A stretch of DNA of 64,000 nucleotides. It comes from Hyphomicrobiales bacterium (GTDB lineage Bacteria; Pseudomonadota; Alphaproteobacteria; Rhizobiales; JACESI01). Positions within the stretch are counted from its first letter, which is position 1, and every line of letters starts with the position of its first letter. The notes under the pieces were generated by a model. The model was not told the origin of the DNA, did no database searches, and worked only from the letters and a program-made list of their open reading frames with translations. The stretch is taken from assembly GCA_039973685.1 (NCBI GenBank), contig JBDWKL010000025.1, positions 1-64,000 of the forward strand. The letters are read 5' to 3'. A program made the translations under genes and the position numbers. Below are positions 1-64,000 of this stretch, piece after piece.

Positions 1-3000
1 TCATTACCAGCAAGTCCATTGATCGTGTCGTTGCCTGCAAGGCCATCGATTACCTCGTTTGATGAGGTGCCGTTGATTGCATCATTACCAGCTGTTTCTG
101 ATTGCGACAGCTCGAATGCGCCGATGTCGGTAAGATTTGTACCTTCATTACCAACACCTGGAATTTCTTGAGAACGCAGGCTGCCGCGCGCGTCTAAACC
201 GAGGGTTTGAAGCGATTGATTGTTGTTACCCGCATCAATGGCTTGACTGCCTGATAAAAGCGCGAGTGTTTGAACCGGGCCGCCATTATCAGCAAGCGAA
301 CCGAGTAGCGGATTAATTGGCGCTAGCGACGTGCCGACAATATCGCCATACATGTTCGTCGGATTAAAGAAGGTACTCGTCCCGACTTGCCCGTTGCCGA
401 TCAGATTGTTGCCGAGGGAGGTGAAGGAGTTATCTGTATCATTAGTGCTTTGTGCTGAAATATCAGCACCGTAACCACCGATGTTATTTTGGGTATTACC
501 TGCAACAATGGTGGAGGATAGCTGTGTTTCAGTGGTGTTGTTACCAAATGAAGAAATGCCGCCGCCAACTGTTGCTTGATTGCCAGATACGGTGGAATTG
601 AACACCTGAAGTAACCCATCGGCGTTAAAGATGCCGCCGCCTGCACCGTCCGTCGCATTATTATAAATTGTGGAATTGGTGATTGTGGTGGTTTCGCCAG
701 TTAGATCTGTATTCGAGTAAATCCCGCCGCCGCCAGAGCTGCCACCAGCCGTTGAATTGCCGGAGATAGTGGAATTGGTGACTATCAGGGTTCCACTTGA
801 ATTGAAAATCCCGCCGCCATCAGCCAAATCACCAATCGTTGAATTGCCTGAGATGGTGGAATTGGTGACTGTCAGGGAGCCTAACGAATTGAAAATCCCG
901 CCGCCATCAGAAAAATCACTAGACGTTGAATTGCCTGAGACTGTGGAATTGGTGACAGTCACGGCTCCATCATAACTGGAAATCCCGCCGCCCTCAGCGT
1001 CATCACCAGACGTTGAATTGCCTGAAATTGTGGAATTGGTGACTGTCAGGGTTCCAAAAAAAATGTCAATCCCGCCGCCATCAGAAAAATTACCAGACGT
1101 TGAATTGCCTGAAATTGTGGAATTGGTGACAGTCACGGTTCCACTTGCATTGGAAATCCCGGCGCCAAAAGAGCCCTCACCAGACGTTGAATTGCCTGAA
1201 ATTGTGGAATTGGTGACGGTCAGGGTTCCATCGTCATTGTTAATGCCGCCGCCATCAGCGTCATCACCAGACGTTGAATTGCCGGAGATTGTGGAATTGG
1301 TGACTGTTAGGGTTGCGCCATCATTGTTAATCCCGCCGCCTTCAGCGTTACCACTCGTTGTTCGACCACCCGTAATAGTAAGGTCTGTTAGTGTGACGTC
1401 TTCGGCGCTTGATGTAATATTGAAGACACGGGAGTTATCCTCCAGAAGGTCACCAGCCGTACCAAACATGCTTGCTTCAACGTTTGCTGCAACATCGGTG
1501 ATATTGGTGTCTACAACAGTAATGTCATTGCCAAATAGATCGCCAGTGATAACAACCTCACCACCCGCTGTAGAGCCATCAATGGTGACATCTTCCGAGA
1601 GTGTAAGTTCACCTCGGGTCAGACGAATTAGCGCTTCTACTTCAAAGGCTTGGCCAGCACCAGAGGCAAAGGTGATCACGCTGGCATCCGCATTGGAATT
1701 GGCAAAATCAATCGCTTCGCGCAGTGAGGTTAAGCCGTCAAATGCGTCAACAACGTCTGATGCTGTTGTCACCACGAGGCTTGGTGTTTCAAACGCTTCC
1801 ACCGCGCCGATATCTGTAAATCCGTCAGGGCCATTGGTAACATTGGGGGCATCCGCAGAACGAGCATTACCATTGGCATCTGTCGCGAGCATTTGATCAT
1901 TGTTACCCGCATCAATGGCTTGGCTGCCTTGTTGTAAGGCCAAAGTTTGCACCGGACCGCCGTTATCGGCGAGCGGCCCAAGCAGCGGGTCAATCGGTGC
2001 TGTCGTTGTGCCGACTATGTCGCCATCCATGTTCATTGTAGCAAAGAACGTCACCGCCCCAACCTGCCCGTCGCCGATCAGATTATTGCCAAGGGAGGTG
2101 AAGGAGTTCGTCGTATTACTACCGCCCTGTGTTGAAATATCATTACCAATGGTGGTTGCCATATTACCTGCAACAATGGTGGAGGATAGCTGTGTTTCAG
2201 TGAGGTTGTCACCAAATGAAGCAATGCCGCCGCCAACTGCAGCGTTATTGCCAGCAATGGTGGAATTGAACACCTGAAGCAACCCATCGCCATTATAGAT
2301 ACCACCGCCTCTATTGGCCGCTTCGTTATTAAAAATTGTGGAATTGGTGATTGTAGTGGTTTGGCCGGTTAGACTTGTATTCGAATAAATCCCTCCGCCC
2401 TCAGAGGAATTACCAACCGCTCTATTTTCTGAGATTGTTGAACTAACGACAGTCAAGGTTCCAGCAGAATTGAAAATCCCGCCGCCGTCAGAGTTTTCAC
2501 CAAACGTAGAATTGCCGGCGATTGTGGAATTGGTGACAGTCAAGGTTCCACCAGCCTTGTAAATCCCGCCGCCGCCAGAGTTTTCACCAGACGTTACATT
2601 GTTTGAGATTGTGGAATTGGTGACAGTCACGGTTCCAGCAGAATTAAAAATCCCGCCGCCGAAAGAGGCATAACCAGACGTGAAATTTTCTGAGATTGTG
2701 GAATTAGTGACAGTCAGGGTTCCACCATCATTGTAAATCCCGCCGCCGTCAGAGTTTTCACCAGACGTTAAATTGCCGGACACTATTGAATTGAGGAGTG
2801 TAATTGAGGAGTCATTAAAGCCGCTAATTCCGCCACCCTCATTATTATCACCCGTCGTTCTGTTCCCTGCAACCGTGGTATTCGTGAACGATAGGTCGGC
2901 TGTCGCAAAGATGCCGCCGCCATTAACTGCGGCACTGCCACCAGTGATGGTGAGGTTGTTCAGTGTTACTGTGCTCGATCCATAGGTGCTAACAAACACC

Positions 3001-3359
3001 CGTACATTGTCGTCCAATTGCGAAGCAGTGTTTGAAGCGTTGATATCGGTGATATTGGTGCCAGCAACCAGCGTGTCATCACCATTTACATCGCCGGTAA
3101 TCGTCACATCTGTCGCACCCGCGCCATCAATTGTGACCGTACCCGGCAGGCTAAGCTGCCCATTTATCAGGCGGATTACACTGTTTGCACCGCCGGTAAA
3201 CACGCTTGTATCAAATGTAATGGTATCTGCAACGCCCGACCCATTGGCCTGCGCCAATGACAATGCCTCACGCAACGATAACCCCGTTCCGCCCGATGCG
3301 CCTTGCGTTGCGCCTGCATCATTTTCATCAACGTTCGTGGTTACAATAAAATTAGTCAT
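1..3359 (-). CDS. Giant CSLREL/beta-helix RTX-type surface protein (C-terminal part outside window)
   Basis: Reading the minus strand from an ATG at 3359 (preceded by GAGAAAGA) gives an open frame of more than 1,100 codons that leaves the window at base 1. The N-terminus lacks a classical signal peptide. The LREA motif occurs twice (SLREALSLAQ near residue 28 and SLREAIDFAN near residue 520), as in CSLREL-domain proteins. Two similar halves follow, each with many NSTISGN-type beta-helix turns and each closed by a choice-of-anchor-Q-like block (LADNGGPVQTLAL then GSQAIDAGN). The last visible residues, AGNDTINGLAGN, are RTX nonapeptides, so the missing C-terminus is probably a calcium-binding type I secretion region. 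Inferred role: secreted or surface adhesin, possibly exported by the type I system at 12.6-15.8 kb. The partner or substrate is unknown. Confidence 0.85.
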   Translation of the reverse strand, partial: MTNFIVTTNVDENDAGATQGASGGTGLSLREALSLAQANGSGVADTITFDTSVFTGGANSVIRLINGQLSLPGTVTIDGAGATDVTITGDVNGDDTLVAGTNITDINASNTASQLDDNVRVFVSTYGSSTVTLNNLTITGGSAAVNGGGIFATADLSFTNTTVAGNRTTGDNNEGGGISGFNDSSITLLNSIVSGNLTSGENSDGGGIYNDGGTLTVTNSTISENFTSGYASFGGGIFNSAGTVTVTNSTISNNVTSGENSGGGGIYKAGGTLTVTNSTIAGNSTFGENSDGGGIFNSAGTLTVVSSTISENRAVGNSSEGGGIYSNTSLTGQTTTITNSTIFNNEAANRGGGIYNGDGLLQVFNSTIAGNNAAVGGGIASFGDNLTETQLSSTIVAGNMATTIGNDISTQGGSNTTNSFTSLGNNLIGDGQVGAVTFFATMNMDGDIVGTTTAPIDPLLGPLADNGGPVQTLALQQGSQAIDAGNNDQMLATDANGNARSADAPNVTNGPDGFTDIGAVEAFETPSLVVTTASDVVDAFDGLTSLREAIDFANSNADASVITFASGAGQAFEVEALIRLTRGELTLSEDVTIDGSTAGGEVVITGDLFGNDITVVDTNITDVAANVEASMFGTAGDLLEDNSRVFNITSSAEDVTLTDLTITGGRTTSGNAEGGGINNDGATLTVTNSTISGNSTSGDDADGGGINNDDGTLTVTNSTISGNSTSGEGSFGAGISNASGTVTVTNSTISGNSTSGNFSDGGGIDIFFGTLTVTNSTISGNSTSGDDAEGGGISSYDGAVTVTNSTVSGNSTSSDFSDGGGIFNSLGSLTVTNSTISGNSTIGDLADGGGIFNSSGTLIVTNSTISGNSTAGGSSGGGGIYSNTDLTGETTTITNSTIYNNATDGAGGGIFNADGLLQVFNSTVSGNQATVGGGISSFGNNTTETQLSSTIVAGNTQNNIGGYGADISAQSTNDTDNSFTSLGNNLIGNGQVGTSTFFNPTNMYGDIVGTSLAPINPLLGSLADNGGPVQTLALLSGSQAIDAGNNNQSLQTLGLDARGSLRSQEIPGVGNEGTNLTDIGAFELSQSETAGNDAINGTSSNEVIDGLAGNDTINGLAGN
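750..1330 (-). repeat. 87-bp tandem coding repeats
   Basis: The string GGAATTGGTG and its variants recur at 771, 858, 945, 1032, 1119, 1206 and 1293, exactly 87 bp (29 residues) apart. They encode TVTNSTISGNSTSG-type beta-helix turns of the giant RTX protein. A less regular set of related repeats lies at about 2330-2760 in the other half of the gene. Confidence 0.9.
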
Positions 3360-3524
3360 AATAATCTTTCTCGCCGACCACCGCATCAAAATACTAGGCT
3401 TTGGACTTGTGTAAAAAATAATAAAAAATCATATAAAACACCAATACTGCCTATATAATTTGAATGCAAGCACGTTAAAAACGAGATTTCACTTCAAACA
3501 ATTTAGATTTTATTGGGACTGACC

Positions 3525-5801
3525 CTAGACGAAGTCGAAATCGCCTGTATCAAGATCATTCACATCGAAGTCTCGAAGTCGAATAGATCCAGAACCATAG
3601 TCGATGAGAGCATCATCTCCGCCAATTACGGAGAGAGTGAGTGATGCGAAGTCAGTGCCAAGTGACGATAGATCAATCGTATCGAAATTATCTTCGAAGT
3701 CATTGATCACATCTCCTCCATCATTGGCGTTGAAGATGAAGGTGTCGGGGCCGAAACCACCCGTTAGCGCATCATTGCCGCCACCGCCGGTAATCGTGTC
3801 GCGGCTTGCCTGACCACGTATGATATCGCGCTCGCTGCTACCAATGAGAATGTCAGCGCCTGAACCACCATCAAGTACGTTGTTCTCACCTTCACCAGCG
3901 ATCAAAGTGTCATTGCCAGCTGCTCCAAGCAACCGATCCGTGCCGTCGCCACCATTCAAGGTGTCATCGCCGCCCTGACCGTTGATATTGTCGTTACCGT
4001 CATCACCATTGATTGTGTCGTTTTCAGAGCCGCCAAGCAGAAGATCATTGCCCTCTCCACCATTGAGAATATCTTCACCTTCGCGACCTTCAAGGCGGTC
4101 ATTGCCAGCATTACCTGTAAGGATATTTACGCCTTCATCACCACGCAAAATGTCAACATTACTTGATCCCGTCAGATTTTCGAAATTTGAAATGGTGTCA
4201 CCTATCGCATCGCCGCCGCGTGTTACACCATTAAACAGATTAATAATCACGCCAGCGGCACTGCCTTCATAACTCAGCGTATCTATTCCGTCACCGCCAT
4301 CAAGCGTATCTGCGCCAGCCCCGCCGTCGATTGTATCATCACCAGCAAGACCGTTAATAATATCATTACCCGCTCGACCAACAAGACTATCATCATCATT
4401 CGTACCATCGAGAGTTTCACTATCATCCGTGCCGGTAATAGGAGCAGCATCATCATTCAAAATTGTACCAACCCCAGTGTCATCAATGGTGCCAGCAATT
4501 TGTACGTTCGGTGTAACCACAAGCGAAAAATTTTCAGCAGTCTCAAGATCATCGTCTGAATTAACGATAACAATAACACTTGAGACTGTTTGTCCAGGCA
4601 GGAAGGTGACTGTGCCTAATTGTGCGACAAAGTCCTCGCCTGCGATTGCGGTGCCGTTGGCAGTTGTATAAGCAAAGTTCAATGTGCTCGTAGAGGGTTC
4701 GGAGATGCGAACCTCAAACACGGCCTGTATCGTCCCATCATCTCCTTCTAGGATCTGAGGGTCAGAGACAAACAATGCACGGTCATTATCCGTACCATCG
4801 TTGTCAAGAATAACCCCAGTTGCGGTTAGGGTTGGTTGCCCACCAGCGAGAACACCATTGATTGGATTGAAAAGTTCTAGTGTAAAATTTTCATCATTTT
4901 CATTGTTGTTGTCACTGCCGCTAGAAAGAGCATCGGAATCGATGAATATCGTGCGAACCGTCTGCCCAGGCAAGAACTCGACAGTACTAAATACACGGTC
5001 ATTATCTATATCCTCCGAGGCGGCACCATCCTGTACCGTTCTGAAAGTTGCAGAAACTGTGTTAAACAGATCCACTTCCGACAAAGTGACTGTAAAGGCA
5101 ACAAGCTCACCTTCAACAGCCTCTCCAGATGAAATCGAAATAACTGGTAGATCTGTTGATGCATCATCATCGATAATGGTCGCAACACCACCAGCATCGT
5201 CTACTTCATTTGCAATGGCACCGTTCGGCGTTACCACAAGCGAGAAAGTTTCGGCGATCTCAACATCATCGTCTGGCAGGAGGTCGATAATTACAAACTG
5301 CACAGTCTCATTAGGTGAGAACTCTAAATTACCACTTCGCCCAACAAAGTCTTCGCCTGCAATAGCGGTTCCGTTGGCAGTTGTATAAGCAAAGTTCAAT
5401 GTGCTCGTAGAGGGTTCGGAGATGCGAACCTCAAATACGGCCTGTGTTGTCCCATCATCTCCTTCTAGGATCTGAGGGTCAGAGACAAACAACGCACGAT
5501 CATTATCCGTTCCATCATTGTCAAGAATAACACCCGTCGCGCTCAATGTTGGTTGGCCACCAGCGAGAATACCATTGACTGGATTGAAAAGTTCTAGTGT
5601 GAAATTTTCATCACTTTCATTGACAGTATCGCTCTGAGTGAAAATAGCATCGGAGTCGATGAATATTGTTTGAACTGTCTCGCCAGGCGAGAATTCTACG
5701 GTATCAAATACACGGTCATTATCTATGTTTTCCGAGGCGGTACCATCTTGTACCGTTCTGAAAGTTGCAGAAACGGTATTAAACGGGTCTGCTTCCGACA
5801 A
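3525..5801 (-). CDS. Calx-beta/RTX calcium-binding protein, apparently 5'-truncated
   Basis: The 758 codons encode about four Calx-beta domains (residues 1 to about 455), then RTX repeats (about 460-690; GGAGADTLDGGDGIDTL type) and a C-terminal secretion region ending LDTGDFDFV. The start at 5801 is a TTG inside the first Calx-beta domain. The same frame stays open to 5873, and those codons (ISISSGEAVEGEF) match the beginning of the third Calx-beta domain. An in-frame TAA at 5874-5876 then blocks extension, and no ATG or GTG exists in this stretch. The gene therefore probably lost its 5' end, which would make it a pseudogene, or it uses an unusual start. The C-terminus resembles that of the RTX protein at 15.8-20 kb, suggesting the same type I exporter. 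Family role: calcium-dependent adhesion or secreted matrix protein. Confidence 0.8.
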   Translation of the reverse strand: MSEADPFNTVSATFRTVQDGTASENIDNDRVFDTVEFSPGETVQTIFIDSDAIFTQSDTVNESDENFTLELFNPVNGILAGGQPTLSATGVILDNDGTDNDRALFVSDPQILEGDDGTTQAVFEVRISEPSTSTLNFAYTTANGTAIAGEDFVGRSGNLEFSPNETVQFVIIDLLPDDDVEIAETFSLVVTPNGAIANEVDDAGGVATIIDDDASTDLPVISISSGEAVEGELVAFTVTLSEVDLFNTVSATFRTVQDGAASEDIDNDRVFSTVEFLPGQTVRTIFIDSDALSSGSDNNNENDENFTLELFNPINGVLAGGQPTLTATGVILDNDGTDNDRALFVSDPQILEGDDGTIQAVFEVRISEPSTSTLNFAYTTANGTAIAGEDFVAQLGTVTFLPGQTVSSVIVIVNSDDDLETAENFSLVVTPNVQIAGTIDDTGVGTILNDDAAPITGTDDSETLDGTNDDDSLVGRAGNDIINGLAGDDTIDGGAGADTLDGGDGIDTLSYEGSAAGVIINLFNGVTRGGDAIGDTISNFENLTGSSNVDILRGDEGVNILTGNAGNDRLEGREGEDILNGGEGNDLLLGGSENDTINGDDGNDNINGQGGDDTLNGGDGTDRLLGAAGNDTLIAGEGENNVLDGGSGADILIGSSERDIIRGQASRDTITGGGGNDALTGGFGPDTFIFNANDGGDVINDFEDNFDTIDLSSLGTDFASLTLSVIGGDDALIDYGSGSIRLRDFDVNDLDTGDFDFV

Positions 5802-5870
5802 AGTGACTGTAAAAGCAACAAATTCACCTTCAACGGCCTCACCAGACGAAATCGAAATAATTGGAATTAT
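4440..5870 (-). repeat. 717-bp tandem duplication within the Calx-beta region
   Basis: Matching strings are offset by exactly 717 bp: ATACACGGTC at 4991 and 5708, CAGTTGTATA at 4661 and 5378. Each unit encodes two Calx-beta domains (239 residues). The copies are near-identical over long stretches, which points to a fairly recent duplication or to gene conversion. Confidence 0.88.
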
Positions 5871-5970
5871 AAATTAAATCCTTATGTATATGAATAATTG
5901 AACAAACATATTTGCTAAAAGATATCACGATACTTCGTTTGAATAAAATATTTAAATTATCCTTTTAGCG

Positions 5971-6414
5971 TAATCTGCCAAATTCTAAAACCTGTAGAGT
6001 TGTGGCTCAATCAACAAATGGATCAGAAGACGCGACGATGCCGGCTCAGAGACACAAGTTTGATGAGAACGGCTTATCTACAGATATGAAACGTCTCATT
6101 GATGAGCCAAAAAGCGATGTTTTTGATGTGCTCGCCTATGTAAAATTCACGCTGGCCCATTGATGCGTCAAGAACGAGCCGAATCGGCAAGAAAAGAAGG
6201 CCTGCCAAACTTTGAAGGCGAAATGCGTTCGTTCCTAGAATCGGTATTATCGGCCTATGAAATACATGGTGTTGATGAACTTGCCTTATCCAAGATTGGC
6301 GACTTCTTGAAAGTAAAGTATGGTGGCGCCAATAGCGCGAAAAATGCGCTTGGTGAAATACCAAAAATCAAGCAAGCTTTTATGGATATTCAAGCCCATT
6401 TGTATTCGTCGTAA
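5971..6414 (+). pseudogene. Type I restriction enzyme R subunit (HsdR), C-terminal remnant with frameshift
   Basis: An open frame from about 5971 contains LIDEPKSDVFDVLAYVKFTL, then reaches TGA at 6161-6163. The reading continues one frame over as PLMRQERAESARKEG and then a C-terminal domain (HGVDELALSKIGDFLKVKYG, ending FMDIQAHLYSS, stop at 6414). This layout is typical of the extreme C-terminus of HsdR helicase/nuclease subunits (SDxFDVLAY, RxERA, GVxELxxxKLxxxLxxKYG, F.x.FQxxLY). One missing base explains the shift. No nuclease or helicase domain and no HsdM or HsdS is present, so this is a relic and not a functional restriction system. A short 84-aa frame from 6160 could be called a gene but is only the tail of this remnant. 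Confidence 0.8.
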
Positions 6415-6465
6415 TAAGATCGTCTAGTCACGGGTTATGATATGGGGAAAAGCGACGGCTTTAAG

Positions 6466-6710
6466 ATTTGTTGGTCTTTTTGTTGGTTTCCATGGAATGC
6501 AAAATAAAAATACCAAATTAAAACAATGAATTAAATAAAACACATGATGCCGTTTGGGGCACCATACTTTCACCAAAACTGTTCCCAGATAGTCCGCGAT
6601 AAGCGCTATTATATTTATTCTTCAAAGATTTGACGACATAGCTTGTCCAAGGCCCTCCAATAAAGCCTACTGGCATCCGATGCTTTTGCTGGCTTATTTG
6701 TTGGTCTTTT
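6466..6710. repeat. 15-bp direct repeat pair near integrase remnant
   Basis: ATTTGTTGGTCTTTT occurs at 6466-6480 and again at 6696-6710, 230 bp apart. Both lie between the hsdR relic and the integrase relic. TTTGTTGGT-like repeats are common near P4-type integrase genes, so these may be old integrase-binding or attachment sequences. That reading is inference. No intact gene is seen between 6415 and 6731. Confidence 0.5.
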
Positions 6711-6731
6711 GTTTGTTCAGCTTAATGCTAG

Positions 6732-6904
6732 CCTAAAGGACCAACACAACATACTGATAGTGGCGACCTGCAGATGCTTTTGACTGCTAAAAGCTCCAAG
6801 CTTTGGAAAATAGCCTACCGCTTTCACAATAAACAAAAGATGCTTTCATTCGGAGCTTATCCAACCGTATGCACAGGACCAATATTTGGTACCAGTATAA
6901 CTTA
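6732..6904 (+). pseudogene. P4-type tyrosine integrase, N-terminal arm-binding domain fragment
   Basis: The frame from 6732 encodes TDSGDLQMLLTAKSSKLWKI followed by AYRFHNKQKMLSFGAYPTV, then a stop at 6902-6904. This matches the start of P4-family integrases (DGGGLYLLVTPSGSKLWR..YRF..KxLSFGAYPxV, the DUF4102 domain). The catalytic domain with the R-H-R-Y residues is absent, so the fragment is dead. Its stop overlaps the 3' end of the EAL gene on the other strand. With the hsdR relic it marks an eroded genomic island. Confidence 0.78.
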
Positions 6905-8119
6905 AGCTGCAGTTGGTGGGCGCCTTAGGCTTACGGCACCAGCGGTCTCAATATAAAAGGATGCAAGAGCATCTGCTGACATTGGTTTTGCAATGTAAAA
7001 TCCCTGCACTTCATCAATGCCACGCGACTTCACAAATTCCCATTCATCGGCGGTCTCGACCCCTTCTGCCAAAAGCCTCATATTGAGTTGCCGACCTAAT
7101 GTCGCGGCCACCCGAACAGTTTCTTGAGAGAAGGAGTCTTTGGTCATGCCTCTTATAAAGGCTTGGTCAATTTTGAGCTCTGTATAGGGAAATTCTTTCA
7201 GTGTTTTGAGGTTGGAATATCCTGTTCCAAAGTCATCAATTGCAATATCCACCCCCATTAGTCTGAGACGAGTGAGAACTTCCATTGATGTTGCATTGAA
7301 CTCAAGGACTTCATTCTCTGTGATTTCGATTACAATCTTGTTCGGCTCTATTGCGAATTCACGCAACAAATCTCGAACCTTGCTAGGAAAGGAGAGATCA
7401 GCAACCTCAGTAGCAGTCACATTCAAAGCAACCTTTATTTGGATACCGTTGTCGCGCCATTTAACCATATCAACGAACGCGCTGCGGAACATGAGGAATG
7501 TCAGCTTCGTCGTTAAACCGTTGTCTTCAATAATCGGCAAAAAACTGGCTGGAGAAATCAAACCGCTTTCTGGATGCGCCCACCGAGCAAGGGCTTCAAC
7601 ACCAACGATACGGCCCGATAAAACATCCACCTTTGGTTGATAGTGGGGAAGAAATTGGTTCGTCTCTAAACCAATCACAACGTCATTGAGATTTGACGGC
7701 ATGTTCGCGGTTTCTAAGTCTTTGTTTCCGGTAAAATCAACACCATGAAAAACACTATCTAAGCTTTGTTTCGTCAATGGTTTTCGGCATGTGCCAATGA
7801 TCTTTAATTGGTGTAGATTGCCAAGCTTGCGTGCGCTGTCGATCAAGCGTTGTTCTAGGCTGGAAATCAGGGCAATTGAACCATTGTAGCCATCTTGCTT
7901 GAGCGCGCGTAGCATCTCAATGCCATCCATATCGGGCATCATCAAATCAGAAACAATTAGAGATATTTCGTCCTTATTTTCCTGGACTATTTCCAGTGCT
8001 TTTTTAGCAGACGGCGCTTCAAAAATTTGATCGCACCCAAGCCCCATAAAATATCCACTCAACACAATCAGTTGAGTTGGGTCATCATCGACCAGTAATA
8101 CTTTTCCAATTTGAAACAT
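6902..8119 (-). CDS. Response regulator with EAL cyclic-di-GMP phosphodiesterase domain
   Basis: The 405-aa protein has an N-terminal receiver domain (residues about 5-125: acidic pocket VDDD, phosphoacceptor SDLMMPDMDG) and a C-terminal EAL domain (about 145-395). The EAL signature VEALARW, the EITENE segment, the DDFGTGYSNL loop, KIDQAFI and AEGVET are all intact, so the enzyme is predicted active in hydrolysing c-di-GMP to pGpG. There is no GGDEF domain. It lies 83 bp downstream of a hybrid histidine kinase on the same strand, which is its likely phosphodonor. Inferred role: phosphorylation-controlled lowering of c-di-GMP and hence of adhesion. Confidence 0.9.
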   Translation of the reverse strand: MFQIGKVLLVDDDPTQLIVLSGYFMGLGCDQIFEAPSAKKALEIVQENKDEISLIVSDLMMPDMDGIEMLRALKQDGYNGSIALISSLEQRLIDSARKLGNLHQLKIIGTCRKPLTKQSLDSVFHGVDFTGNKDLETANMPSNLNDVVIGLETNQFLPHYQPKVDVLSGRIVGVEALARWAHPESGLISPASFLPIIEDNGLTTKLTFLMFRSAFVDMVKWRDNGIQIKVALNVTATEVADLSFPSKVRDLLREFAIEPNKIVIEITENEVLEFNATSMEVLTRLRLMGVDIAIDDFGTGYSNLKTLKEFPYTELKIDQAFIRGMTKDSFSQETVRVAATLGRQLNMRLLAEGVETADEWEFVKSRGIDEVQGFYIAKPMSADALASFYIETAGAVSLRRPPTAA

Positions 8120-8202
8120 GGAGCGCTACCCGCAATTGCAATATAGGTGTATTATCCCACGGGAACATCAAAATAATACTAAGATAGTCACTTAACTAAG
8201 AC

Positions 8203-10971
8203 TTAAGAGGCTTCCGAAAATAGCGGGGTTTGACTGTCTTGTTTTTTAAGACGGCTATCAATTTCGCGCATGAGTTGATCATGAATTCTTTGCAGTTCTT
8301 CCAGTTCTAACTGGGCAGAATTTAGGTTTTTATCTTGTCCGGCCTTTTCGATTGCAGCACAACTGCTTGATAAAGTGGAAGCAGAAACATTTGCAGCCAT
8401 TGATTTTAACGCGTGCGCATTTTCGAAAACCATCTTCGCATCGGCTTGTTGAAAACCGTCTAAAATTTGGCTCACAAGTACTGGTGCATTCGCCTGATAT
8501 AGCGAAAGGAGTTTGTTGAAACTAACCTCAAACGCATCACCAAGGATTTCCCTTAGGTTATCCAGAGCTTGTTCATCAAATAGATTATGAGATTGTTGAG
8601 GCGTGGATGAGCCGTTTTGAGTGGCTAAGTTTGCTTCTTTGATTTCAGTTTGAATTTCATCTTTGTCCAACCATTTCATCAAACCTTGATGAAGAGTTTC
8701 CATCGTAAAAGGCTTCACAATGATGCCGTCCATGCCAGCGTCTTTCCATTGATCAGCAATTTTGTCTGCAAGGTGCGCGGTTAAAGCGATGATAGGTGTT
8801 GGCGTCTTTTTCTGTTCTAATTCTCTTTGTCGAATTATCTCTGTGGTCTGGAAGCCATCCATTTCCGGCATGCTGCAGTCCATAAAGACCAAATCAAAGG
8901 GTTGCTGGTTGAAAGCAGCAAGAGCCTCCAATCCATTTTCTGCAACGATAGGCTCTATATCAAAACGGTTGAGGGCCTGCACAATGACTTCGCGGTTTAC
9001 GGGGTTATCATCCGCCACGAGTATTTGACGACCTTTGAACGAAGCAAACCCATTGTCACGGGTTCCTGTGTCACCAAACAGGGCCTTGGCTTTTGGTGCC
9101 TCAACAAGAAGCCGTTTAGCTACCTCAAGTGCGCCACAGCTAGAAGCAGGAAGGTTGATGAGGTCATGTACTTTGTCTTCATCAATCAGCTTCTCGACGG
9201 TAAACTCACCAAGCCCAGTTAGAGCCACGCAATATTGCGCCCAAACCTTCCCCCGCAGTGTTAACAAGTCGGAGGTTCGGGCAATCACGTAATCAACTTT
9301 GAATTCTTGAGCTTTAACTTGATCAACGCTTGCTCGTGACACGACATCAATACCGCACCGTTCGAATGCGTCCTTCAACACATGGAAAGTTGCACTGCTC
9401 GGCATAACCAGAAGAGCACGTTTATTTTGTACATCAGGTTTTTTGACTATTTCCAATGGCACATTGAGAGGCAAATCAAAGAAGAATGTCGATCCATGAC
9501 CTGGCTCGCTTTCGACGCCAATTTCACCACCCATTGCCTCAACAAGCCGCTTACAAATTGGGAGGCCGAGACCTGTCCCACCATATTTACGTGTGGTTGA
9601 TTGGTCTGCCTGAACAAAGCTTTCAAATACTTTACCCAGCTTATCGCGGTGGATGCCGACACCAGTATCTTTTACAGCTATGCGAATAGACGAAGACGCA
9701 TGGGGACTTTGTTCAATATAGATTTGAACATGGCCGGCCTCAGTGAACTTCAATGCGTTATTGACGAGATTGCTCAAAACTTGGTTGAGCCGAACTGGAT
9801 CACCATCGATCTCAGTGGGAATATTGGGACCTATATAACAGGCAATATCGAGTTGCTTTTCTTGTGCTGCTTGCCAAAATAATGACATCACATCTTCGCT
9901 GAAGGTGCGCACATTCACCGGGATAGATTCAAGATCTAAATTGCCAGATTCGATCTTGGAAAAATCCAACACGTCATTGATGATTGTAAGCAGACTTCGG
10001 CCTGATTTCATAACAACATCAGCGTATCTTTGTTGCTTTGGCTGAAGGTTAGCTGTTGTCAGAAGCTCGGCCATCACGAGCATACCGTTCATTGGTGTTC
10101 TGATCTCATGGCTCATTGTCGCCAAAAACTCTGATTTAGCTGCGTTCGCCGTTTCGGCTTCGTTTTTAGCAACAGTCAATTCTTGTGTTCGGTCTGCAAC
10201 CTTGTCTTCCAAAGTATGTTGGTAATCTAGTAGTGCGTCATTTCGGCTCTCAATGCCTTCTAACATCTCATTGAAAGAATGTTCTAAAACCCCAATCTCT
10301 CCCTTGGTCTTTTCTTCTGTTCTAGAAGAATAACTCTGTGTTGAGCCGACCTTTTGCATAAAGGATGACAGAGTGCGTATTGGTTGGGTCAATAGGCGGA
10401 TTGAACGCATTAAAAGCAGGATTGTGAGGAGTGATGACCCAACAGCAATTGCCAATGTGAAAAGCAGGTTCTTGATTAACCCAGAGCGAATGGATGAAAT
10501 ATCTGACAGCAGGCGCACATGGCCAATTACGGATCCAGACTTTCGAATTTCTTCTTCTACCCATAAGTCATTATGAAGGAGAAAATTAGAAAAGGCCTCC
10601 TCCTCTAAATTCCGATTGTCTCGCTTTAAAATCGCTTGATAACCGACTTCAGCGTAGGGTTTTCCATGCAGATCGAAAACAGATGCGAATTTGAACTCAT
10701 CAAACCGACCGATCCCCGTCAAAATCCTTTGAACACCACCTCGATTACCTTCAGCCATGGCGTCTGCGATTGGTGCTGAAAATACGATGGCAGCACCCCG
10801 CAAGGCGTTTCTCTTTGTTGTGATTTCCCGTTCAAACGAGAAATAAGAAAGCACCGTGAAGGAGACCATCATTGACACAAATATCAATGCACCAAGGGTG
10901 ATTGAAAGTCGAATATGCAGACTGTCACGATAGCGCGCTGTTTGTTTAGGTGTTTGTCCTCCTGCCATCAT
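8203..10971 (-). CDS. BarA-like hybrid sensor histidine kinase with receiver and HPt domains
   Basis: The 922-aa inner-membrane kinase has two membrane segments (about residues 23-45 and 168-190) that bracket a periplasmic sensor region, then HAMP, coiled coil, HisKA (phosphoacceptor in [12 protein letters not shown], about 285), HATPase ([15 protein letters not shown]), a degenerate receiver-like segment, a canonical receiver ([20 protein letters not shown]) and a C-terminal HPt domain ([11 protein letters not shown]). This is the full four-step phosphorelay layout of BarA/TorS-type kinases. The gene begins 6 bp after the TadG-like gene with an AGGA ribosome site, so the two are probably cotranscribed. 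The EAL response regulator follows. The signal is unknown. Confidence 0.92.
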
Positions 10972-10977
10972 AAAGTC

Positions 10978-12294
10978 CTAAAGTTCCTTGCGGCCCGTTA
11001 ATATGGGTCCACCCCCGTTAGGAGCGAGACCTTCTGGCACAGGAACGGTTGAGGCGCTAAAGTCAGAATTAATCTGAAGTTCAGGCCCGTCACCAGTCTC
11101 GATTTGATGAGCAATTATAGCCGTCCAATTGGACTGCTGCCCTAGCCTACTGGCCTTATCGATAACGAACTTTCCACGCGGCAAATAAACTGTACCCTCA
11201 AAGCGTTCCGCATCTCGTGTTTCAATCCTGAAACTACGGTTAGGAGGTGAATTTCTGTCTTCAAAAAATAGTAAGCCCGCCATTGGGCCTTCATCTGGTG
11301 CAGTCAGACTAACTTGGCTCGAGCCTGTAAACGCGAAGGTTGATTCTTCACCGGTGAAAAACATACCGACGTTCTCACCTGTAATTGTCGCGTCGCCTGT
11401 AATTTCTAACGGCCCGTCTTTGAAAACATAGACACCCGGTTCAAATGAAACTTCAAGCCTTCCGGTAACTCTTAACCCATTGCAATATGTACCGGGGGTA
11501 AATGTAAGAACACCGCCTTGAAAGCGTGGATCTTGCCTCACTCGCCCAGTTGAAAAAGATAAATTTGTGTTGTCAGCACTACAGGCCTCAATCTCAGGAT
11601 ATGCTCTGTTTGCTAACGGGTCATCAATCGGTGGACTATCGGTGATTGGGCTTGGATTAAAGTTAGCCTCAAATCCACCAAACCCACCTGAGGTAAATGT
11701 AGATGCAGCCTCCAAGAATGAATTCGGGTGTTGGAGGTCGAGACCGACAGTGGAGCTTGAGTTTGAATAAACTCCACACCCATTTGCCATTATTGTTGAT
11801 TCACCACTCATGAATAAAGATTGGTCATTGGTTTCATCGAGTGCAATCACACAAATACTTTGATCTCCAGCCAAAGACGCCGTGGCAGAAACATTTAAAG
11901 GTGTCACACGATCATTGATAAGATGAGCAAAAAATGGGCTCCATTTATAAGCAACATCAACTGTTACCCACTTGGCATCAGGGTCGACTATCACACCAAT
12001 ATCGAGATCGCCTGAGCCTTCTGCGGCGACGGAATGTTCTTTTCCAAAATTCACAAAAACATATTGTTTCGCGACCGCTTTAATATCTTGCTCATTCGTG
12101 CTTGCTAAGCCCAATTCATTTACACTGGCAAGCGCGGCAGCGTCAGCGGCTTTTTGTAACATCGCTTTTTGTTGCCGAAGCACTGCGATATCCACAGCAC
12201 CGCCTAAGCCGACAATGAGCACTACAAATCCAATGGACATGATCATAGCCATGCTCCCACTTGAATCTTTCAAAAGCGCTCTCAACAACCGCAT
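10978..12294 (-). CDS. TadG-like exported protein
   Basis: The protein is about 438 aa from ATG 12294; a TTG at 12318 adds eight residues and is less likely. The N-terminus (DSSGSMAMIMSIGFVVLIVG, then DIAVLRQQKAMLQKAADAAA) is the TadG/TadE-like pseudopilin-type membrane segment. The rest (residues about 100-438) is periplasmic or extracytoplasmic, beta-rich and asparagine/glycine-rich, with no recognisable vWA MIDAS motif. TadG-type proteins are linked to Flp pili or envelope assembly, but no other tad genes are in the window. It heads a probable operon with the hybrid kinase and the EAL regulator, so it may be an envelope protein whose state is sensed by that kinase (inference). Confidence 0.8.
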   Translation of the reverse strand: MRLLRALLKDSSGSMAMIMSIGFVVLIVGLGGAVDIAVLRQQKAMLQKAADAAALASVNELGLASTNEQDIKAVAKQYVFVNFGKEHSVAAEGSGDLDIGVIVDPDAKWVTVDVAYKWSPFFAHLINDRVTPLNVSATASLAGDQSICVIALDETNDQSLFMSGESTIMANGCGVYSNSSSTVGLDLQHPNSFLEAASTFTSGGFGGFEANFNPSPITDSPPIDDPLANRAYPEIEACSADNTNLSFSTGRVRQDPRFQGGVLTFTPGTYCNGLRVTGRLEVSFEPGVYVFKDGPLEITGDATITGENVGMFFTGEESTFAFTGSSQVSLTAPDEGPMAGLLFFEDRNSPPNRSFRIETRDAERFEGTVYLPRGKFVIDKASRLGQQSNWTAIIAHQIETGDGPELQINSDFSASTVPVPEGLAPNGGGPILTGRKEL

Positions 12295-12424
12295 AAAATT
12301 AACACCGACAAATTCCAAACAGGGGGAAACCTAGCATTGAATAATTAAAACCAATTTCACAGACGCCCACTTTAGCAATCAATTGGAAATGTAGTGAACG
12401 GTTTGATAACAGTTTCGACCTCTT

Positions 12425-12610
12425 GTCTTGGGGGCCGTTGTCAGAATGAACATACACAGGCGGGCAGCGCGAAATGACAAGGTCGGCGAGTGCACGACGA
12501 ACCATATCGAGCGTACTGCCTTGCCGACCTAATCAATGCACTTGCCCAACTAACACATTTGCTTGTCGTAAATTTGCGACAACCTCTTTGGGTTTGTGGT
12601 GGTTTTCTCG
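12425..12610 (-). pseudogene. IS3-family transposase remnant
   Basis: On the minus strand KPKEVVANLRQANVLVGQ (about 12543-12595) matches the start of IS3/IS407-type OrfA. After a stop, ALADLVISRCPPVYVHSDNGP (about 12430-12495) matches the integrase-core segment of OrfB, which carries the second catalytic aspartate. Almost all intervening sequence is missing, so this is an internally deleted, dead insertion sequence. It occupies most of the 337-bp gap between the HlyD gene and the TadG-like gene. Nothing else is recognisable there. Confidence 0.75.
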
Positions 12611-12631
12611 TTTCTCCCTTCGAACGTTCAG

Positions 12632-14002
12632 CTATTCAATGAATGTGCGTGAAAGACGATTGCTGAGCGGTTGTAAGAGATAGCTGATCGCCGTGCGCTC
12701 ACCAGTATTGACGAAAATATCGGCGGGCATACCAGGCACGAACTTCAAATCCTCGACATCAGCTGACTGCTCCTCATCAAGCTGCACTTTCGCAACAAAA
12801 TACTCAGCACCACTGCGTTCGTCTCGAATGCTGTCGGCAGAAAGGTCCAAGATAATGCCTTGCGCTTCAGGCACGTTGGTTTGATCGAATGCGGTTAGGC
12901 GAATACGAGTTTCCTGTCCAATCCGCAGTTTTTCGATATCTGTCGGGCTAACACGAGCCGCCACGACCAAGGCTTCATCTGCGGGTACGATATCTAAAAT
13001 ATCTTCACCTGGACGGATAACACCGCCTTGTGTGTAGATGTTCAAGTTGACAATCTTACCGCTAACTGGCGCTTTGACATCGATACGTTTTTGCCGTTGT
13101 ACAACACCTAAATATTGCGGTTCGACCGTTGCCAATTGTGCTTGGATTGAAGCGAGTTCAGCAGTCGCACGCTCACGCCGGTTCTGCTTCTCACTTAAAC
13201 CAGAGAGTTGTAGCTCACCAATTTGATTGCGCGCCCGTGCTTGGGAGGTTTTAAAAGAGGCATCTTGACCACGCAGCCGTTCAATTTCACGTTGTACAAC
13301 ATTCACACGGCTTGCGGATGCATAACCCTGTTTAAAGAGCTTTTGAAGGCCGCCTAATTCGCGCCTTGCGATGTTAAGTTGGTTTTGGTTTGCTCCGCGT
13401 TGATTTTCCAACCCTTCGATTTCCTGATTCAGACTTTCAACCCGCTGCTCCAAAATTTCTTCCTCACTTTGCCTTGCGACTTGTTGAGTATCAAACAGAC
13501 GTTTTTGGGTTTGATAAGTAGCTCGAAACTTTTTCTCATCCAATCGCTTTGAAATCTCAGGATCGATGCGAACAGGCGGAAACCTATCGTCACCTTGTAG
13601 TTCTGCCGTAAGACGGGCGCGGCGCAGAACCAATTCGGAGAACTGGCCGCCAAGAACGGTTAAATTGACATCCGTGTCAGTGCTATCAAGTCGCAGTAGG
13701 GTTTGATTGGCTTCTACCACATCACCTTCTTTGATGAGGAGTTCGCTTACAATCCCCCCTTCAAGGTGCTGAACTGTTTTGCGGTTGCCTTCCACCACGA
13801 AAGAAGCTGGCGCAACAACGGCACCGTCCAGCTTTGTCATCAGCGACCAATAAATGGAACCACCGACGAAAAACGCAACACAAAGCAATCCAAAAATGAC
13901 CAATCGCGAAATTCGCGTTGAACTCGACATATAGGCAGCTGAGATATCCTGAGCGGATAGTGCATGGGAATTTCTATCATAGGGTTTAAGAGACTGGTTC
14001 AT
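12632..14002 (-). CDS. Type I secretion membrane-fusion protein (HlyD/PrtE family)
   Basis: The 456-aa periplasmic adaptor has one N-terminal membrane segment (about residues 33-52), a lipoyl half-motif (VQHLEGGIVSELLIKEGDVV), a long coiled-coil hairpin (about 120-275), the second lipoyl half (RIDVKAPVSGKIVNLNIYTQ) and the HlyD C-terminal beta domain. It connects the inner-membrane ABC exporter to an outer-membrane TolC-type channel, which is not encoded nearby. Its start overlaps the exporter gene by 4 bp, showing translational coupling. The likely substrate is the RTX protein directly upstream, and possibly the RTX proteins at 1-5.8 kb. Confidence 0.93.
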   Translation of the reverse strand: MNQSLKPYDRNSHALSAQDISAAYMSSSTRISRLVIFGLLCVAFFVGGSIYWSLMTKLDGAVVAPASFVVEGNRKTVQHLEGGIVSELLIKEGDVVEANQTLLRLDSTDTDVNLTVLGGQFSELVLRRARLTAELQGDDRFPPVRIDPEISKRLDEKKFRATYQTQKRLFDTQQVARQSEEEILEQRVESLNQEIEGLENQRGANQNQLNIARRELGGLQKLFKQGYASASRVNVVQREIERLRGQDASFKTSQARARNQIGELQLSGLSEKQNRRERATAELASIQAQLATVEPQYLGVVQRQKRIDVKAPVSGKIVNLNIYTQGGVIRPGEDILDIVPADEALVVAARVSPTDIEKLRIGQETRIRLTAFDQTNVPEAQGIILDLSADSIRDERSGAEYFVAKVQLDEEQSADVEDLKFVPGMPADIFVNTGERTAISYLLQPLSNRLSRTFIE

Positions 14003-15762
14003 GATGGCACCTTCACGTTTTCTGCGGCACGCGCAATTTCATCGGTAGCTGCTTGAATGCGCTTGACCGGATTGTTGTCGAATACTTTACGGGTTTGCTG
14101 TCGAAGCACTTCTTCCTTCGGGCCAAAACTAGTCTGAGTGCCATTGTTGAGGATCAAAACTTTATTGACGGCCTGTAGGGCGCTTGGGCGATGGGTCATC
14201 ACCACCACAACCGCGCGACGCCTTTGTGCTGCTTGAACCGCGCGCAAAAGGGCAGTGTCGCCATTTGCATCTAGGTTGGAGTTTGGTTCATCAAGCACGA
14301 GAAGAAACGGGTCTTTGTAAAGCGCCCGTGCAAGGCCTAAGCGTTGACGCTGCCCGCCAGAGAGGAATAAGCCATCTTTTCCAAGCTCTGATTCATAGCC
14401 ATCAGGCAGGTCCAAAATCATATCATGAACGCCCGCATCCGTCGCCGCTTTGTAGACGGCTCCATCGTCCACATCATCTGCGAAGCGAGCAATGTTATTG
14501 CGGATTGTGCCATCGAAAAGTTCAACATCTTGTGGAAGGTAACCGACCATGCGTCCAAGTTGGTCACTGTTCCACTGAGTTGTCGGGTTCTTGTCGAAGC
14601 AAACTTCTCCTTTTTGAGGGAACCAGATACCAGAGAGCATTCTGGCAAGCGTGGATTTTCCTGATCCACTGCGCCCAATCACCGCGACAACATCGCCTGC
14701 ATCCATATTGAATGTTATGTTTGAGAGCGTTGCATTTTGCGCCAATGGTGGGCCTGCTTTTTGGATATTTACGCTGAGGCTTGATCTGGCATTTGGTAAA
14801 AGCAACTTTGGCTTTTCGGCAGGGTTTTCCAACGTCAAACGCTTTAGTTTGCGAAACGACGTGGAGGCTGCCAATAGGGTGCGCCATTGACCAATTCCTT
14901 GGTCAATGGGCGCGAGCGCACGGCCAATGATGATGGTTGCAGCAATCATAGCACCGGCTGAGGTGTCGCCGGCGATGGCGAGTGCTGCGCCAACACCAAG
15001 TACAGCGGACTGTAAGGCCATGCGAAAGGTTTTCGAGATCGTTGCAAAAGTTGAGATACGATCTGTCACTTGGGTTTTGAAATAGCTTGCCGTGATCTGT
15101 AGAGAATTCCAACGGCGTGCAAGGTCGTTACGCATACCCATAGACTGGATAAGCTCCGCATTGCGTTCGCAGGTAGCGAATAGACCATCGCTGCGACCAC
15201 GATTATGCGCCACTTGCTGCATCGGTTCGTTACTCGCGGAACTATTGATCATTGCAAGAATAATCAACACAACCGCACCAACAACACCGAGCAACCCGAG
15301 ATAGGGATGAAGGATGAAAAGAACACCAAGGTAAATTGGAACCCATGGCATATCGAAGAATGGAATTAGCCCGCTGCCAGAAAGAAAATCGCGAAAGGCA
15401 TTCACATCGGCAACAACATTATCGCCAGTTTTGGCACGGCCTTCGACTTTACGGCGCATGGTACTTGTCAAAACAGGAATGCCAACATCCAGTTCAAATC
15501 TGGTGCCAAGGCGGCTTAGGATGCGAGACCGAATAAACTCGAGCAATCCGATGACAAGAAAAGCACCGGCGAGGAGAAGACTTAGCGCAATCAGCGTATC
15601 TTCATTTTGGCTTGTTAGTACCCGATCATAGACCTGTAGCATGTAAAGGGGACCAGTAAGCATCAGCAGGTTCAACACAAGGCTGAACAAAGCAATAGCA
15701 ACAAAACCGCTCTTAAGGGTTTTCATCGCTGTAGAAATTGGGTTTTGATTATCGACCATCAC
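13999..15762 (-). CDS. Type I secretion ABC permease/ATPase (PrtD family)
   Basis: The 587-aa half-transporter has an N-terminal transmembrane domain (about residues 15-300, six helices) and an ABC ATPase domain with Walker A GRSGSGKST, signature LSGGQRQRLGLARAL and Walker B LLVLDEP. It lacks a C39 peptidase domain, as in PrtD/LapB-type exporters of RTX proteins with uncleaved C-terminal signals. It drives ATP-dependent export through the HlyD adaptor encoded next. It lies 70 bp downstream of a large RTX gene, with a hairpin terminator in the gap, which fits attenuation of exporter relative to substrate. Confidence 0.94.
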   Translation of the reverse strand: MMVDNQNPISTAMKTLKSGFVAIALFSLVLNLLMLTGPLYMLQVYDRVLTSQNEDTLIALSLLLAGAFLVIGLLEFIRSRILSRLGTRFELDVGIPVLTSTMRRKVEGRAKTGDNVVADVNAFRDFLSGSGLIPFFDMPWVPIYLGVLFILHPYLGLLGVVGAVVLIILAMINSSASNEPMQQVAHNRGRSDGLFATCERNAELIQSMGMRNDLARRWNSLQITASYFKTQVTDRISTFATISKTFRMALQSAVLGVGAALAIAGDTSAGAMIAATIIIGRALAPIDQGIGQWRTLLAASTSFRKLKRLTLENPAEKPKLLLPNARSSLSVNIQKAGPPLAQNATLSNITFNMDAGDVVAVIGRSGSGKSTLARMLSGIWFPQKGEVCFDKNPTTQWNSDQLGRMVGYLPQDVELFDGTIRNNIARFADDVDDGAVYKAATDAGVHDMILDLPDGYESELGKDGLFLSGGQRQRLGLARALYKDPFLLVLDEPNSNLDANGDTALLRAVQAAQRRRAVVVVMTHRPSALQAVNKVLILNNGTQTSFGPKEEVLRQQTRKVFDNNPVKRIQAATDEIARAAENVKVPS

Positions 15763-15782
15763 GACACCTCTTCGTATGGATT

Positions 15783-15818
15783 AAAATAAAAGAGGAGTAG
15801 CGGCATCGCCGCTACTCC
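15783..15818 (-). terminator. Intrinsic terminator/attenuator between RTX substrate and exporter genes
   Basis: Reading the minus strand, an 11-bp perfect stem (GGAGTAGCGGC and its complement, plus coordinates 15794-15818) with a 3-nt loop is followed by TCTTTTATTTT (15793-15783). It sits in the 70-bp gap between the RTX stop and the exporter start, so most transcripts of the RTX gene should end here and readthrough would express the exporter. Confidence 0.85.
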
Positions 15819-15832
15819 GGTTCGTTAGGGAG

Positions 15833-18800
15833 TTAAGCCACGAAGTCGTTTTCGCTTAGGCTATCAACATCGACACCTGCGAGGCGCACGCTTGCTGCTT
15901 CACCAAGGCTGAGGACTGCATCGTCTCCATCCTGTTGTGCATTAGACAGCGCACCTGCAACGTCGAAGTCAGGACCGAAGTCGCCAAGTTGGATGCTATC
16001 CACGCCTGCTTCAAAATCGACGATGGTATCAATGCCGTCACCATCATTGAAAATGAATGTGTCAGCGCCTGCACCACCGATGAGCGTGTCGTTGCCTATG
16101 CCGCCGATAAGCGTGTCGTTACCGCCCTCGCCGTTTAGCGTGTCATCACCGGCTTGACCGTTGAGCACGTTAACGCCTGAGTTTCCTGACAGATCATCAG
16201 CACCACCATTTGCACTGGCAGCATTGTTTGAACCATTGATGTTTTCAAAGTTCAAAACAGTATCAGATAGAGCATCGCCTATTGTAGCGACACCGTTGCC
16301 ATCTTCATCCAGATCAAGCGTAACTCCGCCACCAGCTGAAAAGAGCGCTGTATCAATACCGCTCCCGCCATCGATGGTGTCGACACCACCGAATGAATGG
16401 ATGGCATCGTTACCAGCACCACCTTCGAGGATGTTGGTTTCATTGTTACCCAAGATCAGATCATCGCCAGATGTACCGACGACATTTTCAAAGTCATCAA
16501 CTTCACTAACAACTTCACCATCAACACGGATTTCACCGTCCTGCGATGCTGGGCCAGGCTGTGGAGTGTTGACATCAAGGTCGATCACCACGCCTTCACC
16601 AAAGCTGCTCAAATCAATGGTATCTACGTCGTCAGAACCGATAACGTTTTCAATTGAAAACAGCACGTCAGTCTCAACAACCTCATCGATAACATCTTCA
16701 CCAACAACACCAGTTGCAGAGATTGGTTCAGACACATCCAGTGTTGCACCCGCATCCACAAGCGTATCTTGAACCACTGGGCCATTGATGCCAGCTGGTG
16801 CATTGTGCAAGTGAATAGCAGACAGAACGCCCGGAGCAGGTGTTTGCAGGTCACTTTCAGCAAGGCCAACAACGTTGAGTTCGCTTGAGTAAACAACTTC
16901 ACCAGTTTCTAGGTTTTGTCTGATTGTCAGTGTTGCACTACCTGTTGCTGCACTGTCAGACAATGGACCAGGTTCTTGGGCTGCATCGAGATCGCCTGCC
17001 AATGTGATAACGCGGAAACCGTGCTCGGTTACATCGTTTTCAACAAACAGCTGACCGCGAATTTCTCCACCAGCAAAATCCGTCGTGTGGATATTGTAGT
17101 AAAGGTTTCCAGCAACCGCTTCTTCGATGAATTGCTCACCATAAGAATCGCCTGCTTCATTGACGATAGCCTCATCAACAACAACAGAAAAACCAGTCTC
17201 ACGGGTAGCTGTACCATTACCATTTGCATCAAGACGAACTGTTACAGGAACATCCAAGTCAGAGAAGTCAGCTGTATCAATGCCGTCTCCACCTTCTAGG
17301 AAGTCACTGCCGAGACCGCCAACAAGCGTATCGTCGCCGTCACCAGCAATAATAGCATCACGTCCGGCACCGCCGTCGATCACACCATTGATTTCACCAA
17401 GGTTGACCAGAATGTCATCGCCGTCACCCAGCAAAACATTACCGTTGATCACACCTTCATCATCGTTGACGATCGTCACAGCGCCTGCGTCACGTGCATC
17501 AATCGCGTTCACTGTACCGCGAATTTCGCCTTCGTTGATAATCGCACCTAAAAGGTCAACACCACCATCAATACGAATACCCGCAGCTGCATCTGATGCA
17601 TCAGAACCAGCGATAAGGCCTTCGTTCTGGATAACGCCAGCAAAGCTTGCATCTTCCTGACCAGTAAATACGCGCAAGCCATCACCAATAGTGTTGCCTT
17701 CACTCGCATCGCCGCGACCTTGGATAGTGCCTTCATTGAATATGGAAGCAGAAACAATATCGCCAGCCACATCGCCTGTTTGAAGCGATACACCAGAACC
17801 ATTGTTACCTTCTCCAGCATCAATCAAACCACGGTTGGTAAGCGTATAATTATCCGCTGTACCATCTGCATAAACAGTACCGTTACGCTGATCACCCGTA
17901 CCGAGAATTGAGCCTTCGTTGATGACTTCAAGGCCTTCGCCGTCAATGTTCAATGCACGGCTGTCAGAAGTTACTTCACCCGTGTTGATGAATTGACCAC
18001 CAGCGTGATTGCCAGTTCCGAAATAAACACCGTTTTGAACGCCAGAGATCAGACCACTATTGGTCAATGTACCTTGGAAGTTCACGCCGTTTACAACGCG
18101 GACACCCGCAACAGTTCCATTGGCACCTTCTGATGTGATTGTGCCACTGTTTGTAATGTCACCATCAAAGTCACCGCTGTTTCCAACATTGCCGATGCGA
18201 ACACCATCGCCTGCTGCATTCGTTCCTGCGGCTGCATCTCCACGCCCTTGAATAAGGCCGTCATTGTTCAACGCGAACGAGTTGCTTCCAGCAATTTCTG
18301 CACCAAAGCCAGAGCCTTGATTGCCCTCACCTGCATCAACAACACCTGTAGACGCGTTATTGAAAGTGAAGTCTTGAGCTGTTCCATCTGCGTAAACTGT
18401 ACCATTACGTTGGTCACTCGTACCGACGATATCGCCAGCGTTGTTTACTTCAAGTCCGATGCCATCAATGTTGAAAGCTCGGCTGTCAGAAGAGATAACA
18501 CCACCTTCAAGGTTGTTGAAAACACCGCCCGTGTGGTCAGCGCCTTCGCCATTGACTGGATTGCCGAAGTAAACACCGTTTTGTACGCCGCTGATTTCGC
18601 CAGCATTGTTAAACTCGCCTTGGAATGAAACACCATTGACGAAACGCACACCAGCAACAGTGCCATTAGCACCCTCAGAAGTGATCGTACCGGTATTGTT
18701 GATTGTTGCATCGGTTGAGCCGATATTGCCAACATTACCGATACGAACACCGTCACCTGCAAGGTTTGACCCGGCAGAAGCATCGCCGCGACCTTGGATA

Positions 18801-19996
18801 AGGCCAGCGTTGTTTAGTTCGAAACTATTGCTGTTTTCGCCAATCTCAACACCAAAGCCAGAACCTTGGTTACCAACGCCGGCATCAATTGTGCCGCCTA
18901 CAAGGTTTGTAACTGAGAAGTTGTTGGCGGTGCCGTCAGCATAAACAGTACCATTGCGCTGATCACCAGTACCGAGGATATCGCCACCGTTGATAAGATC
19001 GACGCCTGTACCATCAATGTTTACTGCGCGGCTGTCTGAACTGATCGTACCAAAGTTGAATACGTCCAGATCATGCTCCGCATCACCAATATAAAGACCA
19101 TTGGCAGCGCCTTCGATCACACCAGTTTGTGTGTTCAAAATTTGGCCATCAAACGCCTGTCCATCTGCAACGCGAATACCACCGGCTGTGCCTTGATCGC
19201 TTTCAGAAGAAATAAGACCGCTATTGACGATATCGCTATCAAAGACCGTTCCGTCAGCACCGTTGTTAATACGAATACCATCACCAGCAAGCGTGCTGTC
19301 AGAGGCTGCTTGTCCGCGACCTTGAATTGTTGAGCCAAAGCCGTTGACGATATTGCCAGACACAACATCATTTTCAACATTGCCAACTTGCAGAGAAATC
19401 GCTGCACCTTGGTTGCCCACACCCGCATCAATGATGCCGCCAGCAAAGTTGCCGATTGAGAAATTCTCAGCGGTCGCGTCTGTGTATATTGTACCGTTGC
19501 GTTGATCACCGGTGCCCAAAATGTTGCCAAAGTTGCGCACGTCAACATTGTTACCTTGAATGTTTACTGCGCGGCTGTCTGATGAAATTGTTGCGTTAAA
19601 GAAGTTATCGAGACTTCCCGAAGACTGGCTTCCTGAAAAACTAACGCCGTTAAAATCGCCAGCGACATCGCCAAAGTTACGAATATCTGCGCTGCCTGTC
19701 ACATCGATGCCGGTCGCATTAGCGCCATTTGCATCAATTGAAGCAGAGCGGAAGTTGAAGAGATCTGAACCATCTCCAGTGATGGAAACAGCGGAAGGTG
19801 AGCCTTCTGTTGTGATAAGGCCAAAATTCAAAAGCCGCGCAAAATCATTGTCCAGCAAAAATGCTGGAACATGTTCTACAACTGAGTTTTGAAAGAAACC
19901 TTGTACGAGTGTTTGGTTATCGCGAACTGTTTCTTGAGCCAGCGACGACGTATTCAAAAACTTTGAGCGTAAACTCGCTAAAATTCCTGATGCCAT
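15833..19996 (-). CDS. Large RTX repeat protein, probable type I secretion substrate
   Basis: The 1,387-aa protein starts at an ATG after GGAGAAAAG. Residues about 50-820 form glycine/asparagine-rich beta-solenoid repeats of about 180 residues, each with SSDSRA.NI and GTGDQRNGTVYADGTA. Then come RTX nonapeptides (AGRDAIIAGDGDDTLVGGLG), a region with CHRD-type motifs (NIHTTDFAGGEIRGQLF; then AIHLHNAPAGINGPVVQ), more RTX repeats (GGNDTLIGGIGNDTLIGGAG) and a C-terminus ending DSLSENDFVA. It has no signal peptide, as expected for type I export. The exporter and adaptor genes follow directly. Inferred role: secreted calcium-binding surface or matrix protein. CHRD function is poorly known. Confidence 0.9.
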   Translation of the reverse strand: MASGILASLRSKFLNTSSLAQETVRDNQTLVQGFFQNSVVEHVPAFLLDNDFARLLNFGLITTEGSPSAVSITGDGSDLFNFRSASIDANGANATGIDVTGSADIRNFGDVAGDFNGVSFSGSQSSGSLDNFFNATISSDSRAVNIQGNNVDVRNFGNILGTGDQRNGTIYTDATAENFSIGNFAGGIIDAGVGNQGAAISLQVGNVENDVVSGNIVNGFGSTIQGRGQAASDSTLAGDGIRINNGADGTVFDSDIVNSGLISSESDQGTAGGIRVADGQAFDGQILNTQTGVIEGAANGLYIGDAEHDLDVFNFGTISSDSRAVNIDGTGVDLINGGDILGTGDQRNGTVYADGTANNFSVTNLVGGTIDAGVGNQGSGFGVEIGENSNSFELNNAGLIQGRGDASAGSNLAGDGVRIGNVGNIGSTDATINNTGTITSEGANGTVAGVRFVNGVSFQGEFNNAGEISGVQNGVYFGNPVNGEGADHTGGVFNNLEGGVISSDSRAFNIDGIGLEVNNAGDIVGTSDQRNGTVYADGTAQDFTFNNASTGVVDAGEGNQGSGFGAEIAGSNSFALNNDGLIQGRGDAAAGTNAAGDGVRIGNVGNSGDFDGDITNSGTITSEGANGTVAGVRVVNGVNFQGTLTNSGLISGVQNGVYFGTGNHAGGQFINTGEVTSDSRALNIDGEGLEVINEGSILGTGDQRNGTVYADGTADNYTLTNRGLIDAGEGNNGSGVSLQTGDVAGDIVSASIFNEGTIQGRGDASEGNTIGDGLRVFTGQEDASFAGVIQNEGLIAGSDASDAAAGIRIDGGVDLLGAIINEGEIRGTVNAIDARDAGAVTIVNDDEGVINGNVLLGDGDDILVNLGEINGVIDGGAGRDAIIAGDGDDTLVGGLGSDFLEGGDGIDTADFSDLDVPVTVRLDANGNGTATRETGFSVVVDEAIVNEAGDSYGEQFIEEAVAGNLYYNIHTTDFAGGEIRGQLFVENDVTEHGFRVITLAGDLDAAQEPGPLSDSAATGSATLTIRQNLETGEVVYSSELNVVGLAESDLQTPAPGVLSAIHLHNAPAGINGPVVQDTLVDAGATLDVSEPISATGVVGEDVIDEVVETDVLFSIENVIGSDDVDTIDLSSFGEGVVIDLDVNTPQPGPASQDGEIRVDGEVVSEVDDFENVVGTSGDDLILGNNETNILEGGAGNDAIHSFGGVDTIDGGSGIDTALFSAGGGVTLDLDEDGNGVATIGDALSDTVLNFENINGSNNAASANGGADDLSGNSGVNVLNGQAGDDTLNGEGGNDTLIGGIGNDTLIGGAGADTFIFNDGDGIDTIVDFEAGVDSIQLGDFGPDFDVAGALSNAQQDGDDAVLSLGEAASVRLAGVDVDSLSENDFVA
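17870..19600 (-). repeat. About 540-bp tandem repeats inside the RTX gene
   Basis: The CGGCTGTC element (SDSRA codons) recurs near 17953, 18480, 19028 and 19568, about 530-550 bp apart. The GTGDQRNGT codons recur at matching offsets. Roughly four and a half units are visible at the protein level. DNA identity between units is high enough to allow recombinational copy-number change. Confidence 0.8.
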
Positions 19997-20361
19997 GACT
20001 TTTCTCCAATAGGTAATTTAAGGGACCAAACAGCGCAGGGGCAGCGCCTTTGGCTCCGCGGAACCTTGCAGAAAGTTAAAATTGTATGAAATACATTGTC
20101 CTTATGCATTATATAAGGACTCATTATACTGACGGTGTGTCTCGGGCTATAAAGCGAAAATGTCTCGTAAAAACAGGGTATTGCAACCGCTTAATCAGTG
20201 GTGAAGCATCGGTTCATTCACAGCAGTTCACATTTGTTTTATAATTTATTCTATAATTTGAGTATTATAATGCATATTATAACTCACTATGCACTTATAA
20301 AGCACTTGCGCGCACCAGCCATTTGTTGGTCGTGCAAGATGGGCCGTTATGGTTAGTTGTT
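19997..20361. promoter_or_regulatory. Intergenic region holding the RTX operon promoter
   Basis: This 365-bp gap lies upstream of the RTX gene and at the 3' end of the LysR gene. It is strongly AT-rich at 20080-20300 and has an inverted repeat CCTTAT/ATAAGG (about 20099-20118) plus several TTATAA/TATAAT strings. It probably contains the RTX-exporter promoter, but no specific binding site can be named. No gene is seen. Confidence 0.5.
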
Positions 20362-21306
20362 CTAAAGACTGGGAACCGCGAACGTGCCTGCTGGTGGCGA
20401 CCCGACAATCGCCGTTATGAGGTTATCCAGCAATGACTGACGATTATACCCCTTACGCGAAACCACACCCAAGTCGCGTTTGTTGCCTGCATCTTCAAAA
20501 GGGATAAACGACAAACCCCATCGATCTTTCGTAAATTGCTCTGCTGCAATTGAGTTTACGATCGTGCAATCTTCACTATGGCTAATGTGTCGGCATACCG
20601 TTTCAAATCGAGCTGCGGTGACATCGAACTCTACTTTGCTTTCAGCTTCATCAGTCACCATTGGCAAGTCTTTCTCCAACTCGTAACCAAAGGGAATTGA
20701 GAAGCGGATAAGGCGGTCTGCTGGAACGTCTTTAGCTAAAATGCTTTTGCGGCTGGCTAAAGGTGTCCCCGCCTTTGCTGCAAGAAACAGGGGTTCCAGC
20801 CATAAAGACTGAAAAGAAAGGGTCGGTTTTTCCTGATTTTCACCCAGTTTATCAAAAGTCTTGCGGGCAAGAAGCGCCACATCGATCTCACGCGTTTCAA
20901 TTTTTCGAGCCAGTTGAACGGGCTTATCTTCCACCAAAACAACCCGCATGGAGGGATATAGATTACCGATTAGTTCGCGAAAGTAGCCAATGAGATAAGG
21001 TGCGAGTGTTGGCGTTATTCCAAGTTTAAACGGAAACGCTTCCTGATCTTTAAACTGCATTGCAACATCTTTAATCGCGCGCGTGTTGCTATTAATTGAG
21101 GCTGCTTTGTCGATTATAAGCGCACCAAATTCTGTCAGCAAAACTTCATTATGACGCCTATCGAAAATTTCGACGCCTAATTCCTGTTCGAGCTTTTTAA
21201 TCTGGCTGGATAAGGCAGGTTGCGAAACATTGCACGCAAGGGCTGCGCGGCTGAAATTCTTATGAACAGCAACCGCTTCCAAATATTCTAAATCTCTCAA
21301 ATTCAT
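20362..21306 (-). CDS. LysR-family regulator, OxyR-like branch
   Basis: The 314-aa protein has an N-terminal winged helix-turn-helix (residues 1-60: NFSRAALACNVSQPALSSQI) and a LysR effector domain starting FKLGITPTLAPYLIGY, which resembles OxyR. The OxyR redox motif (GHCxxxxxxxxC before the FRATSLETL segment) is not conserved at its usual place, so peroxide sensing is unlikely to be by the standard disulfide. It may respond to a small molecule. It lies 195 bp downstream of the divergent HIU hydrolase gene on the same strand. Whether it controls the purine-ring genes is unknown. Confidence 0.83.
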   Translation of the reverse strand: MNLRDLEYLEAVAVHKNFSRAALACNVSQPALSSQIKKLEQELGVEIFDRRHNEVLLTEFGALIIDKAASINSNTRAIKDVAMQFKDQEAFPFKLGITPTLAPYLIGYFRELIGNLYPSMRVVLVEDKPVQLARKIETREIDVALLARKTFDKLGENQEKPTLSFQSLWLEPLFLAAKAGTPLASRKSILAKDVPADRLIRFSIPFGYELEKDLPMVTDEAESKVEFDVTAARFETVCRHISHSEDCTIVNSIAAEQFTKDRWGLSFIPFEDAGNKRDLGVVSRKGYNRQSLLDNLITAIVGSPPAGTFAVPSL

Positions 21307-21502
21307 GCGTGAAGCCTAACAGCCAAATTGGTCACTTATTTTCGCACTCATGCGATGGATATAATCGTAGCTAAAATCTGTAACCTTACAAGTATAACAA
21401 AACGTGATTGTTATGTGTTGTCTACTTGCACGACATCGCACCAAACTTCATTCCAAAGCGGCTGCTTCATCAATTGAATTTGCTAACATGGAGGCCGGAA
21501 AC

Positions 21503-21889
21503 TTATGCGCCACCGCGAAACAATGAATAGCCCCATGCTGTAAATTTAAATGGCAGGTGAAAATGCTCTCCGGTCTTATCAATGCCAAAGTGGAAAATAG
21601 CTGTTTCCATAAAAGCGGGATCTGGAAGATCTGCCCCTAAGTTGCGAAAATAATCGCCGACGGAAAATTGCACACGATACATCCCTCGACGGACGCCCTG
21701 CCCCTTGGATACTGGATGCTGCAATAATCCTGAAACATCACAAGCACCTGAAGCGATTTCAATTTCTGTATCGCCTAAGAAAAATAGCCTTACCGCCAAT
21801 CCCTTGGCAGGAATACCATTGGCAACATCAACGGCATGGATTGATATGCCCCCAGCCGCCGCATTCGTGCTGTCATTACCTTGATCCAT
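21503..21889 (-). CDS. Divergent 5-hydroxyisourate hydrolase/transthyretin-like protein
   Basis: The 128-aa protein starts at an ATG after AAAGGAA. It has the transthyretin/HIUase fold signatures: ISIHAVDVANGIPAKGL at residues 15-31, MYRVQFSVGDYF, HFHLPFKF and a C-terminal YSLFRGGA. Canonical HIUases end in YRGS and have a DGR motif whose Arg is catalytic. Here the tail is FRGGA and the DGR position reads SGL, so the active-site Arg and the tail Ser are both altered. The two conserved His regions remain. It is divergent from the LysR gene at 22.1 kb and only 4.9 kb from a canonical HIUase (26.8 kb). It may act on a related ring compound or be a binding or regulatory homologue. Confidence 0.82.
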   Translation of the reverse strand: MDQGNDSTNAAAGGISIHAVDVANGIPAKGLAVRLFFLGDTEIEIASGACDVSGLLQHPVSKGQGVRRGMYRVQFSVGDYFRNLGADLPDPAFMETAIFHFGIDKTGEHFHLPFKFTAWGYSLFRGGA

Positions 21890-21968
21890 GACGGTTCCTT
21901 TTTACATGACCATGTGACTTACAAAGTTGCTCAATGTGCATTTAACAATGGGCGATAGTCAAAAAATT

Positions 21969-22017
21969 GTTCTAATTACAATTCACTATCATGCTAGTTT
22001 CATATAAAAATTAGAAT
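21969..22017. promoter_or_regulatory. Inverted repeat in divergent HIUase/LysR promoter region
   Basis: TTCTAATT (21970-21977) and its exact complement AATTAGAA (22009-22016) face each other 31 bp apart between the divergent hydrolase and LysR genes. The same half-site occurs upstream of the OHCU decarboxylase gene. It is a candidate binding site for the LysR regulator encoded next to it. Confidence 0.5.
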
Positions 22018-22102
22018 AGCTTATAAAGCGCAACCTGTCCTAACCCATATTCCAACCCTTTGAATATTGGGGGTTTCAACATCAAGCAAAAAGCGCAAGA
22101 CG

Positions 22103-23008
22103 ATGACACTTCACTTGGTTCCCCGCTCTCTTCAATATCTGGAATGCGTTGCAAAGCTTGGCTCTATTCAGGCCGCTTCTCGTGAACTTGGCATTTCTGC
22201 CTCTGCTGTTCATCGCCAAATTGTTCTTCTGGAAGAGATGCTGGGAGAGGCTTTGTTTAGCCGCGACACCAAGGGCGTGACACTTACTTATTCAGGGCGC
22301 CTGATCCTAGACATGTCTCGAAATTGGCGACTGGATAGCGTAAAATTACAGACCCTCATCCAAGCGCATAAAGGCGTTGAAACTGGGCAAGTGCGCATTG
22401 CAGCCATGGATAGCATGGTAAATGGGATTGTATTGGAACTAGTAAAACGGGTTTCAAAAGCTCATCCTAAAGTCACTTTAGAGATCGAAATTCTAAGTCC
22501 TAAAGATGCTGTTTCTGGCATTCGCAATGGGGATTTTGATATCGCCATTGTCTCGAACCCTGGCCCAGAGGAAAATTTAAAGTTCCATTGGTCGCGCGAA
22601 TTTGTTCTTGGCTGCATTGCAACACCTGAGCACCCACTCGCGCAAAAAAACAAAGTAAGCATTGAAGGACTTGCCAATCATTCTTTGGTATTCCAGAGCA
22701 AAACTCTAGCCATCCGCCAATTGTTAGAAGCTCATCATGGGTGGCTTTTTGATCATATCGAACATGCTGTCAGTGTGAATTCCATCCAATTGATGAAGCT
22801 TCTTGTCGCCTCTGGAAACTATATTGCGGTGACCTCGCAATTAGACGCGGCACCCGAGCTTGAAGCGCAAACGCTTACCTTCATCCCGATCAGTGATGAT
22901 GACACCTTCAACCAAACAATTGCTTTGGTATCCAACGCTCAAATGCCCGTTTCAATCATTTGTCGCAAAGTGCTCGAGATCACTAAAACCATTTTGGAAA
23001 CACATTAA
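22103..23008 (+). CDS. LysR-family regulator of the purine-ring/TTT operon (predicted)
   Basis: The protein is about 301 aa from ATG 22103; a TTG at 22067 would add 12 basic residues. The N-terminal helix-turn-helix reads GSIQAASRELGISASAVHRQ. A LysR substrate domain follows (residues about 90-295). The gene is divergent from the first HIUase-like gene and directly precedes, on the same strand, the OHCU decarboxylase-TctBAC operon. That position is typical of a local LysR activator whose effector is a pathway intermediate. Matching TTCTA/TAGAA elements lie in both promoter regions. The effector is unknown; urate, 5-hydroxyisourate and OHCU are candidates. Confidence 0.87.
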   Translation: MTLHLVPRSLQYLECVAKLGSIQAASRELGISASAVHRQIVLLEEMLGEALFSRDTKGVTLTYSGRLILDMSRNWRLDSVKLQTLIQAHKGVETGQVRIAAMDSMVNGIVLELVKRVSKAHPKVTLEIEILSPKDAVSGIRNGDFDIAIVSNPGPEENLKFHWSREFVLGCIATPEHPLAQKNKVSIEGLANHSLVFQSKTLAIRQLLEAHHGWLFDHIEHAVSVNSIQLMKLLVASGNYIAVTSQLDAAPELEAQTLTFIPISDDDTFNQTIALVSNAQMPVSIICRKVLEITKTILETH

Positions 23009-23054
23009 ACTTCGAGGCTGCGTTAAAGTGCCAGTAAAACGGCCGATATATTAT

Positions 23055-23092
23055 ATTCTAATAAATAGAATGGATTGTTATTTTTTATTCTA
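23055..23092. promoter_or_regulatory. Palindrome ATTCTA-N5-TAGAAT upstream of OHCU decarboxylase gene
   Basis: A perfect 6-bp inverted repeat (ATTCTA 23055-23060, TAGAAT 23066-23071) with an additional ATTCTA at 23087-23092 lies 56-93 bp before the GTG start at 23148. The half-site matches the one in the HIUase/LysR intergenic region. A LysR operator is a reasonable inference. Confidence 0.55.
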
Positions 23093-23147
23093 TAGACAGC
23101 AACAATCTGGAGTCATAGCCTTTTCCTAAATTAAGGGGTTTTGTGCT

Positions 23148-23687
23148 GTGAGTAGCCTAGAACATTTAAATAAGGCCGATAACGACCAAGCATTTCAACT
23201 GCTGGAACCTCTTATTGAACGCGCTCCTCATGTTGCAATTCGTGTTGCGGAAAAAAGACCTTTTAAAAATGCTGAAGAGATCGCTTTAGCTATCGCGGAG
23301 GAACTTCATAGCCTCGATGATGAAAGCCAAATTTCTCTTTTTAATTCTCACCCAGAATTGGCACCCGACAAGCCACTGGAAATGACACACGAATCCCAGA
23401 GCGAGCAAAACCGACTGCACCTAACTTCTGACTTTAACGCTGAAATTGCTCGGCTAAAAAAACTCAATTTAGAATACAAAGAGAAGTTCGGCTTCCCTTT
23501 CATCACAGCATTGGTGCGTCACGACAATTTGGCCAGTGTGCTTGACGAGTTCAAGGTTCGGTTATCGGGTAATAAAAAATCTGAAATAAGCAATGCGATT
23601 GAACAAGTCGTGATTGTTAGTAAAGCCCGTGTTTTGAAAAATTTTGACATTGCTACCAAGTCTGGAGTTTCAAATGAAACCAGATAG
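23148..23687 (+). CDS. uraD: 2-oxo-4-hydroxy-4-carboxy-5-ureidoimidazoline (OHCU) decarboxylase
   Basis: The 179-aa protein starts at a GTG with AAGGGG upstream. It has the family fold and motifs: a PFKNAEEIALAIAEELHSL helix, the FNSHPELA segment that carries the catalytic His and Glu, LNLEYKEKFGFPFITALVRH and a C-terminal helical part. The enzyme converts OHCU to S-allantoin, the last step of urate oxidation after urate oxidase and HIU hydrolase. The length is normal for a stand-alone enzyme. Its 3' end overlaps tctB by 14 bp, so transport and decarboxylation are translationally linked. Urate oxidase is not in the window, so either it is elsewhere or the imported compound enters below urate. 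Confidence 0.85.
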   Translation: MSSLEHLNKADNDQAFQLLEPLIERAPHVAIRVAEKRPFKNAEEIALAIAEELHSLDDESQISLFNSHPELAPDKPLEMTHESQSEQNRLHLTSDFNAEIARLKKLNLEYKEKFGFPFITALVRHDNLASVLDEFKVRLSGNKKSEISNAIEQVVIVSKARVLKNFDIATKSGVSNETR

Positions 23688-24168
23688 TGGCGAGGCAAAT
23701 TCATTAGATGACACATTGAGCGCACCAAAACAGCGCACTTGGGTGGGAACAATTGGAGCCATCCTCCTTTTAGTCCTCAGCCTCATTTTCATCGCAGGCG
23801 GCTTAGAGTTAGGTCTAGGCATACCAACACGGCTTGGGACAGGAGCCTTTCCGGTTCTTACAGGCCTTATTGTTCTCGTGCTTGCCCTCTTCATCTTCCT
23901 AGATGAGTTTCGTGGTGACGGCATTAAAGAAGCGCCAGACTGGATTGGTTTTTTAGCAATATCAGCAGCCATCGCGACCTTTGCATTGCTTGTTGACCGG
24001 CTAGGTCTTGTCCCAGCAGCTTTCCTATCCGTCGTCGTTGCCAGCATGCCAGATAAAAGCATTGGCTTCCCTTATAAGATTGTTTTAGGCGCGTTTGTTG
24101 CGCTTGGCTGTTGGGCACTTTTCATCAAGGCAATCAACTTGCCTTTCAAAGCATTTGTGGGAATTTGA
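23674..24168 (+). CDS. tctB: TTT transporter small membrane subunit TctB
   Basis: The protein is about 164 aa from ATG 23674, which has GGAG upstream and overlaps the decarboxylase gene; an earlier in-frame start is less likely. It has four predicted membrane helices (starting TIGAILLLVLSLIFIAGGLE) with the TctB-type pattern GLGIPTRLGTGAFPVLTGL. It forms the membrane part of the tripartite tricarboxylate transporter with TctA, driven by an ion gradient and fed by periplasmic TctC. tctA begins 1 bp after its stop. TctB-family proteins carry little substrate information; the neighbouring decarboxylase suggests a purine-ring acid. Confidence 0.88.
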   Translation: MKPDSGEANSLDDTLSAPKQRTWVGTIGAILLLVLSLIFIAGGLELGLGIPTRLGTGAFPVLTGLIVLVLALFIFLDEFRGDGIKEAPDWIGFLAISAAIATFALLVDRLGLVPAAFLSVVVASMPDKSIGFPYKIVLGAFVALGCWALFIKAINLPFKAFVGI

Positions 24169-24169
24169 G

Positions 24170-25717
24170 ATGGAAATTTTCGCAAGTTTTTACGATGGTC
24201 TCTTGGTTGTACTACAACCTGAAAACCTCATTTATTGCTTCATTGGCGTCTTCTTAGGAACCTTCATCGGCGTCCTTCCTGGCATTGGATCTATGGCGGC
24301 GATCTCAATGATTTTGCCATTGTCTTTTTCACTAGAACCAACCTCTGCACTCGTGATGATTGCCGGTGTATATTATGGGGCAGAATATGGCGGTTCTATC
24401 GCATCTATCTTGATGAATATCCCCGGTACACCTGCCGCTTCAATCACGGCGATTGAGGGATATCCTTTGGCCAAAAAAGGCCGTGCAGGCGTTGCCCTGT
24501 TTTCCACTGCGGCGGCATCATTCGGCGGTGGTATAATTGGGATGATCGTGATTGCGGTGCTATCGCCATCATTGGCGAAGCTGGCTCTATCTTTTGGTCC
24601 TGCTGATTATTTTGCCGTAATTTTATTAGGACTGATTGCGGCCTCAGTTGTGAGTAATGGCGGCGCACTTCGTGGTGTTGCAATGGTTATGCTCGGCTTA
24701 ATGCTTGGCACTATTGGTATTGACCTAACAACTGGCGATCTTCGCTTTACGATGGGCATTCCTGAATTACGCGATGGGGTACATATCGTAATCGTTGCGA
24801 TGGGCTTGTTTGGTGTCAGTGAACTTATTGCTTCTATCCGCACAAACAAAAATGGCGGCATGAAGCAAGAGATCGATTACAACGATTTTCACCCTTCCAA
24901 AGAAGAATGGAAATCGCTTATCGCACCGATCTTGCGTGGCAGCACTATTGGCTCCTTTTTTGGCGCATTGCCAGGAACGGGGCAAACCATTGCCGCGGCA
25001 ATTGCTTATGCGGTCGAAAAACGGATCAATCCCCTTCGCCATAAATTTGGAACGGGTGTTGTACCTGGTGTTGCAGTTCCAGAAGCCGCCAACAACTCAG
25101 CCACCCAAACAGCGTTTGTCCCAACATTGACACTGGGTGTCCCAGGCAGCCCGCCCATGGCCATCGTCATTGGTGCACTCATGATTTATGGTATTACGCC
25201 GGGCCCAAGATTGATATCAGAACAACCAGATTTATTCTGGGGGTTGGTCGCAAGCTTCCTTGTTGGAAACATCATGCTGATCATTTTGAATGTCCCCCTT
25301 ATTGGCATCTGGGTCAGGCTTTTGAAAATCCCATACAAGTACATGTATCCAACCATCATCGTGCTGATTTGTATTGGTGTGTATAGCCTCAATAACAACG
25401 TATTCGATGTATGGCTGACGCTGATTATTGGCGGCGCTGGCTACATCATGCGGCTCTTTAAATTTGAGCCCGCCCCCCTTTTACTAGGCTTTGTTCTTGG
25501 TCCCTTAATGGAAGAACAACTGCGTCGCGCAATGTTGCTATCGCGCGGCGACCCGATGGTGTTTTTAGAGCGCCCAATCAGCGCAACACTCATCACAATC
25601 ACCGTGGCTATTCTTGTTTTTGCCTTATACGCCACCCTTAGAAAACATCGGCACAAACGCGCCTTAAAGACGAATATAATTAATCAGAAAGGAATAAGTG
25701 ATGACGTTCAATCGTAG
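24170..25717 (+). CDS. tctA: TTT transporter large permease subunit TctA
   Basis: The protein is 515 aa from ATG 24170; the frame is open further upstream but that part belongs to tctB. It is a polytopic inner-membrane protein with about 11-12 helices and the two conserved TctA signatures: GTFIGVLPGIGSMAAISMIL near residue 28 and GALPGTGQTIAAAIAYAVEK near 270, followed by PEAANNSATQ. It is the translocating subunit. Gene order decarboxylase-tctB-tctA-tctC, with overlaps or minimal spacing, shows a single operon. The substrate is inferred from context only. Confidence 0.92.
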   Translation: MEIFASFYDGLLVVLQPENLIYCFIGVFLGTFIGVLPGIGSMAAISMILPLSFSLEPTSALVMIAGVYYGAEYGGSIASILMNIPGTPAASITAIEGYPLAKKGRAGVALFSTAAASFGGGIIGMIVIAVLSPSLAKLALSFGPADYFAVILLGLIAASVVSNGGALRGVAMVMLGLMLGTIGIDLTTGDLRFTMGIPELRDGVHIVIVAMGLFGVSELIASIRTNKNGGMKQEIDYNDFHPSKEEWKSLIAPILRGSTIGSFFGALPGTGQTIAAAIAYAVEKRINPLRHKFGTGVVPGVAVPEAANNSATQTAFVPTLTLGVPGSPPMAIVIGALMIYGITPGPRLISEQPDLFWGLVASFLVGNIMLIILNVPLIGIWVRLLKIPYKYMYPTIIVLICIGVYSLNNNVFDVWLTLIIGGAGYIMRLFKFEPAPLLLGFVLGPLMEEQLRRAMLLSRGDPMVFLERPISATLITITVAILVFALYATLRKHRHKRALKTNIINQKGISDDVQS

Positions 25718-26678
25718 AAAATTCTTAGGAACAACAATGGCAGTTTTTGCCATGCTTGCTTCGCCGTTTGCAGCAGCAGAGCCTGGCAAATGGAGCGATG
25801 ACCCAGTTCGCATCGTGGTGACTTTTCCACCAGGTGGAACAAGTGACCTTGTAGCAAGATTGCTTGCAAAACACCTTGGTGAAGATTTTGGGCAAAAAGC
25901 AGTCGTTGATAATCGTCCAGGTGCGGCTGGCACCGTTGCAGCTGACTTTGTTGCAAAACAGCCTAACGATGGCACAACATTGCTTCTTGCCAACAATGCG
26001 CCATTCACTATCGCGCCAACACGTTTCAAGTCGATCCCATTTGACCCGCGTACTGACTTTACCCACCTTGCTTACATAGGTGCATCCGCTCCGGGTCTAT
26101 TCGTTCAGCCATCCTCTGGCATTACGAACTTGAAGGAGTACATCGCCAAGGTAAAAGACGGTTCCTTGACTTACGGTTCTAGTGGGGTTGGTTCAATTTC
26201 TCACATTCTAGGTGAAGCCGTAGACGCTGCACTTGATGTGAAATCCATCCACGTGCCTTACAAAGGTAGCGCACCAGCTATTCAGGATTTCCGTGCGAAA
26301 GTTCTGGATACTTTTTATGACATGGCTGTTCAAAACAGCGATTTGATCGAGAACAAAGAAGCGATTGCAATCGCGATTGCATCCCCAGAGCGTAACCCTC
26401 AACTGCCTGATTTGCCGACATTCAAAGAACAAGGTTATGACGTGGTGATTGAAAACTGGGTTGGTGTTTCTGGCCCAAGTGGCATTGATGCAGCCAAGGC
26501 AAAACAGATCAACGAAACGATCAACGCCGTTTTTGCCAGTGAAGCAGTACAAAAGCGCCTAACTGAGCTCGGTATCACAAATCGTCCTATGTCTGTCGAA
26601 GGTTACACTGCCCTTGTTAGTGAGTTGATTGATGTATGGGCGCCATTGATTAAGTCTACTGGCATCGCTGAAAAGTAA
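25701..26678 (+). CDS. tctC: TTT periplasmic solute-binding protein TctC (Bug family)
   Basis: The protein is 325 aa from ATG 25701 with AGGA upstream. It has a twin-arginine-like signal (NRRKFLGTT, then a hydrophobic core ending AAAEP). Mature Bug-fold features are present: PVRIVVTFPPGGTSDLVARL, AGTVAADFVAKQ and LPTFKEQGYDV. It captures the ligand in the periplasm and delivers it to TctAB. Bug proteins usually bind carboxylates. Given the operon, 5-hydroxyisourate, OHCU, urate or a related ureido acid are possible ligands. A strong terminator follows 14 bp after the stop. Confidence 0.9.
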   Translation: MTFNRRKFLGTTMAVFAMLASPFAAAEPGKWSDDPVRIVVTFPPGGTSDLVARLLAKHLGEDFGQKAVVDNRPGAAGTVAADFVAKQPNDGTTLLLANNAPFTIAPTRFKSIPFDPRTDFTHLAYIGASAPGLFVQPSSGITNLKEYIAKVKDGSLTYGSSGVGSISHILGEAVDAALDVKSIHVPYKGSAPAIQDFRAKVLDTFYDMAVQNSDLIENKEAIAIAIASPERNPQLPDLPTFKEQGYDVVIENWVGVSGPSGIDAAKAKQINETINAVFASEAVQKRLTELGITNRPMSVEGYTALVSELIDVWAPLIKSTGIAEK

Positions 26679-26692
26679 GCCTAATGAGATTT

Positions 26693-26736
26693 AGAGGCGC
26701 TTGTGATTTTGATCACAAGCGCCTCTTTGATTTTTT
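26693..26736 (+). terminator. Strong Rho-independent terminator after tctC
   Basis: A 15-bp perfect stem (AGAGGCGCTTGTGAT at 26693-26707 and its complement at 26712-26726) with a TTTG loop is followed by TTGATTTTTT. It ends the decarboxylase-tctBAC transcript 35 bp before the second HIUase gene, so that gene depends on readthrough or its own promoter. Confidence 0.95.
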
Positions 26737-26770
26737 ATGTGAAGCAACTGCAAACTGAAGAAGAGACAAA

Positions 26771-27139
26771 ATGATGTCACTCAATAAACGCGGAAAACTG
26801 AGTACGCATATTTTGGATACATCTTTAGGGAGACCCGCTGCTGGCGTCAAAATTTCGCTAAGCCATATTGAGAATGAGGTCGCAACAGAAATTCTTTCTA
26901 CCTTGTCCAACGAAGACGGGCGAACAGACCATGCCCTTTTGACAGACGCCACCTTTCGGCTAGGAACTTATGAGCTAAAATTTCATGTAGGCCCTTATTT
27001 TAAAAACGTACCGCATGATGAAAGCACTTTGCCTTTTCTCGACATTATCCCAGTTCGCTTCACGCTATCCGAGATCGACCACTATCATGTTCCACTGCTT
27101 GTTTCCCCGTACAGTTATTCAACCTATAGAGGGAGCTAG
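26771..27139 (+). CDS. uraH: 5-hydroxyisourate hydrolase (canonical)
   Basis: The 122-aa protein has all HIUase signatures: LSTHILDTSLGRPAAGV at the N-terminus (catalytic His), NEDGRTD (catalytic Arg), HYHVPLLVSPYSYSTYRGS at the C-terminus (second His and the YRGS tail). It hydrolyses 5-hydroxyisourate to OHCU, the substrate of the decarboxylase 3 kb upstream. There is no signal peptide, so it is cytoplasmic. With uraD, TctBAC and the divergent hydrolase it forms the urate-oxidation branch of this region. Confidence 0.95.
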   Translation: MMSLNKRGKLSTHILDTSLGRPAAGVKISLSHIENEVATEILSTLSNEDGRTDHALLTDATFRLGTYELKFHVGPYFKNVPHDESTLPFLDIIPVRFTLSEIDHYHVPLLVSPYSYSTYRGS

Positions 27140-27259
27140 AGCTCAATGCGGCCTTTCAATGTGCCTGACCATGATTTCAGAAATTTCTGACTAACTTTTT
27201 ATTGCATCTCAATTTATGGTATGTGCGCAATGGGCTCTACTTGCACATAAGGTGTACTA

Positions 27260-28795
27260 TTGAAAACTGTTTCAAAATTTTCAGATTATAAAACCATCTG
27301 CGCTGGTTGGATTGCGATGATACTGCTGTGTAGTGCTGTCATCTCCATTTACGATTATCAAAATTTCAAAACGAGACTTTCAGACGAAGGCGATGCGATT
27401 GCGCGATTGGCATCACAACGAGCTGACCAACATGATGCCCATTTGACATCGTTGTCAGCAATCGCGACAGCTGGCCCTGTTGTGCGCCGCGATCTATTTC
27501 TTGATGTTGCTGAGACCATTATGCGGTTTTACCCACGCATTGTTAATGTGAATCTTATCAGCTTGCAGGACGGAAAATTTATAATAAGCACCAATGATCA
27601 AAGCAATCCTGACCTTGCCGAACAGATGGTCGATGCGGCGCAAACGACGACTGGTTCATTACAGCTTCGTTCTAATCCAGTTGATCCTGAAACCTATTTG
27701 TTGATTAAGCGCAGCCCTAACTCTAATTCCGCAAAATATGCCCTCGCCCTAACAATAGATGGTGCAGCACTCATTGAGACAGAGTCTGATTTTTGGAAAT
27801 CAAATAGTTTTCGGTATCGATTATCTTTGCCAGACGGCGCTTTCTTAAGTGGTCATAACGAAAGTACAGCTCCAACTTTTTCAAAAGATCTAGGGAGTTT
27901 ATCTCAGCCCCTCACCTTGAACTTCTGGTCGTTGCCGTTTGGTCCCAAATCAATCTCGTGGTCAAGAATTGCATTGGTGAGCTTTTTAGCCACCATCGTC
28001 TATATCAGTTTGATCATCGGGATTAGGCAATATTTGAGAACGCGCCACGCGGAAAAAAATGCTCTGTTGAGCGCTCAAGATGCGCGCCTTGCTCATGCGT
28101 CACGCGTCAATGCCCTTGGTGAAATGGCTAGTGGGTTGGCTCATGAACTCACGCAACCTTTGACCGCTATTTTGAGCCAATCGCAAGCAGGTAAACATTT
28201 GGCAACAAGAGGCGATGCACCCGCTCTTATCCCCGTTCTTGATGATACAATCACACAAGCAAAACGCGCGTCGATCATACTTGAACGGATGCGCCGTTGG
28301 ACGAAACCTAGCCGTGGACCAGTCACTCAGAGTTCATTGTCCAACGCTGCAAATGTCGTGAAAGAGTTGCTCGCACCAGAAGCCAGCAGGCAATCAACGA
28401 AGCTCATTTTCAAATTTGACAAGACATTGCCATACACCATCCAAGCCGAACCAATCGAGTTGGAGCAAGTCATTTTTAATCTGGTGCGAAATGCATTGGA
28501 TGCTGTTCAAGATGTGGCCAACCCAACGGTTGAAATTGAAATCCTGATGGCCAGCGATACAGTTTCTCTGGTTGTCTCAGATAATGGAATTGGTTTGCCA
28601 GATGACATCAAAGCCCGCTTGTTTGAACCCTTTGTTACAAGCAAGCCAGAGGGGACAGGTTTAGGACTGGCTCTATGCCAACGTTTAGTGGAACGAATGG
28701 ACGGTGAAATTTCTGCCACTGAAAATGACGGACATACTATTCTTACAGCTATATTCCCAAGGGCAGATAGTCACGTGCAGGTAGCCGCGCAATGA
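27260..28795 (+). CDS. Membrane sensor histidine kinase (FixL/DctB-like)
   Basis: The 511-aa protein starts at a TTG preceded by AAGGTG. Two membrane helices (about residues 15-33 and 233-257) enclose a periplasmic sensor of about 200 residues. The cytoplasmic part has HisKA with GEMASGLAHELTQPLTAILS (phospho-His in AHELTQPL, DctB/FixL class) and a HATPase domain with DNGIGLP and GTGLGLALCQ. It overlaps its response regulator by 4 bp (ATGA). The periplasmic sensor has no recognised motif. Secreted HbpS-like and solute-binding proteins encoded just downstream could be accessory sensors (inference). Confidence 0.9.
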   Translation: MKTVSKFSDYKTICAGWIAMILLCSAVISIYDYQNFKTRLSDEGDAIARLASQRADQHDAHLTSLSAIATAGPVVRRDLFLDVAETIMRFYPRIVNVNLISLQDGKFIISTNDQSNPDLAEQMVDAAQTTTGSLQLRSNPVDPETYLLIKRSPNSNSAKYALALTIDGAALIETESDFWKSNSFRYRLSLPDGAFLSGHNESTAPTFSKDLGSLSQPLTLNFWSLPFGPKSISWSRIALVSFLATIVYISLIIGIRQYLRTRHAEKNALLSAQDARLAHASRVNALGEMASGLAHELTQPLTAILSQSQAGKHLATRGDAPALIPVLDDTITQAKRASIILERMRRWTKPSRGPVTQSSLSNAANVVKELLAPEASRQSTKLIFKFDKTLPYTIQAEPIELEQVIFNLVRNALDAVQDVANPTVEIEILMASDTVSLVVSDNGIGLPDDIKARLFEPFVTSKPEGTGLGLALCQRLVERMDGEISATENDGHTILTAIFPRADSHVQVAAQ

Positions 28796-29400
28796 ACCAT
28801 CCAGTTTACCTCGTTGATGATGACAAAGCGGTGCGCGGTGCTTTGGCTCTGCTCCTGAAAACGGTAGGCGTTGATGTTCACACCTTTGGAGGTCCAGAGG
28901 AATTACTCAACAAGATTAACTCTCTACCAAGAGGCTGTCTGGTTCTGGATATTAGAATGCCGATGATCACCGGTCTAAAGTTACAAGAAAAGTTGCAGGA
29001 ACTGCAATTTGATTGGCCAACGATCATCATCAGCGGACACGGTGACATTGATGCCTGCCGCCGTGCTTTTCGCAATGGCGCCATCGACTTTTTGAGCAAA
29101 CCAATTGACGAGCAAGACTTGATTGACGCGATCCAAAAAGGGCTTTCGATGGTTGAAAAAAGCAATCAACTTGAAGCTGAAACAAAAGAAGTTTTGCGCC
29201 TATTTGAACAATTATCGAAACGAGAAAAAGAAGTGCTCGATTTGGTCGTGCGTGGAATTACAAGCCAGCAAATAGCCGAAGCTTTATCGCTGTCACCCCG
29301 CACCGTGGAAAGTCACCGTGCCTCTATTGGCAATAAGCTTGGAACAACGTCGACAGCAGAACAAACGCGATTATGGCAAGAGGCCCACAATACTCCGTAG
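28792..29400 (+). CDS. FixJ/NarL-type response regulator
   Basis: The 202-aa protein has an N-terminal receiver domain (VDDDK acidic site, phosphoacceptor in LDIRMPMITG, the conserved Lys in LSKPIDEQD) and a C-terminal LuxR-type helix-turn-helix (LSKREKEVLDLVVRGITSQQ, then LSLSPRTVESHRASIGNKLG). It is the cognate transcription factor of the overlapping kinase gene. Likely targets are the downstream HbpS-ankyrin-solute-binding-protein genes or the TTT/HIUase genes, but no binding site was identified. Confidence 0.92.
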   Translation: MNHPVYLVDDDKAVRGALALLLKTVGVDVHTFGGPEELLNKINSLPRGCLVLDIRMPMITGLKLQEKLQELQFDWPTIIISGHGDIDACRRAFRNGAIDFLSKPIDEQDLIDAIQKGLSMVEKSNQLEAETKEVLRLFEQLSKREKEVLDLVVRGITSQQIAEALSLSPRTVESHRASIGNKLGTTSTAEQTRLWQEAHNTP

Positions 29401-29489
29401 ATATACGCAGTGCCGTGGGAAAAATACGAATATCGTCAGTTATTAGGAAGGCGTAGCTTTTGAGCGTAACTCATTTTTGGAGAACTCTC

Positions 29490-29972
29490 ATGAAACGCAT
29501 TCTTATTACAGCAGCAATGGCTCTCACATCTACTGTAGCTCTTGCTCAAGACCTTCCAACGGCTCCTTACTTGCCGCTTGATATGGCATCAAAAGCTGCT
29601 CACAAAGCGCTAGAAGCATGTGCTGCTAAAGGCTTCAACGTAACGGTTGCAATCGTTGCACGCAGCGGTGAAACCAAAGTTCTTTTGAGCGCTGACAATG
29701 CTGGCCCTCACTCTGTAGGCAGCAGCACAGGTAAAGCTTTTACATCAGCAAGCATGGGCCGCGATACAGCAAGCCTTGCAGGCTTTATCGGCGCAAAACC
29801 TGAAAATGGTGGTCTTCGCGATATGGACAGCCGTCTTGTTATTCAAGCTGGTGGTCTTCCAATCAAATTTGCTGGCAAGCTTGTTGGCGGTATCGGTGTA
29901 GGTGGCGCACCATCTGGCGCGATTGATGCGGAATGTGGTCGTACAGGCTTGGACGCAATTAGCGCAGAATAA
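29490..29972 (+). CDS. Secreted HbpS/GlcG-domain protein
   Basis: The protein is 160 aa from ATG 29490, with GGAG upstream. It begins with a Sec signal peptide (MKRILITAAMALTSTVALAQ, cleavage after ALAQ). The mature part is a single HbpS/GlcG (DUF336) domain: ASKAAHKALEACAAKGFNVTVAIVA near its start, then GKAFTSASMGR and GGLPIKFAGKLVGGIGVGG. Members bind haem or small molecules; in Streptomyces reticuli HbpS partners the SenS/SenR two-component system. Here the gene follows a two-component pair by 89 bp, the same arrangement. Its ligand is not known. Confidence 0.85.
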   Translation: MKRILITAAMALTSTVALAQDLPTAPYLPLDMASKAAHKALEACAAKGFNVTVAIVARSGETKVLLSADNAGPHSVGSSTGKAFTSASMGRDTASLAGFIGAKPENGGLRDMDSRLVIQAGGLPIKFAGKLVGGIGVGGAPSGAIDAECGRTGLDAISAE

Positions 29973-29980
29973 TTAAATTT

Positions 29981-30006
29981 GGTCTGCTCTTTCATGAGAG
30001 CAGACC
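29981..30006 (+). promoter_or_regulatory. Intercistronic hairpin between HbpS-like and ankyrin genes
   Basis: GGTCTGCTCT (29981-29990) pairs with AGAGCAGACC (29997-30006) around a 6-nt loop. No T-tract follows, so this is more likely an mRNA-stabilising or processing hairpin that raises expression of the secreted HbpS-like protein than a full terminator. Confidence 0.6.
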
Positions 30007-30025
30007 ATCTACACTGGAGGGTACT

Positions 30026-30703
30026 ATGCTACGTTTTTTGCTTGTTTCTGTAGGCCTCTTTTTAAATTTTGAAGCGTCCGCGCAAACCAAACCGTCTTCA
30101 AGCCAAATAGAAAAATACACTGGCTTACATAAAGCAGCTCATGAAAACGATATCGGTGCGATCAATACATTTGTGAAAAATGGTGCCGATCTAAACGCCC
30201 GCGATGGCTCGCGCCGGACACCAATCCACGTTGCGGCTTTTGCCTCAAATGATGAGGCGCTCATTGCACTTGCAAAAGCTGGAGCAGATATGAATGCTCT
30301 TGAGTATGGCGTTTATGATGTTGTTACCATCGCGGCAGTAGCAAATGATCCAGACCTCATGTCAATTGCATTGCAGTTTGGTAATCGCGCAGACCTTACG
30401 ACAAGCATTTATGATGGCACCGCATTAATTGCAGCCGCTCATCTTGGCCATGCAGAAGTTGTCAGACGCTTGATCAAAGCTGGCGCGCCCTTGGATCATA
30501 TCAATAACCTGCATTGGACAGCACTCATTGAGGCCGTGATCTTGGGGGATGGTGGGCGTAATCACACAGAGACTGTGAAAGCATTGGTTGAAGCTGGGGC
30601 CGACATCTCGGTAGGTGATCGTGACGGTGTCACTGCCTTAGCTCATGCTGAAAGTCGTGGTTACAAAAAAATTGCTGAGATTATTCGCAATAGCAAAAAG
30701 TAA
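30026..30703 (+). CDS. Secreted ankyrin-repeat protein
   Basis: The 225-aa protein starts at ATG with GGAGGG upstream. A signal peptide (MLRFLLVSVGLFLNFEASAQ) is followed by about five ankyrin repeats (residues 35-220; TGLHKAAHENDIGAINTFVK, GTALIAAAHLGHAEVVRRLI and similar). It probably acts as a periplasmic protein-interaction scaffold. Periplasmic ankyrin proteins such as AnkB of Pseudomonas accompany peroxide defence, which is a possible parallel because urate oxidation yields hydrogen peroxide (inference). It lies between the HbpS-like gene and two solute-binding protein genes on the same strand. Confidence 0.85.
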   Translation: MLRFLLVSVGLFLNFEASAQTKPSSSQIEKYTGLHKAAHENDIGAINTFVKNGADLNARDGSRRTPIHVAAFASNDEALIALAKAGADMNALEYGVYDVVTIAAVANDPDLMSIALQFGNRADLTTSIYDGTALIAAAHLGHAEVVRRLIKAGAPLDHINNLHWTALIEAVILGDGGRNHTETVKALVEAGADISVGDRDGVTALAHAESRGYKKIAEIIRNSKK

Positions 30704-30733
30704 GATCCGCATATTGTTCGAGGAGAATATGAA

Positions 30734-31783
30734 ATGAATAGACGTCAACTGATGACGGGCTTGGTCTCATTAAAACTGGCCTCATCTCTTTCACTCCCAG
30801 CGATTGCACAGTCCAAATTAAAACCAATTAGAATGCTGCTAAATACTGGCGCATCTGGACCTCAAGCTTGGTTCTTTCTAGCGCAGGACCGTGGTTATTT
30901 TGCCGATGAGGGAATAGATATTTCTTTCGCACCTGGATATGGCGCTTATACGGCCGCGCCACGGCTGATGAATGAAGAATTTGATATTGGCTACGGCGAC
31001 ATCAACTCATTAATTGAGGTAAGTGCCACCCGTCCCCACAAAGCACCAGTTGGTGTTTTCGCCCTTTTTAATGCATCACCATCCACTATTGCAGTTCCTG
31101 CCAATGGCCCAATAAAAAGCCCTAAAGATTTAGAAGGAAAGACACTGGTCGGCCATCCAAGTGATGTAGCACTTCGGACATTTGGTGCATTTTGCAAGGT
31201 GAATGGCATTGATCAGTCGAAGGTGAAGGTTGGCAATTTTGGCAGTGGATTTAGAACACAGCTTCAAACAATGCTGGCCACGAATAATGTCGATGGTGTG
31301 TTTGGTTACGTCAGTACGATTTCATCAGCAATGTCGCGAGACGACGACGATCAAAACCACCTCCTTCGTCACCTTTCATTCGCAGAACACGCGCCTGATC
31401 TCTATGGCAGTACGATTATGGCGACCCGCAAAATGTTAAGCGCTGATCCAGATAGCATTGCAGGCATTGTAAGAGCCGTGAACCGTGGGATTCATGATGC
31501 AATTACCGACCCAGAAGCCGCCATTGATGCGGTAATGCGCCGAGCAAAGTTTTCATCCCGCACCTCTCAGATGCTGCGCTTTACAACCACCATTGAAATT
31601 GAAATGGGCCATAAAGAAGGCAAGCGCATTGGCATTGGTGCGGTGGATGAGATGCGACTTCAACGATCCATCGAGTTGATCGCATCAACCAACAAATTAC
31701 CGCGCGTTCCTAGCCAAAGCGAAATATTCACAGATCGCTTTTTGCCATCGCTCAATGAACGTGTACGCCATTTAGCGGGCTAA
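30734..31783 (+). CDS. Orphan NMT1/SsuA-like solute-binding protein, copy 1
   Basis: The 349-aa protein has a twin-arginine-like signal (NRRQLMTGLVSLKLASSLSL..AIAQ). The mature protein has the NMT1/THI5-like ABC binding fold: PIRMLLNTGASGPQAWFFLA, QDRGYFADEGIDISFAPGYG, then DIGYGDINSLIEV and LEGKTLVGHPSD. No permease or ATPase gene is adjacent. It is a paralogue of the next gene (same length, many shared motifs). The ligand is unknown; the NMT1 fold often binds pyrimidine- or sulfonate-like compounds. It may feed a distant ABC transporter or act as a sensor for the upstream kinase. Confidence 0.86.
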   Translation: MNRRQLMTGLVSLKLASSLSLPAIAQSKLKPIRMLLNTGASGPQAWFFLAQDRGYFADEGIDISFAPGYGAYTAAPRLMNEEFDIGYGDINSLIEVSATRPHKAPVGVFALFNASPSTIAVPANGPIKSPKDLEGKTLVGHPSDVALRTFGAFCKVNGIDQSKVKVGNFGSGFRTQLQTMLATNNVDGVFGYVSTISSAMSRDDDDQNHLLRHLSFAEHAPDLYGSTIMATRKMLSADPDSIAGIVRAVNRGIHDAITDPEAAIDAVMRRAKFSSRTSQMLRFTTTIEIEMGHKEGKRIGIGAVDEMRLQRSIELIASTNKLPRVPSQSEIFTDRFLPSLNERVRHLAG

Positions 31784-31806
31784 AAACTCTTGAAGAGGTT
31801 TTACAA

Positions 31807-32856
31807 ATGAATGACATAAATCGACGCCATCTCATTGGTGGTCTTGCAAGTACAGCGCTTGCGGGGCTGACTACATCTGTTGTCGCGAAAAACAACAATC
31901 TCAAATTGCTGTTGAATACCTCTTTCTCTGGCCCAGTCGCCTTTTTTCTTCTAGCCCAAGACAAGGGCTACTATCGCAAAGAGGGCTTGAACATGAAGTT
32001 CTCGCCCGGCGGAGGAGCGGCTGCTATTATCCCACGTGTGCGTCACGGTGATTTTGATGCAGGTTATGGTGATATAACAGCCTTGATCGAACGCATCGCA
32101 AGGAGCCCGAAAGATAAAGGGCCAGTTGCCGTCTTTACAACATTCAATGCAGTTCCTTTTACCATTGCCGTTGCAGCAGATGGCCCTATTAAAACGCCCA
32201 AAGACCTAGAAGGACGCATTGTCAGCGGCCATGGCAGTGATGCGGCGTTGATCACGTTCGATATGTTTGCAAAGGCCACGGGAATTGACGCAAGCAAAGT
32301 CCAAATCAAGCGCTCGGGCGGGGGCATGGGCCAACAAGTCGTCGATGTTTTGAACGGTAAGAATGCGCACGGTGTCTTTGGCTTTGTTCAAACTATCATA
32401 GCAACGACGGCCTCTTATGGCGTTAAGCCAAAGGATATTCGGTTTTTGGAATATGCAGACTACATTCCCGATATGTATGGGAACACACTTTTTGTGACAC
32501 GCGAGACCTATGAAACAAGGACAAGCGAAATTGCTGGTTTGGTCCGCGCTACAAACCAAGGTCTAAGTGATACGGTCTTAAATACAGAAGAAGCGATGGA
32601 CGCATTAGGGCGGCGCGTTGGAAATAGCCGTCGGTCAATCAACGAAACAAGACTTATTGGTACATTACGCACAGAAATGGCTCATCCTGAAGGCGCACGA
32701 ATTGGAATTGGCGAAATGGATGACGACAGGCTTGAACGGCTTATTCGCCTTATTGTGAAAACAAAAAGCTTACCGCGAACGCCTAGTGTTCGAGAAGTGT
32801 TTGACCGTCGTTTTTTACCGCCGCTAAGCGAGCGTGTCGTCAGTTTGGGTCAATAG
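31807..32856 (+). CDS. Orphan NMT1/SsuA-like solute-binding protein, copy 2
   Basis: The 349-aa protein has a twin-arginine-like signal (INRRHLIGGLASTALAGL). Its mature fold parallels copy 1: LKLLLNTSFSGPVAFFLLAQ, DKGYYRKEGLNMKFSPGGG, DAGYGDITALIERI, LEGRIVSGHGSD. It starts 23 bp after copy 1, so tandem duplication is likely. The ligand loops differ (GGGAAAI in place of GYGAYTA), suggesting related but distinct ligands. The 3' end overlaps the convergent adenine deaminase gene by 7 bp, and no transporter membrane or ATPase genes follow. Confidence 0.86.
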   Translation: MNDINRRHLIGGLASTALAGLTTSVVAKNNNLKLLLNTSFSGPVAFFLLAQDKGYYRKEGLNMKFSPGGGAAAIIPRVRHGDFDAGYGDITALIERIARSPKDKGPVAVFTTFNAVPFTIAVAADGPIKTPKDLEGRIVSGHGSDAALITFDMFAKATGIDASKVQIKRSGGGMGQQVVDVLNGKNAHGVFGFVQTIIATTASYGVKPKDIRFLEYADYIPDMYGNTLFVTRETYETRTSEIAGLVRATNQGLSDTVLNTEEAMDALGRRVGNSRRSINETRLIGTLRTEMAHPEGARIGIGEMDDDRLERLIRLIVKTKSLPRTPSVREVFDRRFLPPLSERVVSLGQ

Positions 32857-33881
32857 TCACTCCGGCGAACGTCATCCACGCAAGCATCGATTTTGTCCAA
32901 TTGAGCTTGTTTGTCTCGGTCATCAAGGAATGAAGCGGCAAAGGAGTTTTTGGCAAGAGTGATCAACTCATTCTCGTTCAAATTAAGAGCATCATGCACC
33001 GCGCGATAATTGTCGTTCAGATAACCGCCAAAATAAGACGGATCGTCTGAATTCACCGTAACCAATAAGCCTGCATCTAAAGCCTTTTTCACGGGGCTTG
33101 CAGCAAGTGACGGTATGCCCTTCAAGCGCCAATTGGAGATCGGGCACATGGTGAGCGGAGTTTGCTGTTTTGCCAGACGCTTGATCAAGGCAGGATCATC
33201 AAAAGCGTGGTTGCCGTGGTCTACCCGCTCAATCTTCAAAATATCAAGCGCGTCTTTAACATTCTCTGCCGTGCCCTCCTCGCCCACATGAGCAACAGGC
33301 ACAAAGCCCTCATTGCGCGCTTCTTCAAACACGCGGGTAAACTTCTCAGGCGGATGCCCTGCCTCTGAACTATCAAGCCCCACGCCATAAATATGTTCTT
33401 TGTTTTTGCAAGCGCATTCCAAGGCCTCAAAGGCTTCCTCTTCTGGCAAATGACGCAAGAAGCACATGATCAGCTTGGAGGTGATGTTTAGCTCTCTATG
33501 CGCCTTCTCCAAAGCAGAGACGATGCCGCCCAAAACTGTATCAAACTTAATGCCGCGATCAGTGTGGGCTTGTGGGTCAAAGAACATTTCAACATGGGTA
33601 AGACCATCCGCGTGTACGCGCTCAAGATAGGCCCATGTTAGATCGTGAAAATCTTGCTCGGTGATCAACACCGACATGCCCATATAATAAAGGTCGAGAA
33701 AATCTTGCAAGCAATCGAACTCGTAAGCGGCCCGCACATCCTCCACCTCATCATAGGGAAGTTTGATGTTGTTGCGTTTCGCCAGCGCCAGCATCATTTC
33801 AGGCTCAAGAGTTCCCTCGATATGTAGGTGCAGTTCCGCCTTTGGTAGGCGATCTATCAGTTGTTCCGCGATGCTTTTCAT
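32850..33881 (-). CDS. Adenine deaminase (Aah1-type, amidohydrolase)
   Basis: The protein is about 343 aa from ATG 33881 (GGA upstream; an upstream in-frame start at 33917 is less likely). It belongs to the adenosine/adenine deaminase superfamily: HLHIEGTLEPEMMLALAKRN (zinc-binding HxH; EGTLEPE is typical of the adenine-specific branch rather than the GALRP/GSLRP of adenosine deaminases), HVGEEG (catalytic His/Glu), VDHGNH, and NSDDPSYFGG (zinc-binding Asp). Likely reaction: adenine to hypoxanthine plus ammonia. It lies 90 bp after the ligase gene on the same strand, so it may be cotranscribed with the sulfoacetate-type operon, and it borders the purine-ring module. Confidence 0.85.
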   Translation of the reverse strand: MKSIAEQLIDRLPKAELHLHIEGTLEPEMMLALAKRNNIKLPYDEVEDVRAAYEFDCLQDFLDLYYMGMSVLITEQDFHDLTWAYLERVHADGLTHVEMFFDPQAHTDRGIKFDTVLGGIVSALEKAHRELNITSKLIMCFLRHLPEEEAFEALECACKNKEHIYGVGLDSSEAGHPPEKFTRVFEEARNEGFVPVAHVGEEGTAENVKDALDILKIERVDHGNHAFDDPALIKRLAKQQTPLTMCPISNWRLKGIPSLAASPVKKALDAGLLVTVNSDDPSYFGGYLNDNYRAVHDALNLNENELITLAKNSFAASFLDDRDKQAQLDKIDACVDDVRRSDY

Positions 33882-33971
33882 AACTAATCCAACCCTTACA
33901 TCAGTCGATGGTTGCAAAAAGAACTCGAATGTTAGGCAGAGTTATGACGGTGAGCAAGGGCGCGTTATATG

Positions 33972-35501
33972 CTAGGCGGTCATGTCGGCGATTTTGAGAC
34001 GCTGTATTTTACCCGACGGCCCTTTTGGGAGTTCCGGCAAGACATGAATTATCTCTGGGGATTTGAATTTCCCAAGCCTGTCTTCACAAATTTTATAAAG
34101 CTGCTCGACGTTCAAATCAGAGCCCACTCTGATCATCACACCTGCTTCGACCTTTTGGCCATATTGCTTACACTCGCGCGGAAAGGCTGCCGCTTCCACA
34201 ACATCGGGATGGGAATAAAGCGCTTCGTCGATTTCCCGAGGTGCGATGTTCTCACCGCCCTTGATAATGAGTTCTTTTAAGCGCCCCGTGATGAAGACAT
34301 AACCCTCATCATCCATGCGCCCAAGATCGCCTGTGCGAAGCCACTTGTTTGGGGTGAGCGATGCCGTGGTTGCCTCGTCATTATTGCGATAGAGCTTCAT
34401 CACGTTATGACCGCGCACCAAAACCTCGCCTTCTCGCCCATGCGGCACTTCGTTTTGATGGTCGTCAGCAATGATAACCTCATTACCAAATGCGATACCG
34501 GGTGAGCCAATTTTGCGTTTGCCATCTATTGGGTTTGATAAAATCTGAGCGGCTGTTTCTGTGAGGCCCATGGTCTCGATAATCGGCACATTGAAACGTT
34601 CTTCAAACGCCGTTTGCACATCAGGCGATAAAGGCGCTGACGCTGAGCGGCCAAACCGGAGAGCCTCCAGTCCACTTGCGTCGTGGCCATTGTTTTCTGC
34701 TTCTTGCAGCAAATAGGAAATTTGGGTTGGCACCACAGAAAACCAACTGCATTGATTGCGCTTAATCGTATCCCAAAACGAAGAGACGGAAAATCTGTTT
34801 GGCACCACCAAGCTAGAACCACTGACGAGCGAACCGAGCAAGGTCACGCACAGACCATTGATGTGATAAAGCGGCAAGACGCAAAGCCCCCTATCTCGCT
34901 CTGTAAGCTTATGGGCCAGTACTGCGTTGCCGCCACCAGCAAGCAGGCTTGCATGTGTATGCACTACGCCTTTGGGAACGCCTGTTGTGCCTGAGGTATA
35001 CATCAACAACGCATCATCTTGCGCGTTGATTGCAACATCTGGCGCAGCTGCATCATCCGCGAGATTTAAGGCACTGAGAAGCAAGAACTCATTCTTGTCT
35101 TTTTCAGGGGCTGCCTCCGTTAAAAGCGGCAAGGTCTTTTCCTGACACAAAACTAATCTGGCGGCACTGTGATTTAGAACATGAGAAATCGTCTGCTTGC
35201 CAGACACCAGATTGATCGCGGTGGCTGTGTAACCGCCATACATGATGGCGAGGATAGCAACGGCTGCATCAACGCCGTTGTGGAAGGCATAACCGACCGT
35301 CTCGCCTGTTGTAAGACCCGCATCATGGAGGTATTTGCTTAACGCTCGGCAACGCTTTTGAAGCTGCAAGAAACTTGTTTCCGTGCTGCTGTTTGGGTCA
35401 ACCAGATAGACCTCATCCGGCTTTTCACCTGCCCAATGATCAATCAGCCCACGAACCGTTTGCCCTTGAAGTGACTGAAGATCGAATACAGGCTCGCTCA
35501 T
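33972..35501 (-). CDS. sauT: AMP-forming acyl-CoA ligase, probable sulfoacetate-CoA ligase SauT
   Basis: The protein is 509 aa from ATG 35501, which overlaps the sauS stop (ATGA); a start at 35519 is less likely. ANL-family motifs are intact: P-loop MYTSGTTGVPKGVVHTH, GLTETAAQILS, LRTGDLGRMDDEGYVFITGR and the catalytic Lys region GPSGKIQRLK near the C-terminus. Together with the CoA-acylating aldehyde dehydrogenase it fits SauT of Cupriavidus necator, which makes sulfoacetyl-CoA from sulfoacetate, ATP and CoA. The name rests on context and general likeness; another short carboxylate is possible. Confidence 0.75.
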   Translation of the reverse strand: MSEPVFDLQSLQGQTVRGLIDHWAGEKPDEVYLVDPNSSTETSFLQLQKRCRALSKYLHDAGLTTGETVGYAFHNGVDAAVAILAIMYGGYTATAINLVSGKQTISHVLNHSAARLVLCQEKTLPLLTEAAPEKDKNEFLLLSALNLADDAAAPDVAINAQDDALLMYTSGTTGVPKGVVHTHASLLAGGGNAVLAHKLTERDRGLCVLPLYHINGLCVTLLGSLVSGSSLVVPNRFSVSSFWDTIKRNQCSWFSVVPTQISYLLQEAENNGHDASGLEALRFGRSASAPLSPDVQTAFEERFNVPIIETMGLTETAAQILSNPIDGKRKIGSPGIAFGNEVIIADDHQNEVPHGREGEVLVRGHNVMKLYRNNDEATTASLTPNKWLRTGDLGRMDDEGYVFITGRLKELIIKGGENIAPREIDEALYSHPDVVEAAAFPRECKQYGQKVEAGVMIRVGSDLNVEQLYKICEDRLGKFKSPEIIHVLPELPKGPSGKIQRLKIADMTA

Positions 35502-36928
35502 TGCCCCGCCTTTTGCCAATAATCGCCAAACATATCATCAAGGCTCGGTTCATTGATGGGAATAGTGCGGACAACTTTTGCGATGTTCATGAGGTGCTTA
35601 TGATTGAAATTCTCATCAATCGAATTACCACCCCAAGACCCGCACCCCATCGACAGGGAAAACGGCATGCCATTATCGAACGAACCACCCGTTGCAAAAC
35701 AATGGGCTTGGTTGACGATGACGCGGCAGGTGGGTAGCTCTTGCGCTAGATTAAGGGCGCGTTGATCGTCACGGCTATGGAGGCCGACCGAATGCCCTGC
35801 CCCAACATGATCTAACAGGCGGCCTGCAATGGTTTTTGCATCATCAAAATCATCAGCGACATAAAGAGTTGTAACAAGCGAAAGCTTCTCACCAGACTCA
35901 GGTGCATTGTCGCCAATACCCGCCCCTTCAATCAGTAGAAATTTAATCGTGTCAGATGCCTCAAGTTCGAGATGAGCAACAGACATCACCTTGTCGATAT
36001 CTTGCGCCAACATCTCGCGATTAAGATGTCCACTTCCGAACAATGCGTTCTTGAGACGATCCCCATCAGCGCCAGTCAACAAACGCCCGCCTGCTTGCTC
36101 AAGCTCTGCCAAAAATGCATCGCGCACAGACTTTAAGACGATGACCGCATTTTCTGACGAACAAGACGTGGAGTTGTCAAAGGTCTTGGATGCCGTGATC
36201 TTCTGCGCCGCCTCTTTAAGGTCAGCAGTTTCATCGACGATAACACTCACATTGCCCGCGCCAACGCCGATGGCTGGCGTGCCAGATGAATAGGCGCGCT
36301 TCACATTGTTCTGGCTACCTGTCACCACCAGCAAGTCAGCAGCTTCCATTAAGCGTTGCGCCTTTGCTTTTGAAACAGGGGCCGGCACCATTTGCACCAG
36401 ATCATGATCAACGCCAATTTTATCAAACTCAGCGTGAATATAAGAAATCAATTTCTCGCACACCTCAACCCCTTTGGGAGATGGCGATAGAATGACCGCA
36501 TTGCCGCATTTAAGCGCATTCACGACGTTATTGGTGGGTGTGGCAACTGGATTGGTTGAAGGCACCACAGCACCAATCACGCCCTTCGCACGCGCAATCT
36601 CAGTTATTCCTGTTGCAGGGTCGCTTGAAATAATACCGCAGGTCTTCGAGTGCTTCATATCACGCAGCACGCCTAAGGTTTTGCGGTGGTTCTTGGTGAT
36701 CTTATCTTTGACATTACCAAGGCCGGTTGTCTCGACGGCCATGGTTGCAAGTTCTTCATTGCGTGATGGCTCCATCAACGCCCATGCAGCAGCAAAGGCC
36801 GCCGTATCATAGCGCTCTTGCGTTGCACCCGCCTCAAAGGCTGCTTGCGCCACACGTGCCCTTGAAACCAACGCGTCAACAATTGCCGCATCGCTTTCAG
36901 CAACGGCTTGGATATCGGCCACGGCCAT
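35498..36928 (-). CDS. sauS: CoA-acylating aldehyde dehydrogenase, probable sulfoacetaldehyde dehydrogenase SauS
   Basis: The protein is 476 aa from ATG 36928 (GGTGAG upstream). It is an acylating aldehyde dehydrogenase of the EutE/AdhE-N type: GVIGAVVPSTNPVATPTNNV, VVTGSQNNVKRAY, and the catalytic Cys in FDNSTSCSSENAVIV. Near the C-terminus, NQAHCFATGGSFDNGMPFSL and SMGCGSWGGNSIDENFN are features I associate with SauS-type enzymes. Predicted reaction: sulfoacetyl-CoA plus NADPH to sulfoacetaldehyde and CoA. The desulfonating enzyme Xsc, needed next, is not in this window. The gene is coupled to sauT by a 4-bp overlap and lies behind tctABC. Confidence 0.8.
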   Translation of the reverse strand: MAVADIQAVAESDAAIVDALVSRARVAQAAFEAGATQERYDTAAFAAAWALMEPSRNEELATMAVETTGLGNVKDKITKNHRKTLGVLRDMKHSKTCGIISSDPATGITEIARAKGVIGAVVPSTNPVATPTNNVVNALKCGNAVILSPSPKGVEVCEKLISYIHAEFDKIGVDHDLVQMVPAPVSKAKAQRLMEAADLLVVTGSQNNVKRAYSSGTPAIGVGAGNVSVIVDETADLKEAAQKITASKTFDNSTSCSSENAVIVLKSVRDAFLAELEQAGGRLLTGADGDRLKNALFGSGHLNREMLAQDIDKVMSVAHLELEASDTIKFLLIEGAGIGDNAPESGEKLSLVTTLYVADDFDDAKTIAGRLLDHVGAGHSVGLHSRDDQRALNLAQELPTCRVIVNQAHCFATGGSFDNGMPFSLSMGCGSWGGNSIDENFNHKHLMNIAKVVRTIPINEPSLDDMFGDYWQKAGQ

Positions 36929-36946
36929 AAAACTCACCTTTCGAAG

Positions 36947-36969
36947 GTGGGTGGCACAATGCCACCCAC
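36947..36969 (-). promoter_or_regulatory. Intercistronic hairpin between tctC and sauS
   Basis: GTGGGTGGCA (36947-36956) and its complement TGCCACCCAC (36960-36969) form a 10-bp stem with a 3-nt loop. There is no T-tract. Position after the solute-binding protein gene is typical of hairpins that stabilise the upstream mRNA and give more binding protein than enzymes. Confidence 0.65.
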
Positions 36970-36993
36970 TACTATTGTTTGGATGTAAGAGCC

Positions 36994-37962
36994 TTATAGG
37001 CCTTTTAAAAGCTCTGTAAGGGTCGCTTGGCGCTTATCCCACATTGCAATCACTTCATCACGGCTCATAATGTGCATTGGCGAACCACCCGCTTTCATGC
37101 GTTTTTCAACACGGGCATGTTTGAACATTTCCGGCACTTTCGCAGCCAACACGTCGATCACTTCCTGCGGTGTTCCTTTTGGCACCATAAGACCACGGAA
37201 GTTGACGGATGAATTATCAACATCAAGGCCCGCTTCTTTCATGGTTGGGACGTCTGGCAAGAATGCATTGCGCTCAAGGTCTGCAACACCCAGAATTTTC
37301 ACGGTGCCAGCTTGTTGTGCGCGGAATGCATCAGACAGATTGTTGACGCCTGCGAGCACTTCACCCGCAATAACAGCTTTCATTGCCGCAGCACCGCCAC
37401 CCTTTGTTGGGATATAGGCAAGTTTGCATTCACATGCTTTTTCAATTTGAAGGGCTGCAATATGGTGACCCACGAACAGGCCAGCGCCCGACGTTGTTGT
37501 TTTGCCTGGATTGGCTTTGGCAAACGTCACCAAGTCTTCCATGGAGTTAAACTTAGAATCCTTACCCACCACAACAACAGCAGGGTCAGCGCCCCAGTTG
37601 GCGATTGGCTCAAAGGAATCCTTTGAATATTTAACGCCGCCTTTGATGCTTTGCGCGATGAAATGCGGAATGTTGTAGGCAGACATCGTATAGCCATCTG
37701 CTTCTGCATCCGTTGCAAACCAGTTCCAGCCTTTGCGGCCACCAGCACCCGGTTTGTTGAGAATGTAGATTGGCTGGCCCAGTTGATCTTCATTACCAGC
37801 CACCATTGTTACGATGCGCGCCTGAAAGTCAGTCGCTCCTCCTGCACCATAAGAAACAGCAACGCCAATGGGGCGATCTGGATAATCAGCAGCAACAGAT
37901 AAGCCTGCAGCACTCGCTAAAACAAAGGCACTTGCCAAAGCTGTTTTTAGTAATCTTCTCAT
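36994..37962 (-). CDS. tctC: TTT periplasmic solute-binding protein TctC (second system)
   Basis: The 322-aa protein starts at ATG with GGAGGAAA upstream. A Sec signal peptide (MRRLLKTALASAFVLASAAG..VAA) precedes the Bug-fold domain: YPDRPIGVAVSYGAGGATDF, then LNKPGAGGRKGWNWFATDA and LPDVPTMKEAGLDV. It should bind the carboxylate handled by the downstream enzymes; sulfoacetate is the inference. It is clearly different in sequence from the TctC at 25.7 kb. It is the third gene of tctA-tctB-tctC-sauS-sauT. Confidence 0.9.
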   Translation of the reverse strand: MRRLLKTALASAFVLASAAGLSVAADYPDRPIGVAVSYGAGGATDFQARIVTMVAGNEDQLGQPIYILNKPGAGGRKGWNWFATDAEADGYTMSAYNIPHFIAQSIKGGVKYSKDSFEPIANWGADPAVVVVGKDSKFNSMEDLVTFAKANPGKTTTSGAGLFVGHHIAALQIEKACECKLAYIPTKGGGAAAMKAVIAGEVLAGVNNLSDAFRAQQAGTVKILGVADLERNAFLPDVPTMKEAGLDVDNSSVNFRGLMVPKGTPQEVIDVLAAKVPEMFKHARVEKRMKAGGSPMHIMSRDEVIAMWDKRQATLTELLKGL

Positions 37963-37995
37963 GTCGTTTCCTCCCGTATGAAAATAAATGATCGT

Positions 37996-38457
37996 CTAAA
38001 ACCAGATGCCACGTGGTGTTTGCACCTGAAGTAGTTTGTAAAATAGTCCGTAAATCACACCCATAAATATCAGCGTGACAGCTGCCCGTTTGCCCCAATC
38101 TTTTAAGCTAGAAAGAGGTGCTGGATCGTAGATAGAATAAATTGTAAAAAAGGCGATTGTGGATGAAAGATAAAAGCCCAATTCTTTGGCCGCGAAGAAC
38201 ACGAAAACCGCGACCACGATAGCGCCCGGTAAAATGTTCATCATCTCTTGTTGCTTTAGCCCTGTCCCTACTTTTGACAGGCCAGCAGCAGCGCGGATGA
38301 AATTCCAAACTGCGAGCGCTACAAAGAAGACCGAAACAACCCGAGGAAAGAGATAAGCTTCCGCTGGCTCTTGGGTGAAGCTCAGCCAAACAACGGTTGT
38401 TGCAAGTAATAAAATAAGCGTGGCCGGTATGGCGTGTTGAAGGCGGCTAGTGGTCAT
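37996..38457 (-). CDS. tctB: TTT transporter small membrane subunit TctB (second system)
   Basis: The 153-aa protein has four predicted helices (ATLILLLATTVVWLSF at residues 11-26, VVSVFFVALAVWNFI, ILPGAIVVAVFVFFAAKELG, AAVTLIFMGVIYGLFYKLL). This is the TctB layout. It overlaps tctA by 4 bp (ATGA) and precedes tctC by 33 bp. It assembles with TctA in the inner membrane. Confidence 0.87.
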   Translation of the reverse strand: MTTSRLQHAIPATLILLLATTVVWLSFTQEPAEAYLFPRVVSVFFVALAVWNFIRAAAGLSKVGTGLKQQEMMNILPGAIVVAVFVFFAAKELGFYLSSTIAFFTIYSIYDPAPLSSLKDWGKRAAVTLIFMGVIYGLFYKLLQVQTPRGIWF

Positions 38458-39986
38458 TGTGCTGCCTCCGTTGCTTCATCAGATTTTGCAGGACTGGCCT
38501 TTTTACCGCCACTCAACATGTTGAACCAAAATGCGTAGCCGATTGAACCAAGTACCAAGAGGATCAAGAACAGGTTCAACCCGCCTGTGAAGAAATATTC
38601 CAGCGGCCCGTTTTGTGCAGCGGCAATAAGCGACCCAGTGGTGAAGTAGTCAGCAGCCAGCGGGCCGAGGATTAACCCAAGCACGAGCGGTGCGGCAGAA
38701 AAACCAAATTTCTCGAGCACATACATACCCGCGCCAAGCACAAACATGATGTAGACATCATCCATGCTTTGCTGAACGGAGTAGGAGCCGAACACTGCCA
38801 GAATAACAACCGCTGCCGCCATAACGGCAACAGGTGCGCGCGCAATGCGGGCGGCCCATGAAGCAGTATAGAGACCGAACAAGACCATGAATATCTGACC
38901 GATCAACATGGAATCGATAAAGGTCCAGATTTCACGCGGATGGTTTGTGAAAATATCTGGCCCCGGTGAAATGTTGTTGATGAGCAACCCGCCAAGAAGG
39001 ACTGCCGCTGTTGGGCTTCCTGGAATGGAGAGCGTGAGCAGCGGCACCAAAGACGGGCCCACCATCGCGTTGTTTGCTGATTCAGCCGCGATAACACCTT
39101 CTGGGTGTCCGGTGCCAAACTTATCCTTATGCGGTGAAAACTTGCGCGTTTGATCATAGGCAACAAGCCCCGCAATTTGTCCGCCGACACCGGGAATAAT
39201 CCCGATGATTGAGCCCACCACCGTGCCGATAGAAAGCGCGCGCACAGAACTGAATGTTTCCTTCATGGAGCTGAGCAACGAATATTTGGGAACTGCGATC
39301 GCCTCAACCGCTGATGCATTTCGTCCCTTGGCCATCATGTCGATGATTTGTGGGATCGCGAATAATCCGATCAGCGCCGGAATAATATGGATGCCACCCG
39401 ACAGACTATCGTGGAAAGCAAAGCGCTCGACGCCGCGAATATCATCATAGCCAATTTGGCTCAGCCATAGGCCGATACAGCCAGACAGGAACCCTTTCAC
39501 GAAGCTTTTTGAATCGAGTGAACCGATGACTGTCACGCCCAAAATTGCAATCCAAAAAAGATGCGATGGGCCGAATTTCAAAGCCCATTGGGCAAGCACT
39601 GGTGTCAAGAATATCAGCAAGAACACGCCGATAATACCGCCGATGCCCGAGGCTAGAAAGGAAAGATGAAGCGCGCGGGTGCCCTCGCCTCTCTTTGCCA
39701 TTTCATTACCATCAAGGGCTGTCGCAATATTGGCAGGTGCGCCCGGAATTTTCAGCAGTATGGCACTCACCGCACCGCCCGCCACCGTGGATGTATAAGC
39801 GGCACCCAGCAGGATGAGGCCGTGCGTTGCCTCCATCTTGAACGTGAACGGGATAAGCAGCGCCACGGCCATGGTTGGTGATAGGCCCGGTGTTGCTCCT
39901 AAAATCAAACCACCAATTGTCCCGCCCACTAAAAGCAGGAACGCAGTCGGTTCAAAAACACCACCGAAGTAACTCAAAAATTCCAT
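38454..39986 (-). CDS. tctA: TTT transporter large permease subunit TctA (second system)
   Basis: The protein is 510 aa from ATG 39986, which has GGGGAGGA upstream; a start at 40013 is less likely. It is polytopic with the TctA signatures GGLILGATPGLSPTMAVALL near residue 25, LLKIPGAPANIATALDGNEM, GIIPGVGGQIAGLVAYDQTR near 265 and AESANNAMVGPSLVPLL. It is the translocation subunit and first gene of the operon. Its start lies 112 bp from the divergent LacI-family regulator, with a palindromic operator between. Confidence 0.92.
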   Translation of the reverse strand: MEFLSYFGGVFEPTAFLLLVGGTIGGLILGATPGLSPTMAVALLIPFTFKMEATHGLILLGAAYTSTVAGGAVSAILLKIPGAPANIATALDGNEMAKRGEGTRALHLSFLASGIGGIIGVFLLIFLTPVLAQWALKFGPSHLFWIAILGVTVIGSLDSKSFVKGFLSGCIGLWLSQIGYDDIRGVERFAFHDSLSGGIHIIPALIGLFAIPQIIDMMAKGRNASAVEAIAVPKYSLLSSMKETFSSVRALSIGTVVGSIIGIIPGVGGQIAGLVAYDQTRKFSPHKDKFGTGHPEGVIAAESANNAMVGPSLVPLLTLSIPGSPTAAVLLGGLLINNISPGPDIFTNHPREIWTFIDSMLIGQIFMVLFGLYTASWAARIARAPVAVMAAAVVILAVFGSYSVQQSMDDVYIMFVLGAGMYVLEKFGFSAAPLVLGLILGPLAADYFTTGSLIAAAQNGPLEYFFTGGLNLFLILLVLGSIGYAFWFNMLSGGKKASPAKSDEATEAAQ

Positions 39987-40059
39987 AAGCGTGTTGTTCC
40001 TCCCCAAGTCCAAAACGCGCGCAAGATTGCCTTGGGTAAAACTTTATGGGATGAAAATA

Positions 40060-40081
40060 AAAATGCAAACGTTTTCATTTT
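40060..40081. promoter_or_regulatory. LacI-family operator between tctA and the regulator gene
   Basis: The 22 bases 40060-40081 (central part TGCAAACGTTTTCA) form a near-perfect palindrome centred on CG, with one mismatched pair per arm. This is the classic LacI/GalR operator form. It lies 74-95 bp upstream of tctA and 16-37 bp before the regulator's start, so it likely controls both genes. Confidence 0.85.
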
Positions 40082-40097
40082 GTGTGGAGAAGCCATT

Positions 40098-41129
40098 TTG
40101 CCTCGTCAAAGATCACGAAAAGGCGCGCCTGGAATTTTGGAAGTGGCCAAACGTGCGGGCGTTTCACCAGCCACAGTTTCGCGGTATTTCAATGACCCTG
40201 AGATCGTTAAAAGCCCGACCCGAAAACGAATAAAGGATGCTGCCCACGACCTTGGCTATATCCGCGACCGTATGGCGAGCGCCATGCACAATCATTTCTC
40301 TGGCACGATCGGGCTGGTGGTGCCGACCATCGACAATGCGATTTTCTCGGAATTGATACAGGCGTTTTCTGCTAAACTGCGTGAGTATGATCGCACCATG
40401 TTGATTGCAACCCATAACTACAATCTTCAAGACGAAGTCTCAATCATTCGCTCCTTGTTGGAACGGCGTATTGATGCGGTTGCGATGATTGGCCTTGACC
40501 ATGAGCGCCCTCCCCTTGAAATGCTGGCATCCCGTGGCGTACCTGTATTAGCCGCTTGGAACTATCGCGCAGATTCCACTATTTCCTGTATTGGAGCAGA
40601 TAACGTCAAGGTTGGGTTTCAAGTGGGGCGCTACTTGGTTGAGAATGGCCATGAAGACATAGCGCTTGTCTTCCCGCCCATTGATAACAACGATCGCGCT
40701 TATGATCGCTTCAATGGTGTTTTAAGTGCGCTCAAACAGTCGCCTTCCACATTCCCCTCCCATCGCAAAATCACATCGCTTTATGACATTGGAACGGCGA
40801 AAGCAGCTGTTGCCAAATTGCTTTCACAAAACCGACCAACCGCCCTCATTTGTGGCAATGACATCATTGCTCAGGGTGCGCTCTTTGCTTGTCAAATGCT
40901 GGGTTTGCGCGTGCCGCACGATATATCTGTGATCGGAATTGGCGACTTTCGAGGGTCTGCTCATATGGAGCCAGGCCTCACCACATTGCGCCTGCCTGCA
41001 AAACGCATTGGAGAACTGGCGGCGGAAAAACTATGTGCGAAAGTTGATTTTGGCGCAGAGAGCCAAATCGAGCGCATTGAGATTGAGGCTGAATTAATTG
41101 AAAGAGGATCAGTGCGTAAACTCAAATAA
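40098..41129 (+). CDS. LacI-family regulator of the sulfoacetate-type operon
   Basis: The protein is about 343 aa if translation starts at TTG 40098, which has GGAG 8 bp upstream. The frame is open to 40032, but that would place the operator inside the gene. The helix-turn-helix is ILEVAKRAGVSPATVSRYFN, with the hinge KRIKDAAHDLGYIRDRMAS. A periplasmic-binding-protein-like effector domain follows (residues about 60-335; GLVVPTIDNAIFSELIQAF). It probably represses tctABC-sauST until an inducer binds. A hairpin terminator follows the stop. Confidence 0.88.
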   Translation: MPRQRSRKGAPGILEVAKRAGVSPATVSRYFNDPEIVKSPTRKRIKDAAHDLGYIRDRMASAMHNHFSGTIGLVVPTIDNAIFSELIQAFSAKLREYDRTMLIATHNYNLQDEVSIIRSLLERRIDAVAMIGLDHERPPLEMLASRGVPVLAAWNYRADSTISCIGADNVKVGFQVGRYLVENGHEDIALVFPPIDNNDRAYDRFNGVLSALKQSPSTFPSHRKITSLYDIGTAKAAVAKLLSQNRPTALICGNDIIAQGALFACQMLGLRVPHDISVIGIGDFRGSAHMEPGLTTLRLPAKRIGELAAEKLCAKVDFGAESQIERIEIEAELIERGSVRKLK

Positions 41130-41131
41130 AA

Positions 41132-41154
41132 AAGCGAGGGCAATGCCCTCGCTT
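41132..41154. terminator. Bidirectional terminator between convergent regulator and porin genes
   Basis: AAGCGAGGGCA (41132-41142) and its exact complement TGCCCTCGCTT (41144-41154) form an 11-bp stem, flanked by A-rich sequence on the left and T-rich on the right. It can end transcription from both convergent genes. Confidence 0.88.
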
Positions 41155-41182
41155 CTTCAAATTCAAAAATTTAACTCAATGA

Positions 41183-42487
41183 TTAGAAGCTGATTTTAGC
41201 AGATGCAGAGAATGCACCGATAAAGTCGTTACCAAATCGAGCTGAACTGGCGGTGTTTAGGATTGTACCTTCACCAGAAGTAGAGCCTGATGTTAATATA
41301 CCGACGGCGCCGCCAAGTTGAAGATCAACCTTATCATTTGCCTTAAAGCTCAAACCAGAAGTCACCAACCATGTAGCAGACTGTGTACCAGTAGTTGTCG
41401 CGGTTCCTCTATCCCATGTGAGAGAAAGAAGCCCAGAAAGTTTCTCTGAGAACTTGCGGCCAACACCACCAGTCAAGGTCAAACCATCACGGTAAAGTGG
41501 TTCAAAAGCAGTAACCGCACCAAGGCCGGGTACTGTTGGGCTTGGAACACCGGTTACAGGAATAGAACCTAGCTGGCTCCAATCTGTCCAGTTGAACCGA
41601 GCAAAAGCAAGGGTCTTTTCGTTGATCCCAGATTGAATATTAATATCAACTTGCTGAGGAAGCTCTGTTGACAAAGCGATAGGCGCAGTTGGCGTTAAAA
41701 GAGCTGCAGGCGTGTTAAACTGACTGATGTCTACAGTACCAGTGGCATCGATGTCGTAGGCAGCGGTGTAGACTGCTGAAACACGAATTGCGCTTTTTGG
41801 AATTTCGTATGAAAGACCCGCTCTCCAAGTAAATGTATCGTCATCAAGCTCAAACAGACCAAGACCTTGGGCATCCAATCCCGTTAGCGCGCCACCCGTG
41901 CCGGGTAAAAATGGCAACACGCCAGTTGGTACACCAGCAAAGTCAACAAAAGACTGTCTAGAAAGAAAACCATCGAATTGAAGGTATGAACCACCAGCAA
42001 TCACACGAAGTTGGCTTTCTCCAAGTCTCGTATTACCTAAACTGAATTTAGCCGAACAAGTGAGGCCATAGTCTTTCGTGTCAATTTCAAACTCAACCGC
42101 GTTTCCTGAAACAGCTTGGTTGAGACCGTTGTCTTGGTCAGCGCCAAAAGGTGTCGAGAACGTTCCAGCACAATCGAAGTGATCACCGAAGCCTAGTTTG
42201 ATTGCCGCTTTAGGTACGAAGAAGCTTCCGTCAACTCTTGTGTTAGTCGAACTAACCACCGTCGGGCTGGCACCAGGGGCACCAGCTGCAAGATTGACCA
42301 GTCGAGCACTGCTATCAATTGTACGTTGGGGTGCCACAAAAGTGAAACCAACTTCACTGTCAACTTTTTTGTCGGAGAACAAAACATTGTAGTCCACGCC
42401 GCCGCGACTAAAACCACCAGATATTGCTGTAGAACTTGCGATCATGGCGAAAGCGAGTGTGCTACCTAAAATTATTTTATTGTTCAT
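41183..42487 (-). CDS. FadL/OmpP1/TodX-type outer-membrane channel
   Basis: The 434-aa protein has a Sec signal peptide (MNNKIILGSTLAFAMIASST..) and a mature N-terminus SGGFSRGGVDYNVLFSDKKV, the plug or hatch segment of FadL-family proteins. The rest alternates as in a 14-strand beta barrel and ends in an aromatic residue (SASAKISF). FadL channels admit long-chain fatty acids or other hydrophobic compounds through the outer membrane. It is monocistronic, with a large upstream region. The substrate is not evident; acyl-CoA genes further downstream could use it. Confidence 0.85.
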   Translation of the reverse strand: MNNKIILGSTLAFAMIASSTAISGGFSRGGVDYNVLFSDKKVDSEVGFTFVAPQRTIDSSARLVNLAAGAPGASPTVVSSTNTRVDGSFFVPKAAIKLGFGDHFDCAGTFSTPFGADQDNGLNQAVSGNAVEFEIDTKDYGLTCSAKFSLGNTRLGESQLRVIAGGSYLQFDGFLSRQSFVDFAGVPTGVLPFLPGTGGALTGLDAQGLGLFELDDDTFTWRAGLSYEIPKSAIRVSAVYTAAYDIDATGTVDISQFNTPAALLTPTAPIALSTELPQQVDINIQSGINEKTLAFARFNWTDWSQLGSIPVTGVPSPTVPGLGAVTAFEPLYRDGLTLTGGVGRKFSEKLSGLLSLTWDRGTATTTGTQSATWLVTSGLSFKANDKVDLQLGGAVGILTSGSTSGEGTILNTASSARFGNDFIGAFSASAKISF

Positions 42488-43042
42488 TGGTGCCTCCCAA
42501 CACTTTATCGGCTCGCCGCTTATTTGTAGCAGCCAATATTTATCTTGCGCTTATTTTTACAGTAAAACGAAAGGATACAAGCGATAGAACACTATTACTG
42601 CACATTTTTGTAACCATTCACATGCAGATGTAACATTTTTGTCACGAAATCCATTTTCAACCTGCTTTGAAAAAAGCGTTATAAACACAGTGTTTCAGGC
42701 GAAATATTTGTATTTTTTAGAGCCCCGCAAGCATGCCAAAAAAACTCAGTAAACTTAAATAAGCCATTGTTTTGCTTGAATTTTGCTTTGCTTCTTTTAT
42801 CTCTACCTTACACTGAAAGAAACCAAAATTTCCTAACGCTTAGAGCACCAAAAATCGCATGTTTTCCACCTGCCGTATGGGAAGCAGCCCCTTTCCCTAC
42901 GGCATACGTTACGTCAACGTCACTCAGAATCATTATTTATGTTTTTTTGCGGTTTGCGATTCCCAAAATTTGGGTATTTTGCACCCTGAATTTTATCAAA
43001 TTCATCGATCAAAAACCGATTTTTGAGACCAAATTAGGTCGC
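42488..43042. other. Non-coding region upstream of the FadL-type gene
   Basis: This 555-bp AT-rich stretch contains no convincing gene; an open frame of about 100 codons at 42767-43072 (plus) has no family likeness and runs into the tautomerase gene. It should hold the promoter of the porin gene. No specific operator was recognised. Confidence 0.55.
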
Positions 43043-43405
43043 TTACTTATCGGCAGGCACCCATGCAGGTAGAGGCGTGCCACCCGTATAGTGGTTTTCT
43101 GCAGGCGTTTCACGAAACAGCACGTAAAGATCGATAGGATCGACATTGAGGGTCTTATTCATAAGCGCGGCGATTGCATCGACCAATGCCTTTTTACGCT
43201 CAGGCTCACGGCCAGGGCGCAGGTCCACCTCGACCAGCGGCAAGCCATCGCCGATCTCTCCAAAGGCTTCGCGGATCGCTACATAATCATACTTGGTTTC
43301 TTTCGGTGCGAGCGTATCAAGGACCGCCTGCTTCACACCTTCTCTGATCGTCTTCTTGGTTTCAGCAGGCGTTCCAATTGGCAATTCAACACGAATAACA
43401 GGCAT
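43043..43405 (-). CDS. Tautomerase-superfamily protein (4-oxalocrotonate tautomerase-like)
   Basis: The 120-aa protein starts MPVIRVELPIG, so removal of Met exposes the catalytic Pro. It continues RKKALVDAIAALMNKTLNVD and DLYVLFRETPAENHYTGG, typical of the longer tautomerase family (about 120-130 aa). Ribosome site GAGGAG precedes the ATG. It lies 43 bp downstream of the CdhR-like regulator on the same strand, so the two are probably cotranscribed. The substrate is unknown; isomerisation of an oxo-acid in the neighbouring pathway is possible. Confidence 0.85.
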   Translation of the reverse strand: MPVIRVELPIGTPAETKKTIREGVKQAVLDTLAPKETKYDYVAIREAFGEIGDGLPLVEVDLRPGREPERKKALVDAIAALMNKTLNVDPIDLYVLFRETPAENHYTGGTPLPAWVPADK

Positions 43406-43447
43406 GATTTTCTCCTCATATTTTGCACCAACCCTAAGATAGAAACT

Positions 43448-44374
43448 TCATCGAACCAAGCCACTTTTACGTAGTTGTTGCGGGGTCACATTGAACATTT
43501 GCTTAAACGCACGAGAAAGCGCTGCTGCATTTTCATATCCCACTCTGATTGAAACTTCAGAAATGGGAAGGCGCGTGTTTTCGACTAAGTTTCGCGCAGC
43601 TTGAAGACGGGTCTTTTTGTAGATGCGACCCGGCGGATCACCAATTTCGTTCAAGAACCGCCGTTCCAGTGTTTTCACACCGAGGCCTGTTCGTTGCGCA
43701 ATCTCACGATTGGAAAGCGGGATCTCTAAATTTTCTTGCATGAGTTGCATGGCACGGAAAACCGCCGAATGAGGTGCGCCTTGCTGATTGCTGCCCTGAG
43801 CCGATTGCATGGTTTGCATAAGCAAAGCGCCGACATCCAAACGCAAAGCCTCCCCATGCTCTTCGCCGATAAGTCGGAGCGCTAAATCAAAAGCCGCCAA
43901 TGCTCCCGCGCAGGTAATAACGCTGGGGCTGACGACAAAACGCTCCTTGGTTGTCTCAACAGATAAAAACTGCTCGCTGAAACTATCAAAAACATCCCAG
44001 TGGATGGTTGCCTTTTGTCCATCCAAAAGCCCTGCCGCCGCCATCAACCATGCGCCCGTATCAAGTCCAACAATTCGCTTGGCGTTGGTTCGTGCTGCCC
44101 GCAATACATTGCGACATTTGCTAGTGCTTAGAGAAAGGTGGTCGTAGCTTGAAACAATAAACAGATCGTCGATACGATTACTCGGATCAAAAGCGCCATC
44201 TGGCATGATAGGTAAGCCACTTGAAGACGAGACGCTCTCACCATCTAAGGTATAAAACTGCCATTGATAAAGCGCATCATTAGAAAGCGTATTGGCCGCA
44301 CGAAACGGTTCGAGAATATTCGCGAGACAATGATTTGAGAACTTCTCAAACAGCAAAATGCTGATTTCTTTCAT
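43448..44374 (-). CDS. cdhR: GlxA-type AraC regulator, probable CdhR (carnitine dehydrogenase regulator)
   Basis: The protein is 308 aa from ATG 44374; a GTG at 44383 adds three residues. It has an N-terminal DJ-1/PfpI amidotransferase-like domain (residues 1-175; ISILLFEKFSNHCLANILEP) and a C-terminal AraC helix-turn-helix pair (LSNREIAQRTGLGVKTLERR, ISEVSIRVGYENAAALSRAF). GlxA-family activators include GbdR and CdhR, which respond to glycine betaine and carnitine. Divergence from the dehydrocarnitine-cleavage enzyme gene, with 113 bp between them, supports CdhR. Confidence 0.83.
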   Translation of the reverse strand: MKEISILLFEKFSNHCLANILEPFRAANTLSNDALYQWQFYTLDGESVSSSSGLPIMPDGAFDPSNRIDDLFIVSSYDHLSLSTSKCRNVLRAARTNAKRIVGLDTGAWLMAAAGLLDGQKATIHWDVFDSFSEQFLSVETTKERFVVSPSVITCAGALAAFDLALRLIGEEHGEALRLDVGALLMQTMQSAQGSNQQGAPHSAVFRAMQLMQENLEIPLSNREIAQRTGLGVKTLERRFLNEIGDPPGRIYKKTRLQAARNLVENTRLPISEVSIRVGYENAAALSRAFKQMFNVTPQQLRKSGLVR

Positions 44375-44487
44375 GCCGCTCACTCTCTGTCTTAATTTGC
44401 ATATTGATTGTCTATTTCAGCATATCATCATTTCAAAAGAAGCGTAGCCTGTTATCAAGTTTAGATGGATAATTCTGGGAGGACGTC

Positions 44488-45396
44488 ATGCCATTAGAAA
44501 TGAACAGAGAGGTTTTCATCACCTGCGCTGTAACAGGCTCGGGCGGAACCCAAGACCGCAGTCCCCATGTGCCGCGCAGCCCAAAACAAATTGCAGATAG
44601 CGCGATTGCTGCGGCTAAAGCAGGGGCTGCCATTGCCCACTGTCATGTGCGCGACCCAGAAACAGGCGCACCATCACGCGACCTCAAACTTTACCGCGAA
44701 GTAACAGACCGTGTGCGCGATGCGGATGTGGATGTGGTATTGAACCTCACCGCTGGCATGGGTGGTGATCTTGTGTTTGGCAAGCCTTCCAGCCCTCTCC
44801 CGCTGATTGAAGGCACTGATATGGTGAGCGCCGAAGAGCGCGTTGCCCATGTGGCCGAGTGCCTACCAGAAATTTGCACCCTTGATTGCGGCACCATGAA
44901 TTTTGCTGAAGCTGATTATGTGATGACCAACACGCCCGGCATGTTGAAAGCCATGGGCACCATGATGGAAGAGCTTGGCGTCAAGCCAGAGATCGAAGCC
45001 TTCGACACGGGCCATCTTTGGCTTGCGAAACAATTGGTGGCAGACGGCGTATTGTCTTCCCCTGCCCTTGTTCAACTTTGCATGGGCATACCATGGGGCG
45101 CACCTGATGACCTCAACACCTTTATGGCCATGGTCAACAATGTGCCATCAGATTGGAACTGGTCCGCATTCTCCATTGGCCGCAACGAACTTCCCTATGT
45201 AGCGGCTAGCGTTTTGGCGGGCGGCAATGTGCGTGTCGGCTTGGAAGATAATCTATGGCTTGGCAAAGGCGAACTCGCCACCAATGAAGCACTCGTAGAA
45301 CGCGCCGTGACGATCATTGAAGCAATGGGTGCCAAAGTGATTGGGCCGCAAGACGTTCGCAAAAAGCTTGCCCTCACCAAACGTGCGCCTAGATAA
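44488..45396 (+). CDS. cdhB: BKACE-family beta-keto acid cleavage enzyme, probable 3-dehydrocarnitine cleavage (CdhB)
   Basis: The 302-aa protein starts at ATG with GGAGG upstream. It has the BKACE (DUF849) motifs: AKAGAAIAHCHVRDPETGAP (metal-binding HxHxR), LDCGTMNF and the C-terminal region GLEDNLWLGKGELATNEALV. In the carnitine pathway this enzyme takes 3-dehydrocarnitine and acetyl-CoA to betainyl-CoA and acetoacetate. Next genes are a lipocalin and the carnitine dehydrogenase fusion on the same strand, and the AraC regulator is divergent, so the assignment is well supported by context. Confidence 0.88.
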   Translation: MPLEMNREVFITCAVTGSGGTQDRSPHVPRSPKQIADSAIAAAKAGAAIAHCHVRDPETGAPSRDLKLYREVTDRVRDADVDVVLNLTAGMGGDLVFGKPSSPLPLIEGTDMVSAEERVAHVAECLPEICTLDCGTMNFAEADYVMTNTPGMLKAMGTMMEELGVKPEIEAFDTGHLWLAKQLVADGVLSSPALVQLCMGIPWGAPDDLNTFMAMVNNVPSDWNWSAFSIGRNELPYVAASVLAGGNVRVGLEDNLWLGKGELATNEALVERAVTIIEAMGAKVIGPQDVRKKLALTKRAPR

Positions 45397-45427
45397 TAAG
45401 GTATCTCAACCCAACGGAGACCACATC

Positions 45428-45922
45428 ATGCGATTTATACTTATTGTCATTGCGATATTATTCGCGGCGTCACCAACTTTAGCAGCAAGCGTTAAAACCG
45501 TCCAAGACCTCGATCTAAAACGGTACCTTGGCACATGGCACGAAGTGGCCCGCTATCCACTGTTCTTCCAAAAAGGCTGCAAGCAATCTAAGGCGACTTA
45601 CAAGCTCATCGGCCCTAAGAAAATCTCCGTGCACAACCGCTGCATCAAGAACGGTAAAAAGACGGAAGTCATGGGCGATGCCATCGTCAAAGGACCGGGC
45701 AAACTGGCTGTGAAGTTTTCCGTCTTCATGCCGTTCCGCGCACCCTATTGGGTATTGTGGGTAGACCCAAATTACGAGGTCGCGGTGGTCGGTGGACCCA
45801 AACGCAAAAATGGCTGGATCCTCGCGCGGTCTCCTAACCCGTCAAAGAAACAACTCGCACCTGCGCTGAAAGCTTTGACGGACAATGGCTACAAGCTCAA
45901 TGGACTAATCTGGGATAAATAA
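45428..45922 (+). CDS. Blc-like exported lipocalin
   Basis: The protein is 164 aa from ATG 45428 with GGAG upstream. A signal peptide (MRFILIVIAILFAASPTLAA) is followed by the lipocalin signature DLKRYLGTWHEVARYPLFFQ and, at the C-terminus, DPNYEVAVVGGPKRKNGWIL and LARSPNP. There is no lipobox Cys at the cleavage site, so it is soluble in the periplasm rather than a lipoprotein. Bacterial lipocalins bind lysophospholipids or fatty acids. Its position inside the carnitine operon, 31 bp after cdhB and 2 bp before the dehydrogenase, is unusual and suggests a role with carnitine- or choline-containing lipids (inference). Confidence 0.88.
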   Translation: MRFILIVIAILFAASPTLAASVKTVQDLDLKRYLGTWHEVARYPLFFQKGCKQSKATYKLIGPKKISVHNRCIKNGKKTEVMGDAIVKGPGKLAVKFSVFMPFRAPYWVLWVDPNYEVAVVGGPKRKNGWILARSPNPSKKQLAPALKALTDNGYKLNGLIWDK

Positions 45923-45924
45923 AG

Positions 45925-47340
45925 ATGAAAAAAGCAGCAATCATCGGTGGTGGTGTTATTGGCGGCGGATGGGCTGCTCGGTTCTTGTTGAATGGTTGGA
46001 ATGTCGTCATCTCAGACCCTGACCCAGAAGCAGAACGCAAGATCAATGAGGTGATGGAGAATGCCCGTCGCTCGCTTCCTGCCCTCAGCGAAGTCTCCAT
46101 GCCAGAAGAAGGCACCCTCACCTTTGCAGGTTCTATTGCGGAAGCTGTGACCGACGCTGACTGGATACAAGAAAGCGTGCCCGAGCGGTTAGACATCAAA
46201 CACGCAGTCATGGCCGAGATACAAGCAAATTGCCCAACCGACGCGCTGATTGGTTCTTCAACGTCAGGGTTCAAACCGAGTGAGCTGCAAGAAAAATCAG
46301 ATCGCCCGCGCCAGATTTTCGTGGCTCATCCATTTAACCCCGTCTACCTGCTGCCATTGATCGAGTTGGTCGGCACGCCTGACACGACAGCACGCGCCAA
46401 AAGCATGCTCACAGAAATTGGCATGAAGCCGCTTATCGTCAAAAAAGAGATCGACGCTCACATTGCCGACCGCTTTTTAGAGGCCGTATGGCGTGAGGCT
46501 CTATGGCTGATTAAAGACGGTATTGCGACCACCCAAGAAATTGACGATGCAATCCGCTTCGGCTTCGGTCTTCGTTGGGGACAAATGGGCTTGTTTGAAA
46601 CGTACCGCGTTGCTGGTGGTGAAGCAGGCATGCGCCATTTCATCGAGCAGTTCGGCCCTTGCCTAAGTTGGCCATGGACAAAGCTGATGGATGTGCCTGA
46701 ACTGACTGACGAACTCATCGACGCCATTGCCGACCAATCAGACGCGCAATCCGGCATGCACACAATCCGCGAGCTTGAACGTATTCGCGATGATAATCTC
46801 GTCTCCATGATGCGATCCCTCAAAGGGCGTGATTGGGGTGCTGGTGCTATCCTCAATGCCCATGATGCGAAGTTGAAGCCTGAGCTCCCAACGGACTATA
46901 CCAAGCCGCTCAACACACTCTCGCGCACCATCCCCATCGACTGGACAGATTATAACGGCCACATGAATGAAAGCCGCTACGGCCAAGTGTTCTCAGATGC
47001 GGGCGATGTGGTGATGAACATGGTTGGCGCCGACGCTGATTATATCAAAGCTGGCATGAGTTATTTCACCGTTGATAATCACATTCGGTTTTTAAATGAG
47101 ACCAATGCGGGCGAGAAGATTCATGTGGTGACACAGGTGCTAGAGGCTGGCGGCAAGAAGCTTCGCATGTACCACGATATGCGCAACGAGGCGGGCGAAA
47201 CGCTTTGCACCTGCAATCAAATGCTCATCCATGTGAGCTTAGAGACCCGCCGATCATGCTTACCACCACAACACGTCGAAGAACGCCTTGCAGCCCTTCA
47301 TGAAGGTCAATCGAAATTGCCAATGCCGGAGGGCGCGTAG
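45925..47340 (+). CDS. cdhA: L-carnitine 3-dehydrogenase fused to betainyl-CoA thioesterase (CdhA-CdhC)
   Basis: The 471-aa protein has a Rossmann N-terminus (AAIIGGGVIGGGWAARFLLN, residues 4-23), the 3-hydroxyacyl-CoA dehydrogenase-type domain (SSTSGFKPSELQEKSDRPRQ, then VAHPFNPVYLLPLIELVG with the catalytic His) up to about residue 320, then a hot-dog-fold thioesterase domain (about 330-455; IDWTDYNGHMNESRYGQVFS). The first part oxidises L-carnitine to 3-dehydrocarnitine with NAD; the second fits CdhC, which releases glycine betaine from betainyl-CoA. In Pseudomonas these are separate proteins; the fusion is found in rhizobial relatives. Confidence 0.9.
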   Translation: MKKAAIIGGGVIGGGWAARFLLNGWNVVISDPDPEAERKINEVMENARRSLPALSEVSMPEEGTLTFAGSIAEAVTDADWIQESVPERLDIKHAVMAEIQANCPTDALIGSSTSGFKPSELQEKSDRPRQIFVAHPFNPVYLLPLIELVGTPDTTARAKSMLTEIGMKPLIVKKEIDAHIADRFLEAVWREALWLIKDGIATTQEIDDAIRFGFGLRWGQMGLFETYRVAGGEAGMRHFIEQFGPCLSWPWTKLMDVPELTDELIDAIADQSDAQSGMHTIRELERIRDDNLVSMMRSLKGRDWGAGAILNAHDAKLKPELPTDYTKPLNTLSRTIPIDWTDYNGHMNESRYGQVFSDAGDVVMNMVGADADYIKAGMSYFTVDNHIRFLNETNAGEKIHVVTQVLEAGGKKLRMYHDMRNEAGETLCTCNQMLIHVSLETRRSCLPPQHVEERLAALHEGQSKLPMPEGA

Positions 47341-47341
47341 G

Positions 47342-48505
47342 ATGAATTTTGGCCTTACCGAAGAACAACAAATGATCGTCGAGACGACACGCGCCTTTGT
47401 TGAAAATGAGCTTTATCCGCACGAGGAAAAGGTTGAGCAAACCGGCGAACTTGATATGGATTTGGTGAAAGAAATCCAGAAGAAGGCGATAGATGCGGGC
47501 CTTTATGCGGCCAATATTCCTGAAGAGTTTGGCGGCACGGGTCTGGATACACCCACATGGCTGCTTTATGAAAAAGAACTTGGCAAAGCAAACTACGCGC
47601 TTCACTGGACTGCTGTTGCTCGCCCTTCCAATATCCTATGCGCGGGCACGCCTGAACAGCGCGAGAAATATCTTGAGCCTTGTATGCGCGGCGAGAAGTG
47701 GGACTGTATGGCGATGACGGAGCCAGGGGCTGGTTCTGATCTTCGCGGCATGAAGGGAACGGCTGTTCAAGACGGCGACGACTTCATCCTCAATGGCACA
47801 AAGCACTTCATTTCCCATGCGGATATTGCAGACTTCGCAATCGTCTATATGGCAACAGGAGAAGAAGACACGCCACGCGGTAAGAAAAAGCTGATCTCCT
47901 CTTTCTTCGTTGATAAAGGCACTAAGGGCTTTAGCGTTCGCAATGGCTACCGCAATGTGTCGCACCGTGGTTACACCAACTCAATCTTAGAGTTTGATGA
48001 CTGCCGCATCCCTGCTCGCAATATGCTGGGTGAACTTCACAAGGGTTTTGAAGTGGCGAACGACTGGCTGGGTGCCACGCGCCTACAAGTTGCCGCTACT
48101 TGTTTGGGCCGTGCTGAACGCGCCTTTAAACACTCGGTTGAATGGTCGGCGGAGCGTGAACAATTCGGCCAGAAGATTGGTAAGTTTCAAGGTGTCTCTT
48201 TCAAGCTGGCAGATATGGCAATGGAGATGAAAGCGGCTGAGCTTCTGACATTGGAAGCTGGTTGGAAATATGATCAAGGCACGTGCACCGATACCGATAT
48301 GGCGATGGCTAAACTGAAGGCCACCGAGATGTTGGCGTTCGTCGCTGATGAAGCTATTCAAATTCACGGTGGCATGGGCGTTATGGATGAACTGCCGCTG
48401 GAGCGCATTTGGCGTGATTCCCGCATTGAGCGGATTTGGGAAGGCACCTCAGAAATTCAACGCCACATCATAAGCCGCGCCTTGTTGCGCCCGCTAGGTG
48501 CTTAA
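47342..48505 (+). CDS. Acyl-CoA dehydrogenase, candidate gamma-butyrobetainyl-CoA dehydrogenase
   Basis: The protein is 387 aa from ATG 47342, 1 bp after the cdhAC stop. It has the full acyl-CoA dehydrogenase layout: N-terminal helices, CMAMTEPGAGSDLRGMKGTA (FAD/substrate region), the QIHGGMGVMDELPLERIWRD segment and RIERIWEGTSEIQRHIISRA near the C-terminus. Tight coupling with the carnitine genes and the next CoA-ligase gene suggests oxidation of gamma-butyrobetainyl-CoA to crotonobetainyl-CoA, as in Agrobacterium gamma-butyrobetaine catabolism. Substrate assignment is inference. Confidence 0.83.
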   Translation: MNFGLTEEQQMIVETTRAFVENELYPHEEKVEQTGELDMDLVKEIQKKAIDAGLYAANIPEEFGGTGLDTPTWLLYEKELGKANYALHWTAVARPSNILCAGTPEQREKYLEPCMRGEKWDCMAMTEPGAGSDLRGMKGTAVQDGDDFILNGTKHFISHADIADFAIVYMATGEEDTPRGKKKLISSFFVDKGTKGFSVRNGYRNVSHRGYTNSILEFDDCRIPARNMLGELHKGFEVANDWLGATRLQVAATCLGRAERAFKHSVEWSAEREQFGQKIGKFQGVSFKLADMAMEMKAAELLTLEAGWKYDQGTCTDTDMAMAKLKATEMLAFVADEAIQIHGGMGVMDELPLERIWRDSRIERIWEGTSEIQRHIISRALLRPLGA

Positions 48506-48508
48506 ACT

Positions 48509-50524
48509 GTGAGCTTAGATCGTCTCATCAATCCTCATTCAATCGCCGTCATTGGTGGTGGTGCATGGTGTGAAGCGGTTCTTCAACAATGTTTAGATAG
48601 CGGCTTTGATGGCCCGATATATCCGGTTCACCCAAAGCGCACTGAGATTTTGGGGATTGAGACTTATGCGAGCGTCGACGATCTCCCCTCGCCACCGGAT
48701 GCAAGTTTCATCGGGGTCAATCGGTTTGTAACTGTTGAAGTGGTGCGTACCCTCAGTCAAATGGGCGCGGGCGGTGCCGTGTGCTTTGCAAGCGGCTTTC
48801 AAGAGAGCGAAGACGGTAAGGCGCTCAACGATGAGTTGCTTGAGGCAGCCGGTGGCTTCACCTTGCTTGGACCCAACTGCTACGGCTTTTTGAATTATCT
48901 TGATGGCGCGATGTTATGGCCTGATGTGCATGGAGGAAAAGCGGTTGAAAGCGGTGTCGCGATTATCGCGCAATCATCCAATATTGCCCTCAACCTCACC
49001 ATGCAAAACCGTGGCTTACCGGTCTCGCACTTGATCACCGTTGGCAATCAAGCACAAACCAGCATGGCGGATGTTGGCATGGCGCTCCTCGCCGATGAGC
49101 GCGTTACAGCCCTTGGTCTTTATGTGGAAGGCTTCGGTGATATTCGTGCCCTTGAGGCATTAGCGGCGCAAGCAAAGAAAGGGGGCAAGCCGATCATCGC
49201 GGTTAAGGCGGGACAATCGGAAGAAGCGCGCGCTGCAACAATCTCGCACACCGCATCGCTTGCGGGCAGTGATGCAGGCGCCAACGCCCTTATGGAGCGT
49301 CTCGGCATTGCGCGGGTAAACTCGCTTCCCGTACTGCTTGAAAGTTTGAAGCTTGCCCATGTGTTCGGTACTCTACCAGGCAATGCCATTGCGACGCTTA
49401 GCTGCTCTGGTGGCGAAGCAAGCTTGATCGCCGACACAGCCTCGCGTTTCGGTGTTAAATTCCCGACGCTCACCAATAATCAAATTGATACTCTAAGCAC
49501 TCACCTGAATGAGCTGGTGACGCTCACCAATCCACTTGATTATCACACCTTCATCTGGCGCAACCGCGAAGCAATGGCCGCTGTCTTTGCTGCTATGGCG
49601 AGTGAGCAAATCGACCTCACCATGATTATTTTAGATTTCCCTAAAGGCGGACCGCCTCAGCATCCTGATTGGTTGATCACGCTGGATGCTATTGAAGATG
49701 CCGCGCAGATGACGGGCAAAAAGTTTGGTGTGTTGGCGTCTCTGCCAGAAACCATGCCAGAGGACATTGCAGAGCGATTATTTAAATCTGGCATCGTTCC
49801 CTTGTCAGGCTTTGATGAAGCGATGCAGGCAATCAATGCTTGTCAGGCGTATTCAAGCGTAGCTGAGCCATTGTTACTTAGCACGCCGCTAGAAGGACCA
49901 ACCCACACGCTCAATGAGGCAGAGGCCAAGCGCGATCTTCAATCCTTCGGCCTCAACATTCCAACGGCTCAATATTGCAAAGATAACGATACTGTTTTTG
50001 ATGAGGCCAACTCACTCACCTTCCCCGTTGTCGTGAAAGCTCTCGGGCTCGCTCATAAAACGGAAGCAGGTGGTGTGGCGCTTAATATTCAAAGTGCGGA
50101 GGCTGCCAAAGAAGCAGCAAGCGCAATGCCAGCAAGCGAGTTCATCGTTGAAGAGATGATAACGGGCGCTATCGCCGAATTACTAATCGGTGTCGTACGG
50201 GATGAAGCGCATGGTTTCGTGCTCACCATCGCGGCGGGCGGTATTTATACGGAGATTATGAAAGACCAATGCTCTCTGCTCTTACCCGTCACCAAGACGG
50301 ATATTCTTACCACGATTGATAGCTTGAAAATTGCGCCATTGCTCAAAGGGTATCGCGGACAATCATCCGCAAATCTAGATGCCATCGCGAACGCCGTACT
50401 AGTTCTTCAAGACTATGTGGTCGCCAACACCGACACGCTCATTGAGGTCGAAATCAATCCCCTCATCATCACAGGTGATCGCGCCATCGCTGCTGATGCG
50501 TTGATAACAAGAAGCCCCGCCTGA
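48509..50524 (+). CDS. ADP-forming acyl-CoA synthetase, candidate gamma-butyrobetaine/carnitine CoA ligase
   Basis: The 671-aa protein starts at GTG 48509, 3 bp after the dehydrogenase. It is a fused alpha-beta NDP-forming acyl-CoA synthetase: CoA-binding domain (SIAVIGGGAWCEAVLQQCLD), succinyl-CoA-ligase-like domains with the phospho-His loop (ATISHTASLAGSDAG, near residue 250), and a C-terminal ATP-grasp domain (about 455-670; FPVVVKALGLAHKTEAGGVA). It makes an acyl-CoA with ATP to ADP. Its position suggests activation of gamma-butyrobetaine or a carnitine derivative. A terminator overlaps the stop codon and closes the operon. Confidence 0.85.
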   Translation: MSLDRLINPHSIAVIGGGAWCEAVLQQCLDSGFDGPIYPVHPKRTEILGIETYASVDDLPSPPDASFIGVNRFVTVEVVRTLSQMGAGGAVCFASGFQESEDGKALNDELLEAAGGFTLLGPNCYGFLNYLDGAMLWPDVHGGKAVESGVAIIAQSSNIALNLTMQNRGLPVSHLITVGNQAQTSMADVGMALLADERVTALGLYVEGFGDIRALEALAAQAKKGGKPIIAVKAGQSEEARAATISHTASLAGSDAGANALMERLGIARVNSLPVLLESLKLAHVFGTLPGNAIATLSCSGGEASLIADTASRFGVKFPTLTNNQIDTLSTHLNELVTLTNPLDYHTFIWRNREAMAAVFAAMASEQIDLTMIILDFPKGGPPQHPDWLITLDAIEDAAQMTGKKFGVLASLPETMPEDIAERLFKSGIVPLSGFDEAMQAINACQAYSSVAEPLLLSTPLEGPTHTLNEAEAKRDLQSFGLNIPTAQYCKDNDTVFDEANSLTFPVVVKALGLAHKTEAGGVALNIQSAEAAKEAASAMPASEFIVEEMITGAIAELLIGVVRDEAHGFVLTIAAGGIYTEIMKDQCSLLLPVTKTDILTTIDSLKIAPLLKGYRGQSSANLDAIANAVLVLQDYVVANTDTLIEVEINPLIITGDRAIAADALITRSPA

Positions 50525-50538
50525 TAGACGGGGCTTTT
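50512..50538 (+). terminator. Rho-independent terminator of the carnitine operon
   Basis: AAGCCCCG (50512-50519) pairs with CGGGGCTT (50529-50536), followed by TT and AT-rich sequence. The stop codon of the CoA ligase lies in the loop. It also separates this operon from the convergent formate-THF ligase gene. Confidence 0.85.
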
Positions 50539-50562
50539 AAAATTTAGCAGTTCAATTGAGAC

Positions 50563-52230
50563 TTAGAACAAACCTTCAATATCGCCATCATCATTGATGT
50601 GGATTGCTTCCGCAGATGGAACGCGAGGCAAGCCCGGCATTGTCATGATCTCACCGCAGATTGCGACAATGAAACCAGCACCAGCAGACAGCCGCACTTC
50701 ACGTACAGGCAAATCAAAGCCTGTTGGTGCACCGCGTTGAGTTGGGTCGGTCGAGAATGAGTATTGCGTTTTCGCCATACAAACTGGCAACTTGCCGTAG
50801 CCCTGCTCTTCCCAAACCGCCAATTGATCTGTGATCTTCTTGTCCATCACAACGCCATCAGCGCGGTAGATTTCTTTGGCGATTGTTTCGATTTTCGCAG
50901 CCAAGCCAAGATCATCAGGATAAAGCGGTGCAAAGTTTGCAGACCCTTCATCACACAACTCAACAACGCGCTTCGCTGTCTCTTCAATACCTGCACCACC
51001 GTTGGCCCAGTGTGTATTCAAGATTGCTTCAACGCCGTTGCTTTCACAGTAATCTTTAATCGCTTGAACTTCTGCGTCTGTGTCTGTCACGAAATGGTTG
51101 ATACCAACGACAAGCGGCACACCGAACTTTTTGACGTTTTCAATGTGGCGACCAAGGTTTGCACAACCAGCTTTCACCGCATCAACATTTTCAGCGCCAA
51201 GGTCAGCTTTCAAAACGCCGCCGTTCATTTTCATCGCACGAACCGTTGCAACAAGCACAACTGCATCTGGCGACAGGCCCGCTTTGCGGCATTTAATGTC
51301 GAAGAATTTTTCAGCACCAAGGTCAGCACCAAAACCTGCTTCTGTCACAACGTAATCAGCAAGTTTCAACGCCGTCTTCGTTGCAACAACTGAGTTACAG
51401 CCGTGAGCGATGTTGGCGAATGGACCGCCGTGTACGAAGGCTGGATTATTTTCGAGTGTTTGAACGAGGTTTGGCTGCATTGCTTGTTGAAGCAACGTTG
51501 TCATCGCACCGTCGGCTTTGATGTCACGGCAATAAACCGGAGAGCGATCGCGGCGGTAAGCCACGATGATGCTGCCTAGACGCTCTTGCAAATCATCAAG
51601 ATCATTGGCCAAGCAGAGGATGGCCATCACTTCTGAAGCAACCGTAATATCAAAACCAGCTTCACGCGGGAAACCGTTTGCCACGCCACCAAGGTTACAA
51701 ACAACCTGACGAAGTGCGCGGTCGTTCATGTCCATCACACGACGGAACGCGATGCGGCGAATATCAATTTCTAGCTCGTTACCCCAATAGATGTGGTTAT
51801 CAAGCATCGCGGCCAAAAGGTTGTGAGCTGATGTAATGGCATGGAAGTCACCTGTGAAATGCAGGTTCATATCTTCCATTGGAACGACTTGAGCGTAACC
51901 ACCACCAGCAGCACCGCCCTTCATGCCGAAACATGGGCCGAGTGAGGCTTCACGAATACAAATCGCAGCACGCTTGCCGATACGGTTTAGACCATCGCCG
52001 AGGCCCACTGTCGTGGTTGTCTTACCTTCACCAGCAGGTGTTGGGTTGATGGCCGTTACAAGAATCAGTTTGCCATCTTCTTTAGAGGCTTGCGCCTTGA
52101 TGAACTCAGCAGAAATTTTTGCTTTGTCATGGCCAAATGGCAAAAGATCTTCTGTTGGAATATCCAGCTTTGCGCCGATTTCCTGAATTGCTTTTTTCTT
52201 CGCGCCGCGTGCGATTTCAATATCAGACAT
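50563..52230 (-). CDS. fhs: Formate-tetrahydrofolate ligase
   Basis: The 555-aa protein starts at ATG with AAAGGAAA upstream. Signatures are intact: P-loop [58 protein letters not shown] and the C-terminal [20 protein letters not shown]. Length matches the family. It joins formate to tetrahydrofolate with ATP, giving 10-formyl-THF. With the formaldehyde-oxidation genes at 54.9-56.9 kb it can recover carbon released by methyl-group oxidation of glycine betaine. Confidence 0.97.
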
Positions 52231-52378
52231 GCTCTATTTCCTTTGGCCCAACAATACCAAGACCACTAATTGGCCTATTTGGACAAACGGTATAGAGAAG
52301 AAATCCGAATTGAAAATTCAAAATCACTAATGCGCGATTGGAATTGCGAATATTCGACGAACGTCTAACCCCAAGACC

Positions 52379-53605
52379 CTACATAAACGCCTGCAAACCA
52401 GTCTGCGCACGGCCCAAGATCAGCGCGTGCACATCGTGCGTACCTTCATAAGTATTCACAGCTTCAAGGTTCATGACGTGGCGGATCACGTGGTACTCAT
52501 CTGAAACGCCGTTGCCGCCGTGCATGTCGCGGGCAACGCGGGCGATGTCGAGTGCTTTGCCGCAATTGTTGCGTTTCATCAGGCTGATAAGCTCTACCGG
52601 CGATGACTTGTCATCCATCATGCGGCCAAGGCGCAATGCTCCTTGGAGGCCAAGGGAGATTTCGGTTTGCATGTCGGCGAGCTTCTTTTGGATAAGCTGA
52701 GTTTGTGCCAATGGCTTGCCGAACTGCTTGCGGTCCATCGTATAGTCGCGCGCAGCGTGCCAGCAGAATTCTGCCGCACCCAGTGCTCCCCATGCAATGC
52801 CGTAACGTGCTTTGTTGAGACAGCCGAAGGGACCTGCAAGACCTTGCACATTTGGCAGTAAGTTTTCTTCAGGCACAAAGACTTCATCCATTTGGATCAT
52901 GCCCGTGACGGATGCGCGCAATGAGAACTTGCCTTCAATCTTCGGTGCGGCCAAACCCTTCATGCCTTTGTCTAGGATAAAGCCACGAATTTTATTGTCG
53001 TGCTCATCCGACTTTGCCCAGATGATAAACACGTCGGCGATTGGCGAATTGGTGATCCAGTTTTTGGCACCTGATACCAAATAGCCGCCATCGACTTTCT
53101 TGGCACGGGTGACCATGGAACCCGGATCGGAGCCGTGGTCCGGTTCTGTTAGGCCGAAACAACCGACATACTCGCCGCTTGCAAGTTTCGGCAGATATTT
53201 CAGGCGCTGTTCTTCTGAGCCATAAGCAAAGATTGGATGCATAACGAGGGATGATTGAACGGACATGGTAGAGCGATAACCTGAATCAACACGTTCTACT
53301 TCGCGGGCCACAAGGCCGTAAGAAACATAGTTTGCACCGACACAGCCATATTCTTCAGGGATGGTAGAACCCAAGAGACCAAGCTCACCCATCTCGTTGA
53401 AAATTTCGCGGTCGAACGTTTCGTGCCGGTTTGCCTCTAGGACGCGGGTCATTAAACGTTCTTGGCAGAATTGATGCGCGCTGTCGCGGATCATGCGTTC
53501 GTCTTCGTTCAGTTGATCTTCGAGTAAAAACGGATCTTCCCAAACCATATCAGGCGCTTTGGCTCTTGCTAATTCTGGCGTTACGGCTTTCGCTTTATCG
53601 AGCAT
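52379..53605 (-). CDS. gcdH: Glutaryl-CoA dehydrogenase
   Basis: The 408-aa acyl-CoA dehydrogenase has the GcdH-type sequence: [57 protein letters not shown] and the catalytic Glu in [20 protein letters not shown]. GcdH oxidises and decarboxylates glutaryl-CoA to crotonyl-CoA in lysine and tryptophan breakdown. Ribosome site GAGGTTG precedes the ATG. It is monocistronic, convergent with nothing, 149 bp upstream of the formate-THF ligase on the same strand. Confidence 0.92.
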
Positions 53606-53708
53606 GGATCAACCTCATCAATTCATTTGTAATTTATCAATTTACGCGACACGATTGTTGTCAAACCGTGTCACGTAAATTCCATAGTCATTGGCGCGTT
53701 AAACGGCC

Positions 53709-54707
53709 TTATTTCGTTACATCAATAACAGCACGGCCTTTGATGCCACCTTTAAGGATCGCTTTGCCAAGGGTCGGCACATCTGCAAGCACTGCATCAT
53801 GGCGAATGGTTGCGAAGTCGTCTGACGCCATTGTTTGATGCACAATATCAAGCGCTGCCTTACGCACCTCAACAGGGGCTTGCACGCTGTCGATACCCAA
53901 AATATTGACGCCGCGCACAAACATCGTGATCAAATCCATCTGAACACGACTACCAGCCGCCAGACCAACGGCTGCAATGGCGCCGCCGTAATTAAGCTCA
54001 GTCACGATCTGGTTAAAACCAGGACCACCAGCATTATCAATACAGCCTGCCCAAAGTTCTTTAGATAGTGGCTTCTTGGTGCCTTCTGCGTAATTTTCGC
54101 GCGGTATCACTTGGCTAGCACCGAGTTCTTTCAAATAACCTTCATTTTCAGGACGACCAGAAACCGCTGCCACTTCATAACCAAGGCCTTTCAGCATGCG
54201 CACACAAAACGAGCCAACACCGCCTGATGACCCTGTCACGAGAACTGGACCTTTATCCGGTGTCACACCCATATGCTTCAGTGCATTGATGGAAATACCA
54301 GCGGTAAGGCCCGCAATGCCAACTGTTGCGCCATCAACAAGGCTCATACCGTCGGGCAATGGTACCAGCCAATCGCCTTTAACTGAGGCGTATTCGGAAT
54401 AGCCACCCCACCAAACTTCACCAATGCGCCAACCGTTAGCAACGACTTTGTCGCCTTCTTTGTAAGAAGCGTGGTTTGATTCAGCGACTTCACCGACAAA
54501 ATCCACACCGCACACATGGGGGAACTCACGAATGATGCGCGCGAGACCAGAAAGCGCCAAGCCATCTTTATAGTTGACAGCGGCATGGCTCACTTTGATC
54601 AGCACATCACCGTCTGGCAAATCTGACTTGTTGATTTCTTCGAGCGCTGAAACGCCCTTCCCGTCTTCTGTCTCACGGGTTACGACTGCGCGAAATGTAT
54701 CTGACAT
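53709..54707 (-). CDS. acuI: AcuI/YhdH-family NADPH-dependent acryloyl-CoA reductase
   Basis: The protein is 332 aa from ATG 54707, with GGGAGG upstream; a GTG at 54722 would include the ribosome site. It is a medium-chain dehydrogenase/reductase without zinc ligands: VNYKDGLALSGLARIIREFP, PHVCGVDFVGEV, VLVTGSSGGVGSFCVRMLKG (NADPH site), and GINALKH-type segment ISINALKHMG. AcuI detoxifies acryloyl-CoA to propionyl-CoA in DMSP/acrylate users; YhdH homologues are also called quinone oxidoreductases. No other DMSP gene is evident nearby, so a housekeeping role is possible. Confidence 0.85.
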   Translation of the reverse strand: MSDTFRAVVTRETEDGKGVSALEEINKSDLPDGDVLIKVSHAAVNYKDGLALSGLARIIREFPHVCGVDFVGEVAESNHASYKEGDKVVANGWRIGEVWWGGYSEYASVKGDWLVPLPDGMSLVDGATVGIAGLTAGISINALKHMGVTPDKGPVLVTGSSGGVGSFCVRMLKGLGYEVAAVSGRPENEGYLKELGASQVIPRENYAEGTKKPLSKELWAGCIDNAGGPGFNQIVTELNYGGAIAAVGLAAGSRVQMDLITMFVRGVNILGIDSVQAPVEVRKAALDIVHQTMASDDFATIRHDAVLADVPTLGKAILKGGIKGRAVIDVTK

Positions 54708-54903
54708 CTGTATTCCTCCCACAAATATGCTTCGTCCCTCTCTAGCTGTTTATCGATCAGCGGGAAAGCTGCGGTTTTGCAAAATCGATTAAGTTTAATC
54801 TCGTCCCAACTATTTCGATGGATTGGCCTCATTCTTTTTGATTGCCTGTTTTCTATATCCGTGTAGAAATCGAAAAAAACACCGAACTACCTAGGATCAA
54901 ATC

Positions 54904-56013
54904 ATGGAAACACGCGCAGCGATTGCTATTCAAGCAGGCAAACCACTTGAGGTAACAACCGTCAATTTGGATGGACCTCGTGAAGGTGAAGTCATTGTTG
55001 AAATGAAAGCGACAGGCATTTGTCACACGGACGAATTCACGCTTTCAGGTGCTGACCCTGAAGGTATTTTCCCAGCCATCCTCGGCCACGAAGGTGCAGG
55101 CGTTGTGGTTGATGTTGGCAAGGGTGTAACGAGCCTTAAAAAAGGCGACCATGTGATCCCGCTTTACACACCAGAATGTCGTGAGTGCGATTATTGCACA
55201 TCGGGCAAAACCAATCTTTGCCAATCAATCCGCGAAACACAGGGCCAAGGCGTTATGCCAGATGGCACGTCACGCTTTTCTGCTGGCGGTGAAAAGATCC
55301 ATCACTATATGGGCACATCAACCTTTGCCGAGCATTCTTGCATTCCTGAAATTGCCCTTGCGAAAGTACGTGAAGACGCGCCGTTTGATAAGATTTGTTA
55401 CATCGGTTGCGGCGTTACCACTGGCATTGGCGCTGTGATCAACACAGCAAAAGTGCAGCCTGGCGACAATGTGGTTGTTTTCGGCCTTGGCGGCATTGGT
55501 CTCAACGTAATCCAAGGCGCGAAGCTTGCTGGCGCTAACATGATTGTTGGCGTCGACCTCAACCCTGCGCGTAAGGCATGGGGCGAGAAATTCGGCATGA
55601 CACATTTCGTCAATCCAGCTGAGCTTGAAGGCGATCTTGTTCCTTACATTGTAGACCTTACAAAGGGCGGTGCAGACTACTCATTTGAGTGCATCGGCAA
55701 TGTGGATGTTATGCGCCAAGCGCTTGAGTGTTGCCATAAAGGTTGGGGCACATCGATCATTATTGGTGTGGCTCCTGCAGGCGCAGAAATTTCAACCCGT
55801 CCGTTCCAACTCGTAACAGGCCGTAACTGGCGCGGCACAGCATTTGGTGGCGCAAAAGGTCGCACAGACGTTCCAAAAATCGTTGATTGGTACATGGAAG
55901 GCAAAATCCAAATCGATCCACTCATCACGCACACCATGCCGCTTGATGACATCAACAAAGGTTTCGATCTGATGCGTTCAGGCGAGAGCATTCGTGGCGT
56001 TGTAGAATTCTAA
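54904..56013 (+). CDS. S-(hydroxymethyl)glutathione dehydrogenase (class III alcohol dehydrogenase)
   Basis: The 369-aa zinc enzyme has all class III features: catalytic zinc ligands in ATGICHTDEF and GHEGAG, structural zinc cysteines in PECRECDYCTSGKTNLC, the NAD site VFGLGGIGLNVIQGAKLAGA, and DLTKGGADYSFECIGNVDVM. It oxidises the spontaneous glutathione-formaldehyde adduct to S-formylglutathione. Commonly named frmA, flhA or adhC. The next gene, 19 bp away, is S-formylglutathione hydrolase, so both are in one operon for formaldehyde removal. Confidence 0.96.
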   Translation: METRAAIAIQAGKPLEVTTVNLDGPREGEVIVEMKATGICHTDEFTLSGADPEGIFPAILGHEGAGVVVDVGKGVTSLKKGDHVIPLYTPECRECDYCTSGKTNLCQSIRETQGQGVMPDGTSRFSAGGEKIHHYMGTSTFAEHSCIPEIALAKVREDAPFDKICYIGCGVTTGIGAVINTAKVQPGDNVVVFGLGGIGLNVIQGAKLAGANMIVGVDLNPARKAWGEKFGMTHFVNPAELEGDLVPYIVDLTKGGADYSFECIGNVDVMRQALECCHKGWGTSIIIGVAPAGAEISTRPFQLVTGRNWRGTAFGGAKGRTDVPKIVDWYMEGKIQIDPLITHTMPLDDINKGFDLMRSGESIRGVVEF

Positions 56014-56032
56014 GAAGAGAAACGAGAATAAA

Positions 56033-56881
56033 ATGGCACTGACGCTACTATCTGAAGTCAAATCTTTCGGCGGGCGTCAGCTTCGCTATTCGCATCAATC
56101 AACCGCGTGCAATTGCGAGATGATTTTTGCAGCCTACCTGCCACCACAAGCAGAGAGCGGACCTGTTCCTGTTCTTTATTGGCTTTCTGGCCTTACCTGT
56201 ACGGATGAGAACTTCGTGCAGAAGGCAGGCGCTCAGGCTTATGCAGCAAAACACGGTGTCGCCATTATCGCTCCAGATACCAGCCCGCGTGGTGACGGTG
56301 TGGCAGATGATCCTGATGGGTCTTATGACTTCGGTCTTGCTGCTGGCTTCTATGTAAATGCGACGGAAGAACCTTTTGCCAAGCACTACCGCATGTATGA
56401 TTACATCACGCAGGAACTGCCAATGCTCGTGAATGCTGAGCTTCCAGTTGATGCGTCTCGCGCTGGTATCTTCGGCCATTCAATGGGCGGGCATGGCGCT
56501 TTGACCATCGCGCTCAAAAATCCTGATCAATATAAATCAGTCTCCGCCTTCGCACCCATCGTTGCACCGTCACAAGTGCCGTGGGGCCACAAAGCGCTCG
56601 GCGGATATTTGGGCAGTGATCAAGCCAAATGGCAGGAACATGATGCTTGCGCTTTGGTTGGCTCGTTTGAAGGCGACACACGCTTGAACATTTTGGTGGA
56701 CCAAGGAACAGGTGACAATTTCTTGGCGGAGCAGTTGCGGCCAGAGCTTTTGCAAGAAGCCTGTGATGCAAACAATCATCCCCTCACCTTGCGCATGCAA
56801 GAGGGCTATGACCACAGTTATTTCTTTATTTCAAGCTTCATGGAAGACCACATTATCCATCACATGAAGGCATTAGGTTAG
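56033..56881 (+). CDS. fghA: S-formylglutathione hydrolase
   Basis: The 282-aa esterase-D family enzyme has the oxyanion and nucleophile motifs PVLYWLSGLTCTDENFVQKA and FGHSMGGHGALTIALKNPDQ (catalytic Ser), an Asp in LVDQGTGDNFL and the catalytic His in GYDHSYFFISSFMEDHI. It hydrolyses S-formylglutathione to formate and glutathione. Formate can then be oxidised or enter folate metabolism through the ligase at 50.6 kb. It is also known as frmB. Confidence 0.95.
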   Translation: MALTLLSEVKSFGGRQLRYSHQSTACNCEMIFAAYLPPQAESGPVPVLYWLSGLTCTDENFVQKAGAQAYAAKHGVAIIAPDTSPRGDGVADDPDGSYDFGLAAGFYVNATEEPFAKHYRMYDYITQELPMLVNAELPVDASRAGIFGHSMGGHGALTIALKNPDQYKSVSAFAPIVAPSQVPWGHKALGGYLGSDQAKWQEHDACALVGSFEGDTRLNILVDQGTGDNFLAEQLRPELLQEACDANNHPLTLRMQEGYDHSYFFISSFMEDHIIHHMKALG

Positions 56882-56892
56882 CGAGCATTAAA

Positions 56893-57501
56893 ATGTTGAA
56901 AGTCTATCACGCACCAGAAACACGTTCCGTTCGAATTTTGTGGCTTTTGGAAGAGTTGGGCCTTCAATACGAGGTTGAAAAACATGCACTTGGCAATCCA
57001 TCCATGCGCTCGCCTGAGTATCTCGCAAAACACCCCCTTGGCCGTGTGCCTGCGCTGGAAGATGGTGACATCATCCTTTATGAATCAGGCGCCATCGTTC
57101 AATACATTTTAGAGCGTCATGCGGATGGTCGTTTGATGCCTGCAAAGAACAACGCGGACTATGCAGCAGCCCTGCAATGGATCCATTTTGCGGAAGGCAT
57201 GTTGATGCCGCCTGTGAACACAATTGTGGTCGAGACCTTACTGCTCTCACCAGAGCGACGCAATGAAACCAACGTCAAACGCGCAACCAAGCTGCTCACC
57301 AATATGCTGGGTGCAGTGGAACAAGCGCTCGAAGGTCGCGACTATCTGGCAGGTGATTTTAGTGCGGCAGAAATTATGACGGGCCATGCAACCATGGCCG
57401 CCGTTCGCTTTGGCGGCGACGCATCTGACAAGCCCAATATTCAGGCCTACATCAAACGGTTAGAAACCCGCGACGCGCTCATAAAAGCCCGCAGCATTTA
57501 A
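56893..57501 (+). CDS. Glutathione S-transferase
   Basis: The 202-aa protein has an N-terminal thioredoxin-like GST domain (residues 1-78; [20 protein letters not shown], then [20 protein letters not shown] with the cis-Pro and glutathione-binding ES) and an all-helical C-terminal domain ending in [20 protein letters not shown]. It is 11 bp after the formylglutathione hydrolase gene, hence likely cotranscribed with glutathione-dependent formaldehyde detoxification. The specific substrate is unknown. It overlaps the convergent ligase gene by 4 bp. Confidence 0.9.
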
Positions 57502-59213
57502 GCCGTTTCAATCGCCGCAATACCAAGTTCTGCCATCATCTTATCGCGCATGATGAACTTTTGTGGTTTGCCCGTTACCGTCATCGGTATCTCATCCACA
57601 AAGCGCACGTGGGCTGGCATTTTGTAGTGGGCGATTTTGCCTTTGCAATAATCTTTGATCTCTTGCTCGCTCGATGAGGTATCGGGTTTGGTGATGATCC
57701 ACGCGACAGAAATTTCACCGTATTTCTCATCTGCAATGCCGAACACCTGCACTTGTGATACCGCATCGTGGGTATAGAGAAATTCCTCAACTTCACGCGG
57801 ATAGATGTTTTCACCGCCACGGCAGATCATATCTTTGAGGCGGCCTGTGATATTGCAGTAACCCTCATCGTCCAGCCTCGCGAAGTCGCCTGTGTGCATC
57901 CAACCATCGGCATCGATACTAGCCGCTGTTTGTTCTTCATCCGCCCAATAACCGCGCATCACGGAATAGCCTTTGGTCAGCAATTCACCTTGCTCACCAA
58001 CGGGTACAATCGCGCCTTCTTCATCGATGATTTTCACCTCAACATGCGGATGAATGCGGCCTACCGAAGACACCCGTTTGGAAACAGGATCATCGACATT
58101 ACTCTGGAATGATACGGGGCTTGTTTCCGTCATGCCATAAGCAATTGTGACGCCTGTCATGTGCATGTCTTCTTGCACCTTCTTCATCACCTCAATCGGG
58201 CAAGGCGCACCCGCCATAATGCCTGTGCGTAGGCTTTTTAGATCGTAGGAACTGAAGGTGTCGCTCTCCAACATAGCAACGAACATTGTCGGCACGGCGT
58301 AGAGCGCTGTGCACTTTTCTTGCTGGACAGCATCAAGGGTGGCTAATGGTTCAAAGCCCTCACTTGGCACCACCATTGTGGCCCCTTTCGTGACGCACCC
58401 AAGCGTGCCCATGACCATGCCGAAGCAATGATAAAACGGCACTGGAATGCAAAGCCTGTCTGCTTCGCTGAATTCCATCGCACCCACCACGCAATTCGCG
58501 TTGTTGACGATATTGCGGTGGGTCAAACAAGCGCCTTTTGGCAAGCCCGTTGTGCCGCTTGTAAATTGGATGTTGATTGGATCATCACAATCAAGGTCTC
58601 GGGTGATCGTATCCAATGTGGTTGAGGCAACGCCGTCACCCATCTCCATCACGGTATCAAACGCGATCATGCCTGCTGGCACATCATCACCAAGGCAGAT
58701 AACCGTTTTCAGTTCTGGCAATTTTTCAGCCATCAACGCACCCTCACCCTTTGAGGCAAGTTCTGGCGCTATTTCTTGGAGCATGGCGCAATAGTTTGAA
58801 GTCTTGAATGCTGGCGCTAAGATCAACCCCTTACAGCCAACTTTATTGAGTGCATATTCAAGTTCGAACACGCGGTAAGCTGGGTTGATATTGACGAGGA
58901 TGACACCAACACGCGCCGTTGCAAATTGGGCGAGCAGCCACTCATAGCGATTGGGCGACCAAATGCCGACGCGCTCACCTTTCTTAAAACCAAGCTGCAC
59001 CAAACCACCAGCTAGGTGATCTACTTGACGAGCAAACTCAGCATAGGTCCAACGGATATTCTGGCTTGAGAAAATAGCAGCTTCCCGGTCTGCAAACTTC
59101 GCGACTGTATCAGCGAGCAAGGCAGGGATTGTCAGTTCTAAAAGCGGTTCGCTCTCATCACCTTTAACGTGTGATAGACCATTTATTGGCGAACGATCAT
59201 GACCTTTAGACAT
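57498..59213 (-). CDS. AMP-forming acyl-CoA synthetase (FadD/DmdB-like)
   Basis: The 571-aa protein starts at ATG with GAGGAGG upstream. ANL-family motifs: P-loop [20 protein letters not shown], substrate region [51 protein letters not shown], and the catalytic Lys in [12 protein letters not shown] near the C-terminus. It activates a medium- or long-chain or other carboxylic acid to acyl-CoA. The name DmdB would require evidence on methylmercaptopropionate; only the nearby AcuI-like gene hints at DMSP. Confidence 0.88.
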
Positions 59214-59354
59214 TTAATTCCTCCTCTATCCTCCCCTCGTTTTTAGCAGCATATGGAGTGAGAAGAAAAGAGTTAGCCTGCCACATCAAAAGGTGGCGAC
59301 AGCAAAATGGTTTTGAGTTTTTAAGCCCTAGCCTGTTCATTCCATCGCGCACAA

Positions 59355-59382
59355 AAAAAGCCCTGACCAAAGTCAGGGCTTT
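59355..59382 (-). terminator. Rho-independent terminator after glnK
   Basis: AAAAGCCCTGAC (59355-59366) pairs with GTCAGGGCTTTT (59371-59382) around a CAAA loop. On the minus strand the stem is followed by TTTTTTTGTG. It ends the amtB-glnK transcript. Confidence 0.93.
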
Positions 59383-59406
59383 TCGTGTTCAAAATAGACC
59401 AACCGC

Positions 59407-59745
59407 TTAGAGCGATTCAGAGCCTGTTTCGCCTGTACGAATACGCAAAGCGCTCTCAAGGTCGACAACAAAGATCTTGCCGTCGCCGATTTTGCCTGTT
59501 TGAGCCGCTGAAGCAATAACCTCAACAGCGCGGTCAGCTTGATCACCAGCCACTGCAATTTCCAGCTTTAGCTTTGGCACATAGTTTATTTGGTACTCAG
59601 CACCGCGATAAACTTCTGTGTGCCCTTTTTGGCGTCCATAGCCTTTGACCTCAGTTACAGTCAGGCCTTGAATATTGATGTCAACCAATGCTTCGCGCAC
59701 AGCGTCCAAGCGATGGGGTTGAATAACTGCCACAATCCACTTCAT
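59407..59745 (-). CDS. glnK: Nitrogen regulatory protein PII (GlnK)
   Basis: The protein is 112 aa from ATG 59745, with GGAAGGGA upstream; the frame is open further upstream but that part lies in amtB. It has the PII signature: MKWIVAVIQPHRLDAVREAL, GRQKGHTEVYRGAEYQINYV (T-loop with the Tyr that is uridylylated), and TGKIGDGKIFVVDLESALRI RTGE region near the end. It senses ATP/ADP and 2-oxoglutarate and blocks AmtB when nitrogen is sufficient. Gene order here is amtB then glnK, the reverse of the common glnK-amtB order. Confidence 0.95.
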   Translation of the reverse strand: MKWIVAVIQPHRLDAVREALVDINIQGLTVTEVKGYGRQKGHTEVYRGAEYQINYVPKLKLEIAVAGDQADRAVEVIASAAQTGKIGDGKIFVVDLESALRIRTGETGSESL

Positions 59746-59770
59746 AACAATTCCCTTCCGTGAAATCGGT

Positions 59771-60979
59771 TTACTTGTTGTAGCCGTTTTCGCCGTGTTC
59801 GGCAAAATCGAGACCTTCGATGATAGCATCATCACTTGCACGCAAGCCTGTTGTGGCTTTTGCAATGTAGCAAATGATCAACGTTACCACGCCGGAGAAT
59901 ACAGCTGTTGCAAGCACACCAACGGTTTGCACGTAGAATTGTGAGCCCATTGTTGCTTCACCAAGACCAACACCGCCGAATGCTGCGGCAGCAAAAACTG
60001 CAGCGAGAAGCGTGCCGACTGCGCCGCCGATACCGTGAACGGCCAACACATCGAGAGAATCATCAATTTTGATTTTGCGTTTAACAAGATCAACAGCAAG
60101 GTAACAAATGATACCGCCAGCAAGACCGAGAGCGATACCGCCCGCAGGACCAACATAACCGGAGGCCGGTGTGATGGTTGCAAGACCAGCAATTGTACCT
60201 GTTACGATACCAACAAGGCTTGGCTTACCAAAGCGAACCCATTCAATGACCATCCATACGAGTGAACCGACAGCTGCTGAAAGGTGTGTTACCAACATTG
60301 CCATGCCAGCATCTGCACCAGCAGAAAGGGCACTACCAGCATTAAAGCCGAACCAGCCAACCCATAGCATCGCCGCACCAACCATCACCATCCAAGGTGC
60401 ATGAGGCGGTTTTACGTTTTCTGGGAAACCAGCGCGTGGACCAACTTGCCATGCAATCACAAGAGCAGAAACACCAGCTGTTACGTGAACAACAATGCCG
60501 CCTGCAAAATCAAGGACGCCCATTTCAGCCAACCAGCCGCCGCCCCATACCCAGTGGGTAACAGGTGCGTAGATTGCTAGGATCCATAGACCAGAAATCA
60601 AAAGGACTGCTGAGAATTTAATACGCTCAACATAAGCACCTACCATCAAGGCAGGTGTGATGATTGCAAACGTCATCTGGAACATGACGAACAAGGTCTC
60701 AGGGATGGTGCCGCTTTCTGAGGAGCGCGTGACGCCGCTCAAGAATGCCTTTGAAAGGCCGCCGACCCATGCCGAACCTTCGCTAAATGCCATGCTGTAA
60801 CCAGCAATCACCCAAAGCACAGAGGCAAGGCAGGCAATTGCCATACAATGCATCAGTACAGACAAAATATTTTTAGATTGTACCAAGCCTGCGTAAAAAA
60901 GCGCCAAGCCTGGCAACGTCATGAATAAGACAAGCGCTGTCGCTGTCAAAATCCAAGCTGTATCCCCACTATCGATCAT
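59771..60979 (-). CDS. amtB: Ammonium transporter AmtB
   Basis: The protein is 402 aa from ATG 60979 (AAGGA upstream; a start at 60988 is also possible). It has about 11 membrane helices and the Amt motifs: GLALFYAGLVQSKNILSVLM, FAGGIVVHVTAGVSALVIAW (first pore His), SYSMAFSEGSAW and VHGIGGAVGTLLAAVFA (second pore His). It conducts ammonium through the inner membrane and is gated by GlnK, encoded next. Three NtrC-like sites upstream indicate induction on nitrogen limitation. Confidence 0.96.
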   Translation of the reverse strand: MIDSGDTAWILTATALVLFMTLPGLALFYAGLVQSKNILSVLMHCMAIACLASVLWVIAGYSMAFSEGSAWVGGLSKAFLSGVTRSSESGTIPETLFVMFQMTFAIITPALMVGAYVERIKFSAVLLISGLWILAIYAPVTHWVWGGGWLAEMGVLDFAGGIVVHVTAGVSALVIAWQVGPRAGFPENVKPPHAPWMVMVGAAMLWVGWFGFNAGSALSAGADAGMAMLVTHLSAAVGSLVWMVIEWVRFGKPSLVGIVTGTIAGLATITPASGYVGPAGGIALGLAGGIICYLAVDLVKRKIKIDDSLDVLAVHGIGGAVGTLLAAVFAAAAFGGVGLGEATMGSQFYVQTVGVLATAVFSGVVTLIICYIAKATTGLRASDDAIIEGLDFAEHGENGYNK

Positions 60980-61045
60980 AAAAACCATCCTTCTTTCATT
61001 ACTGAAGGAGGTTAAAGACTAGAATTAAGGCAGGCTCAACAGGGC

Positions 61046-61102
61046 TGCACAATAAAAATGCACTATTGCAAACGCATTGTGCAATTGCATAAAATTTGTG
61101 CA
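61046..61102. promoter_or_regulatory. Three NtrC-like TGCA-N9-TGCA sites upstream of amtB
   Basis: 17-bp elements of form TGCA-N9-TGCA lie at 61046-61062, 61067-61083 and 61086-61102, spaced 21 and 19 bp (about two helical turns). This matches the NtrC site form TGCAC-N7-GTGCA reasonably well. They are 67-123 bp upstream of the amtB start. I did not find a clear sigma-54 -24/-12 element between them and the gene. Confidence 0.7.
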
Positions 61103-61141
61103 GGCTTAATGGCCTTTACGCTAATAAGTTAGGCAATGCCT

Positions 61142-61807
61142 TTAGATTGGGCGCCCTTTTTTAATCAATTGATCAATCAATTTGCGTCCAATGATTCCGC
61201 GGCTATCGCCGCCGCCATAGAGCAATTGGCCGGATGAATAAGCTGTGCCATAGGTTGCAGCTAAATTCACCGTTGAGCCAATAGCCTCAATGAACTGGGC
61301 GGGGTGTAGTGTTGAAAGCGGGTGAACGTAAGCTGCCCATAAGACGCCACGACCAATGGCATAACGCGCATCAAGGGCAGCATCGAGATTGGCTTGAGAG
61401 ATGCGTATCAATTCTTCCTTGGTCAAGTTTTCAGCACTGCGAACCCTCACCATAATACGCATCCGGTTTGCCTGCGCAGCCGTTACGATGAGCACTTCGA
61501 AATCATTGACCACCATTAAGAAGGTGCCGGGCCGAGGTTCCTGCGCCTTTTCATCCAAACGTTTGACGATGTCGCGCAGATGGGGGACGGTCATTGAACC
61601 TTCACGAACCTGCTTGCGCGTATTTGGTTGGGGTGCTTTTTGCTCACCTGCTTGAGGTGCGGCTTCTTCAGTTGCGGGCTTGCCGTCTTTCGCTGTTAAG
61701 CCATAAGCCGACGTTGTCGCCATTGCACCAACGGCCAACATGCCAAGCACTACCGCGCTGATTGATGTGGAACGAGCGCTCTTTATACGATCTAAAATGC
61801 TTGCCAT
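61142..61807 (-). CDS. Exported or membrane-anchored protein of unknown function
   Basis: The 221-aa protein has one N-terminal hydrophobic segment (TSISAVVLGMLAVGAMATTS at residues 14-33), a low-complexity linker rich in Ala, Glu, Pro and Gln (about 38-65), and a globular part (about 75-221) with PGTFLMVVNDFEVLIVTAAQ and FIEAIGSTVNLAATYGTAYS. I recognise no family. It is probably periplasmic with a membrane anchor. It lies upstream of amtB on the same strand but is separated from it by NtrC-like sites. Confidence 0.75.
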   Translation of the reverse strand: MASILDRIKSARSTSISAVVLGMLAVGAMATTSAYGLTAKDGKPATEEAAPQAGEQKAPQPNTRKQVREGSMTVPHLRDIVKRLDEKAQEPRPGTFLMVVNDFEVLIVTAAQANRMRIMVRVRSAENLTKEELIRISQANLDAALDARYAIGRGVLWAAYVHPLSTLHPAQFIEAIGSTVNLAATYGTAYSSGQLLYGGGDSRGIIGRKLIDQLIKKGRPI

Positions 61808-61997
61808 GTGTCTCCGCCTTCTCTTTGTCTCCTCATCACATTAGCCCTGTCGAGGTCATTCAACCAATCACATCATCGAGAAAATGGGTTTAGTCCCCTC
61901 GCAATTTCCACCTCGTTGAACAATCTGACATTTTCATTGGCTTTTTACAGTGAGGCTATAAGGTATTTATATCAAATGGGATTGGCAGGAGGGGTGC

Positions 61998-63197
61998 ATG
62001 GATCTTGAAAAATTTGATCCGAAGAAATTGGGGATGGATTTTGTTTCCGACCCTTATCCAGTCTATCGAGCAATAAGGGAGAGCGATCCGGTCAAGTTAT
62101 GCCCTGATGGGTCTTACTTTCTCTCAAAGCACCAAGACTTGAGCGATGTTTATAAAGACACCAAGAAATTCTCGTCAGACAAGAAGGTCGAGTTCAAACC
62201 GAAATTCGGCGACAGCCCGCTTTATGAGCACCACACCACCAGCTTGATTTTCAATGACCCGCCCTTACATACCTTTGTGCGTAAAATCATCGTCGGCGCC
62301 CTCACCCCGCGCGCGATTGCGAATATGGAAGGGGCGCTGGTTGAATTGGTCGACGACCTCTTGGACAAAATGGCAGACAAAGGCGAAGTAGACCTGATCG
62401 ACGACTTTGCGGCTGCCATTCCTATTGAAGTCATCGGCAACCTGCTTGATGTCCCTCGCGAAGACCGAGCACCGTTGCGCGATTGGTCGCTCGCCATCTT
62501 GGGCGGGTTGGAGCCAACTGTATCACCGGAAGCCGCAGAATGGGGCAACCGTTCAGTCACCGAGTTCTGCGCATATTTGAGAGAATTGATTGCCGCACGC
62601 AGAGCGAAATTAGGCGATCCGGCAACGGATGTTTTAACCCGGCTTATCCTTGGGCAGAACGGCGAGACGCTGAATGAGCAAGAGCTTTTGCACAATTGCA
62701 TCTTCATCCTCAACGCAGGCCACGAGACAACCACAAACCTAATTGGCAATGCGCTCGAATTGTTTCGTCATTGGCCTGAGGAAAAAGAGCGGCTGATCAA
62801 CGACCCTTCCCTCACCCCATCAGCCGTTGAAGAAGTGCTGCGGTTTGAAAGCTCGAACCAGCTCGGCAATCGGCGTGTGGTTGAACCTGTCACCATTGGC
62901 GGCGTTGATATGCCAGTTGGCACATTGCTGACCCTATGTATTGGAGCGGCGAACCGCGACCCTGATCAGTTTTACGATCCTGAACGCCTTGACGTTGGCC
63001 GAACACCGAACCGGCATTTGTCCTTTGCCTCTGGTCCACATGTGTGTGCGGGTATTTCGCTGGCACGGCTTGAAGGCAAGATCGCGATTGAACGGTTCTT
63101 AGCAAGGTTCCCTAATTATCAAGTGCATGATCATTACAAGCGCTCACCACGGGTCCGCTTTCGTGGGTTCTTGGAATTGCCTGCGACAGTGGCTTAA
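61998..63197 (+). CDS. Cytochrome P450
   Basis: The 399-aa soluble bacterial P450 starts at ATG with GGAGGGG upstream. It has the I-helix oxygen-activation motif AGHETTTNLIGNALELF, the K-helix ExxR (EEVLRFES), and the haem-binding loop FASGPHVCAGISLARLEGKI with the axial Cys. It is a typical CYP length. No ferredoxin or reductase gene is adjacent, so electron partners are elsewhere. Substrate is unknown. The convergent oxyR gene ends 7 bp after its stop. Confidence 0.93.
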   Translation: MDLEKFDPKKLGMDFVSDPYPVYRAIRESDPVKLCPDGSYFLSKHQDLSDVYKDTKKFSSDKKVEFKPKFGDSPLYEHHTTSLIFNDPPLHTFVRKIIVGALTPRAIANMEGALVELVDDLLDKMADKGEVDLIDDFAAAIPIEVIGNLLDVPREDRAPLRDWSLAILGGLEPTVSPEAAEWGNRSVTEFCAYLRELIAARRAKLGDPATDVLTRLILGQNGETLNEQELLHNCIFILNAGHETTTNLIGNALELFRHWPEEKERLINDPSLTPSAVEEVLRFESSNQLGNRRVVEPVTIGGVDMPVGTLLTLCIGAANRDPDQFYDPERLDVGRTPNRHLSFASGPHVCAGISLARLEGKIAIERFLARFPNYQVHDHYKRSPRVRFRGFLELPATVA

Positions 63198-63204
63198 ATT
63201 TACG

Positions 63205-64000
63205 CTACGCTTCAACCGCCTCACCGACCAACCTTGCAACATCTTCAATCTGTTCAAACAGCGGATTGCTTTTGCGCCATACCATCCCAATTGTTCGGCT
63301 CGGTTTGGGGGCGGTAAATCGACAGACGTGAACGGGCGTTGCGCGGGTTTCAACAGGCACTGCCATTTCTGGGATAAGCGTTACGCCAATACCAGCACTC
63401 ACCATCTGCACCAAAGTGGAGAGCGAGCTGCCATCCATACCTGCCCGCAGTTCTTTTGATGTTACGTTGCAAAACGAGAGTGCTTGGTCGCGAAAACAAT
63501 GGCCTTCTTCTAGCAGCAATAATCGCATCTTCTTAAGCGTCTCGCTGTTGGGCACGGGAAGGTCCGCATCGCATTCAGGGCGGATCAAAACGAAATCCTC
63601 GTCAAACAGTGCTTTTTCAGCAAGGGACGGTTCTGAGATTGGCAGTGCAAGAAGTGCGGCATCAATCAGCCCTTCTTTCAATTCCTCGATGAGCGTATCC
63701 GTCTGTGTTTCACGAATGTGAAGATCAATGCCCGCGTGCGCGTCATTCAATGTGCCAATAATGCGCGGCAATAAATAAGGGGCGATGGTTGGAATGACAC
63801 CCAACCGAAATTTGCTAATGACACCGTCCTGCATGGATTGCGCTAGATCACTAATCTCATCAACAGAACGCAAAACCTCGCGAACGCGGACGGCAAACTC
63901 TTCACCAAAGCCAGTTAGACGGACCTGCCTTGCTGCCCGTTCAAACAACGGCGAACCAAGGACGTCTTCCAACTCTTTTATTTGCATAGACAATGCAGGT
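63205..64000 (-). CDS. oxyR: Hydrogen peroxide-inducible regulator OxyR (5' part outside window)
   Basis: The frame runs to the right edge; the ATG at 63993 is internal, because upstream codons continue the helix-turn-helix motif (ALSMQIKELEDVLGSPLFER). The LysR effector domain has the OxyR redox pair in GHCFRDQALSFC (Cys-x8-Cys) and the downstream SSLSTLVQMVSAGIGVTLIP. Oxidation of these cysteines by peroxide forms the activating disulfide. The usual partner genes (katG, ahpC) would lie beyond the window. Confidence 0.92.
   Translation of the reverse strand, partial: PALSMQIKELEDVLGSPLFERAARQVRLTGFGEEFAVRVREVLRSVDEISDLAQSMQDGVISKFRLGVIPTIAPYLLPRIIGTLNDAHAGIDLHIRETQTDTLIEELKEGLIDAALLALPISEPSLAEKALFDEDFVLIRPECDADLPVPNSETLKKMRLLLLEEGHCFRDQALSFCNVTSKELRAGMDGSSLSTLVQMVSAGIGVTLIPEMAVPVETRATPVHVCRFTAPKPSRTIGMVWRKSNPLFEQIEDVARLVGEAVEA

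Follow-up and report, generated by a model that had tools for sequence, protein, structure and literature searches.

Why should a tripartite tricarboxylate transporter (TTT) be encoded among genes related to those for the hydrolysis of 5-hydroxyisourate (HIU) and the decarboxylation of OHCU, and what might it import? Both questions are raised by a gene cluster on a contig of a Hyphomicrobiales bacterium. In the window (the whole 64,000-nt stretch that was analysed), genes were called as Pfam matches above cut-off, with the following result.

20362–21306, minus strand: LysR (Pfam match over cut-off)
21503–21889, minus strand: UraH1, F-type HIU hydrolase (HIUase) paralogue, divergent to LysR2 (PF00576, E = 4.3e-21)
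22067–23008, plus strand: LysR2, the regulator recurring with the module (PF00126/PF03466)
23148–23687, plus strand: UraD*, OHCU-decarboxylase paralogue (PF09349, E = 3.7e-30)
23674–24168 (ORF from 23644), plus strand: TctB, small membrane subunit (PF07331, E = 1.6e-10)
24170–25717 (ORF from 24095), plus strand: TctA, large membrane subunit (PF01970, E = 9.2e-154)
25698–26678, plus strand: TctC, periplasmic solute-binding protein (PF03401, E = 2e-48)
26771–27139, plus strand: UraH2, canonical-type HIU hydrolase (TIGR02962, 125.3 bits against a cut-off of 87.45)
27260–28795, plus strand: histidine kinase (HK; Pfam match over cut-off)
28792–29400, plus strand: response regulator (RR; Pfam match over cut-off)
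29460–29972, plus strand: HbpS-like protein (Pfam match over cut-off)
30026–30703, plus strand: ankyrin protein (Pfam match over cut-off)
30734–31783, plus strand: NMT1-like binding protein a (PF09084)
31807–32856, plus strand: NMT1-like binding protein b (PF09084)

The arrangement described in an earlier note on this DNA, in which uraD overlaps tctB and is followed by tctA and tctC, with a LysR gene and a pair of HIUase-family genes on the flanks, is confirmed by these matches. With the tctB ATG at 23674 the overlap is 14 bases, while for tctA the ATG at 24170 was chosen from the translation as the likelier start. TctA, TctB and TctC, encoded together as expected of a TTT, all exceed their Pfam cut-offs.

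The cluster had also been described as having no urate oxidase or allantoinase, which is true of this region only. On contig C43 the genome has PuuD (62% identity to the PuuD annotated in Defluviimonas), a canonical UraH ending in YRGS, a PuuE-UraD fusion, a match to ureidoglycolate lyase, and an ORF that we take to encode (S)-ureidoglycine aminohydrolase. Since a full urate pathway lies on another contig, the UraH and UraD proteins of the window represent a second, paralogous set, and the idea that the module replaces a missing urate pathway was rejected.

Two divergent enzyme subfamilies

The two flanking HIU hydrolases turned out to be of different kinds. UraH2 reaches the TIGR02962 cut-off, has Arg41 (within a DGR motif) and ends in YRGS, and so is a second canonical copy in this genome. 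Its presence inside the cluster fits plain HIU chemistry, and counts against the importer-coupled reading favoured below. UraH1, on the other hand, is divergent: it falls below the TIGR02962 equivalog cut-off (69.7 vs 87.45 bits) and its C-terminus is SLFRGGA rather than YRGS. In the numbering of kpHIUH, Arg41 is replaced by leucine (L55) and Tyr105 by phenylalanine (F124), K115 is present, and the catalytic His7 and His92 are kept as H18 and H111.

The same differences run through the family. After removal of three own-genome repeats (L105–L107) from 127 aligned HIUase rows, 102 F-type and 22 canonical rows remained, all 124 with both catalytic histidines. Arg41 and Tyr105 are each present in 22/22 canonical and 0/102 F-type rows, and all 102 of the latter have Phe in place of Tyr105. 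A lysine four residues after His92 occurs in 102/102 F-type rows vs 0/22 canonical rows, a partly circular count because the pattern used to search contigs (retaining the best 80 of 193 relatives) itself contained this Lys; among the 30 profile-found loci the split is 22/22 vs 0/8. Ser108 is absent from 100 of the 102 F-type rows, a loss that means little by itself, as the S108A change costs kpHIUH little activity (PMC8272043). In the same enzyme the attacked carbonyl is anchored by two Arg41 residues (PMC8272043). A single branch with 100/100 support separated F-type from canonical HIUases in a tree for which every fourth F-type row of L164–L207 was sampled and which also contained the three own-genome repeats. 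In the annotated plasmid records examined, F-type proteins are labelled hydroxyisourate hydrolase, a label that may be wrong given so clean a split of residues.

UraD* passes TIGR03164 barely (99.8 vs 96.25 bits). It keeps H68, E86-Q87 and R161, the His, Glu and Arg of which we take to have the catalytic roles known from UraD, and it has R89. H68, E86 and R161 are present in 31/31 UraD* rows and in 29/29 and 12/12 other rows, and the complete His, Glu-Gln, Arg set is kept in all 31 UraD* rows. Arg89, beside the catalytic Glu-Gln, is found in 43/43 rows covering the UraD* clade and two intermediate groups. The 31 UraD* rows form a separate clade (support 100/90) that does not group with canonical enzymes and leaves the genome's own C43 copy outside.

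The two subfamilies do not always travel together. For 58 of the 102 F-type rows neither a Tct gene nor UraD lies within 8 kb, so that F-type and UraD* proteins need not act in series. An ABC binding-protein match was found for 55 of these 58 and an amidase match for 51, and many F-type hydrolases without UraD adjoin ABC importers, MFS carriers and AS-family amidases.

Distribution of the module and its importer

The search for conserved synteny suggested in the earlier note was carried out and the module was found in other genomes, so it is not a peculiarity of this one. Among 46 loci, selected through a related UraD or HIUase, 27 have the F-type HIUase, UraD, LysR, TctA and TctC all within 8 kb (counts and trees omit six contigs retrieved twice, L132, L133, L143, L175, L189 and L194). 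A LysR matching LysR2 lies near UraD or the F-type HIUase in 40 of the 46, and LysR2 probably regulates the operon. BMP/PnrA-like proteins, a family tied by name to purine nucleosides, are found inside some module loci. A long open frame in G067 that resembled a UraD-TctC fusion was rejected, as a stop lies between the two.

No Tct match was present within about 7.5 kb of canonical uraD in 20 control loci of the same order sample (the next 20 by score, with no random draw, and one of them cut at a contig end), which argues that the Tct-uraD link exceeds chance. A link to TRAP permeases is weak: these match near 4 of the 20 canonical UraDs, and the four UraD* loci without a TTT among the 46 also lack the F-type gene.

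TctA served as bait in two tests. Of 813 plasmid records, 2 have a TctA more than 60% identical to the bait, each of them with the module. Among 397 genomes, with at most three candidates scored per genome, four TctAs are at least 77% identical and all are in the module, vs none of the next six (57–65%). Module TctAs form a subclade of 25 in a tree that left out rows shorter than 350 residues. In G067 and G022, whose gene set is the same, TctA is only 46% identical and lies outside this clade. The solved relatives of TctC (Bug27, BugD and a terephthalate-binding protein) bind varied acids, and sequence therefore does not name its ligand.

The purine link of the module rests on co-occurrence. 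With the PuuD protein itself as query, PuuD was found in 28/29 module genomes against 253/397 genomes of the order (p = 0.004, a value that overstates the link because the genomes are related). Canonical urate genes lie near the module in the window, in G351, in Defluviimonas and in three loci of betaproteobacteria. A canonical HIUase gene (DGR and YRGS) accompanies the F-type gene in 24 of 25 TTT-type genomes, for which reason the F-type protein was rejected as the sole HIUase of its genomes; the exception, G407, is a MAG.

Neighbouring sensory and binding-protein genes

The kinase, regulator and secreted proteins downstream had been suggested as a possible sensor set of the module, but this set divides. 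The HK-RR-HbpS-ankyrin genes (27260–30703, plus strand) were rejected as the module's own sensor because the same four-gene order also occurs without the module, in unrelated surroundings: the stretches displayed for plasmids of Pseudosulfitobacter and Maritalea contain neither TTT nor urate genes. The four genes are probably a separate, neighbouring sensory unit. In Ensifer and Sinorhizobium no Tct match is in view around HK-RR-HbpS. Several contexts count against this rejection. In Defluviimonas the four genes are on the module plasmid, 26 kb away, and adjoin an allantoicase/ureidoglycine aminohydrolase gene; in Paracoccus HK-RR-HbpS adjoins another TTT, as it does in Martelella, where genes for a nucleoside deaminase and an ankyrin protein lie immediately upstream; and L042 and L129 have an ankyrin homologue close to the module.

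The other part is the NMT1 type, which occurs in a minority of module loci. Both NMT1-like proteins share about 42% identity with the NMT1 protein of the Defluviimonas module (41.9% for protein b, the fourth listed of 136 records), and among 226 plasmid records for protein a the two at the head of the list lie close to uraD. Proteins of the Defluviimonas-module type are present in 6/46 loci. Related NMT1 proteins also occur with AllB-type and other amidohydrolases.

What the importer may carry

Gene content, synteny, the two altered enzyme subfamilies and the presence of the canonical pathway in the same genomes are direct observations. The reading that we consider marginally probable is an importer-coupled catabolic module, in which the TTT imports a urate-related acid and the altered F-type/UraD* pair opens and decarboxylates it. 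TctC would capture the acid in the periplasm, in certain lineages with the help of binding proteins of the NMT1 or BMP/PnrA type, and TctA-TctB would import it. The F-type paralogue would then hydrolyse a ring amide by means of its two kept catalytic histidines, in a pocket predicted to have lost the Arg of HIU hydrolase and to have a Lys fixed four residues after the second His. UraD* may decarboxylate the product with its kept decarboxylase residues and the added Arg beside the catalytic Glu-Gln, and what results would feed into the ordinary ureide route, whose genes lie elsewhere in the genome.

A TTT for a purine-ring acid, as the earlier note proposed, is consistent with the conserved tie to the UraD/HIUase set. 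HIU or OHCU as its substrate is doubtful, as F-type proteins lack the Arg and Tyr positions and 24 of 25 genomes hold a separate canonical HIUase; the imported acid is probably neither. Basic residues in both subfamilies, together with importers of carboxylates, suggest a substrate with an extra carboxylate. Candidates include uroxanate (2,2-diureidomalonate), oxonate and alloxanate; a literature search found no paper on uroxanate. A broader and more tentative proposal is a second branch of ureide catabolism, in which a stable carboxylated product of urate oxidation (for example uroxanate- or alloxanate-like) might enter by a TTT, by an importer with an orphan TctC or by one of another kind, be opened by an HIUase-derived hydrolase with Lys at the second His+4 for Arg41, and be decarboxylated by an Arg-adapted UraD derivative into the ordinary ureide pathway.

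It is unlikely that the TTT imports urate, HIU or OHCU and that the module enzymes are inducible second copies with ordinary chemistry. Retention of the catalytic residues and the passing TIGR03164 score of UraD*, the canonical UraH2 of the same cluster, PuuD in nearly all module genomes, and G407, a MAG that shows no canonical HIUase besides its F-type gene, would all fit. HIU and OHCU, however, are short-lived, and nearly every TTT-type genome already holds a canonical HIUase gene. The conserved hydrolase of the module is moreover the F-type, from which Arg41 and Tyr105 are missing throughout and Ser108 almost throughout, whereas kpHIUH anchors the attacked carbonyl by its two Arg41 residues (PMC8272043).

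Rather unlikely as well is that the imported acid does not derive from purines but is a lactam or cyclic imide that these folds happen to be suited to open and decarboxylate. The UraD-less F-type genes with importer, carrier and amidase neighbours point in that direction, as do NMT1 relatives with AllB-type and other amidohydrolases; the frequency of PuuD, the urate genes near several modules, and the BMP/PnrA-like proteins with their nominal purine nucleoside link point away from it.

In vertebrates an HIU hydrolase gave rise to transthyretin, a binding protein. That F-type and UraD* are likewise non-catalytic, cytosolic binding or signalling proteins controlling uptake is very improbable: transthyretin resembles F-type proteins in being an HIUase-fold paralogue without the YRGS end, and the missing Arg and YRGS also separate it from HIUases (PMC2834698), but it has Lys15 and Thr106 in place of the two catalytic histidines (PMC2834698), both of which all F-type rows retain, and UraD* retains its own catalytic set.

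Among the closest known systems is canonical UraH-UraD with PuuD/PuuE, sharing the two protein families, the kept UraD catalytic positions and the genome. The module differs in that its enzymes form separate clades, F-type without Arg41 and YRGS and UraD* with Arg89, and in being tied to an importer in an oxidase-free cluster. TTT components encoded with catabolic genes are known for defined ligands, including TphC/TpiBA for terephthalate, SlcHFG for sulfolactate and TctCBA for dithiodipropionate, besides BugD and BugE (PMC5812351); neither 'urate' nor 'purine' occurs in the main text of that review. Literature searches by term pairs turned up no paper that combines a TTT with UraH. Arylmalonate decarboxylase loci likewise combine a decarboxylase with an importer, which varies across proteobacteria between the TTT, TRAP and ABC types, but that enzyme, unlike UraD*, belongs to the Asp/Glu-racemase superfamily, and the account of these loci in PMC4996985 names no ring hydrolase or urate gene.

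The module ties TTT importers to ureide-like chemistry and yields a small, testable list of candidate ligands. If the favoured reading is true, it would represent an additional uptake route and enzyme pair by which marine and soil bacteria cycle purine or ureide nitrogen.

Window genes and the urate pathway of the same genome

The module considered here comprises an F-type HIUase (a diverged HIU hydrolase paralogue), LysR2, UraD* (a diverged OHCU-decarboxylase paralogue) and a TTT importer, TctB/TctA/TctC, with its core at 21503-26678 of the window. The genes, order and strands described in the earlier note were all found in the window. The features referred to below are:

3525-5801 and 15833-19996: large proteins with RTX repeats and CHRD or Calx-beta domains
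12632-15762: HlyD/ABC pair accompanying the RTX-repeat proteins
21503-21889 (-): UraH1, the F-type HIUase
23148-23687 (+): uraD, encoding UraD*
from 23674: tctB, its ATG inside uraD
to 25717: tctA
from 25698: tctC, its ORF start within tctA
27260-30703: HK-RR-HbpS-ankyrin block
32850-41129 (mostly opposite strand): second TTT with SauS

The last of these regions carries TctA2 (38454), TctB2 (37996) and TctC2 (36994), an acylating sulfoacetaldehyde dehydrogenase, SauS (NF047625, 679.5 against a cut-off of 600), a CoA ligase, an adenosine deaminase and a LacI regulator, and looks like a cluster for sulfoacetate use with a TTT importer.

Although the same note states that no urate oxidase or allantoinase is present, the genome encodes a urate pathway on a second contig, C43. 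This carries a second UraD, fused to PuuE and accompanied by a canonical UraH with the YRGS end, a PuuD with 62% identity to the annotated Defluviimonas PuuD, a ureidoglycolate lyase match and an ORF that is presumably a ureidoglycine aminohydrolase. The UraD/HIUase set of the window is therefore paralogous. In the same order sample, 20 canonical uraD loci were examined, and no Tct match lay within about 7.5 kb of any of them.

Besides the F-type gene, 24 of the 25 TTT-type genomes searched hold a second HIUase-family gene of at least 108 bits, which carries DGR and YRGS in all 24 (the window's genome among them); G407 has no second such gene at that score. The F-type protein therefore supplements the canonical enzyme instead of replacing it. 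In this search the four genomes with UraD* but no TTT (G182, G244, G225, G172) gave a single HIUase-family match each, which is canonical. PuuD occurs in 28/29 module genomes versus 253/397 genomes of the order, and in 12/12 order-sample genomes with UraD* or the similar gene set of G067 and G022 (one-sided Fisher p=0.004, relatedness ignored), while PuuE scored above cut-off in 23 of the 29.

Two diverged enzyme subfamilies

Passages of the HIU hydrolase literature name His7, Arg41, His92, Tyr105 and the C-terminal Ser108 as site residues, with two Arg41 anchoring the attacked carbonyl and the Ser108 backbone orienting HIU (PMC8272043); matching residues are described for TTL (PMC2834698, in part). 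Since an S108A mutant is there reported to lose little activity (PMC8272043), the Ser108 position by itself is no proof. At these five positions UraH1 has H18, L55, H111, F124 and G127. When 102 F-type rows were compared with 22 canonical rows, both catalytic histidines were kept in every one, Arg41 was present in 0/102 versus 22/22, and Tyr105 likewise in 0/102 (Phe in all 102) versus 22/22. A lysine at His92+4 is found in 102/102 F-type rows versus 0/22 canonical ones, a count into which the loci retrieved by pattern scan bring some circularity; among 30 profile-found loci the figures are 22/22 and 0/8. One branch (100/100) of the HIUase tree, in which F-type rows were thinned, divides the two types. 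Judged by its sequence, UraH1 (21503-21889) is not canonical, and Lys115 may stand in for the role of Arg41.

In a UraD tree of 72 rows, 25 TTT-module rows and six rows without TTT (L044, L045, L046, L048, L103, L104) form a clade of 31 (100/90); the G067 and G022 rows and ten betaproteobacterial rows fall between it and the other 29. His68, Ser83, Glu86-Gln87 and Arg161 are common to all 72. Position 89, beside Glu86-Gln87, is Arg throughout the clade (31/31) and the intermediate rows (12/12). Among the other 29 it is Arg in L089 and L191 and Lys in L173, all three adjoining an F-type HIUase, and neither residue in the remaining 26/26, two of which, L160 and the canonical Defluviimonas copy, have an F-type gene at the same locus. 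Arg89 is absent from a Roseateles UraD whose neighbours are an NMT1 protein and an ABC importer.

Three genomes that belong to a single genus have a UraD* whose reading frame stays open into that of a DctP (TRAP) binding protein (L048 8848-10404, L103 8901-10457, L104 8778-10334), with a signal-peptide-like stretch between the two; either the decarboxylase is fused to the binding protein or there is an internal start. TRAP permease matches also occur close to UraD* in L045, L046 and L048. As 4/20 canonical control UraDs have such matches too, within about 6 kb (L120 7446-8045, L108, L110, L112), the TRAP-UraD* link is weak, the in-frame genes excepted.

Recurrence of the module and other gene settings

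The uraD-TTT-HIUase grouping recurs in many other genomes, as the synteny check proposed in the earlier note showed. Among 46 compared loci, every one picked because it has an F-type HIUase or a related UraD, the complete set of F-type HIUase, UraD, LysR, TctA and TctC lies within 8 kb in 27 (17 of them Rhodobacterales by record name or family), and a further 10 have the full set minus TctA. UraD matches of at least 185 bits occur in six other genomes of the order sample: in G040, G184 and G116 an F-type HIUase accompanies LysR-UraD-TctB-TctA, whereas the remaining three, which belong to a single genus, lack a TTT beside UraD; the LysR and TRAP genes are present in two of these three. In a scan for F-type HIUase of one genome per species (84,980 species), the best 80 of 193 relatives included TTT modules in Ruegeria marina, Loktanella, Pseudoruegeria, Kangsaoukella, Stappia, Jannaschia, Marivita, Rhodovulum, Albimonas, Epibacterium and Tritonibacter, among others. 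The plasmid of Defluviimonas sp. SAOS-178_SWC has the order HIUase-LysR-(NMT1 protein)-uraD-tctBAC, followed by malate synthase G, PuuD (2.5 kb from tctC), UraH and PuuE. That of Paracoccaceae strain La 6 has LysR-uraD-HIUase-tctBA, followed by a gene annotated as argininosuccinate lyase but matching TctC.

With TctA as bait, two of 813 plasmid records with a match exceeded 60% identity to the window protein, each of them a copy of the module; in the three viewed after these (54.6-58.5%), the displayed stretch contains no UraD or UraH. Across 397 genomes, with at most three candidates scored in each, four TctAs were at least 77% identical, all inside the module, and the next six (57-65%) have neither UraD nor UraH within about 7 kb. 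In the TctA tree 25 module proteins form one clade (100/99). G067 and G022 have the module gene set; their TctA is 46% identical to the window's and lies outside this clade.

Tct genes and UraD are both absent within 8 kb of 58/102 F-type rows; 55 of these 58 have an ABC binding protein match and 51 an amidase match (for example in Azospirillum, Bradyrhizobium and Azorhizobium), and PuuE-like genes are close to some. At L008-L010, L084-L099 and L157-L207 the F-type gene is accompanied by a Pot/Phn-like ABC importer, in many cases together with amidases and an MFS carrier, and at times by PuuE-like genes, a second, unexplained setting. L088 (G353) combines ABC genes, two PuuE-like genes, an amidase, two amidohydrolases and the F-type HIUase with an M20 peptidase-type gene, a LysR gene, TctC and TctA. 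Several Hydrogenophaga loci and Ramlibacter show LysR-UraD-TctC-F-type order with no TctA in view. In betaproteobacterial L160 and L191, canonical UraH and UraD are the neighbours of TctC and the F-type gene, with PuuD also in L160, and in L173 the F-type gene is next to UraD and a PuuE-like gene. BMP/PnrA-like binding proteins separate TctC from the F-type gene in L135 and L136, and one adjoins the F-type gene in L142.

The sensing part proposed in the earlier note falls into two. The HK-RR-HbpS-ankyrin block, a possible redox or haem sensor, recurs on other plasmids: in Pseudosulfitobacter and Maritalea no TTT or urate gene is in the displayed stretch, and in Defluviimonas it is on the module's plasmid, 26 kb off, adjoining an allantoicase/ureidoglycine aminohydrolase gene. 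HK-RR-HbpS is next to a different TTT in Paracoccus, and has no TTT in view in Martelella, Ensifer and Sinorhizobium. We take the window block to be a separate unit, with a functional tie to the module possible. NMT1 proteins akin to the window's occur in 6/46 loci (L003, L049, L050, L131, L142 and L153, the last at a contig end). For the first of the window's two, 226 plasmid records gave a match, and the two at the head of the list are the Defluviimonas module and the Roseateles protein beside uraD. The latter locus (L226, Roseateles sp. XES5 plasmid) reads LysR-NMT1 protein-uraD-ABC importer and adjoins nucleobase:cation symporter-2 and nucleoside deaminase genes. In Skermanella and Azospirillum (L227, L228), LysR-NMT1 binding protein-SDR is found with an ABC importer and AllB-type and other amidohydrolases (in L227 also a ring-opening amidohydrolase), possibly for cyclic-ureide catabolism.

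Proposed working and relation to known systems

The most likely scheme is one of import, hydrolysis and decarboxylation. From the chemistry of the families, TctC would hand a urate-related acid to TctAB for import, the F-type hydrolase would cleave open a ring amide of the acid and UraD* would decarboxylate the opened product, which would then feed into the ureide route; expression would be under LysR2 control. The Arg, the Lys and the carboxylate importer together suggest a substrate with one carboxylate more than HIU or OHCU. In the PuuD paper, urate oxidation is suggested to occur at the cytosolic side, and UraH and UraD are called cytosolic (PMC4562309). Arylmalonate decarboxylase genes are a precedent for a decarboxylase with interchangeable TTT, TRAP or ABC importers (PMC4996985).

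In the open-licence literature searched, TTT and urate together matched solely a Ralstonia transporter survey, and no F-type paralogues with FRGG were found described; hydroxyisourate hydrolase with tricarboxylate transporter gave no match in that literature. Neither 'urate' nor 'purine' occurs in the main text of a TTT review (PMC5812351). The pairing of an importer with UraD- and HIUase-family enzymes is conserved and real, and is without prior description in the open-licence literature searched; its new element is the linkage of two diverged enzyme subfamilies to importers.

Follow-up and report, generated by a model that had tools for sequence, protein, structure and literature searches.

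The window, a stretch of 64,000 nucleotides from a marine Hyphomicrobiales (Rhizobiales) bacterium, carries a minus-strand operon ordered tctA-tctB-tctC-sauS-sauT (40013-33972) and, opposite it, a divergent plus-strand LacI gene that ends at 41129. The features of this cassette are:

33972..35501, minus strand: sauT, AMP-forming acyl-CoA ligase, predicted sulfoacetate-CoA ligase (Pfam AMP-binding 250 bits, AMP-binding_C 44.7 bits)
35498..36937, minus strand: sauS, predicted CoA-acylating sulfoacetaldehyde dehydrogenase (NF047625, 679.5 bits, cut-off 600)
36946..36970, minus strand: stem-loop in the tctC/sauS gap, an intergenic fold
36994..37962, minus strand: tctC, periplasmic solute-binding protein of the TTT importer (PF03401, 120 bits)
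37996..38457, minus strand: tctB, small membrane subunit of the TTT importer (PF07331, 51 bits, gathering score 29)
38454..~39987, minus strand: tctA, large membrane subunit of the TTT importer (PF01970, 443 bits)
40063-40078 (16-bp core ATGAAAACGTTTGCAT) and 40051-40078 (28-bp box), minus strand: predicted LacI operator, from conservation across lacI intergenic regions
Probable start ~40098, end 41129, plus strand: lacI, LacI-family regulator (PF00356 HTH and periplasmic-binding domains)

All cassette genes are intact, and the five minus-strand genes are tightly packed, with 4 bp overlaps between sauS and sauT and between tctB and tctA. The aldehyde dehydrogenase, each TTT subunit, and the two domains of the AMP-forming ligase all score above their Pfam gathering thresholds. 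The preliminary description of this DNA had named sauS and sauT homologues together with a complete tctABC set and a LacI regulator, all of which are confirmed here as present and intact. Its span ended at 40081, so that most of the LacI gene falls outside it. The longest open reading frame of tctA reaches 40013, and the ATG at 39987 is the likely start. For lacI, the true start is probably the TTG at 40098 rather than the longest-frame start at 40032, because the predicted HTH begins at about residue 35 of that longest frame.

Two neighboring genes were considered as cassette members and rejected. An adenosine deaminase (32850-33884) lies beside the cassette in no other fetched locus; a FadL-like protein (41183-42487) likewise recurs there in no other fetched locus, and a stem resembling a terminator separates it from lacI. 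The window also holds another TctA and TctC, a pair belonging to a different TTT type (24095-26678, plus strand), as well as two adjacent paralogous periplasmic binding proteins of 349 aa each with no permease between them (30734-32856), which by eye resemble the NMT1/TauA type.

The intergenic region between tctC and sauS (36938-36993) folds stably in most relatives, with a median z of -2.7 and z below -2 in 52 of 81. The hairpin of the window is strong, and most relatives have a similar one here whose sequence differs. The hairpin perhaps raises expression of the binding protein over that of the enzymes.

SauS, SauT, and the TTT importer

SauS scores above the cut-off of the NCBIfam equivalog for acylating sulfoacetaldehyde dehydrogenase (NF047625, 679.5 bits against 600). 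Seventeen homologues all retain its CSSEN motif, whose cysteine is Cys243 when counted along the aligned stretch, and among solved structures its nearest relative is an acetylating succinate-semialdehyde dehydrogenase. SauT is 41-62% identical to the SauT of relatives, and among solved structures oxalate-CoA ligases are closest to it. No SauT-specific (equivalog) model was found, and the SauT call is made from the Pfam AMP-binding match and adjacency to sauS. The ADP-forming two-subunit ligase SauCD, of the Bilophila type, was not found in the window and does occur in other loci. An AMP-forming ligase favors import over excretion, with PPi hydrolysis pulling the reaction towards the acyl-CoA.

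The MFS importer SauU is missing from the cluster, and tctABC stands in its place, with complete TctA, TctB, and TctC subunits (PF01970, PF07331, and PF03401, all above gathering score). TctC shares 63-88% identity with 33 relatives. In each of the pairwise comparisons it is better conserved than SauT or LacI, and it is the top cassette protein in most of them. Close TctC orthologues occur in nine genomes of the order sample (n=199), and all nine adjoin sauS. The AlphaFold model of TctC has a mean pLDDT of 83 and a pTM of 0.80 (input from window and genome-locus proteins, with one plasmid-collection row left out). It has the fold of a solute-binding TctC, its best PDB match being TctC 4x9t (TM 0.77/0.85). 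Other matches include Bug27, TphC, and MatC. Several of the matched TctC structures were solved with carboxylates bound, and none among the structure matches has a bound sulfonate. TctABC very probably imports sulfoacetate, with binding, transport, and direction all predicted from sequence.

Xsc, Pta, and candidate sulfite-handling genes in the genome

The host genome comprises 3.23 Mb in 55 contigs and is 100% complete by the tool's estimate. Xsc, which the preliminary description had placed outside the window, is indeed encoded nowhere within it. That description had made its reading depend on an xsc elsewhere in the genome, and a single copy over the cut-off lies at G000:C3:22476-24206 (TIGR03457, 953 bits against 676), with pta directly behind it (TIGR00651, 361 bits against 311). 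It had also called for a sulfite exporter or dehydrogenase, and we found three TauE-type exporter candidates along with a SoeABC-like complex. The latter is a three-gene molybdoenzyme cluster that includes the one DmsC-type anchor gene of the genome. Compared with the cluster that lies beside xsc and sauST in locus L063, the large subunit is 63% identical, the iron-sulfur subunit 62%, and the anchor 41%. No SoeA-specific model was found, and the cluster appears SoeABC-like by synteny. As far as sequence tells, then, the pathway is complete.

In this genome xsc lies away from the sauST cassette. No LacI box turned up at xsc-pta; the nearest match, with three mismatches, is inside pta. The xsc of the window's genome may serve mainly other sulfonates. 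A genome of the same genus whose SauS is not over the cut-off (G083) has xsc too, and no taurine-binding protein over the cut-off was found in the host genome. An Xsc-like thiamine diphosphate enzyme below the Xsc cut-off (402 bits) is encoded at G000:C27:23755-25404, and enzymes of this kind at about 400 bits recur in many cassette genomes.

Among the 199 genomes of the order, SauS is over its cut-off in 32 and Xsc in 53. The two co-occur strongly: 26 of the 32 SauS genomes have Xsc, as do 27 of the 167 that lack SauS (Fisher p = 1.2e-12). Six SauS genomes have no Xsc over the cut-off: two (G011, G072) carry an Xsc gene cut at a contig end, and the other four (G030, G073, G139, G189) belong to one genus with a SauS of another type. 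In the named collection, Xsc is over the cut-off in 47 of 50 cassette or near-relative genomes, a figure that has no matched control, unlike the order-level test; the three cassette genomes without it are those behind L127, L138, and L147. Four loci, from four genomes of one genus (L046, L058, L059, L060), have a SauS over the cut-off in genomes with no Xsc over the cut-off, and SauCD is found in two of the four.

Conservation, module exchange, and the LacI box

We fetched 80 named loci by SauS similarity, mostly from marine Rhodobacteraceae and Rhizobiales with some Granulosicoccaceae. The TTT type of the window is present in 73 of the 80, nearly all with a divergent LacI and SauT; given how the loci were fetched, such shares do not measure frequency in nature. 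This recurrence argues that the arrangement is not chance, and the cassette is common in marine alphaproteobacteria. Physical linkage of the cassette to xsc is seen in L068, where a gap of 86 bp separates sauT from an xsc that follows it on the same strand, and in L069, where the contig end cuts an xsc next to sauT. L063, from the Hyphomicrobiales MAG OFTM288, shares its contig with L090. A single open reading frame of 1005 codons in L063 (L063:3125-6142, minus strand) encodes a natural fusion of SauS with SauT. Both parts are Pfam-confirmed, with residues 3-475 73% identical to SauS of the window and residues 493-1000 56% identical to its SauT. The fusion is flanked by tctCBA and pta, and the same contig carries a divergent lacI, soeABC, a SulP sulfate permease, and xsc. 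All steps that we propose for the organism of the window are encoded in this one locus.

The importer is exchanged while the LacI-SauS-SauT core is kept. Two Paracoccus loci (L081, L147) have an MFS protein in its place, and L066/L161, L118, and L160 carry a distant TTT of a second type, one of these loci belonging to the window's genus. Between L066 and L067, both of the window's genus, the two distant TTT importer types stand behind the same LacI gene. In L057, the ligase is exchanged instead: LacI, the window-type TctABC, and xsc are kept, and the ADP-forming SauCD replaces SauT. Because LacI, its box, and sauST stay constant when the importer is swapped, one substrate should be common to the parts that replace each other. 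If every version handles a single compound, an importer and a ligase that change around a fixed aldehyde dehydrogenase are to be expected, and SauS together with Xsc points to sulfoacetate as that compound.

Of 81 lacI intergenic regions, 77 contain the 16-bp core ATGAAAACGTTTGCAT or a near match to it (at least 13 of 16 positions), compared with about 0.1 in base shuffles of those regions. When loci are aligned on the core, pairwise identity is 94% within it and about 30% upstream. The conserved stretch is longer than the core in nearly all of the loci compared: it forms a 28-bp box that has a third half-site, TATTTTCAT, at its end. The box is also kept where the importer is an MFS protein or the second TTT, and L057 has the core without the extension. 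The site in the window (40063-40078, minus strand) is the only perfect copy in its genome. With a sole perfect site at the cassette and none at xsc, the regulator is local. LacI is predicted to repress the cassette via this box, with both the repression and the inducer extrapolated from the LacI family.

Proposed pathway and alternative readings

We consider it highly probable that the locus is a dedicated sulfoacetate-utilization cassette, combining TTT import, AMP-forming activation, and reduction ahead of Xsc and Pta. The substrate and the direction of transport are predicted from homology and gene context. TctC would capture periplasmic sulfoacetate, and TctAB would carry it in. SauT, with ATP and CoA, would convert sulfoacetate to sulfoacetyl-CoA, AMP, and PPi, and SauS, with NAD(P)H, would reduce sulfoacetyl-CoA to sulfoacetaldehyde. 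Xsc, encoded elsewhere in the genome, would then cleave sulfoacetaldehyde to sulfite and acetyl phosphate, the latter going to acetyl-CoA by way of Pta. The sulfite may be oxidized by the SoeABC-like complex or exported by the TauE-type proteins. The divergent LacI would bind the 28-bp box as a repressor and be released by sulfoacetate or an intermediate.

Synteny with xsc, the co-occurrence statistics, and transporter swapping favor sulfoacetate over other acids. The main rival is that another small dianion is the substrate of the cassette, with oxalate (by way of oxalyl-CoA to glyoxylate) or 3-sulfopropionate the most plausible, and that SauS and SauT are mere homologues. We rank it as such because the solved structures closest to SauT are oxalate-CoA ligases. 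In addition, relatives of SauS act on several small aldehydes, and an aldehyde dehydrogenase HpfX and a CoA ligase HpfYZ for 3-sulfopropionate exist (PMC12890257). However, SauS is over the sulfoacetaldehyde equivalog cut-off, and a different dianion would leave unexplained the strong association with xsc, pta, and soeABC, seen both as co-occurrence and as physical linkage. The swaps with SauU-like MFS and SauCD modules also occur in xsc-linked loci, and overall we regard this explanation as unlikely.

The TTT might instead import a different sulfonate, such as sulfolactate, and stand beside sauST by chance; importers of the SlcHFG type are known in Roseovarius and Chromohalobacter (PMC5812351). 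A sulfolactate importer would not be expected only next to sauS, where all nine close TctC orthologues of the order sample lie, nor does chance placement fit a TctC that is the most conserved cassette protein in most pairwise comparisons, which makes this reading very improbable. Still slighter is the chance that the enzymes run in reverse, turning taurine-derived sulfoacetaldehyde into sulfoacetate for excretion, with the TTT serving another purpose. Marine bacteria are known to excrete sulfoacetate from taurine, according to work cited in PMC12625764, and the ADP-forming SqwKL runs towards sulfoacetate (PMC12890257). SauT is of the AMP-forming class, though, in which PPi hydrolysis drives the reaction towards acyl-CoA; TctC is the binding-protein component of an importer, and Xsc and Pta are in the genome to consume sulfoacetaldehyde.

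The dedicated sulfoacetate cassette proposed here can be set beside several known systems. Sulfoacetate utilization in Cupriavidus necator H16 is reportedly encoded by sauRSTU, described by Weinitschke et al. in 2010, with the MFS protein SauU as importer. The window resembles that system in SauS, SauT, a divergent regulator, and the Xsc pathway, and differs in having a TTT. The divergent regulator is IclR-type in the beta-proteobacterial relative L084, whereas it is LacI in the window. In Bilophila wadsworthia, SauS is likewise found with a TTT proposed as sulfoacetate importer (sauSCD-SauXYZ; Liu et al. 2023, as cited in PMC12625764, which gives SauXYZ as a TTT, and in PMC12890257). B. wadsworthia reportedly uses the ADP-forming SauCD and an isethionate/IseG route, in contrast to the AMP-forming SauT and Xsc of the window. 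By its published description, SlcHFG, the proposed sulfolactate TTT of Roseovarius nubinhibens and Chromohalobacter salexigens (PMC5812351), is again a TTT proposed for a short-chain sulfonate, and its substrate and pathway enzymes differ from those of the window.

The closest precedent comes from Arctic sponge symbionts, in which sauST clusters with a TTT replacing SauU were proposed for sulfoacetate (PMC12625764, 2025). As in the window, sauS, sauT, and a complete TTT are adjacent there, and xsc and pta are in the genome. The sulfoacetate-type CoA pathway with TTT uptake that the preliminary description put forward is supported by xsc, synteny, co-occurrence, and swapping, but its TTT route was already in print, and the sauST and TTT hybrid is a known one. 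The available part of that report mentions no LacI box, module swapping, or SauS-SauT fusion, and the likeness to it is by description only. These three features look new, as modest additions. A search that fell short of most subscription journals found no literature joining sulfoacetate, Xsc, and LacI. The cassette is a well-supported and mostly ordinary find.

These results fix a likely function for a gene set that is publicly annotated only as an aldehyde dehydrogenase, an AMP-binding protein, and a TTT. TctC and the 28-bp box offer a testable marker for sulfoacetate turnover by marine Rhodobacteraceae and Rhizobiales, and the natural swaps with an MFS protein and between two TTT types provide strong indirect evidence on substrate in a transporter family that is hard to predict. 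We also lean, with less assurance, towards a broader view: marine alphaproteobacteria would widely carry this cassette as a module specific to the import and activation of sulfoacetate, with a TctC dedicated to that compound, a LacI sensor on the 28-bp box, and importer, ligase, and regulator exchanged independently around SauS. If so, sulfoacetate would regularly serve as a currency of carbon and sulfur in the sea.
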